Part shown: in pieces, positions 1-35,018 of the stretch
How the letters are laid out: each line of letters opens with the position of its first letter
How positions within the stretch are numbered: the stretch's first letter is position 1
DNA from: Nitrosomonas sp.
GTDB taxonomy: Bacteria; Pseudomonadota; Gammaproteobacteria; Burkholderiales; Nitrosomonadaceae
DNA length: 35,018 nt
Direction of reading: 5' to 3'
Assembly: GCA_008015565.1 (NCBI GenBank)
Contig: SSFV01000033.1
Span: 1 to 35,018 of the forward strand
Position numbers and translations under genes: made by a program
The notes under the pieces: generated by a model
What the model was told of the DNA's origin: nothing
The model's input: only the letters and a program-made list of their open reading frames with translations
Databases searched by the model: none

Positions 1-138
1 GACTATCTCATATAACTCATTAATACAGTACTGCTTATCATTGCTTGGAAATTGTGTACATCGTAGACCGTGTAATTTTTTTCGGCCTTGATATCAATAA
101 ACCATATTGCAAGTATAGTTAAAAACAATTTTAAGATA

Positions 139-154
139 TGTGAGAATTCTCACA
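139..154. promoter_or_regulatory. CRP/Vfr-like operator, copy 1
   Basis: The sequence TGTGAGAATTCTCACA is a perfect dyad. With one flanking step (137-156) it is a 20-bp perfect palindrome. It matches the CRP-family consensus TGTGA-N6-TCACA in both half-sites. The family assignment comes from the consensus only; another winged-helix or CRP/FNR-family regulator could bind it. Confidence 0.5.
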
Positions 155-339
155 TACAAATTTTTATTCTCCCAAGCTTTTAGCAGAATCGTGTAAATTC
201 TGCTTCCGTTTCAATCAAAGCACAGTCGCCTTGGCCACAAACCAGCATATCTTTGTGTTTGTGCATAAGCTAAATAGCATCGTAACGTTTATCCCTATTT
301 TGGATTTTCCCTTCATCATCAGGAAAATCCCTATGAAAT

Positions 340-355
340 TGTGACATTTCTCACA
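340..355. promoter_or_regulatory. CRP/Vfr-like operator, copy 2
   Basis: The sequence TGTGACATTTCTCACA is identical to copy 1 at 14 of 16 positions, and both half-sites are intact (TGTGA and TCACA). It lies 201 bp from copy 1 and about 160 bp upstream of the antitoxin gene. Two such sites in one short non-coding stretch argue against chance. Confidence 0.5.
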
Positions 356-512
356 GCATCACCATGTGATCCTCTTCAAAATTTTGTTCCATGCATTTAC
401 ATATTTTTAATGATCATTTCTAAGAAAAAAACTTGATGAAGCGGATTCGTGATTATTTGTCTACCTAGCGCTTCCCAGAAATATTGATAAACTTTACAAC
501 ATAGGATCAATT

Positions 513-752
513 ATGATTTCAGCTGATGATTTAAAAACAAAAGGCATTGCTTGCCTGGAAGAAAATTTGGCAGATAAAGCACAAGATTTTATCGCAGCTA
601 GTGAAAAGCAATGTTTTGTCGTGATGACGTTAGAGCAATACTACTATTTGCGGGAAATGGAAATGCAAGCGGCGCTTTATCAAGTAAAGCAGAACAGGTC
701 GTACGGTCGATGTAGTAATAATGCATTCGATCAGTATGCCGACAACCTCTGA
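513..752 (+). CDS. Phd/YefM-type antitoxin, apparently orphan
   Basis: This 79-residue protein resembles short Phd/YefM-like type II antitoxins. It opens with ISADDLKTKGI, continues with a short helix and a FVVMTLEQYYYLRE segment typical of these proteins, and ends in a variable toxin-binding tail. Such proteins fold as small dimers that bind their own promoter and neutralise a RelE/ParE-type toxin. An AGGA ribosome site (503-506) precedes the ATG. No toxin reading frame follows: the next 300 bp hold only short frames. The gene is therefore either solitary or a remnant of a broken toxin-antitoxin pair. Family assignment is by sequence feel, so moderate. Confidence 0.6.
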   Translation: MISADDLKTKGIACLEENLADKAQDFIAASEKQCFVVMTLEQYYYLREMEMQAALYQVKQNRSYGRCSNNAFDQYADNL

Positions 753-1132
753 CTAAGCGCTACGTTGATTCATTATCGAAAGCTTACTATCTTTTTCCAC
801 GCAGCGGTTTGGAATTCTGGCTGACACTTTTTGTTTTACCTTGAGAAATTTATGCTTTCTCAGAACGAATATTTATTTGCCGCGCTAAATGTAATAAGGA
901 ATTTTCATAATCATTGTCATCAGAAACTACTCGCCAAGCAGCCGGTGTGGAAACATTGACGAATTATCATCATAAAACAGAGTTTGACAAGTCGACGTAA
1001 CACTGGGTATGTTAGCTCCTCTTCTATGTTTATAGGAATGAACTGTGATGCATGCGGCAAAACATAGAACGAAGCATCTTTTGTATCTTTCGTACATTAG
1101 AATTCAATAAAACTGCTAATTGGAGTGATAAA
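753..1132. other. Non-coding stretch between antitoxin and cytochrome gene
   Basis: No gene is supported here, and no toxin partner is recognisable after the antitoxin. A hairpin with a 7-bp stem and 7-nt loop lies at 842-862 (TGAGAAA / TTTCTCA). A candidate promoter for the cytochrome gene lies at 984-1013. An upstream in-frame start for the cytochrome at 1052 exists, but it would precede the signal peptide with 27 unlikely residues. Confidence 0.5.
984..1013 (+). promoter_or_regulatory. Candidate sigma-70 promoter for cytochrome c gene
   Basis: A perfect -35 TTGACA (984-989) is followed after 18 bp by TATGTT (1008-1013), which matches four of six -10 positions. The predicted transcript would begin near 1020 and have a leader of about 110 nt before the ATG at 1133. 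Confidence 0.4.
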
Positions 1133-1453
1133 ATGAAAAAATTAGAAACAAAATTATTGCTGGCAATGTTGATGGCAATTCCGATTTTGGTTGGCTGCGG
1201 GACCGGTAGAGATTACACTCCTCCTGCAGACGCTTCTGGTGAACAAATCTTCAGTACAGCTTGCACAGAGTGCCACAAACCTTTAAGTGCTAATGTTGCG
1301 ATGATATTAAGTGAGAAAGTTGCCAATAAAGAAGCAATTATTCAAAAATTTCAATCTGGCAGCATGAGAATGCCGGCATTTAAAAATATTCAAGGGGAAT
1401 CGGCAGATCGTTTAGCAGAATATATCTTGGCTAATAGTCAAGTTAATAAGTAA
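1133..1453 (+). CDS. Small mono-haem cytochrome c lipoprotein
   Basis: This is a 106-residue electron carrier or haem-bearing lipoprotein. A hydrophobic signal segment ends in a lipobox LVGC with Cys22 as the lipidation site. The haem attachment site CTECH lies at 44-48 and a plausible distal Met ligand (MPAF, Met80) follows, which is the layout of a class I c-type cytochrome of about 80 residues. The start at 1133 was chosen because GGAG stands 8 bp upstream and it places the signal peptide at the N-terminus. The next gene is convergent. Redox partner and pathway cannot be read from the sequence; in an ammonia oxidiser, a membrane-anchored carrier facing the periplasm is plausible. Confidence 0.85.
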   Translation: MKKLETKLLLAMLMAIPILVGCGTGRDYTPPADASGEQIFSTACTECHKPLSANVAMILSEKVANKEAIIQKFQSGSMRMPAFKNIQGESADRLAEYILANSQVNK

Positions 1454-1460
1454 TTTTTTG

Positions 1461-1486
1461 CCTGAGAATTTCGATAAATTCTCAGG
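1461..1486. terminator. Hairpin between convergent genes
   Basis: An 11-bp perfect stem (CCTGAGAATTT / AAATTCTCAGG) closes on a 4-nt CGAT loop. It lies between the ends of the cytochrome gene (1453) and the HemN-like gene (1516). Neither strand has an immediate U-tract, so it may be a weak bidirectional terminator or a 3'-end stabilising hairpin. Confidence 0.5.
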
Positions 1487-1515
1487 TGCCGTTCCCAAAA
1501 CGAGAAATTTTTTTT

Positions 1516-2886
1516 CTAATGACTGGTACGCAGGTAATTATCAAAAACTGCACAAATATTACTTATCAGTAGTTGTCCCTTTGGCGTAACAACGATCTCG
1601 TCATCATTCAGAGCTATTAATCCGGCTCGTGCATACGCTGCAAGTTCTGTTAATTCTTTTGAAAAATAATTTTTAAAATCAATAGGGAAAAAGGTTTCCA
1701 CTGACTCGATTGAGAGCACCGAATGGCTAATTAGCGCTTGTATAACAGAACGCCGCATTAAATCATCACTATTCAATTCAATACCACGCCATACTGGGAG
1801 TATATTGCGTTCTAATTTGCTGCAATAGTCTCTCAGATTATAGGTATTTTGATTTAACATGGGCCCAGTGCAGCCAACACTTGAAATACCTAGTCCGACA
1901 CAGCAATTTTCAGGATAAAGTGAGTAACCTTGCATGCCATAATGGCGGCTGCCTTGACGCTTTGCATTTACTAATGGATCCTCGCTTTTAACGAAGAGCC
2001 CCATTCCAATATAAATATAACCCGCATCGGTTAAATTAGCGTGGGCAAACAGCAACATCTCGCATTTGAGATTCTCGCTCGGCGAATCTTTTAAGTTAAT
2101 GCTTTTTTGTAATTTTGGCTGTGATGATTGATGGTGATAACTCAATAAATTGATTTGATGAGGATCGGCAGCAATGATTTTTTCCACTATATATGCAAAA
2201 TCTTCCAAATCTTGGTTAGGTAGTCCGTAAAACAATTCAATTCTGATTGTTTTGAAACCACTATGATGTGCATCACGGATAGCGAGTAGCGCTTTATTTT
2301 TAATCTGAGAATTGCGCGCTGATCGATGCATGTGTTGATCAAAATCCTGCACAACGATTACTATAAAGTTAAAACCCATTTCTCTTAATGCTGGAACAAA
2401 ATGCTTAGAAATCTGCCTTGAATCAATCTCGATGCAATACTTTCCATCTTTCATTAAGTTAAAATTTTGATCTATAGTGCGAATAATGCTATTTAATTGC
2501 GCATGATTAAATAAAACTGGAGCGCCACCGAAATATAATTGCTCAACGATTGGAGCGTCTTTGAATAATTGACCCTGAAGTTCTATTTCACGCAACAGGT
2601 ACCTACAATACTTTTTGGCGCTATCTTCATCAGCGGACTTAATCTGATTAAGATAGCAGTAATAGCGCAGAGAAAGATCAAATGGAAGATGAATATATAA
2701 TGACGATGTCCGGCAGAAACGCCCCGTTTTATGATGACCAAGCCAAGTTGAATAAGCATGTGAGTCAAATGCTTCCGTAAAATATCTGATCTCAGGGTAC
2801 ACTCGATAGCTCGCGTCATAATACCCAAAACGGCGAATAAGATCAGGGTCAATTTGAAAAAAATCAGAAACTAACATTAGATGCAC
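1516..2886 (-). CDS. HemN-like protein lacking radical-SAM cysteines
   Basis: This 456-residue protein aligns along its whole length with oxygen-independent coproporphyrinogen III dehydrogenase HemN (457 residues in E. coli), including YGLP, WRGI and the C-terminal TPKGQLLISNIC region. HemN is a radical-SAM enzyme that decarboxylates coproporphyrinogen in anaerobic haem synthesis. Its cluster motif CX3CX2CXC is here Asp70, Arg74, Cys77 and Leu79 (PFDLSLRYYCYL), so three of four cysteines are gone. The SAM-binding GGGTP is reduced to GGAP. The frame is open and full length, so it is not an obvious pseudogene. It is probably not a radical-SAM enzyme; a porphyrin- or haem-binding role is only speculation. 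It is divergent from fnr and has an FNR box 51 bp upstream of its start. Confidence 0.85.
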   Translation of the reverse strand: MHLMLVSDFFQIDPDLIRRFGYYDASYRVYPEIRYFTEAFDSHAYSTWLGHHKTGRFCRTSSLYIHLPFDLSLRYYCYLNQIKSADEDSAKKYCRYLLREIELQGQLFKDAPIVEQLYFGGAPVLFNHAQLNSIIRTIDQNFNLMKDGKYCIEIDSRQISKHFVPALREMGFNFIVIVVQDFDQHMHRSARNSQIKNKALLAIRDAHHSGFKTIRIELFYGLPNQDLEDFAYIVEKIIAADPHQINLLSYHHQSSQPKLQKSINLKDSPSENLKCEMLLFAHANLTDAGYIYIGMGLFVKSEDPLVNAKRQGSRHYGMQGYSLYPENCCVGLGISSVGCTGPMLNQNTYNLRDYCSKLERNILPVWRGIELNSDDLMRRSVIQALISHSVLSIESVETFFPIDFKNYFSKELTELAAYARAGLIALNDDEIVVTPKGQLLISNICAVFDNYLRTSH

Positions 2887-2936
2887 TAAGATTTATTTAC
2901 CATATGAGAAAATGAATTCTTGAGTAAAATTAATAT

Positions 2937-2950
2937 TTGATGCACTTCAA
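2937..2950 (-). promoter_or_regulatory. FNR box upstream of the HemN-like gene
   Basis: TTGAT-GCAC-TTCAA differs from the FNR consensus TTGAT-N4-ATCAA at one position. It lies 51 bp upstream of the HemN-like start codon on the minus strand, in the intergenic region shared with fnr. Confidence 0.6.
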
Positions 2951-3059
2951 TTGCATGTTGTTACTTGCATCCACACTTCTTTTTATGCTTTAAATAAAAA
3001 GAATTTCCACTTAATTTAATAATGCCGGTAAAATTATGAGCAAATTATGAAAAATAGCT

Positions 3060-3073
3060 TTGACTCAGATCAA
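3060..3073 (+). promoter_or_regulatory. FNR box upstream of fnr
   Basis: TTGAC-TCAG-ATCAA differs from the FNR consensus TTGAT-N4-ATCAA at one position. It ends 39 bp before the GTG start of fnr, close enough to overlap the promoter or transcription start. This suits negative autoregulation, as known for E. coli fnr. Confidence 0.6.
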
Positions 3074-3112
3074 TCGAAGCATTGATAAATAATTTTAATT
3101 TGGAAAAATACC

Positions 3113-3865
3113 GTGTCATTACAAACTTTGCTGAATAGTCACCATGATATTTCACACATAAAATCAAGTTGTGCAACATGCAGTTTGCGTGAGCTATGTT
3201 TGCCGGTTGGTCTAAATGAAGAAGAAATACGAGTACTCGGTGATATAGCCAGTCATAAACGAAAAATTTCACGAAGCGGATATTTGTATCGCGCAGGGTC
3301 AAAATTCCAATCGTTATTTGCGATCCGTAGTGGTTTTTTTAAAACATGTATACTTGAGCAAGATGGTCGGCAACAAGTAACCGGTTTTCACATGACGGGA
3401 GAATTGCTAGGGTTGGATGCTATTAGCACAGAAATGCATACTTGCGATGCCGTTGCGCTGGAGGATAGTGAAGTATGTGAGATTCCATTTGCAAAATTAG
3501 AGGAAATTAGCCGCACTATTCCTTCTCTGATGCATCATTTTCATAAAATAATGAGCCGAGAAATAGTGCGAGATCATGGTGTAATGCTGCTTCTTGGCAG
3601 TATGAAAGCTGAAGAAAGATTAGCAACCTTTTTACTTAATTTATCGCGTAGATTTGTGATGCGTGGCTATTCTGAATACAATTTCAATTTACGCATGACA
3701 AGAGAAGAAATAGGCAGCTACCTTGGACTTAAATTGGAAACAGTTAGCCGGGCTTTTTCCAAACTTCAGGATGAAAATATTATAACGATTGATAATAAGC
3801 ATGTGCAAATCAATGACATCGTTCGTTTGAAAATAAAAATGGGTAATTCAACCTGCATCACTTAA
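3113..3865 (+). CDS. fnr: FNR-family oxygen-sensing transcription regulator
   Basis: This 250-residue CRP/FNR-family regulator carries an oxygen-labile [4Fe-4S] cluster that controls dimerisation and DNA binding under low oxygen. Counting from the GTG start, cysteines fall at residues 20, 23, 29 and 122, the same numbers as the four cluster ligands of E. coli FNR. This also supports the chosen start. The N-terminal region is followed by a cyclic-nucleotide-like beta-barrel, a dimerisation helix, and a C-terminal helix-turn-helix. The recognition helix reads LETVSR, with the Glu-Ser-Arg residues that read TTGAT half-sites. Two FNR boxes lie in the intergenic region shared with the divergent HemN-like gene, so the pair is probably co-regulated. 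Confidence 0.93.
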   Translation: MSLQTLLNSHHDISHIKSSCATCSLRELCLPVGLNEEEIRVLGDIASHKRKISRSGYLYRAGSKFQSLFAIRSGFFKTCILEQDGRQQVTGFHMTGELLGLDAISTEMHTCDAVALEDSEVCEIPFAKLEEISRTIPSLMHHFHKIMSREIVRDHGVMLLLGSMKAEERLATFLLNLSRRFVMRGYSEYNFNLRMTREEIGSYLGLKLETVSRAFSKLQDENIITIDNKHVQINDIVRLKIKMGNSTCIT

Positions 3866-4193
3866 GTAATTTTTATATTTTATTTTAAAGATCTAAATAA
3901 GTCCTATGCTAGGAAATAGCTGTATTGAATATTACTTTCCGGTCTATCTGATTTATCTCTTTCCTCACTTTCCTTAAGCAAAATTTTAATATTTAGTAGC
4001 ATCCACTTTATTGGATGAATACAGCGTTGTGAACGCTAACTTGATTAAGAGGCCGGAAATACTGTTATAATTAGAAAATAATTTATTTTGCAGCGAAGTC
4101 TGTAGCTTAAATTAAATACGCACATTCGTATATACTTAACATTCCATTATGTGTTATTGATATGAGTGGAGGCTCAATCCTTAAGGAGAATTT
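3866..4193. other. Leader and promoter region of the rpsB operon
   Basis: No gene is seen here. The stretch holds a strong-looking promoter (4041-4071) and an untranslated leader of about 115 nt ending in AAGGAG (4183-4188) before rpsB. Proteobacterial rpsB leaders often mediate feedback by S2. I cannot establish a specific fold for this one by eye. Confidence 0.5.
4041..4071 (+). promoter_or_regulatory. Sigma-70 promoter of the rpsB operon
   Basis: A perfect -10 hexamer TATAAT (4066-4071) is preceded by TG one base upstream, making an extended -10. A -35-like TTGATT (4041-4046) lies 19 bp away. The extended -10 compensates for the long spacer. The transcript would start near 4078. Confidence 0.6.
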
Positions 4194-4919
4194 ATGTCTG
4201 TAACCATGCGCCAAATGCTAGAGGCAGGTGTTCATTTTGGACATCAAACGCGCTTCTGGAATCCTAAAATGGCCCCGTATATATTTGGCCATCGCAACAA
4301 GATCCATATCATCAATCTCGAGAATACCTTAACACTGTATGAAGAGGCCATGAAATATGTGCGTCAGCTATCCGCAAACAAAGGTGTCATTTTATTTGTC
4401 GGTACTAAACGGCAGGCTCGTGACATTGTTCGTGAGGAAGCAATGCGCTGCAGTTCCCCTTATGTAGATCAGCGCTGGCTGGGAGGAATGCTGACAAATT
4501 TCAAAACAATTAAGCAATCGATTAAGCGCTTACAAGAAATGGAAGTCATGATGCAAGACGGCACTCTTGAAAAGTTAGTAAAAAAAGAAGCGCTCGATCT
4601 CCAAAGGCAATTAGACAAACTAAACAAGAGCCTTGGTGGTATTAAGGATATGAAAGGTCTGCCAGACGCTTTATTTGTAATCGACGTAGGCTATCAAAAA
4701 GGTGCTATCACCGAAGCAAGAAAACTTGGTATTCCTGTCATTGGAGTAGTTGACACCAATCATAATCCGGATGGGTTGCAGTATATTATTCCAGGAAATG
4801 ATGACTCAAGCAGAGCTATTCGTCTCTATGCTCGCGGTGTAGCTGATGCTGTATTGGAAGGGCGTAACCTGGCTGTCCAGGAAATTATCGAAATGGGTAA
4901 CGCCGAGATACAAGAATAA
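4194..4919 (+). CDS. rpsB: 30S ribosomal protein S2
   Basis: This 241-residue protein matches the length of bacterial S2. It carries the N-terminal [14 protein letters not shown] signature, the central [11 protein letters not shown] segment and the C-terminal [19 protein letters not shown] signature. S2 binds at the junction of the head and body of the 30S subunit and is needed for S1 recruitment. A good AAGGAG ribosome site stands 5 bp before the ATG. It opens the translation and envelope operon, with tsf following after 178 bp as in most proteobacteria. Confidence 0.98.
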
Positions 4920-5097
4920 ACAAAATAATTGAATTGCTTTAAGGCATTAGTTGTGAGGAATACTGATATTACATTTTAGAAATTGCTTGTTTCAGCTTGA
5001 GCTATTACAACGTACGTAGTTTTGTGAATTACGCTTTTTCTATTTGGTAAAGACAGATATCCTGTTTATAAATATATTTTTATCAGGAGTAGGGTAC

Positions 5098-5979
5098 ATG
5101 GCGGAAATTACCGCAAGTATGGTAAAAGAATTGCGTGAGATGACAGGGCTCGGCATGATGGAATGCAAAAAAGCCTTATCTGAAACTGCAGGCGATATGA
5201 AGGCCGCTGAGGATTTATTAAGAATTAAAAGTGGAGCCAAAGCGAGCAAAGCAGCAGGGCGAATTGCAGCAGAAGGTGTGATTGGCGTTTACCTATCAGC
5301 TGATAGTCAATGCGGCGCCCTAGTTGAAGTTAATTGTGAAACGGATTTTGTAGCAAAAAATGATGACATCATCAATTTTTCCAAGACCCTGGCGGAACTC
5401 GTGGCAGTTAAAAACTTAACTGATATTGCAGCGTTAAGCGATGCTCCGCTCGCACCTGGTGAAACTGTCGAATCAACCCGTAAAGCATTAGTAATGAAGT
5501 TAGGAGAAAATATTAGCATTCGCCGTTGCGCACGCCACGCAACTGAGGGCCGGTTAGCCTCTTATCTTCATGGTACTAAAATTGGAGTAATTGTCGATTA
5601 CACAAGTAATGATGACGCACTGGGCAAAGATATTGCCATGCACATTGCAGCCAGTAAACCAGTGTGCGTTTCTAAAGATCAAGTGTCAAACGAAGTGCTC
5701 GAACACGAGCGGCAAATTTTTACCGCTCAAGCAGCGGAGAGCGGTAAGCCGGCAAATATTATTGAAAAAATGGTTGATGGCCGTATCGCGAAGTATCTGG
5801 CTGAAATAACATTATTGGGTCAACCATTTGTCAAAGATCCGGAACAAACAGTTGAACAGTTATTGGCAAAAAAATCTGCCAAGGTTGCGGGTTTTACCAT
5901 GTTTGTTGTAGGCGAAGGTATTGAAAAAAAATCTGAAAACTTCGCTGAAGAAGTAAAAGCACAGATGGGACAATTATAG
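5098..5979 (+). CDS. tsf: Elongation factor Ts
   Basis: This 293-residue guanine-nucleotide exchange factor for EF-Tu is close to the usual length of about 283. The N-terminal UBA-like region contains [19 protein letters not shown], and the core has the [10 protein letters not shown] motif that contacts the EF-Tu nucleotide site. The start at 5098 (MAEITASM) was chosen over an upstream in-frame GTG-type start because AGGAGTAGGG directly precedes it and it matches the family N-terminus. It follows rpsB, as is standard. Confidence 0.98.
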
Positions 5980-6016
5980 TATTGCGTAGAATAAAGCCCT
6001 CACAGTTCTATTCTCC

Positions 6017-6733
6017 ATGACCGAAATAGCCTACAAACGTATTTTACTCAAGCTCTCTGGCGAAGCCTTAATGGGTGAGGATAAGTACGGTATCAATCAC
6101 ACGGTGATGGGAAGAATCGTTGCTGAAATTTTAGAGATTAGCAAGTTGGGTGTTGAAATTGCAATAGTTGTAGGTGGCGGTAATATTTTTCGTGGTATGA
6201 AGTCAGCAAATGACGGACTTGAACGCGTTACTGCGGATTATATGGGTATGCTGGCCACAGTTATGAATGCCCTAGCATTACAAGACGCTATGAAACTAGT
6301 CGGATTAGTTCCGCGTATTCAATCAGCTTTACACATCGAACAAGTAGTGGAACCCTACATCAGAGGCAAAGCAATACGCTATCTCAAAGATAGAAAGGTT
6401 GTAATTTTTGCAGCAGGAACCGGCAATCCTTTTTTTACAACGGATACGGCTGCAGCATTACGTGGTATGGAGATGAATGTCGACATCATGCTGAAGGCTA
6501 CCAAAGTAGATGGTATTTATACGAGTGATCCAAAAATTAATCCGGAAGCGACACGTTTTGGGAAACTATCTTTTGATGAAGCAATTGCCAAGAATTTGCA
6601 AGTAATGGATGCAACCGCATTGACGCTATGCCGTGATCAGAAATTACCATTAAACGTGTTTAGTATTTTTAAGGCCGGGGCACTTAAACGTATAATACTT
6701 GGAGAAGATGAAGGAACTTTAGTAACAATCTAA
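6017..6733 (+). CDS. pyrH: UMP kinase
   Basis: This 238-residue hexameric bacterial UMP kinase converts UMP to UDP in pyrimidine synthesis. It belongs to the amino-acid kinase fold, not the eukaryotic NMP kinase family. Visible motifs are KLSGEAL near the N-terminus, [26 protein letters not shown] around the nucleotide site, and [14 protein letters not shown]. It lies 37 bp after tsf and 49 bp before frr. No strong Shine-Dalgarno precedes the ATG, so translation may depend partly on upstream ribosomes. Confidence 0.97.
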
Positions 6734-6782
6734 TCCAAAGATTCACAGTCTCTTGAAACAACAGTATAAAGGGATAAATATT

Positions 6783-7340
6783 ATGATTGCCGATGTAAAA
6801 AAATCCGCTGAACAGAAAATGCAAAAAAGTCTCGAAGCATTAAAAGTGGATTTGAGCAAAGTAAGGAGTGGACGAGCGCATACTGGTTTCCTTGATCATA
6901 TTACCGTTGATTATTACGGTGCCGCAACACCTATTAATCAGGTGGCCAATATTAATCTGATTGATTCACGAACGATTGGCGTTGTTCCTTGGGACAAAAA
7001 AATGGCTAATGCGATTGAGAAAGCAATCCGTGAATCAGATTTGGGTTTAAATCCAATGCCAATCGGCGAAACTATCCGTGTACCGATGCCCGCTCTCACA
7101 GAAGAACGGCGTCGCGAACTTATTAAAGTGGTCAAACAAGAAGGTGAAGCTGTTCGTGTTGCAATGCGGAATATACGTCGGGATGCCAACGCTCACCTTA
7201 AAGAATTATTGAAATCCAAAGAAATATCTGAAGATGATGAGCGACGCGGTCAAGATGACATCCAGAAATTGACTGATCGCTATGTCATTGAAATCGATAA
7301 AGTTTTGCAAATCAAAGAAACTGAGTTGATGGCTGTTTAA
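6783..7340 (+). CDS. frr: Ribosome recycling factor
   Basis: This 185-residue protein is exactly the E. coli RRF length from this start. With EF-G it splits post-termination ribosomes. Family hallmarks include [31 protein letters not shown] and the C-terminal coiled-coil arm with [15 protein letters not shown]. An in-frame TTG 30 bp upstream would add ten non-family residues; AAAGGGAT before the ATG at 6783 supports the shorter start. uppS follows after one base. Confidence 0.97.
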
Positions 7341-7341
7341 T

Positions 7342-8109
7342 ATGCCTCAAGGTCAAAGTTCAACTCGAGAAATACCTGAAACTGGCTCGATACCAAAGCA
7401 TATTGCCATTATCATGGATGGAAACGGCCGATGGGCCAGGAAGCGCTTTATGCCACGTATGGCAGGGCATCAGCAAGGTGTCGAAACTGTCCGAGGTGTT
7501 ATAAAGGCGTGTATAGAGCAAAATGTTGCATATCTTACGCTGTTTGCTTTTAGCAGTGAGAATTGGCGCCGGCCTGCCGATGAAGTTTCATATCTGATGC
7601 AGCTTTTTACCGGCGCGTTGGAACAAGAAATCGGCAAGCTTCATGAAAACGGAATTCGATTCAAAGTAATCGGCGATTTGTCAAAATTTGATCATAAAAT
7701 CATTGAGTTCATTAATACCGGTGAGGAATTAACTGCGCAAAATACGCGATTAACATTTACCATTGCTGCTAACTATGGTGGACGGTGGGATATCATGCAA
7801 GCCATACGAAAAATGATGACGCAGTCACCCGATCTTCCGCTTAACTTCGAAGAAGAAAACCTAGCACAGCACCTTGCGCTAAGCTATGCTCCCGAACCAG
7901 ACTTGTTTATTCGCACGGGCGGAGAATATCGCATCAGTAATTTTTTACTGTGGCAGCTTGCGTATACTGAATTGTATTTTACTAATACGTTATGGCCTGA
8001 TTTCAATGAACAGGAACTGGGGCTTGCCATCCAAGCTTATCAGCAACGAGAGCGACGGTTTGGCCGCACTAGTGAACAGCTTCAAATAGCAATCTCTGCT
8101 GAAAGATAA
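7342..8109 (+). CDS. uppS: (2Z,6E)-farnesyl-PP cis-prenyltransferase (undecaprenyl-PP synthase)
   Basis: This 255-residue soluble or membrane-associated enzyme adds eight isoprene units to farnesyl diphosphate, giving the C55 carrier for peptidoglycan and O-antigen. The diphosphate-binding motif [11 protein letters not shown] places the catalytic Asp at residue 26, as in E. coli. [15 protein letters not shown] and [18 protein letters not shown] complete the cis-prenyltransferase signature. The ATG is one base after the frr stop, so translational coupling is likely. Its product depends on the MEP pathway enzyme Dxr encoded two genes on. Confidence 0.96.
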
Positions 8110-8123
8110 GAAAAGCCAACTCT

Positions 8124-8942
8124 ATGCTAAGAGCCCGTGTATTGACAGTAGTTATTATTTTGCCTTTATTTTTATCCGCTTTATTTTACTTGCAAGATAT
8201 TTTCTGGTTAGCTTTATTGCTGATATTAGCTGTTATCGGTGCCCGGGAATGGAGCAGATTAGCACAGCTCTCAGTGAAAAATACTATAGCTTTTATGTTA
8301 TTGACAGTAATAATTGGAGGTGAATTATTATTTCTCCTGCGTGAATCTGCACAAGTTAGCGCTTATTCCACTGACATTATAGGGATATATATTCTGTCAG
8401 TTATTTTTTGGATAGCCGGCGTCCCCATTTTTCTAAAAAAAAATTATACGATTAAGAATCCATATATTTGGATGCTTACTGGTTGGATAGTATTGCTGCC
8501 CACATGTCTCGCACTGTATCAGTTACGTGTTATTAATCCGATGCTACTGTTGGGTTTCATGGCAACTCTATGGATATCCGATACTGCAGCCTACTTCACC
8601 GGACGAGCTTTAGGGAAACACAAACTCGCTTACACAATCAGTCCCAATAAAACTTGGGAGGGTGCCATCGGTGCCATAATTGCTGTATTGGCATATAGCC
8701 TTGCTTGGAGTTTTTGGGTGACTGAAGAATCCCTGTTAATGGCGTTGGTACCGTTGTTGATTATAATGGCTATACTGGGAATTATTGGGGATTTATACGA
8801 ATCAATGTTAAAACGGCAGGCGGGCATAAAAGATAGCGGTAACATTTTGCCTGGTCATGGTGGAATCCTTGATCGAATTGACGCGTTGACTTCATCCTTG
8901 CCACTTGCTGCTTTGGCATTACTTATTTATTACACACCTTGA
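8124..8942 (+). CDS. cdsA: Phosphatidate cytidylyltransferase
   Basis: This 272-residue polytopic inner-membrane enzyme makes CDP-diacylglycerol from phosphatidic acid and CTP, the branch point of phospholipid synthesis. Seven or eight hydrophobic segments are visible. The C-terminal family signature runs from about residue 225: [20 protein letters not shown] followed by GILDRID, including the conserved Lys-Asp and the final Asp-Arg-x-Asp. It sits between uppS and dxr. Its stop lies 2 bp before the dxr ATG. Confidence 0.96.
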
Positions 8943-8944
8943 CC

Positions 8945-10132
8945 ATGAGCACCGTCCGTCAAATAGCAATACTCGGATCTACCGGTAGTATCGGAGAGAG
9001 TACACTGGATGTTATCGCGCGTCATCCTGACCGGTTTCAAGCTTTCGCTCTGACTGCCAACAATAATACTGAAAAAATGCTATCGCAATGTCAGCGCTTT
9101 CAACCGCGCTATGCGGTAATGCTCGATCCAGAAAGCGCCAGACAACTGGCTGACGGCATACAAGCTGCCGGCCTCAATACTGAGGTATTCTCAGGAATTG
9201 AATCACTAGAAAGAGTAGCTTCACATGCCGAAGTCGATGCAGTAATGGCTGCCATTGTCGGTGCTGCAGGCATTCGTCCAGCTTTTGCCGCGGCACGCGC
9301 GGGAAAACTCATATTACTTGCCAACAAAGAAACGTTAGTGATGGCCGGGCGAATTTTTATGGATCTGGTAAAGCAGAATAATGCTACGCTGTTACCCATC
9401 GATAGTGAGCATAATGCGATTTACCAATCTTTGCCACATCATTTCAGTGGTAATTTAGCAGCGTCAGGTGTTAGCCACATTTTACTTACCGCATCTGGAG
9501 GTCCATTTCGATGTGCGCCTTTAGCTTCACTTGAAGAAGTAACGCCTGAACAAGCATGTGCGCATCCTAATTGGGATATGGGACAGAAAATTTCGGTTGA
9601 TTCGGCAACTATGATGAATAAAGGATTAGAAGTCATTGAAGCGCATTGGCTGTTTGATGCTCCTCCTGAGAAAATTCAAGTAGTGGTTCATCCGCAAAGC
9701 GTAATTCACTCAATGGTTGCCTATGTGGATGGTTCAGTCATAGCGCAATTGGGTAATCCAGATATGCGTACTCCAATCGCGCACGCAATGGGTTATCCGG
9801 AACGCATCGAAAGTGGTGTGCCCGCTTTGGATATGTTCAAAATTGGCCATCTTGATTTTGAAGAGCCGGATTTCAAGAAATTTCCCTGTTTGGAGTTGGC
9901 CTATAAAGCACTTGCAGCCGGTGATAATATGCCAGCAGTACTCAATGCCGCTAATGAAGTGGCAGTAGAGTCATTTCTCAGCAAGCGCATGGCTTTCACA
10001 GCCATTCCCGAAATGATTAAATATGTCATGCAGGCCGTCCCTCAAAATGAAATCGATACACTGGAGGATGTACTAACCGCAGACAATCTGGCGCGTGTCA
10101 AGGCGAGAGAATGGCTAACGAGGTTACAATGA
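8945..10132 (+). CDS. dxr: 1-deoxy-D-xylulose 5-phosphate reductoisomerase
   Basis: This 395-residue protein catalyses the committed NADPH-dependent step of the MEP isoprenoid pathway. The N-terminal Rossmann motif is [13 protein letters not shown]. The metal- and substrate-site regions follow: [20 protein letters not shown] and the flexible loop [18 protein letters not shown]. The start at 8945 (MSTVRQ) is preferred to an in-frame TTG at 8939 that overlaps cdsA. The gene is tightly coupled to cdsA and followed by 147 bp before rseP. Confidence 0.97.
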
Positions 10133-10279
10133 AAATGGCACGAAGTCACTCAACAAATTGGAACCATGTTCAATTTTTACTAATTAATGATAGTATCAAT
10201 ACACGTCCTAAACGGAATTACTGAATGTTAAGTATTGTGCAACTAAATCTTTTACCCAACTTGAGTCGCAGCAATTGAT

Positions 10280-11647
10280 ATGTCCATAACTTACACTATT
10301 CTTTCCTTTATTGTAGCGTTAGGCATATTGATCACATTTCATGAATTTGGTCATTATTTGATTGCCCGTTGGAATAACGTAAAAGTATTGCGATTCTGCA
10401 TTGGTTTTGGTCAGCCTATCTTTCGTAAACGTTGGGGAAAAGACCAAACAGAATGGGTTATCGCCGCAATTCCCTTGGGTGGTTATGTCAAGATGCTGGA
10501 TGAAAATGAAGGTAAAGTGGCGCCTGAAGATTTGCCGCGTGCATTTAACCGCCAGCCGGTAAATCGTCGTTTTGCCATTGTTGCCGCCGGTCCCATAGCC
10601 AATTTTTTGCTGGCCATTGTTTTATATTGGTTTCTTTTCATTTTAGGTGTAAGTGGCATGAAACCTGTATTGGGTCCTATCGAGCCGGATACACCAGCAG
10701 CGCAAGCTCAATTTGAGGCGGGGGAAACTATCGTCAGTATCGGGGATGAACCGATTGCGAGCTGGCAAGATGCACGCTGGTCTCTATTGCGGCATGCCAT
10801 CGACCAGTCAGCAAATATCAAAATTCAAGCAGTCAATAAAAGTGGTGAAATTAATTGGCGTCAATTGAATTTAAGCCATATTGATCCCAATACGTTGAAT
10901 GAAAATTTGCTTACTGTCATAGGATTCAATGGCTATCAACCTACGATAGAACCTGTGATTGCTCAAGTCATTGACGATGGCGTTGGTTATCATGCCGGCT
11001 TGCTACCCGGAGATGAAATTTTAGCAATCGATTCCCGTGAAATTCAAACCTGGCCAGAGCTTGTGCAAGAAATACGTACGAGTCCAGGACGAACACTGGA
11101 ATTAGAGGTATTACGAGATAATCAAGTCATTCGATTTGAAATTACACCCGAAGCAATTACAGAAAACGGCAAACAAGTTGGTAGAATCGGCGTAGCACCC
11201 GTTATTAATCAAGCTGAATTGGATGAACTAATGATCACAATCAGCTACCCGCCGGGAACAGCATTTCAGAAAGCGCTTGTGAAAACTTGGGAAACAACTG
11301 TACTCACCCTTCAAATGCTATTTAAGATGATTACTGGCGATGTATCCTGGAAGAATGTCAGCGGGCCGATTTCAATTGCCGATTACGCAGGACAATCCGC
11401 GCAAATGGGATTAGTATCTTATTTGGCATTCCTTGCTTTGATCAGCGTCAGCATCGGTGTTTTGAATCTACTCCCTATCCCCGTTTTAGATGGCGGGCAT
11501 CTCATGTATTATCTGATTGAGATGATCAGAGGATCTCCGCTTTCCGATGAAATTGTATTAATTGGTCAGAAGATCGGCCTCGTTATGCTGCTTACACTGA
11601 TGACTTTCGCCATATATAACGATATTAGTCGCCTCATCACTGGTTAG
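10280..11647 (+). CDS. rseP: RseP site-2 zinc metalloprotease
   Basis: This 455-residue intramembrane protease cleaves RseA-type anti-sigma factors within the membrane, and signal-peptide remnants, in the envelope stress response. Zinc motif HEFGH (His21, Glu22, His25) sits in the first membrane helix and the third ligand in VLDGGH near residue 403. Two PDZ domains lie between (about 115-195 and 215-290). Four membrane segments are visible. It is 3 bp upstream of bamA, the usual proteobacterial arrangement that links outer-membrane assembly with its stress sensor. Confidence 0.97.
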   Translation: MSITYTILSFIVALGILITFHEFGHYLIARWNNVKVLRFCIGFGQPIFRKRWGKDQTEWVIAAIPLGGYVKMLDENEGKVAPEDLPRAFNRQPVNRRFAIVAAGPIANFLLAIVLYWFLFILGVSGMKPVLGPIEPDTPAAQAQFEAGETIVSIGDEPIASWQDARWSLLRHAIDQSANIKIQAVNKSGEINWRQLNLSHIDPNTLNENLLTVIGFNGYQPTIEPVIAQVIDDGVGYHAGLLPGDEILAIDSREIQTWPELVQEIRTSPGRTLELEVLRDNQVIRFEITPEAITENGKQVGRIGVAPVINQAELDELMITISYPPGTAFQKALVKTWETTVLTLQMLFKMITGDVSWKNVSGPISIADYAGQSAQMGLVSYLAFLALISVSIGVLNLLPIPVLDGGHLMYYLIEMIRGSPLSDEIVLIGQKIGLVMLLTLMTFAIYNDISRLITG

Positions 11648-11650
11648 ATA

Positions 11651-13966
11651 ATGAAATTTTTCAAGTTTTCAGTTGCACTTGTAAGTTTCTTTTTTGTATT
11701 TTCATCATGGGCCAGTGAACCTTTTGTAGTAAAAGATATTCGCGTTGAAGGGATTCAACGTACCGAAGCCGGCACGGTATTTAGCTATCTTCCCATTAAA
11801 GTTGGTGACTTATTTGATGAAGAGAAAGCTACAGAGTCAATCAAAGCGCTTTATGCAACGGGATTCTTTAAAGATGTAAGAATTAAATCCGAGAACGGGA
11901 TTTTAATCGTAGAGGTCGATGAAAGGCCTGCTATTGCCGAGATTACGATTAATGGCGCCAAAGAGTTTGAAAAAGATAAGTTATTGGAAGGATTGAAGCA
12001 AGCGGGCATTTCGGAGTCTAGGATTTTCAGCCGCTCACTGCTGGAACGGGCTGAGTTGGAATTAAAACGTCAATATATTACCCGTGGAAAATATGCCGTC
12101 AAAATCACGACCACCACTACACCATTGGAACGAAACCGGGTAGGTATAAATTTTGACATCAATGAAGGCCGTACAGCGCGAATTAAAAGAATTAACTTTG
12201 TCGGTAACGAAAAATTTAAAGATAGTGAATTACGCGGACTGCTTGTTCTGCGAAAGCCTGATTTATTAAGCTGGTTTACCAAAAATGATCAATATTCGAA
12301 ACAAAAACTAGCCGCAGATCTTGAAACTCTTCGCTCTTTTTATCTGGATCGCGGTTACCTGGAATTCAATATTGAATCCACGCAAGTATCAATCACCCCT
12401 GAATTGCGCGACATCTATATCACAATAAATGTCACCGAAGGCGCCCAATATACCGTATCCGACGTCAAAGTGGCTGGCGATCTCATTATCCCGGAAGAAG
12501 ACATTCGTGAATTGATATTAATTAAAATCGGGCAAGTGTTTGCACGCGAGAAATTGACGGAATCCATTAAACTGATCACCGATCGATTAGGTGATGATGG
12601 TTATGCCTTTGCCAATGTCAACGCATCACCGGAGCTGGATTTGGAAAAGCGGCAAGCCGCCTTCACTTTTTTTATTGACCCAGGACGCAAGGTTTATATT
12701 CGCCATATCAATATTGAAGGAAATGATCGTACACGCGATGAGGTCATACGCCGGGAATTCCGCCAAATGGAAGGAGCCTGGTATTCCACCACAAAGATTA
12801 ATCTCTCCAAACAACGCGTAGACAGGCTTGCCTTTTTTAACAAAGTTGATGTTGAAACACCCGCTGTGCCCAACAAAACCGACCAAGTCGATGTGAATGT
12901 CAAAGTCGAAGAAAGGCCGACTGGCTCAATTATGTTTGGTGCGGGCTACTCCGATCGGCAAGGTATCATTCTGAACGCATCAGTTTCTCAGAACAACATT
13001 TTCGGTACCGGCAATTTTTTTAGCCTGGATGCCAACAGAGGCGCTATTAATGAAGTTTACTCCGCGTCTTTTACTAACCCTTATTTTACTGTCGATGGCT
13101 TAAGCCTTGGGTTTGATGCCTACAAACGCGACTTGGATACGCGCGCGCTGACCCAATTTGGCGCCTTTAAAACCGAAACACTGGGCGCTGGCTTCCGGGT
13201 AGGGGTGCCGATTGCAGAAAATGATATTGTATCGCTGGGGTTAGCAGCCGAAAATACTTCGATTGGCACATTTGCCAATAGCCCGCAGCGATATATTGAT
13301 TTTGTTAATGATTTTGGCAAAACTACCAATAATTTTCCGTTGACATTAAGCTGGGCTCGCGACCGGCGCGACAGTGCGATTTGGCCCACTTCCGGCACAA
13401 CTCACCGGTTATTCGGCGAAGTCAGCGTACCCGGCGGAGATTTGAATTATTATAAAGTCAGCTATCATCAAAAATGGTACTTTCCCATTACCGATTTCTT
13501 CACGCTACTGCTGAATACCGAATTCGGTTACGGTGATGGTTACGGTGGCAAGGACTTGCCTTTTTTCAAAAACTTCTTTGCCGGCGGTAATAATTCAGTA
13601 AGAGGGTATGATTTGAATTCACTAGGCCCTCGCGATGATACCTTGCTGCCCGGTAACATTTCTGAAACCAATCGCAGACTGCTAGCAGTCGGTGCCAGCA
13701 AGCGTGTCGTCGGCAATATTGAATTGATGTTTCCGGTGCCATTCTTGAGAGAAGATCGTGCTTTTCGCTTAAGCTTATTTCTCGACGGTGGTACCACATT
13801 TAACAAGTTCCATGAACTTAACAACTTTATGCGTTACTCGGCTGGCTTTGCATTAACCTGGGTTTCACCCATGGGGCCGTTGAAAGTCAGTATTGCCGAA
13901 CCCTTGAACGATGTGCCTGCCGATAATTTACAGCGCTTCCAGTTTATGTTCGGGCAACAATTTTAA
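11651..13966 (+). CDS. bamA: Outer membrane protein assembly factor BamA
   Basis: This 771-residue Omp85 protein inserts beta-barrels into the outer membrane. A signal peptide (cut after about Ser22) is followed by five POTRA domains (about 23-425) and a C-terminal 16-strand barrel. The barrel carries the lid motif VRGY near residue 651 and ends in Phe, the usual outer-membrane barrel signal. Length matches the family (about 760-810). It lies between rseP and skp, both functional partners. Confidence 0.98.
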   Translation: MKFFKFSVALVSFFFVFSSWASEPFVVKDIRVEGIQRTEAGTVFSYLPIKVGDLFDEEKATESIKALYATGFFKDVRIKSENGILIVEVDERPAIAEITINGAKEFEKDKLLEGLKQAGISESRIFSRSLLERAELELKRQYITRGKYAVKITTTTTPLERNRVGINFDINEGRTARIKRINFVGNEKFKDSELRGLLVLRKPDLLSWFTKNDQYSKQKLAADLETLRSFYLDRGYLEFNIESTQVSITPELRDIYITINVTEGAQYTVSDVKVAGDLIIPEEDIRELILIKIGQVFAREKLTESIKLITDRLGDDGYAFANVNASPELDLEKRQAAFTFFIDPGRKVYIRHINIEGNDRTRDEVIRREFRQMEGAWYSTTKINLSKQRVDRLAFFNKVDVETPAVPNKTDQVDVNVKVEERPTGSIMFGAGYSDRQGIILNASVSQNNIFGTGNFFSLDANRGAINEVYSASFTNPYFTVDGLSLGFDAYKRDLDTRALTQFGAFKTETLGAGFRVGVPIAENDIVSLGLAAENTSIGTFANSPQRYIDFVNDFGKTTNNFPLTLSWARDRRDSAIWPTSGTTHRLFGEVSVPGGDLNYYKVSYHQKWYFPITDFFTLLLNTEFGYGDGYGGKDLPFFKNFFAGGNNSVRGYDLNSLGPRDDTLLPGNISETNRRLLAVGASKRVVGNIELMFPVPFLREDRAFRLSLFLDGGTTFNKFHELNNFMRYSAGFALTWVSPMGPLKVSIAEPLNDVPADNLQRFQFMFGQQF

Positions 13967-13985
13967 CGCTATCGAGGCTTGCCAG

Positions 13986-14522
13986 ATGATGCTATTGCGA
14001 TTCATTAATGGACTATGGAATGGCATGGTAAAGGTTTTGATAACCATGATGTTAGTAGCTGGATGGAATAGTGTGCCAGCCGGTGACATCAAGATTGGTG
14101 TAGTCAATACCGAAAAAATACTGCGCGAATCGCAGCCGGCTATCCAGGCACAGAATAAAATTGAACAAGAGTTTATACCGCGCGACGAAGATATCAAGAA
14201 AATTGCTTTGCAGGCTAAGGCACTCCAGGAGAAGCTGGAAAAAAACGGTGCCAGCATGGAAGAAACGGAGCGGCGAAATATGGAAAGAAATCTGGCTAAT
14301 CTGAGCCGGGATTATCAGCGTGCGCAGAAACAAATGCGTGAAGATTTAAGTGCGCGTCAAAATGAAGAATACGGCATCATTTTGGATCGCACCAATCGCG
14401 CGATCAATAAAATTGCCGAAATAGAACAATATGATTTGATCTTGCAACTGCAAGATTCAGTATATCGAAGTCAACGCATCGATATTACAGACAAGGTCAT
14501 TAAAGAACTCAATAAAGAATAA
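13986..14522 (+). CDS. skp: OmpH/Skp family periplasmic chaperone
   Basis: This 178-residue periplasmic chaperone escorts unfolded outer-membrane proteins to BamA. An N-terminal hydrophobic segment (MVKVLITMMLVAGW) acts as a signal peptide. It is followed by KIGVVNTEKILRESQPA and a long charged helical region, the Skp tentacle, then a hydrophobic C-terminal strand. The start is uncertain: 13986 has GAGG upstream, and 14025 gives a tidier signal peptide. It follows bamA by 19 bp. Usually lpxD comes next, but here it is fabZ. Confidence 0.9.
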   Translation: MMLLRFINGLWNGMVKVLITMMLVAGWNSVPAGDIKIGVVNTEKILRESQPAIQAQNKIEQEFIPRDEDIKKIALQAKALQEKLEKNGASMEETERRNMERNLANLSRDYQRAQKQMREDLSARQNEEYGIILDRTNRAINKIAEIEQYDLILQLQDSVYRSQRIDITDKVIKELNKE

Positions 14523-14578
14523 TCCAAAACCTGAGCATCCCTTCTTTCATAAAATGGATGTAATTAAAGGAAAACTCT

Positions 14579-15022
14579 ATGAACACCATGAATATTCACG
14601 AAATCTTGAAGTACCTGCCACACCGTTACCCGCTATTGCTGGTTGATAGAGTTATTTCACTCGAGCAAGGCAAAGATATCGTTGCTTTAAAAAATGTCTC
14701 CATCAATGAACCTTTTTTTGCCGGGCATTTCCCACATCATCCCGTTATGCCGGGTGTGCTGATCGTTGAAGCCTTAGCGCAGGCGGCTGCGCTGTTAACG
14801 CTAAAAACCGAGAATGCCGTCAACAAAACCGATTCAGTTTATTATTTTGTCGGAATCGATGGCGTTCGCTTTAAGAAGCCTGTAATGGCCGGCGATCAAC
14901 TTATTCTCAAAGTCGCTATCGAGCGCCAGATTAAAGGACTGTGGAAATATTCCGCACGTGCCGAGGTAGACGATCAATTGGTTACCGAAGCGCAACTGAT
15001 GTGTACCGCCCGCCCGGTCTAA
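14579..15022 (+). CDS. fabZ: 3-hydroxyacyl-ACP dehydratase FabZ
   Basis: This 147-residue hot-dog-fold enzyme dehydrates 3-hydroxyacyl-ACP in fatty-acid elongation. Catalytic His50 ([12 protein letters not shown]) and Glu64 (IVEALAQ) are spaced 14 residues apart, as in E. coli FabZ. An AAAGGA ribosome site precedes the ATG. In most proteobacteria fabZ sits between lpxD and lpxA; both are missing here, so the gene is flanked by skp and rnhB. Confidence 0.96.
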
Positions 15023-15037
15023 CCCGCCCTGATCCGA

Positions 15038-15646
15038 TTGCAATTGCGATCAATCCGCGATAGCACACCAACAATCTGCGGTGTCGATGAAGCAGGCCGC
15101 GGTCCACTTGCCGGTCCGGTATATGCGGCGTGCGTAATACTGAACCCGGCACGTGCGATTCTAGGCTTAGCGGATTCCAAGCAATTAAGCGAAAGACAGC
15201 GCGACATCTTTGCATTTGAAATCAAACAACACGCTATCGCATGGGCGGTTGCTTCGGCATCAGTGCAAGAAATCGATCAAATCAATATCTTGCAAGCAAG
15301 CTTGCTTGCCATGCAACGTGCGGTGGAAAGTCTCTTAATCCGCCCGCAACTAGTTCTTGTCGATGGTAAGCACAGCCCTCACTTCATCTGCCCGGCTCGA
15401 ACAATCGTCAATGGGGACAGCCTGGTACCCGAAATATCTGCCGCGTCAATTCTCGCCAAAACTGCACGCGATGCAGAAATGAAACGCTTACACACACTTT
15501 ATCCACAGTACGGATTTGATCAACATAAAGGATATGCTACCAAAGCACATATCGCAGCACTACAACGACATGGTGCTAGCGATATACACCGGAAAAGTTT
15601 TGCACCGGTCAAAGCACTGAACAATTTCCAAGCCGATGTCAGCTAA
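15038..15646 (+). CDS. rnhB: Ribonuclease HII
   Basis: This roughly 200-residue endonuclease removes single ribonucleotides and RNA primers from DNA. The N-terminal active site [15 protein letters not shown] gives Asp17 and Glu18. Two further acidic residues lie in LVDGKH and [12 protein letters not shown]. Length matches E. coli RNase HII (198). No ATG is available in frame: only TTG at 15038 or 15044 fits, 15 bp after fabZ, without a visible Shine-Dalgarno. Translational coupling to fabZ is likely. It closes the co-directional operon. Confidence 0.95.
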
Positions 15647-15757
15647 TTTTTATCCTCCGCTTATCCATCTGGATGACTATTTTCCGCTGGCTTCCTCAGT
15701 GATTTGAAGCTATCTTTGCAAGGCTCTATTTGCATAATTTGTGCAATTCTACCGATT

Positions 15758-18646
15758 CTAAATCACCACAAAATCCGCATTAGTCATGGCCAGCCCGCCG
15801 CTTAGGGTGGCAATCTGCTGCACTGCGCCAGCACCGTTACCATTTGCATCGTATAGTAACGCACCGGTCGAACTGTTATAAATGATGTGATCATTCGCAT
15901 CCAAAGCATTGGCGCCAATCCTGAACTGTGCCGCAGGCAGCGTACCTACTGGCCCTAATGCCGCGAACACGGCGTTGTCAAGTTGGATGGTATCGTTCGC
16001 AACGTTATAGTCAGTGATGACATCGATATGACCGGTCGTCGTGAACTTGAAAAAATCATTTCCCGTTCCACCCGTCATGCGATTCGCACCTCTGCCGCCA
16101 TCGAGCGTATCGCTTCCGGCTCCCCCATTCAATTGATTGGCGGCGTTGTTTCCAATCATGCTATTGTTCAACGAATTGCCGGTGCCATTGATCGTAGAAG
16201 TCCCCGTCAGCGTCAAATTTTCCACATTGGCAGGTAAGTTGTATGTCAGTCTGCTGCTGACCGTGTCCGTTCCTTCATTGACTTTTTCGTACACGACGTC
16301 GCCCGCATTTTCGACCAGGTACGTATCATTACCGGTGCCGCCCAGCATCGTATCCGCTCCCGACCAGCCAGCCAGCGTATCGTTGCCGGCATTACCCGCC
16401 AAAACGTTATTGGCAGCATTACCGGTCAAATTATCATTGAACGCGCTGCCAAGCAGGTTCTCTACATTTTTGATGGCATCCAATCCAGAACCGCCGGTAT
16501 TTTGCTGCGTGACGATATTGAGATTGACGGTAATCGCTGCACCGGCCGTAGAGTAAGTCACGGTATCGTTATTCGATGCCGTGCCGGTTAACACATTGTT
16601 GCCCGCCGTAGCAGTGAGCAATGCTCCGGCACCTGAGGTAAAGCTTTTAGTGCCAATCAGCGGTGTTGCGGTACTGTCCGAAACACTCGCGTTCACGCTA
16701 AATGCGCCGGTAAAATTCGTTGCTGGCGTGAGTATCACGTTTGCCAGCAAAGCATTGACGTTAGCCACCGCACCGCTTGCTGTCCAGGTTGCCGTTGCAG
16801 CATTGTAAGTTGACGTTACAGCACCGGAGGTTCCCGTGCTCAAACTGCCGGCGGCAGCATTCGATAATTTCAATGTCGCAGTAACAGTCGTACTGTCGGG
16901 ATCAATCACTACAATATCTTTCAGATTCAGCGGCGTGTTTTGGGTATATTTTTCGGCGATGGTTAAGTTACTGACATTTGGCGTATTGTTGTTGATGTAA
17001 AATCCACCGTAAGAACCAAAAAAGTGATAGCTGAAAAGAAATGTGGCATAGGCATCCAAATCGCCGTCACCGTCGATATCCACAAAGGTTTGATTGGTAA
17101 CATGAGTACGATCAAAGCCTGTCGGTAAGCTGAAAGGAGCGCCACCGCCATCGGTAAATTGCGGATTGCTTGCCGTTCCCGTATTCCAGTATAAGCGCGT
17201 TGCATTGCTGCCGGTGAAAACTTCCTGGTCGCCATCTTTATCAATATCAGCAAAGGTCGGATTGCTACCATTCAAACCGAACGGATTGGTCTGTGGCGCC
17301 GCAAATATTGGATTAGTCTTTGTGCCGGTATTTCTGAAAAACAATGTGCTACCTGCGGCGTTACCGATAAATGCATCCAGGTCGCCATCTTTGTCGATAT
17401 CAGTGAACGTCGGGGTCGATTCATTACCGGCATCTTTTAAACCGAACGGATTGGTTTGCGGCGCAGCAAAAACCGGATTGTTAATCGTTCCTGTGTTCCG
17501 GTAAAACAATGTATTACCGCTGGAATTACCGATAAAGGCATCCAAGTCCTTATCGCCGTCGATGTCAAAAAAGGCCGAACTGGAGAAACTTCCTACATCT
17601 GTCAAGCCAAATGGATTGGTCACGGCGGCAGCGAACGCGGGATTCTTGGCCGTTCCCGTATTTTCATAAAACCGCGTATTGCCGCCTTCATTAGCATAAA
17701 AATCACGCTCACCGACAAAAGCATCCATATCGCCATCGCCGTCGATATCGACAAAGGTCGGATCGGGACTGTACCCGACGTCGCCTAAACCGAATGTGTC
17801 GCCAAAAGCAAAAGAAGGCGTGTAACCAGCGCCTGCATTCTCAAAATAAAATGCGCCGTTGCTATTACCAATTAAAGCATCCTGATCACCATCATTATCC
17901 ATATCGGCAAAAGCGGGTTGTGGATAGGTTCCGATATGACTTAAACCAAACGCATTCTCGCTGACTCGAAAAAATAGCGGATTACCGGCCGTGCCGATAT
18001 TTCTATAAAAGAAAGTAGCCGCTCCAAACGTATAATGATTCGAACCGACAAAAGCATCCAAGTCGCCATCGCCATCGATATCGGCAAAAGTTGGACTGGA
18101 ATTTCCATACACGCCATTTAAGCCAAATGGGTTGCTGACCGCTGCAGCGAATACCGGATTGCTAATTGTTCCGGTGTTTTTGAAAAAATACAGACCACCA
18201 TCGTATTCCCCGATCATAGCATCCAGATCGCCATCACCATCGATATCAACAAAAGTAGGATCAACGCTAACTCCCACATTGCTTAAGCCAAATGGATTGA
18301 TTATCGATGCAGCGAAAGCAGGATTGACGCTCGTGCCGGTGTTTCTAAAAAACAGCATATTCCCCGTGCTTTGTCCTACGAATGCATCCTCATCGCCATC
18401 ATTATCGATATCAGCAAAAGCATAGTTGATTCCGCTACCGATATTCGTCAAACCGAACGGGTTAGTCTGGGGAGCGGCAAACGCAGGATTTGCAGCCGTT
18501 CCAGTATTTCTGGAGAAAAAAGTATTGCCACCGCTCCCCGCTCTAAAAGCGTCCAAGTCGCCGTCACCATCAATATCGACTAATTCCGAAAAACCACTTA
18601 AGCCAAATGGATTGGTAGCAGTAAGAACAAAAACTGGATCTGACAT
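15758..18646 (-). CDS. Secreted FG-GAP/VCBS-repeat and RTX protein
   Basis: This 962-residue acidic protein has no Sec signal peptide. Residues 12-548 hold ten tandem units of about 55 residues built on NPFGL, DIDGDGDLDAF and FFRNTGT; each carries a Ca-binding DxDxDGDxD loop typical of FG-GAP/VCBS repeats. A cadherin-like segment (555-662) follows, then two clusters of RTX nonapeptides (GGxGxDxL style, about 735-775 and 835-865) and a C-terminal type I secretion region. Type I secretion is inferred from the RTX repeats and lack of signal peptide; no transporter is in the window. AGGAG precedes the ATG. It lies 25 bp after the TIGR03032 gene on the same strand, so likely one transcript. Function is probably surface or matrix binding. 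Confidence 0.9.
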   Translation of the reverse strand: MSDPVFVLTATNPFGLSGFSELVDIDGDGDLDAFRAGSGGNTFFSRNTGTAANPAFAAPQTNPFGLTNIGSGINYAFADIDNDGDEDAFVGQSTGNMLFFRNTGTSVNPAFAASIINPFGLSNVGVSVDPTFVDIDGDGDLDAMIGEYDGGLYFFKNTGTISNPVFAAAVSNPFGLNGVYGNSSPTFADIDGDGDLDAFVGSNHYTFGAATFFYRNIGTAGNPLFFRVSENAFGLSHIGTYPQPAFADMDNDGDQDALIGNSNGAFYFENAGAGYTPSFAFGDTFGLGDVGYSPDPTFVDIDGDGDMDAFVGERDFYANEGGNTRFYENTGTAKNPAFAAAVTNPFGLTDVGSFSSSAFFDIDGDKDLDAFIGNSSGNTLFYRNTGTINNPVFAAPQTNPFGLKDAGNESTPTFTDIDKDGDLDAFIGNAAGSTLFFRNTGTKTNPIFAAPQTNPFGLNGSNPTFADIDKDGDQEVFTGSNATRLYWNTGTASNPQFTDGGGAPFSLPTGFDRTHVTNQTFVDIDGDGDLDAYATFLFSYHFFGSYGGFYINNNTPNVSNLTIAEKYTQNTPLNLKDIVVIDPDSTTVTATLKLSNAAAGSLSTGTSGAVTSTYNAATATWTASGAVANVNALLANVILTPATNFTGAFSVNASVSDSTATPLIGTKSFTSGAGALLTATAGNNVLTGTASNNDTVTYSTAGAAITVNLNIVTQQNTGGSGLDAIKNVENLLGSAFNDNLTGNAANNVLAGNAGNDTLAGWSGADTMLGGTGNDTYLVENAGDVVYEKVNEGTDTVSSRLTYNLPANVENLTLTGTSTINGTGNSLNNSMIGNNAANQLNGGAGSDTLDGGRGANRMTGGTGNDFFKFTTTGHIDVITDYNVANDTIQLDNAVFAALGPVGTLPAAQFRIGANALDANDHIIYNSSTGALLYDANGNGAGAVQQIATLSGGLAMTNADFVVI

Positions 18647-18671
18647 CTTGATTCTCCTAAGTTATTAAAGA

Positions 18672-20153
18672 TTAGACTAATTTTCCAGCATTAGTGAGCG
18701 CCCGCTGTAAATACCCATGCAACTTCTGTTCAATAGGCTGTTGACGGTATTCAGGCAATACATACGATGATAATAATTCAACTTGTAACGCATTATTTTC
18801 CTGCCACGATTCGGCAACTGCGAAACCGATCATCTCGCCGTCAATTGAAGCCGATACGCCAAACAATTCACCGCGTTGCGGCATTGTGCGCCAGCGGTTA
18901 CGCAAACTGGGCTGGGTCATGGATTCGTAAGCCAGAAGATTCTCGGGTGTTAAATTTAAAACCTTCTGATATTTAACTGCTGATTGTTCACCCTGCTCCA
19001 ACTGCGAAGCACGCGGCACGCCCGGTTTCTGCACCGGTTGACTATGACCGGAACGGTTGAGGGCTGGCTTAGTCACGATGACGCCTCCCGAACCGGGAAA
19101 AGTGATCAAACGGTCAATGTCGTCATTCTGGAAACCCAGAGCTTTGGGCCGGGTTACGCCGGGTAGTACTACGACATCGAATAATTCTTCCACTACGCCA
19201 TTGATGTAGAGCGTATGAAGCAAATTGCCCGTATTGAGATCAACAATCATCAGGCCGCACTGCGATGTCATGTTGTCATTCACAAGCCGCTGCTCCAAAG
19301 CCAGGCCCGTAAATACTTTCGAGCGTAGCTTCGATAACCCGACCAAGGCATAATTTTTCCAGAATGCCAAACCGCGTACAAAACCCGGGCAAAAAATAAC
19401 CGGCACGAATTGACCGCTATCGAGAAAGCCAAACTCACCTTTTCCGGAATTGAGCAGCCACAATCTGTCTTGATACCAACGCGGTGAATGCGGCATGGAT
19501 AAACCGGAAGCGATGATTTCATTAGAAGGAATATGTACCACCACGCCGCCATCCAAGCGGTAATCGCGCCAGCCAGCCGCTTCGTCGGTAATGCTGCAAG
19601 CGGTTACATAAGCGGGTTCACCATCTTGCAACGCCAAGCCATTTAAATGGCAGCGGTCTTCCGGCGCAAGTTTTGTGACAAAAGGCGGTTTCCATACCGG
19701 CGCAAAACTGTAACCTGCTTGTAATTTGCCAAGACAGCTGAACTGAGTATTAACAAACAAAATTTCCTGCTTATTTGTCACAGCCAGATCGTGAACATTC
19801 AGATCGCCAGTGGTATGTGACTGACTAGGCATATATAAACGATCGCAATCTTGATAGCGCTCGTCCGGCGCCAAACGATTCTCAAAATGCCAAATCTGAT
19901 AGCGTGACGCCATGAAAAGTCGATCATAACTGGCATAAAGCCCCATCGGCTTGTCGAATAAGCGCTCATTGACGGCCAAACGGCCATTTTCTTTTCGTCC
20001 CACCAAAAACAATCGATTGGCCTGATAGGTTGTAAAAGCAAAACTGATCTGTTCGCTCCCCAACCATTGATAAAGATGATCAGATGCCTGCATGGTTACT
20101 GCTGGCGGGCTGCCGACCTCCGGTTGCTCTGCCAAAGGGTTACTCCCTATCAT
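18672..20153 (-). CDS. TIGR03032-family protein with degenerate GNAT-like tail
   Basis: This 493-residue protein has an N-terminal TIGR03032 domain (about 25-350), with hallmark segments FAFTTYQANRLFLVG, MPHSPRWYQDRLWLLNSG, CPGFVRGLAF and VVLPGVTRPKALGF. It looks like a beta-propeller; its biochemical role is unknown. A linker leads to residues 400-493, which resemble the first half of a GNAT acetyltransferase (SIDGEMIGFAVAE, then LLSSYVLPEYR). The acetyl-CoA loop RxxGxG/A is replaced by RQQPIEQ and the domain stops early, so catalysis is doubtful. No Shine-Dalgarno precedes the ATG. It is upstream of the RTX/VCBS gene. Confidence 0.8.
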   Translation of the reverse strand: MIGSNPLAEQPEVGSPPAVTMQASDHLYQWLGSEQISFAFTTYQANRLFLVGRKENGRLAVNERLFDKPMGLYASYDRLFMASRYQIWHFENRLAPDERYQDCDRLYMPSQSHTTGDLNVHDLAVTNKQEILFVNTQFSCLGKLQAGYSFAPVWKPPFVTKLAPEDRCHLNGLALQDGEPAYVTACSITDEAAGWRDYRLDGGVVVHIPSNEIIASGLSMPHSPRWYQDRLWLLNSGKGEFGFLDSGQFVPVIFCPGFVRGLAFWKNYALVGLSKLRSKVFTGLALEQRLVNDNMTSQCGLMIVDLNTGNLLHTLYINGVVEELFDVVVLPGVTRPKALGFQNDDIDRLITFPGSGGVIVTKPALNRSGHSQPVQKPGVPRASQLEQGEQSAVKYQKVLNLTPENLLAYESMTQPSLRNRWRTMPQRGELFGVSASIDGEMIGFAVAESWQENNALQVELLSSYVLPEYRQQPIEQKLHGYLQRALTNAGKLV

Positions 20154-20262
20154 GTTGAAACGATATCGTCATGCGCATTTTGTCCGAGTAGCGGCCTAAA
20201 AACGCCATACTCTATAACTATTTACCCGTTTTGATCAAGCATCAAGTTGGAACTATTTTTCA

Positions 20263-20288
20263 TATTCAGAAGAAAACGATTCTGAATA
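20263..20288. repeat. Inverted repeat between MCRA and TIGR03032 genes
   Basis: A 9-bp perfect stem (TATTCAGAA / TTCTGAATA) with an 8-nt loop lies in the 228-bp gap between the two minus-strand genes. No T-tract follows on either strand, so it may be an operator or an mRNA hairpin rather than a terminator. Confidence 0.4.
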
Positions 20289-20381
20289 AATCGATATCAG
20301 GATAATAAGAAAAAATGCCATCACTAGGCAGCATGAGTTTTTAACTTTGTTGCGGCACGGTGGTGTATTTATCAATGACCG

Positions 20382-22043
20382 CTAGCGGTTAATGACCTGT
20401 ATGGCTTTTATCAGAATACCGGGACGGCGAATTGAATCGTAAATCGGAGGTACTGCTTTATTGGTTTCAAAAAGCTCATAGACGGCTGTTTGAGCGCTGC
20501 GTACCGAATATTCCACGGTAAAAGCGCATTCATCAGGCAGCTCGGCAAACTGCCCGATAAAAGCGAAATTGCTGGCTCCCGCAGGTACGACATCAGGACG
20601 GTCTCCAGCCGCCCGCGGCATGAATGCGCTATCAATAAATGGCATGGCTGCCGGGATACACATAACCTTTCCGTTATTGGTAAACGGTTGCATGATTTCC
20701 TGGATTTTCAAGTGGTACCACAATTCTTGCAAAATTTCCGCGCCACTGCATGCCGACATTGTTTTTTGCACGTAATTGCCTTTGCGTTCCGGATATAATC
20801 CATATCCCCAGAAAATCTTTACAGACTCGGGCTGATCGGGGAAATGAGGCTGGTGAGCGATAACGATCGACATGAGCCAATTCGAATCGATCATCGTGAC
20901 TAACCCGCCTGTGCCATCGACATTCCCGCTAAACGTTTGCATATGATTATGAAAAGTGGCGTCTTGTAATGTGACCGTAAACGAATACCATTTTTGCAAT
21001 TCGATATGATCACTGAACACGCCAGGATTGCCAAATTCTTTATTTTTATTGGCAATACGCTGCCACAACATCCAGCTTGCGGAAGATGATTTTTCTTTCA
21101 ATACCGGCGAGGTTGTCCAGGTACCCTGACTGGTGCTATCGGTAATTGAGCCATTGGTAATCAAAACAACATCGTTGCTACCCAAAGCCACCTTGCTTGC
21201 CTGACCATCGGAATGAAGCAGGTGTATGGCCGTTGCGGTTTTTTTATCTGCCTGAAATTCAAAATCGATATCGGCCACTCGGGTTCGCAACTGAAAGCGG
21301 ACGCCGTTTTGTTGCAAATAGCGTTGCAGTGGAACAATGACTGAGTGATACTGGTTATAGCGGGTGCGCATTATGCCGCCTAAATACCCCAAGCCTTCTA
21401 CCAGATGTATGAAGCGCCGCAGATAACGGCGCATTTCCGCGAGCGAGCTCCAACGCTGGAAGGCAAACATAGATGTCCACAAATACCAGAAAGTGGTAGA
21501 AAAAAATGCGGTTGAAAACCAGTCCTCGATTTTCATATTGGCTAAACGGTGTTCCGTTGTCAGAATCAGTTGCAGTAAATTTATTTTATCGCGAAGGGAC
21601 AAGCCTAAGCGGGTAGTGTCAATTTTTTCACCGTTCTTGAGCAATCGTGCCTTGGCATTGGATACATAACGTCGGCTGAAAGCAAAGGATTCTTCCGTGA
21701 CGGAAACATTGGGGTCATCGTAAGAAGGGATATGCGAAAGCATATCCCAATAACATACATAATGCGCTTCGTGCATTCTGCCGCCACGAATCACATAGCC
21801 CTGCTCCGCATTGCCAGAGCCATCGCAAGCGCCACCTATGACTGAATCCTGCTCCAGAATGTGAATATTTTTACCGCTCACACCCGCATCGTTTAAGAGA
21901 AAGTAGGCGCTAGCCAATGTGGCGATACCGCTGCCAACCAAGTAAATTGTGGAATCTTCCGCTGGTTTTCGTTTCATTTCATTCAAATGAGCAGACAAGT
22001 CAGAATTACGATTGCCGGAAATTAATGAATCATTCCTGAACAA
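20382..22043 (-). CDS. Oleate hydratase (MCRA) family flavoprotein
   Basis: This 553-residue homologue of oleate hydratase / myosin-cross-reactive antigen matches members that add water to cis-9 double bonds of fatty acids with bound FAD. The Rossmann motif is VGSGIATLASAYFL (about 36-49). IGGACDGSGN, WYLWTSMFAFQRW and YNQY (Tyr232, equivalent to the catalytic Tyr) are present. The FAD-loop motif, RGGREM in characterised enzymes, reads RGGRMHE, so the catalytic Glu position appears to be Met90. Activity is therefore uncertain. The start is a TTG; the first in-frame ATG is at 21977 and leaves only ten residues before the FAD strand. It heads the minus-strand group. Confidence 0.82.
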   Translation of the reverse strand: MFRNDSLISGNRNSDLSAHLNEMKRKPAEDSTIYLVGSGIATLASAYFLLNDAGVSGKNIHILEQDSVIGGACDGSGNAEQGYVIRGGRMHEAHYVCYWDMLSHIPSYDDPNVSVTEESFAFSRRYVSNAKARLLKNGEKIDTTRLGLSLRDKINLLQLILTTEHRLANMKIEDWFSTAFFSTTFWYLWTSMFAFQRWSSLAEMRRYLRRFIHLVEGLGYLGGIMRTRYNQYHSVIVPLQRYLQQNGVRFQLRTRVADIDFEFQADKKTATAIHLLHSDGQASKVALGSNDVVLITNGSITDSTSQGTWTTSPVLKEKSSSASWMLWQRIANKNKEFGNPGVFSDHIELQKWYSFTVTLQDATFHNHMQTFSGNVDGTGGLVTMIDSNWLMSIVIAHQPHFPDQPESVKIFWGYGLYPERKGNYVQKTMSACSGAEILQELWYHLKIQEIMQPFTNNGKVMCIPAAMPFIDSAFMPRAAGDRPDVVPAGASNFAFIGQFAELPDECAFTVEYSVRSAQTAVYELFETNKAVPPIYDSIRRPGILIKAIQVINR

Positions 22044-22220
22044 TGTTACTTACAGGTTCATGCAATAGCAAGAAAATGGATTAGCCCCCGCATTTATGAG
22101 TGGTTTTGCAGGGAAGATCTCATGGATCGGAGTTGCAATTATGAAAAATTGATAATATTTCCAGGCATTCCGCCATTTCTAAGTTCACTATTGCAAACTA
22201 AAGAAACAAAGCGCATGATG

Positions 22221-22246
22221 AAAAAAGGATTGGCTCACTAATCCTT
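22221..22246 (-). terminator. Candidate minus-strand intrinsic terminator
   Basis: Read on the minus strand, AAGGATT pairs with AATCCTT across an 8-nt loop and is followed directly by a run of T. It lies between two divergent genes, so it could stop antisense transcription from the copper cluster or attenuate the leader of the MCRA gene. The stem is only 7 bp. Confidence 0.4.
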
Positions 22247-22324
22247 CAGCTCAAGCAGTTTAAATCACTAATCAAGAAAACCTGGCTAATCGCTAGATAT
22301 CTGTTGAAAAGGGAGTTAAACATC

Positions 22325-22774
22325 ATGCATACACTCTTCACTCTATTCGTTGTTTTTTTTATCTCTTTAGTAGTGTCTGGCTGTAAAGATAACCAGCCGG
22401 CGCCGCCGCAAGAAACGATTTGCGGCACGATTCAGGGGTTGGCGTGCGCAGATAAGCAGTACTGCGACTTTGGGGTTGGTCAATGCAACGTTGCCGATGC
22501 GCAAGGCATTTGTAAAACTAAACCCGAAATATGTACAAAAGAGTACAAGCCGGTTTGCGGCTGCGACGGTAAAACTTATGGCAATGCCTGTGAAGCAGCA
22601 GCAGCGGGTATGTCCATTGATCATCCTGGGGAATGTAAAGCTACGCCTCAAGCATGTGGTGGAATCGCAGGTATTCAATGCCCGGATGGGCAGACTTGTA
22701 TCGATGATTCTGCTGACGACTGCAACCCTGCACAAGGGGGAGCGGATTGTCCAGGAATATGTAAAGTCGAATAG
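22325..22774 (+). CDS. Kazal-domain lipoprotein with Cys-rich modules
   Basis: This 149-residue lipoprotein has a signal segment ending in lipobox VSGC (Cys20). Residues 33-63 form a cysteine-rich module starting CGTIQGLAC. Residues 70-104 form a Kazal-type serine protease inhibitor domain (YKPVCGCDGKTYGNAC, then HPGEC). Residues 111-147 form a second cysteine module starting CGGIAGIQCP and ending CPGIC. Kazal domains block serine proteases with an exposed loop; whether this one inhibits is unknown. The ATG at 22325 follows AAGGGAG; an upstream in-frame TTG is less likely. It is the first gene of the copper-oxidase cluster. The end module recurs in the gene at 26054. Confidence 0.85.
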   Translation: MHTLFTLFVVFFISLVVSGCKDNQPAPPQETICGTIQGLACADKQYCDFGVGQCNVADAQGICKTKPEICTKEYKPVCGCDGKTYGNACEAAAAGMSIDHPGECKATPQACGGIAGIQCPDGQTCIDDSADDCNPAQGGADCPGICKVE

Positions 22775-22949
22775 ATTATTGTGGCACGCGGGGAAAAAGT
22801 ACGCTAGGAAATAAGCGCTTGAATTTTTCTGACATCATCAGAAATGAGACGCATTAGTCCAGGATGAAGCGAGGTTGACGTGGTTAATGCGGCTGACTAA
22901 GCATACTTTTTATGTTTATGAGTACCTTTCTGAAAAGGAGATGTAGATC

Positions 22950-25900
22950 ATGAATGTAAGGCATATATACCTCAAAATCGAAGCAATCCCAAACTACAGT
23001 CCCGTTGCGCCTGATGATGCGGAACATCACAAGCACCGTCTTGATTGCATGAGAAACATGGAGCATGCCGACACGACGATTCCCCAAATGGAAGTGGAGC
23101 GCCGTTCATTGGATGCCCTGGTTTATCGCGAATACCTTGATGCCGCCTACACTGTCATAAAAAACGCGCCGCTCATTGCGGCGGACATCAATGAGCCCCG
23201 TGTCGAACGGAGAATTCCCGGCACAGTCATCTATACACAACCCGGGGAGAGGCTTTATATCCATGTACTCAATGGCGACAGCAAGCCCCGCAGCTTTCAT
23301 GTGCACGGTCTGCATTATGGCATAGACTCAGATGGCGCTTGGCCTTTTGGCGTGCAGGAACAGGATGGACCCAATCGTAGCGACGCGATTTGTCCCGGTG
23401 ATCAGTGGTGTTATATCTTTGATGTGAAAGAAGATACCATTGGCGCATGGCCTTTTCACGACCATCACATGCATATCGAAGAGGCCGTAAAGCGTGGACT
23501 GTTCGGTGGCATCGTGGTTCGTGATCCTCATTGCGATAAGGCAGACCTTGAAGTACCCATTTTTTTTCACCGCCTAACCGCAAAAGTCGGCAATGCGCTT
23601 TTCGATAGTGGTTCGCTTGATGCAGGCGATTTATTTACATTTACTTTCAATCAGGAAGGCACGTTCGAGTACTATTGCCGTTTCCATCCTATGCAAGGGC
23701 GCGTACGTGTCACCGCGGCCGGCCCTCTAACCGCCACGATTAATATTCTGGATACGCCGGCACGCTTCGAACTTGATGATATAACCGTTGGCGCAGGTGC
23801 TGTAGTCACTTGGAATCATGCAGGCAATCAACCCCATACTGTAACCGAGCGCAGCGGCGCCGGGCTGGAATCATATGCCATCAACGGGCGCACATTCGCG
23901 GGAAATACGCCTACCATCGTGGCTAAATGCGGAACTCGCGTGCGCTGGTATGTCTTCAATCTGGATTTGGGCATGTTATGGCACAATTTCCATTTACATG
24001 GACAACGCTGGCGATGGGACAATGAATGGATCGATACCCGTTCATTCGGACCCGCCGAGTCTTTTGTCGCCGATACCATCGTACCGCCAGTCATTCTTAT
24101 GCCTTTGCCGCTTGACTGTGCGTGTAAACCGCATGAGGGGGACACGCACTCTCATTCATCCCCGACTGAGGAGGAAGGCGAACATGACGCGTCCCATCGC
24201 GGATCCGAAGCGAACCATCCCACCGCGTTGAAAACTTCGTCTAAGCAATCTGCCCATTCCTCCTTGTCGTCATCCGATCATAAACAGGAATATCCATCGA
24301 ACGATGCTTGTTCCGATCAATATGGAAAAAAACGCAAGAAATATCGCTTGCAAGGTGATTTCCTGATTCACTGCCATGTCGAGATGCACATGATGGAGGG
24401 CATGGTGGCGGTGCTGCGCGCCACACAGGAAGTCGAGCTAAGCGATGAGGAACTGAAGCGGATCTGTTACCAATTGCCGACCGTGCATGCGCATCAATGC
24501 CCAGAAGTCGATCATCACCCTTGCGGCGGGAACGGCCAGGACAGCTGGGAACTGCTGAATCCATCACCGATTTTCGTGGTTCACGGCGCGCTATTGAACA
24601 CAGGCCATGTATTGCTCTTCTCAGGAGCAACAGAAAGCCTTGATCAGGTTGCGTATCCGCTCGAAGCCCGTGTATGGGACCCTGCAACCAAGCAGATTAT
24701 GCCGGGCATCATTACTTTGCCGGAAGATCTATTCTGTAGCGGACATACTTTTTTAAATGATGGCCGTTTGCTTGTGATCGGCGGAGACACAACCCCAACT
24801 GGTCAAGGACATAGCAACAATCGCTGTTATATCTATACGCCTAATGCAGCGAATCCCGATAGTGGTACGTTTGGTCCAGCTGCCAGCATGGCCAATGCGC
24901 GGTGGTATCCGACCGCGGTGAGTCTCAGTGATGGGCGCATACTTGCTTTCTCAGGCGGACACCCGGTTGCGGCCCAAGTCGAAGTGTTCGGCGGCGGAGC
25001 TTGGGCACCGCTCGCGGGGGCAAACCGTTTATTCGATGAATTGTATCCCGGCATGCACCTGCTTCCTTCTGGAGAAATTTTCTATACCCGCGCCGGTTGG
25101 GCTGGCGCAAATGGAACTCAGACCGCTTACCTGACCATGACTGGGCCAAATAGCGGTAACTGGACTGATTACGGACAGCAACAATTTTATGACCGCCAGG
25201 AAGGCATGAGCCTGCTCATGCTCGATACGACCGTAAATCCAGTGCGTACGCACTTGTATGTTTTCGGCGGCGGCGTATCCGGCCCCGCCACGGCACGCAA
25301 TAATGCGACCGCTGAAGTAATCGAATTCAATGGCGGCATAGCGGGTGCAGCATGGACGCGTATTGTGGACATGAATTTTGGCCGTACGAATGTCAATGCC
25401 GTGGTACTACCCACCGGTAAAATACTTATCATCGGCGGTCACAGCAATGGTCAAAAATGGTCACCGACACCCGTACTGGAAACAGAAATCTATGACCCGG
25501 CCATGAATGCATGGACAGTGGGCGCACCACTGAATTTCCCGCGTCAGTATCATTCAGTGTGCATTTTGCTGCCGGATGGAAAAGTTCTCGCGGCAGGAGG
25601 GGTTGCGCCGGGCACCGCGGATCCGGATCAACACTCGGTTGAGCTTTATTCACCGGGTTATCTTAGCTTGGGTGCACGTCCGGTTATAGCGAATGCGCCG
25701 CCCGCTGTCACGTATACGAGCATTTTTGTGATTGAAACGCCACAGGCAGCGGATATCAATGCGGTGGTGCTGATCGCACCCATTGCAGTGACACACCATA
25801 CCGATGCTGGTCAGCGTTATATCAAATTGCCAATCAATTCACGCACCGCTACCACTCTGGAAACTACTGCTCCGGCGCATGGCAATATCGCGCCGCCAGG

Positions 25901-25970
25901 ATACTACATGCTGTTCATAGTCGATAATCAGGGTGTACCGTCAGAAGCAAGTTTCATATTGATTTCTTAA
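22950..25970 (+). CDS. Multicopper oxidase-copper radical oxidase fusion
   Basis: This 1006-residue two-enzyme fusion has an N-terminal laccase-like half (about 60-495) with all four copper motifs: HVHG (117-120), HDHHMH (170-175), HNFHLH (345-350) and HCHVEMHMMEGM (474-485, type 1 Cys475, Met485). Within it, residues 215-254 resemble a plastocyanin C-terminal half (YYCRFHPMQG) and 270-310 an N-terminal half. A His/Ser/Glu-rich linker (391-455) interrupts domain 3. The C-terminal half (about 530-1006) is a kelch-type galactose/glyoxal oxidase with DUF1929-like end. The expected Cys596-Tyr653 crosslink pair and ligands Tyr867, His868 and His949 are all present. Laccases reduce O2 to water; copper radical oxidases oxidise aldehydes or alcohols and yield H2O2. 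No signal peptide is visible. AAGGAG precedes the ATG. Confidence 0.9.
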   Translation: MNVRHIYLKIEAIPNYSPVAPDDAEHHKHRLDCMRNMEHADTTIPQMEVERRSLDALVYREYLDAAYTVIKNAPLIAADINEPRVERRIPGTVIYTQPGERLYIHVLNGDSKPRSFHVHGLHYGIDSDGAWPFGVQEQDGPNRSDAICPGDQWCYIFDVKEDTIGAWPFHDHHMHIEEAVKRGLFGGIVVRDPHCDKADLEVPIFFHRLTAKVGNALFDSGSLDAGDLFTFTFNQEGTFEYYCRFHPMQGRVRVTAAGPLTATINILDTPARFELDDITVGAGAVVTWNHAGNQPHTVTERSGAGLESYAINGRTFAGNTPTIVAKCGTRVRWYVFNLDLGMLWHNFHLHGQRWRWDNEWIDTRSFGPAESFVADTIVPPVILMPLPLDCACKPHEGDTHSHSSPTEEEGEHDASHRGSEANHPTALKTSSKQSAHSSLSSSDHKQEYPSNDACSDQYGKKRKKYRLQGDFLIHCHVEMHMMEGMVAVLRATQEVELSDEELKRICYQLPTVHAHQCPEVDHHPCGGNGQDSWELLNPSPIFVVHGALLNTGHVLLFSGATESLDQVAYPLEARVWDPATKQIMPGIITLPEDLFCSGHTFLNDGRLLVIGGDTTPTGQGHSNNRCYIYTPNAANPDSGTFGPAASMANARWYPTAVSLSDGRILAFSGGHPVAAQVEVFGGGAWAPLAGANRLFDELYPGMHLLPSGEIFYTRAGWAGANGTQTAYLTMTGPNSGNWTDYGQQQFYDRQEGMSLLMLDTTVNPVRTHLYVFGGGVSGPATARNNATAEVIEFNGGIAGAAWTRIVDMNFGRTNVNAVVLPTGKILIIGGHSNGQKWSPTPVLETEIYDPAMNAWTVGAPLNFPRQYHSVCILLPDGKVLAAGGVAPGTADPDQHSVELYSPGYLSLGARPVIANAPPAVTYTSIFVIETPQAADINAVVLIAPIAVTHHTDAGQRYIKLPINSRTATTLETTAPAHGNIAPPGYYMLFIVDNQGVPSEASFILIS

Positions 25971-26053
25971 TGTTAGAAAGGGGGTGAACAAAGAAGCAAG
26001 ATGGCAGTAATAAAACGTAAACCATGTCGCCTATGAGGCAAGGAGGCTTTATC

Positions 26054-26890
26054 ATGAAAAAAAGCACATATCAATCACACGCCGAATCAAATTCCTATGT
26101 GGAAGGCACAGTGCAAATAGTTTCTCAACGGTCTGCCAGGTGCTTCTCCATGCTGCTCGGCCTAGGGTTTTGCTTCGGTCTCATCGCTCTGCAACAGATT
26201 GCACGAGCAGAATCGATGACCTACTCAGACACGATCAAAACGGAGTATCAATATGCTGCAAAAGTCGCTTGTTCGTTACTGCTACCGCATCAGGATGGCA
26301 GTTTGGCGCGAGGCACCTACCGTACCATCGTCAATATCCACAATCCTAGCAATAAAAAAATCACTATTGCAGCCAAAGTGGCGCTTGCAACTCAAATGGG
26401 ATCCGAACCGGGGCCCTTTGATATTACGCCATTCAAGGGAATTACTCTGCAACCGGATGGCGCAGTCGGGGTAAATTGCTTTGATGTTGCAGGGTACTTT
26501 TGTCCGATTGATGGCGTGTGTGTGGATTTCGCATTTTTGGAAGGGTTTCTGGTAATAAAAAGCCCCATTGCATTGGATGTCGTGAGCGTATATACCGCCC
26601 GGCATACCGACGGAGATGTTGAATCGATCGATGTGGAAACGGTTAAATCACATAAGATTCGTGATATTGTCAAACTGGGATCAGCACAACCATCCAAGCC
26701 AGGGGAAGGTAAACGCATCGATTATCCGCCCAAAGGAGGATCTGCCTACTATGATCAGAAACCCAAACAAATGTGTGGCGGGATTGCCGCTTTTCCATGC
26801 CCAGAAGGGATGAAATGTGTCGATGACCTCACAGATGATTGTGATCCGGCTAAAGGCGGTGCCGATTGTCCAGGTATATGTGTGAAGTAA
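26054..26890 (+). CDS. Secreted protein with C-terminal Cys-rich module
   Basis: This 278-residue protein has a late hydrophobic export segment (about 30-52, MLLGLGFCFGLIALQQIARA). Residues 65-200 form a domain with YRTIVNIHNPSNKKI and a cysteine-containing loop. I know similar unnamed secreted bacterial proteins but no function. Residues 241-276 are a cysteine module starting CGGIAAFPCP and ending CPGIC. This matches the module closing the Kazal lipoprotein at about 25 of 36 positions. AAGGAGG stands 8 bp before the ATG at 26054. It follows the oxidase fusion by 83 bp, suggesting an operon. Confidence 0.7.
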   Translation: MKKSTYQSHAESNSYVEGTVQIVSQRSARCFSMLLGLGFCFGLIALQQIARAESMTYSDTIKTEYQYAAKVACSLLLPHQDGSLARGTYRTIVNIHNPSNKKITIAAKVALATQMGSEPGPFDITPFKGITLQPDGAVGVNCFDVAGYFCPIDGVCVDFAFLEGFLVIKSPIALDVVSVYTARHTDGDVESIDVETVKSHKIRDIVKLGSAQPSKPGEGKRIDYPPKGGSAYYDQKPKQMCGGIAAFPCPEGMKCVDDLTDDCDPAKGGADCPGICVK

Positions 26891-26968
26891 TTATAAGTAT
26901 GCCTAAAATAGGTTATGCACGATGTAATAGCTGGTTATTCCTTGGTTTGTTGCGTTAGGAAAAGTGCC

Positions 26969-27445
26969 ATGAAACCATTGATCATGTCGTTCGTAGGCAT
27001 CATGATCGTAGCTGGAATGAGTTCCGCTGTCTTGTCACAGGAGCGTTTCGAGATGAAAAGCATGACTTGCCACATTCGCTTAACAGAAACGGATAAATGC
27101 ACGGGAATACCGACGCTGCATTCCGGAACACTGGCTATTGCCAAAGAGGGTACTTTTACACTGCAGGCTCAATATCATGGTTGTTTCATGGTTGAGCCGG
27201 TAACCAAATCAGGAAGATTTCAGCTATCCCGTTTTGACGAAACCATGAGTTTTGAATTGCTAACTACTAAGACAACGGGAAATAAAGATACGGGAATGGA
27301 TTTTCCGAGAACGCTGGGATTTCTAAATTTAAATGACGACAAGCTGGATGGTTATTTTGTGGATATCTCGGCTGTGCTTCGCGGACATGGGCGCCATATC
27401 AATATGATTACCACCTTGAAATTACAGTGCGAGGTGAATGAATGA
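26969..27445 (+). CDS. Hypothetical secreted protein in the copper cluster
   Basis: This 158-residue protein has a clear signal peptide (MSFVGIMIVAGMSSAVLS) with probable cleavage near residue 24. The mature part has three cysteines, a GRFQLSRFDETMSFEL segment and a C-terminal LKLQCEVNE. I do not recognise the family. The start at 26969 was chosen because TAGGA stands upstream and the signal peptide begins there; the earlier in-frame ATG at 26915 adds 18 residues with no merit. It sits 78 bp after the cysteine-module gene and 135 bp before the small protein, all on the same strand. Residues are mixed, with no metal motif visible. Confidence 0.6.
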   Translation: MKPLIMSFVGIMIVAGMSSAVLSQERFEMKSMTCHIRLTETDKCTGIPTLHSGTLAIAKEGTFTLQAQYHGCFMVEPVTKSGRFQLSRFDETMSFELLTTKTTGNKDTGMDFPRTLGFLNLNDDKLDGYFVDISAVLRGHGRHINMITTLKLQCEVNE

Positions 27446-27580
27446 CAAAAAAACCTGTTCTATCCAAGTCTGGCCGAAAGGTTGTGATCTCTAATTTTGA
27501 CTGATCCGGCCAAGGCAATCGCAAGATTTTTTTAATACAGGGCAGTTAATTTTTAAATTGCTTAAGAAGGAGTCCAAAGT

Positions 27581-27796
27581 ATGTCAAACCATAAAGAAAC
27601 TTTTGAAGGTTGTACGATTGAGATAAAAAACAATACTCACTTGACCATCAATGGCAAGGAAATCGACTACCAGTATGATGCGGCAAAAGATAAATTTTCA
27701 TCGAAATACATGCCCTATACTTTATATGGATCATTGCTGGAACTGGCACGAGCAATCGCCAAACATTCTGTCGAGTTTTCTCATGTAAAGGAGTAG
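27581..27796 (+). CDS. Small protein upstream of tyrosinase
   Basis: This 71-residue soluble protein starts MSNHKETFEGCTIEI and has a strand-rich N-terminal half (FEGCTIEIKNNTHLTINGKEI) and a helical C-terminal part (LYGSLLELARAIAKH). It has no signal peptide. AAGGAG stands upstream of the ATG, and tyrosinase begins 31 bp after its stop with its own AGGAGG, so the pair is probably co-translated. I recognise only a general resemblance to small unnamed proteins near bacterial tyrosinases. Some tyrosinases need a partner for copper loading, as MelC1 does for MelC2. That role is inference here: it has one Cys and four His. Confidence 0.6.
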   Translation: MSNHKETFEGCTIEIKNNTHLTINGKEIDYQYDAAKDKFSSKYMPYTLYGSLLELARAIAKHSVEFSHVKE

Positions 27797-27827
27797 TTCA
27801 AATATATTCAAAGAGGAGGAAATTCTC

Positions 27828-29306
27828 ATGGCTATCAGAAAAGATGCAAATACGCTGACTACTGCGGAACGGGCAGAATTCGTTGCTGCCATTCAAGAAC
27901 TGAAGGCCGAAGGCATTTATGATCAGTTTGTGCTCAGGCACGCAAACGCTATTATGAATGCTATTCATCGTTGTCCCGCTTTCCTGCCCTGGCACCGCCG
28001 TTTTATTTATGACCTAGAACTAGAATTGCAGCGCGTCTCGGGCAATCCCAATCTTGGCATACCCTATTGGAACTGGCCCGCAGGAGGTGCGAGTGCTTCC
28101 ATGTGGGATAACGATTTACTTGGCGGAGATGGCGATGCCGGTGGTGTCGTTCGTACCGGACCATTCCGGGCCGGTCAGTGGACCGTTATCAATTCCAGTG
28201 GAGTGCCAGCGGGTCCATTGATGCGCGAATTTGGCCAGAATGGATTGCCAACCTTGCCTACTCAGGCTGAGATTGATCAAGTTATGGCGGTCACGCCTTA
28301 TGACACGCCTCCCTGGAACATGAGCAGCAATCCAAGTTTCCGTAATCAACTGGAAGGCTGGATTGGCCCTAATCTGCATAACCGCGGGCATGTCTGGGTG
28401 GGTGGTTCCATGTTACCGATGACCTCGCCGAATGATCCGGTGTTCTTCATGAACCATTGCATGGTGGATAAGATTTGGCATGAGTGGCAAATACGCTTTC
28501 CGAATCAAGGTTATCTTCCTGCCAATGGCGGTCCCTTTGGGCAAAATTTGACCGATGCTATGAATAACACCCCTTCAGGCCAAGTTGGATCGCGCCCTAT
28601 CGATGTGCTAGACAGTGCGGCGCTTGGCATTGTGTATGACGATGCCGTCGTGCAGCCTCCACCCCAAATACCGCTCATTGTTGTCGGAGCCGCTCCTGTG
28701 CAGGCCGATATCGCAACGGCTGGAGAAACGGATGTTTTCCGGTTTGAAGTTCCAACCTTCGGCCCTCATACGATGTTTACCACCGGCCCATCCGATACGT
28801 TCATGACATTGTTTGGTCCGAACGATCCGAATGTCGAAGTGACATCAGACGATGATGCAGGCGAGAATTTTAACGCCCAAATCATCCGCAATCTCTCTGC
28901 AGGAACCTATTACTTACGCATTCGTCTTTTCAGTCCGAACGCAACAGGAAATTATGCAGTCGCAGTGCGCTCTGATGGCGCGCCACCCAATCCCATTCCC
29001 GAGCTCATAGTCGATGGCGCAAGTATCGACGCCGCTATTTCCGCAGCAAATGAAAGCGATGTGTACCGGTTTAATATAGCGGCAGAAGCTGTTTATACCA
29101 TCGAAACAAGCGGGACAACGGATACTTTCATGACATTGCACGGTCCGGACAGTGAGATACCGGAGATTGACCGCAATGATGATGGCGGCGTTTCTTTCAA
29201 TGCGCGTATCCAGCGCCAGCTAGCGCCGGGTGAGTATTTTGCCCGGGTACGGCACTATTCGGCTAACGGTACGGGTTCCTATTCCATCCGGGTAATTCAG
29301 GGATGA
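27828..29306 (+). CDS. Tyrosinase with two C-terminal PPC domains
   Basis: This 492-residue type 3 copper enzyme oxidises phenols and catechols to quinones with O2. The CuA site shows His38, His47 and His56 with the family spacing (HANAIMNAIHRCPAFLPWHRRF). CuB shows His184, His188 (LHNRGHVW) and His210 (DPVFFMNHCMVDKIW); the residue before His210 is Asn rather than the frequent His. The catalytic domain ends near residue 270 and is followed by two PPC (pre-peptidase C-terminal) domains, about 283-383 and 392-490, in place of a lid or caddie. No signal peptide is visible. AGGAGG precedes the ATG. It closes the copper cluster. Confidence 0.92.
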   Translation: MAIRKDANTLTTAERAEFVAAIQELKAEGIYDQFVLRHANAIMNAIHRCPAFLPWHRRFIYDLELELQRVSGNPNLGIPYWNWPAGGASASMWDNDLLGGDGDAGGVVRTGPFRAGQWTVINSSGVPAGPLMREFGQNGLPTLPTQAEIDQVMAVTPYDTPPWNMSSNPSFRNQLEGWIGPNLHNRGHVWVGGSMLPMTSPNDPVFFMNHCMVDKIWHEWQIRFPNQGYLPANGGPFGQNLTDAMNNTPSGQVGSRPIDVLDSAALGIVYDDAVVQPPPQIPLIVVGAAPVQADIATAGETDVFRFEVPTFGPHTMFTTGPSDTFMTLFGPNDPNVEVTSDDDAGENFNAQIIRNLSAGTYYLRIRLFSPNATGNYAVAVRSDGAPPNPIPELIVDGASIDAAISAANESDVYRFNIAAEAVYTIETSGTTDTFMTLHGPDSEIPEIDRNDDGGVSFNARIQRQLAPGEYFARVRHYSANGTGSYSIRVIQG

Positions 29307-29312
29307 GCAAAC

Positions 29313-29371
29313 ACGGCCTCCAACTGTAGCGGGGAATTTTATAATTTTCCGCTACAGTTGAGAAAGGCCGT
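29313..29371. terminator. Strong bidirectional hairpin between convergent genes
   Basis: A 12-bp perfect inner stem pairs 29321-29332 with 29349-29360 (CAACTGTAGCGG / CCGCTACAGTTG), and wobble and A-T pairs extend it toward the loop. A 7-bp outer stem pairs 29313-29319 with 29365-29371 (ACGGCCT / AGGCCGT). It sits exactly between tyrosinase (ends 29306) and the convergent RTX gene (ends 29401). There is no long T-run, but stability suggests a terminator for both strands. Confidence 0.7.
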
Positions 29372-29400
29372 TATACAGATTTCATAGCACATCCAACTTT

Positions 29401-30498
29401 TTAAACAAACGCGATACCGCTTAGCAGATATCCTTCAAGACCGGTGCTTATGGCATTAATCTCGGTATTGGCAGCGATTTCCAGTAACTGTGCCTGCGTA
29501 TAGACGCCATCTTCTAGCCATCCGGTAAAAAAATCGTGATCCGTTACGGAAGGCGCTGTGCCCACTACATTTTGATATACGGTATCGACAAAATCATCGT
29601 TGGGGAGATTACCCATGACATCAACCGCAAGCTGTGAAACATTCAGCATGCTCTGGCCGGAATCGAATAAATTAAGGCCGACACCCACATAATCGGGATG
29701 TTCTTCGATAGTAGCTGGACCGAATGCGGCACCGATGATTCGGATCGAACTGTTTGCTGCCTGCCCGTCCTTGAGATCAAGGGCAAGATTTTTGTCGGTA
29801 AAGCGGAGCCGTTCCATTTCAAATAATGTGTCGTTTCCATCTATACCGGAAACAGTAAAGCTTAAATCAGAACTGGTTGTAGTCGTACCGGAAACTGAGT
29901 AGTTTTCTAGAGCGCTACTGAAAACCGCCGTGTCGATACCAGCACCGCCATTTATTGTGTCATCGCCTGTGCCGCCATTTATCGTGTCATTAGCAGCGCC
30001 AGCCTGGATGCCATCGCTACCTGCCGTCCCGGAAAGATTATCCGGGCCATCGGTTCCTGAAATCACATTTCCGAATAAAGAACCCGTAATACCGGCAAAG
30101 TTGGTAGGTGTGGGTGTGTTGACAGTAGAACCGGAGCCGACTACCAGCGAGCCGACCGTTGATAATGCAGCGTAGGATACCGGGCCCCCTTGTAAACCGG
30201 GAAAATTTACGGTGCCATTGGTAGTAAACAAGAAGCCGTTCGGAATGATGTAATCGGGCGTGACAATGCCAAGATCTGCAAATCCCTGCGTGGCAACCAG
30301 CACTGCTTTACCGTTCGTCGCCTGGTTGGGTAAATCGGTAGTGAATGAATAAGTATTGGTGTTGGTGCCATCGCTGGAAGTAAGCGAGTGTCCTGTCCAA
30401 AAGCCTTGATGATCGCTATCCCCAACCAATTCTATAAATTGAACCGCGCCATCAGCATTTGAATAGATTTCGTTGATATGGAATAAATGAAATGTCAT
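29401..30498 (-). CDS. RTX calcium-binding protein with DUF4214-like C-terminus
   Basis: This 365-residue secreted protein has an N-terminal domain of about 100 residues starting FHINEIYSNADGAVQFIELV. A linker leads to RTX repeats at about 148-192 (NDTINGGTGDDTINGGAGID). The C-terminal part (about 293-345) resembles DUF4214 (DFVDTVYQNVVGTAPS), often found in surface-layer or matrix-linked RTX proteins. No Sec signal peptide is present, and type I secretion is inferred from the RTX repeats. The start at 30498 is preferred to an upstream in-frame start because GAGGAG stands directly before it. It converges on the tyrosinase gene. Confidence 0.82.
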   Translation of the reverse strand: MTFHLFHINEIYSNADGAVQFIELVGDSDHQGFWTGHSLTSSDGTNTNTYSFTTDLPNQATNGKAVLVATQGFADLGIVTPDYIIPNGFLFTTNGTVNFPGLQGGPVSYAALSTVGSLVVGSGSTVNTPTPTNFAGITGSLFGNVISGTDGPDNLSGTAGSDGIQAGAANDTINGGTGDDTINGGAGIDTAVFSSALENYSVSGTTTTSSDLSFTVSGIDGNDTLFEMERLRFTDKNLALDLKDGQAANSSIRIIGAAFGPATIEEHPDYVGVGLNLFDSGQSMLNVSQLAVDVMGNLPNDDFVDTVYQNVVGTAPSVTDHDFFTGWLEDGVYTQAQLLEIAANTEINAISTGLEGYLLSGIAFV

Positions 30499-30800
30499 TT
30501 TTATCTCCTCATTAAAATGATTGCCTTCCAGCCTCAAGTAATGATGGAACATAGAAAGCTTTTTGTGCGGTTTTTTGCGAAGTTTTGCTTACCCTCGCCA
30601 TCTTTCAAGGATGTTAGCCTATTCCTTTTGACAATGAAAGCCATTTGATTCAAGTGCTGGCCGATACGCCAGTTTTACGCGTATACTGAATTGTCAGCGA
30701 GAATGGCGGCGGATGGGCAGCAGTGCCAAAGCGAATAGATTGCGTAGGAAGAGGGAACATGTATGCATATTTTTAGCCGCTTTACCCATATCATCTAATC
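30499..30800. other. Shared upstream region of divergent genes
   Basis: This gap of about 300 bp separates the start of the RTX gene (minus) from the lipoprotein gene (plus). It holds a TTGACA at 30628-30633 but no good -10 at the right spacing, and a TATACT near 30700 without a clear -35. No confident promoter or small gene can be assigned. Confidence 0.35.
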
Positions 30801-32297
30801 ATGGGCAGAATATTTCTTTTAATCAGCGTATTACTGCTTACTGGCTGTATCGCTGCTGGATTCAAAGAAACCGTTTCCGCGCACAAAGGCAATGCTGCGG
30901 CAATATGCCGTGCCTTATATGAAAATATTGACACCGTCATCGATGATGCAGGTGCACGTGATTATGGCTCATGGCCGGTTAAGGACTTCCCTTACCTTCG
31001 TTCCACGCGCCTGCTGGCTTCCTTCAGTCACGAATTAAGCGGTGAATCGCCGCAGTGGCTGGTATGGGTGGATCACATGGCTGATCTGGATGCGCACAGC
31101 CGGGCATTGGAACTGCGCAATTTACCCGCTTCAGCAAGAAATCGGCTTAAAAACGATGTGCTTGGTGAACTCAACAGTTGCCGCAATTTATTGATAATGA
31201 CCGATCTTATGTATCCACAGCAACATGCCCGCTTGCGGGATGCTGTCCGCGTGCCGGATGATTATGTCAGTTGGCGGCAGCTATTGGGTCTTTATCCGAT
31301 TACTGCGCCGTTGGTTGGCGCGGGAATATCTGCATGGCATGACAGAACTCGCGATACTTTTGCCACGCCGTTAACGTCGCTTCCGGTTAAGGGTAAATTG
31401 CTGCGCTGGATAGCGACAACCCGTACCACCGTTAATGCCTCTATTACTGACGAGCGGCTGAGTGCTCAGCAAATCAGCGGAATCCTGAAACATTCCGAAA
31501 ATCCTTTGGGAATTCCGCTACCGGCCTCTGCCGAGCTGGAGCAACTTTTTGCCACCTTCGCACCCATATGGGAAGTGGATACCGTGGATGAAAATGATCA
31601 TATCGGTAAAATCATGTGGGAGAAAAACGAGCCAATCGTAGATATCGACCAGCCAACGTTCTATCGCAAGATTTCGCATACCCGGTTTGGTAACCACGTG
31701 TTGTTGCAACTGAATTATATTGTCTGGTTTCCTGCAAGGCCCGGTAACGATATTTATGCAGGCAAGCTCGATGGCATCAATTGGCGGGTAACGTTGGGCC
31801 CGGACGGCGAGCCCTGGCTCTATGACGCTATCCACAACTGCGGCTGCTACCACGAATTTTTTCTGAGCGACCGCTTGCGCCTGCGCAAGGATCTCCGTTC
31901 TACCTATTTTGAAGCGCCGCTGCTGCCGCAACCGGCCCCGCAACGTCAGCCGCTGGTACTGCGCATTGCGCATCATACGCATTATATTCAGCGGACTTAT
32001 CACGAACATGACACCGATGTTCAATCACCCGCCGCAACCCATGCAAGCAGCGTGATGATGTCCGAGGAGTACGATGCATTGCGTTCTTTGCCTTTCGATG
32101 GCGGTTATCGCAACTTATTTGGCAGTCATGGCTTGATTTCCGGAACGGAACGGCTGGAGCGTTTCATTTTATGGCCGATGGGTATCCGTTCACCCGGAGC
32201 CATGCGCCAATGGGGACGCCATGCCACTGCTTTTAACGGACGCCGCCATTTTGACGATGCGTTTTTGTTTGAATCATTATTCGAGTATGTGCAATAA
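30801..32297 (+). CDS. Hypothetical lipoprotein
   Basis: This 498-residue protein begins with a hydrophobic stretch ending in lipobox LTGC (Cys16), so it is probably lipidated and anchored in an envelope membrane. The mature part is rich in aromatic and charged residues, with WHDRTRDTFATPL, a HNCGCYHEFFLSDRLRLRKD segment and a VLRIAHHTHYIQRTYHEH stretch with many His. Several conserved-looking His, Asp and Glu residues suggest a hydrolase or metal site, but I do not recognise a family. The ATG lacks a clear Shine-Dalgarno. The next gene starts 3 bp after its stop, so they form an operon. Confidence 0.75.
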   Translation: MGRIFLLISVLLLTGCIAAGFKETVSAHKGNAAAICRALYENIDTVIDDAGARDYGSWPVKDFPYLRSTRLLASFSHELSGESPQWLVWVDHMADLDAHSRALELRNLPASARNRLKNDVLGELNSCRNLLIMTDLMYPQQHARLRDAVRVPDDYVSWRQLLGLYPITAPLVGAGISAWHDRTRDTFATPLTSLPVKGKLLRWIATTRTTVNASITDERLSAQQISGILKHSENPLGIPLPASAELEQLFATFAPIWEVDTVDENDHIGKIMWEKNEPIVDIDQPTFYRKISHTRFGNHVLLQLNYIVWFPARPGNDIYAGKLDGINWRVTLGPDGEPWLYDAIHNCGCYHEFFLSDRLRLRKDLRSTYFEAPLLPQPAPQRQPLVLRIAHHTHYIQRTYHEHDTDVQSPAATHASSVMMSEEYDALRSLPFDGGYRNLFGSHGLISGTERLERFILWPMGIRSPGAMRQWGRHATAFNGRRHFDDAFLFESLFEYVQ

Positions 32298-32300
32298 ACT

Positions 32301-32948
32301 GTGAAGTCATTTTTAGGTTTAACTACAATAATTTTTTGTTTAACGGCTCAGGTATGGGCGCAAAATGAACGCGTCGATATCGCCCGTTTTTCACAAGGTG
32401 ATTTAAGCGGTTGGCAGATAAAAATTTTCTCTGGGGAGACGCGCTACGCTTTGGAAAAATCAAATGGCAACCTCGCCTTGCGGGCTGACAGTCATGCCAG
32501 TGCTTCGGGACGTTTCCGCGAAGTCAATATCGATCTCAGTACGACACCTATTCTTAACTGGAGATGGAAGATCGATGGGGTGCTGGAAGGAGTTGATGAA
32601 CGCACACGCCAGGGCGACGATTATGCCGCGCGCATCTATGTGGTGTTTTCCGGGGGCGTGATGTTTTGGCGCACGCGTGCCATCAATTATGTGTGGTCGA
32701 ACAATCAACCCGCCGGCAGCAGTTGGGCCAATGCTTTTACCGGGCGTGCCCATATGATCGCGATAGAATCCGGTGCTGCACGGGCAGGTCAGTGGATGAG
32801 TGCACGCCGTGATGTGCGCGCTGATTACCGCCGGGCTTTCGGTGAAGAACCTGGCCACGTCGATGCGGTGGCAATTATGACGGACACCGACAATAGCAGT
32901 GGTGTAGCCACGGCATGGTATGGCGATATCTGGTTCACTGCAAAATGA
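32301..32948 (+). CDS. DUF3047-family secreted protein
   Basis: This 215-residue protein has a signal peptide (MKSFLGLTTIIFCLTAQVWA, cleaved after Ala20). The mature domain matches DUF3047: WQIKIFSGETRYAL, LNWRWKIDG, DDYAARIYVVF and TDTDNSSGVATAWYGDI. The family is a beta-sandwich of unknown function, common in proteobacteria. It starts with GTG 3 bp after the preceding stop, with no own ribosome site, so translational coupling with the lipoprotein is likely and the two may act together in the envelope. Confidence 0.85.
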   Translation: MKSFLGLTTIIFCLTAQVWAQNERVDIARFSQGDLSGWQIKIFSGETRYALEKSNGNLALRADSHASASGRFREVNIDLSTTPILNWRWKIDGVLEGVDERTRQGDDYAARIYVVFSGGVMFWRTRAINYVWSNNQPAGSSWANAFTGRAHMIAIESGAARAGQWMSARRDVRADYRRAFGEEPGHVDAVAIMTDTDNSSGVATAWYGDIWFTAK

Positions 32949-32993
32949 CTCATACCGCATGACATTGTGCGTGATCAATGATTTGACTCACGC

Positions 32994-33938
32994 CTAATTC
33001 AATTGATAGGTGAGTAGCGCACGGACATTGAAAAGGGCGTCGTTCTGGCTGGCAGTGGCTGGAGGGCGTGTAACCCAGAGCGGGCTGTAGAACATCCCTA
33101 CGCTCAGCGTAAGCTTGTTGGTTATGGGATAAGCCATGCCGGCGCTGGTTGAGAACGTCCAGGTTTCAGCCTTCAGGCGGGTACGATCGAGAATGCCGAA
33201 CGTTTGGGCATTGACATGAACTTGCGTATCAAGAAAATTGCCCGCGACGGCAATATAAGGTGTTAATCCCCTTAAGCGTTCAATGCGATAGGCGCTGCTG
33301 AGTTCAAATCCTGCGTAATGCTGGAACGATTTATCCGCCGATTTCTTTTCACAGCCGTAAATGTTTCCGGGCGAGCCCGGAGAAAATTGCACAACCTCAC
33401 CTGGACAAGTAAATGCACCTTCTGCACTACCGATTTGTCCGTACAGCCGCATGCCGATAGTCCAGGAATTATGCTCGTATAAAGGGCGCTCCAGTGCAAA
33501 TGCGAAGAGGTTAGGTTTGATTCCAAAAATTCTGATGGGCGGCACATAAGACAGCGTCAAGGCAAATTGCCACGGCAGTCCGATAGTGACGCGCGGCCGG
33601 CCAAAAATAGGCGCTTTGTTCAAGTCTTCTTGCTTTGTGCCATTAAAGCCAACCTGCCGCTGTGCGGAACTGAGTTGCGGAATCCAATCCAACTCGGCTC
33701 CGATCTCGATCGATCCTGGTGCCCGGCTGCGCGGCACACTGAGTCCGGAGAGTAGTGTGGCGGAGGTGAAATAATTCATTGCCCATGCTTCCGGACGATC
33801 GGAATGAAGCGGCTCAGTGTCCCGGATGACAAACTGAGCAAGCGTTTGATTGCTGATTAAACTGATCAGGAAGCCTGCAAAACAAAGTAGGACACGATAG
33901 TGCTTTGGCCCTAAACAATAGGCTGGCGCGCGAAACAA
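32994..33938 (-). CDS. Outer-membrane beta-barrel protein of unknown substrate
   Basis: This 314-residue protein has an N-terminal signal peptide (about residues 16-35, LLCFAGFLISLISNQTLAQ). The rest shows alternating hydrophobic and polar strands with many aromatic residues and ends in a strand without terminal Phe, suggesting a monomeric barrel of about 10-14 strands. No named porin family is recognised. It starts with TTG only 8 bp after the ydbL stop, with no visible Shine-Dalgarno and no in-frame ATG, so translation is probably coupled to ydbL. This suggests a role with the YdbH-YnbE-YdbL lipid-transport set. Confidence 0.7.
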   Translation of the reverse strand: MFRAPAYCLGPKHYRVLLCFAGFLISLISNQTLAQFVIRDTEPLHSDRPEAWAMNYFTSATLLSGLSVPRSRAPGSIEIGAELDWIPQLSSAQRQVGFNGTKQEDLNKAPIFGRPRVTIGLPWQFALTLSYVPPIRIFGIKPNLFAFALERPLYEHNSWTIGMRLYGQIGSAEGAFTCPGEVVQFSPGSPGNIYGCEKKSADKSFQHYAGFELSSAYRIERLRGLTPYIAVAGNFLDTQVHVNAQTFGILDRTRLKAETWTFSTSAGMAYPITNKLTLSVGMFYSPLWVTRPPATASQNDALFNVRALLTYQLN

Positions 33939-33946
33939 GTTATTTG

Positions 33947-34297
33947 CTATTTTTTAACCCAATTGCCGTTCACGTGTATCCACGTGCCTGCCGGGACAGT
34001 ATTGAAAATTTCTTTCGCATACACTTGTCCGACTTGATCGATACTCACTCCTTGGGCGGCGGCCTTTTTTTGGTAAATTGCCTTGCGCTGGGCATTGATG
34101 GCATCCACTTGTGCTTGCACGGAGGCGTCTCGGGCGACAGTATAGCCGGTAAAACTCTCGCCAATCGCGCCGGAAGCGCGTAACTCTTCCAAAGTTCCAG
34201 CCCATGCTGCTGACGTCAAAAATATGAGTGTCACCACAGTAGTTTTTAGGGTTGCGATAAAAGGTTTGGTGGTTGATTTCCGTGGGATATGCTGCAT
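33947..34297 (-). CDS. ydbL: YdbL-family periplasmic protein (DUF1318)
   Basis: This 116-residue secreted protein has a signal peptide cut near Ala33. The mature part starts GTLEELRASGAIGESFTGYT and has the DUF1318 pattern, including a C-terminal KEIFNTVPAGTWIHVNGNWV. In E. coli, YdbL acts with YdbH and YnbE, which together bridge the envelope to move phospholipids; YdbL is thought to support the complex. AAGGAG stands before the ATG. It follows ynbE by 26 bp. Confidence 0.85.
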   Translation of the reverse strand: MQHIPRKSTTKPFIATLKTTVVTLIFLTSAAWAGTLEELRASGAIGESFTGYTVARDASVQAQVDAINAQRKAIYQKKAAAQGVSIDQVGQVYAKEIFNTVPAGTWIHVNGNWVKK

Positions 34298-34323
34298 AGT
34301 ATTCTCCTTGTCAAATTTTGCTA

Positions 34324-34542
34324 TCAGAAGATGCCTGGATTGGCGGCAATATCTTGCTTGGCTTCTTCTTCAAGCTTTACCCGGATGTCCGCATCGAGCT
34401 TGATATTAAGATTAATCGTAATCGGCTCTTGCGGCGGTTCTACCTTGACCGTCGGTGCGCATGCCGGAATGACGATACAGCAGCACATCACCAATAGCCC
34501 TTTAAAGATCGCTCTGTTCATTTTCTGATCAATGTTGCACAT
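34324..34542 (-). CDS. ynbE: YnbE-family outer-membrane lipoprotein
   Basis: This 72-residue lipoprotein has a hydrophobic segment (LLVMCCCIVIPAC) with lipobox IPAC and lipidated Cys28. The mature part TVKVEPPQEPITINLNIKL is the hallmark of YnbE. In E. coli YnbE multimerises and pairs with YdbH by beta-strand stacking to form a continuous lipid-conducting groove between membranes. The start at 34542 is chosen because AAGGAG is at proper spacing upstream; earlier and later in-frame starts lack that. It is 96 bp downstream of ydbH. Confidence 0.88.
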   Translation of the reverse strand: MCNIDQKMNRAIFKGLLVMCCCIVIPACAPTVKVEPPQEPITINLNIKLDADIRVKLEEEAKQDIAANPGIF

Positions 34543-34638
34543 GATTGCACTCCTTTTTGAGGGTTTCTCAGAAGTTATAGCTTGAGAAACCAATATTGAA
34601 TTCACTTTTCCTGTGATTGCAAATTAGTGCAGCCCCGC

Positions 34639-35018
34639 TTAATGAACCCTGAATGAGCCACGCAAAATTTCATGAGACAAATTGTAGCCTTGATTGATTG
34701 TCTGCAGAATCTTGCCAATATCTGTTTCAAGATTGATATTTAAGCGGAATGCCCGTCCATCTTTCACATCGGGATTATTCCCTAATAGCGATAGCTTGGC
34801 TACTAGATCATGCGTCAGCGATTTATCGAGGTGTAGGGATAATTCCGAATAATGGAAGTTTTGCAATGCCTGCAACAATAAATCCATTTCTTCGCCGGCC
34901 GAAGCGAGCAATTGCGAAGCTTTTTCAGACTTGAAATGCAGCATGCCCGGCGCTTTGGCAGCAAGTTGGCCGTTTGTTATCGCAACTTGGTTTTTTTCCC
35001 GTATCAGGGGGATGTGAC
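34639..35018 (-). CDS. ydbH: YdbH-family inter-membrane lipid transport protein, C-terminal part
   Basis: The gene is partial, cut at the right edge of the window; only about 126 C-terminal residues are seen. The frame stays open to the window end with no upstream stop, so an apparent ATG at 34944 is internal. The segment LLQALQNFHYSELSLHL, GNNPDVKDGRAFRLNINLE and a final I-L rich region match the C-terminus of YdbH, an AsmA-like protein that spans the periplasm as a hydrophobic groove. The following ynbE and ydbL complete the usual order. Confidence 0.85.
   Translation of the reverse strand, partial: HIPLIREKNQVAITNGQLAAKAPGMLHFKSEKASQLLASAGEEMDLLLQALQNFHYSELSLHLDKSLTHDLVAKLSLLGNNPDVKDGRAFRLNINLETDIGKILQTINQGYNLSHEILRGSFRVH

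Follow-up and report, generated by a model that had tools for sequence, protein, structure and literature searches.

A gene for a single-chain fusion of a laccase-type multicopper oxidase and a GlxA-type copper radical oxidase in Nitrosomonas sp.

The fusion gene and its two oxidase halves

We analyzed a 35,018-nucleotide stretch of DNA from Nitrosomonas sp. (hereafter the window). The gene at 22950..25970 on the forward strand starts with ATG and encodes 1006 amino acids followed by a stop codon (1007 for the open frame). A ribosome-binding-site-like AAGGAG was read from the sequence at 22935..22940 (forward strand), nine bases 5' of the ATG, and an in-frame TAG lies at 22944-22946, just upstream of the ATG. 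These two features fix the start of the gene. A promoter scan gave fewer hits than shuffled sequences (9 versus 11.5). The gene is preceded by a Kazal-type lipoprotein-like gene and followed by two small genes and a tyrosinase gene. The first small gene (26024..26890, forward strand), 53 bases 3' of the fusion gene, encodes a secreted-looking protein of 288 amino acids and is, from its position, likely to lie on the same transcript; the second (26915..27445, forward strand) encodes 176 amino acids. The tyrosinase (27828..29306, forward strand) carries two PPC domains and is the sole tyrosinase match in its genome. The Kazal-type (22304-22774) and 288-residue proteins have similar Cys-rich C-terminal tails (GGADCPGIC), and their genes accompany the fusion in several Nitrosomonas-type loci. 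On the reverse strand, an oleate-hydratase-type (MCRA) gene (20382-22043) and a DUF4915 gene (18672-20153) adjoin the fusion, and both are also found beside it in locus L012. RTX-repeat proteins, one with FG-GAP repeats and one with DUF4214, are encoded at 15758-18646 and 29401-30552 (reverse strand).

The initial annotation had described the gene product as a full multicopper oxidase (MCO) joined to a full copper radical oxidase (CRO), and both complete ligand sets were found in the single 1006-residue chain. In Pfam searches, multicopper-oxidase domains scored above cut-off in the first half (Cu-oxidase_3, residues 85-193, and Cu-oxidase_2), and kelch and galactose-oxidase early-set domains in the second (Kelch_6, other Kelch models, and GO-like_E_set, residues 910-1004). 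Glyoxal_oxid_N scored under its Pfam cut-off (30.8 versus 37.5 bits). The NCBIfam GlxA model matched at 1.7e-66, with a score of 224.8 bits against a cut-off of 800 bits for the GlxA equivalog (NF052501).

The first MCO domain (residues 1-205; 22950..23564, forward strand) provides the trinuclear-cluster ligands H117 and H119 (23298-23306) and H170 and H172 (23457-23465). The second contains copper motif III, WHNFHLH (H345, H348, and H350; 23982..23999, forward strand), and, by alignment, copper motif IV, HCHVEMHMMEGM (H474, C475, H476, H480, and M485; 24369..24404, forward strand), with the type-1 Cys, C475, in this second cupredoxin domain. Eight trinuclear-cluster His were thus found together with the type-1 His, Cys, and His and the axial Met, and all 12 residues were invariant in a 27-sequence alignment that includes the window's own database entry. 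The word "full" holds for these 12 copper ligands, but the domain architecture is that of the two-domain small-laccase/ceruloplasmin type rather than of a three-domain laccase. Two cupredoxin domains are present, and a fold match to 8aip covers 238 residues spanning both. Two-domain laccases (e.g., PDB 3cg8 and 8aip) are homotrimers with the trinuclear cluster between chains, and a similar homotrimer is predicted for the fusion. The fusion differs from these enzymes in a permuted cupredoxin between the two domains, a His-rich insert between motifs III and IV, and the C-terminal CRO. By fold and sequence profile, the MCO half best matched ceruloplasmin and coagulation factors V/VIII (A domains). 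Ceruloplasmin carries six cupredoxin domains in one chain, whereas the fusion has two MCO domains and one inserted cupredoxin.

At the junction (residues 517-533; 24498..24548, forward strand), a Cys pair in the MCO tail (C517/C525) is followed by the start of the CRO at W533. The pair, usually C-P-x6-C, is also present in MCO-only relatives, and the C525-to-W533 spacing was 8 or 9 residues in 136 of 145 rows. As judged from the aligned rows, the junction is short, conserved in length, and without a flexible linker. The GlxA-type CRO half, delimited with NCBIfam and alignment, occupies residues 526-1006 (24525..25967, forward strand). C596 (24735-24737), W652-Y653 (24903-24908), Y867-H868 (25548-25553), and H949 (25794-25796), all on the forward strand, were invariant in the 27-sequence alignment. 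The five radical residues listed in the initial annotation (C596, Y653, Y867, H868, and H949) therefore stand at those numbers, and the displacement that it had considered was not seen in this alignment. As in AA5 enzymes, a cross-link Cys and Tyr, an axial Tyr, and two His are placed on a kelch plus early-set fold. A formed Tyr-Cys bond, a radical, and O2-dependent oxidation are predicted for this half. Streptomyces lividans GlxA (PDB 4unm) shares the kelch fold plus early-set domain, the Cys-Tyr pair, the axial Tyr, the two His, and the Trp beside the cross-link Tyr; it is 28% identical to the CRO of the fusion, which differs in sitting in a larger chain without a signal peptide. Contig C39 of the window's genome also carries two stand-alone CRO-type genes in tandem (L010 and L011); their products start with a hydrophobic stretch and are about 31-40% identical to the CRO of the fusion where the sequences match.

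These sequence features indicate that a single chain joins a two-domain laccase-type MCO to a galactose-oxidase-like, GlxA-type CRO. Each of its parts is a known family. No account of such an MCO-CRO fusion, and no characterized identical fusion of the kind that the initial annotation had allowed for, was found in open-licence full texts, a scope outside which most subscription journals lie. In 2023, Mazurkewich reportedly described an AA5 alcohol oxidase of Burkholderia pseudomallei fused to an inactive CE3 domain. This protein is likewise a bacterial CRO with an added domain, but its partner is an esterase-type domain, whereas the partner in the fusion is an oxidase.

Two insertions in the MCO half

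About 90 residues between the two MCO domains (residues 214-303; 23589..23858, forward strand) were assigned by swap searches and alignment. They resemble an amicyanin whose second half (FDSG...YYCRFHPM) comes ahead of its first (VTWNHAGNQPHTVT). After the two halves were exchanged, phmmer gave one continuous match to the blue-copper protein 5fc9 (45.7 bits, 6.7e-11) and also matched amicyanins. In native order, the 5fc9 match was split into two pieces that cross each other (30.2 and 6.0 bits), and the second piece was not significant on its own. The Pfam Copper-bind profile covered the swapped insert at positions 12-98 versus 66-98 for the native order, and in the native fusion it scored just under its cut-off (20.7 versus 21.2 bits). 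The insert is like amicyanin and plastocyanin in sequence and in its type-1 ligand set of His, Cys, His, and Met, formed by C243, H246, and M248 (23676-23693) and H296 (23835-23837) on the forward strand, for which copper binding is predicted. It differs from them in the exchanged order of its two halves, the ligand His preceding the Cys in the amicyanin/plastocyanin type. We read this insert as a circular permutation of an amicyanin-like cupredoxin. The fusion would therefore also contain, within its MCO, a blue-copper domain that looks to have been circularly permuted in nature, and no account of such a domain, searched for under that wording, was found in open-licence full texts. With this set added, six coppers per chain are predicted: four in the MCO, one blue copper, and one radical copper. 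Near locus L031, a 184-residue frame (3765-4316) matched the permuted-domain profile in two pieces of exchanged order. Two Nitrosocosmicus-type MCOs of the same family (P0189 and P0192, the latter from a short contig) lack both the blue-copper insert and the CRO; in P0189 (Nitrosocosmicus), the cupredoxin sequence is absent between the same two MCO domains.

A second, His-rich insert of low predicted confidence (residues 386-462; 24105..24335, forward strand) was placed by structure prediction and alignment within the second MCO domain, where it separates motif III from motif IV. Across 137 rows, its median length was 64 residues (range, 10-109) with 12% His; at least five His were found in 111 of these rows, and none or one in nine. 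In the divergent loci described below, a His-rich stretch lies before the permuted domain instead. The stretch recurs without being required, and the proposal of a conserved His-rich linker serving as a copper reservoir between the two enzymes was not borne out by its position, its variable length, or the nine His-poor rows.

Distribution, divergence, and genomic context of the fusion

A database search returned 967 related proteins among 7996 scored, and its hit table covers the best 120 of the 967. In a 73-sequence alignment, the CRO residues and the MCO ligands were invariant except H476, which was conserved in at least 90%. A 385-row alignment was composed of the window, 355 database proteins, and 29 frames from loci; 144 rows spanned every MCO and CRO ligand position, and 143 were left after removal of a spurious minus-strand frame (L012_3_4733). 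The exact MCO ligand set was present in 136 of the 143 rows, the exact CRO set (Cys, Trp, Tyr, Tyr, His, His) in 137, and the exact blue-copper set (C243, H246, M248, and H296) in 140. The blue-copper His is replaced in P0087 and P0090, the latter also lacking one MCO His, and P0159 is changed at the axial Met and two CRO positions. The further exceptions are five divergent loci (L031, L032, L034, L035, and L036) from Rhizobacter, Nitrospira, two Acidimicrobiia, and Pyrinomonadaceae. These five retain the MCO with the axial Met changed to Leu, and they keep both Tyr and both His of the CRO, with Ser aligned to the cross-link Cys and Phe to the Trp. In L036, two more MCO positions are changed and the permuted-domain profile was unmatched. 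The five loci provide a natural test set for an uncross-linked copper site.

A scan of one genome per species (84,980 species) with two peptide patterns, which miss some members, gave 29 loci, with both halves complete in 22. Fourteen of the 22 belong to Nitrosomonadaceae (Nitrosomonas, Nitrosospira, and Nitrosovibrio), and the other eight to Anaeromyxobacter, Acidobacteria gp4, Rhodocyclaceae, and the five divergent loci. The full-length fusion was present in four of 37 genomes of the window's genus, including the window's own, and was not found in 24 further genomes of the order. The fusion gene is patchy and accessory. The nearest named locus, from a Nitrosomonas sp. metagenome bin, is 95% identical. 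An assembly or frameshift artefact was ruled out because 22 of the 29 loci, all from named genomes, contain both halves complete. Seven apparent stand-alone CROs with 45-53% identity (P0246, P0248, P0252, P0255, P0264, P0268, and P0270) start within the C-terminal part of the MCO and so resemble fusion fragments. P0127 and P0273 each come from a contig of 9,024 bases and appear to be the two parts of a single frame-split fusion. P0274, P0278, and P0281 (43-45% identity) each carry a hydrophobic start and appear to be genuine stand-alone CROs. Database names for members, where given, include "galactose oxidase-like domain-containing protein," "plastocyanin," and "FtsP/CotA-like multicopper oxidase."

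Trees of both halves, a check named in the initial annotation, were built from chosen subsets (50 and 57 rows). In the CRO tree, the 35 fused rows did not form one clade (AU p 0.006) and the five divergent rows stood apart, with a long-branch warning. This result speaks against a single fusion origin, although the long branches weaken it, and two independent fusion events are suggested rather than shown. In the MCO tree, MCO-only rows lay among fused rows; its root is unsure, and some of these MCO-only rows, drawn from short contigs, could be truncated fusions, so that the tree fits loss as well as repeated gain.

A simple hydropathy scan found no strongly hydrophobic start among the 119 fused proteins whose N-terminus is complete, but found such a start in eight of 12 picked stand-alone CROs. 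Together with the stop just 5' of the ATG, the scan indicates no signal peptide of the kind borne by secreted laccases and CROs, and the fusion protein is predicted to be either cytosolic or exported without a classical signal. Thirty of the 119 (e.g., P0053) have an N-terminal extension of ~117-188 residues before the MCO, also without a strongly hydrophobic start.

Tyrosinase genes were detected in the fetched flanks of eight of the 29 loci, in three arrangements, and none was found in the other 21, some of whose flanks are short. The gene is placed as in the window in L012, L013, L020, and L029; another, divergent tyrosinase lies upstream of the fusion in L014, L017, and L027, and two tyrosinases lie downstream in L026. 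About 0.3 in 25 would be expected nearby by chance, from the number of tyrosinase genes per genome. The tyrosinase-bearing loci are related, and the three arrangements are a better count than the eight loci. A tyrosinase was absent from five of 25 genomes searched, which argues against a strict link. From this neighborhood, the tyrosinase is likely a functional partner of the fusion, and the context suggests that both belong to one pathway in which phenols and aldehydes are oxidized or cross-linked.

Possible roles of the MCO half

According to passages of PMC10928124, CROs that have lost their radical regain activity with strong oxidants, horseradish peroxidase with ABTS being the best activation for a Trametes enzyme, and laboratory use relies on an added peroxidase and mediator. 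The leading but tentative reading of the fusion, to which we give somewhat over one chance in three, is that the laccase/blue-copper half acts as a built-in one-electron oxidant that matures the CRO radical or keeps it active. The CRO would oxidize a primary alcohol or aldehyde with O2, yielding the oxidized product and H2O2. On loss of the radical, the CRO site would give up an electron through the permuted blue copper to the type-1 copper of the MCO, and this electron would move on to the trinuclear cluster, where O2 would be reduced to water. The MCO would thereby do in-chain what an added peroxidase does for free-standing CROs. If this is so, a normally external activation step has moved into the enzyme itself. 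How a CRO gains and keeps its radical is a standing practical question that the fusion makes testable in a single protein, and the fusion could give a one-piece biocatalyst needing no added activator.

Several findings count against the built-in oxidant. The MCO with the permuted domain occurs without a CRO (P0149, P0155, P0165, and P0166), and the five divergent loci keep the MCO although the radical Cys is replaced by Ser; these two observations indicate that the MCO has some function apart from the radical. P0087 and P0090 lack the blue-copper His, and L036 lacks a permuted-domain match. A link of the oxidant to a shared tyrosinase pathway is weakened by the five genomes without tyrosinase. 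According to the title of one study cited in PMC4736821, dioxygen is reportedly not required for the cross-link of galactose oxidase. In passages of PMC4736821, maturation of Streptomyces GlxA requires the peroxidase DtpA and the copper chaperone Sco and is limited by copper supply, and a section heading there states that added copper can restore it. On these two statements, DtpA need not be a simple oxidant. One fungal glyoxal oxidase is, moreover, fully active without an activator, as passages of PMC10928124 state.

A plain bifunctional enzyme is about as likely as the built-in oxidant. Here the laccase would oxidize phenols and the CRO an alcohol or aldehyde with no exchange of electrons, the fusion only setting their ratio and place beside the tyrosinase, for chemistry that cross-links phenolics, makes pigment, or detoxifies. 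Both ligand sets are complete, MCO-only relatives exist, and a tyrosinase is near in the window and in eight of 29 loci, all of which fit this explanation. It is also favored by L026 (Acidobacteria gp4), where positions 2168-11274 hold a row that begins with another MCO and runs through the fusion, a pair of tyrosinases, and a LodA-type oxidase to a second MCO, itself of the fusion family and cut by the contig end. It leaves unexplained the short, length-conserved junction and the extra blue-copper set found in 140 of 143 rows. The fullest form of the built-in oxidant, a self-activating six-copper oxidase with laccase site, permuted relay, and radical copper in series, perhaps reached twice independently, is unlikely, at about one chance in four; if true, it would be a natural in-chain solution to CRO activation.

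Copper handling, in which the MCO would be a cuprous oxidase and the His-rich insert a store loading the CRO copper, appears improbable. The 111 of 137 rows with at least five His, the His-rich stretch elsewhere in the chain of divergent loci, and the limitation of GlxA maturation by copper supply in passages of PMC4736821 agree with it, but in some members the insert shrinks to 10-14 residues with no or nearly no His. The DUF326 match of a Csp-type store, a possible cytosolic copper supply, was absent from the window's genome, and four of 19 genomes were positive. Still less probable is a CRO half that is a structural or binding scaffold with only the MCO at work: the five divergent loci kept the CRO fold after loss of the cross-link Cys and Trp, but the main group, including the window, keeps the CRO set (137 of 143 rows). 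A role in ammonia oxidation itself, for example in nitric oxide or hydroxylamine chemistry, is very improbable despite the Nitrosomonadaceae share of 14 of 22 complete loci, as only four of 37 genomes of the genus carry the fusion and eight complete loci lie outside the family (Acidobacteria, Anaeromyxobacter, Rhodocyclaceae, and others).

A LodA-type gene was next to the fusion only in L026; such genes were found somewhere in 12 of 26 genomes and not in the window's genome. A tyrosinase-LodA pair considered as a neighbor of the fusion in L023 proved to lie on a different contig (68,353 versus 19,748 bases). The genomes of L016, L019, L023, and L026 (G005:C89, G008:C1, G012:C111, and G015:C496) each carry a tyrosinase gene and a LodA-type gene on the same strand, no more than ~1 kb apart, at a site away from the fusion.
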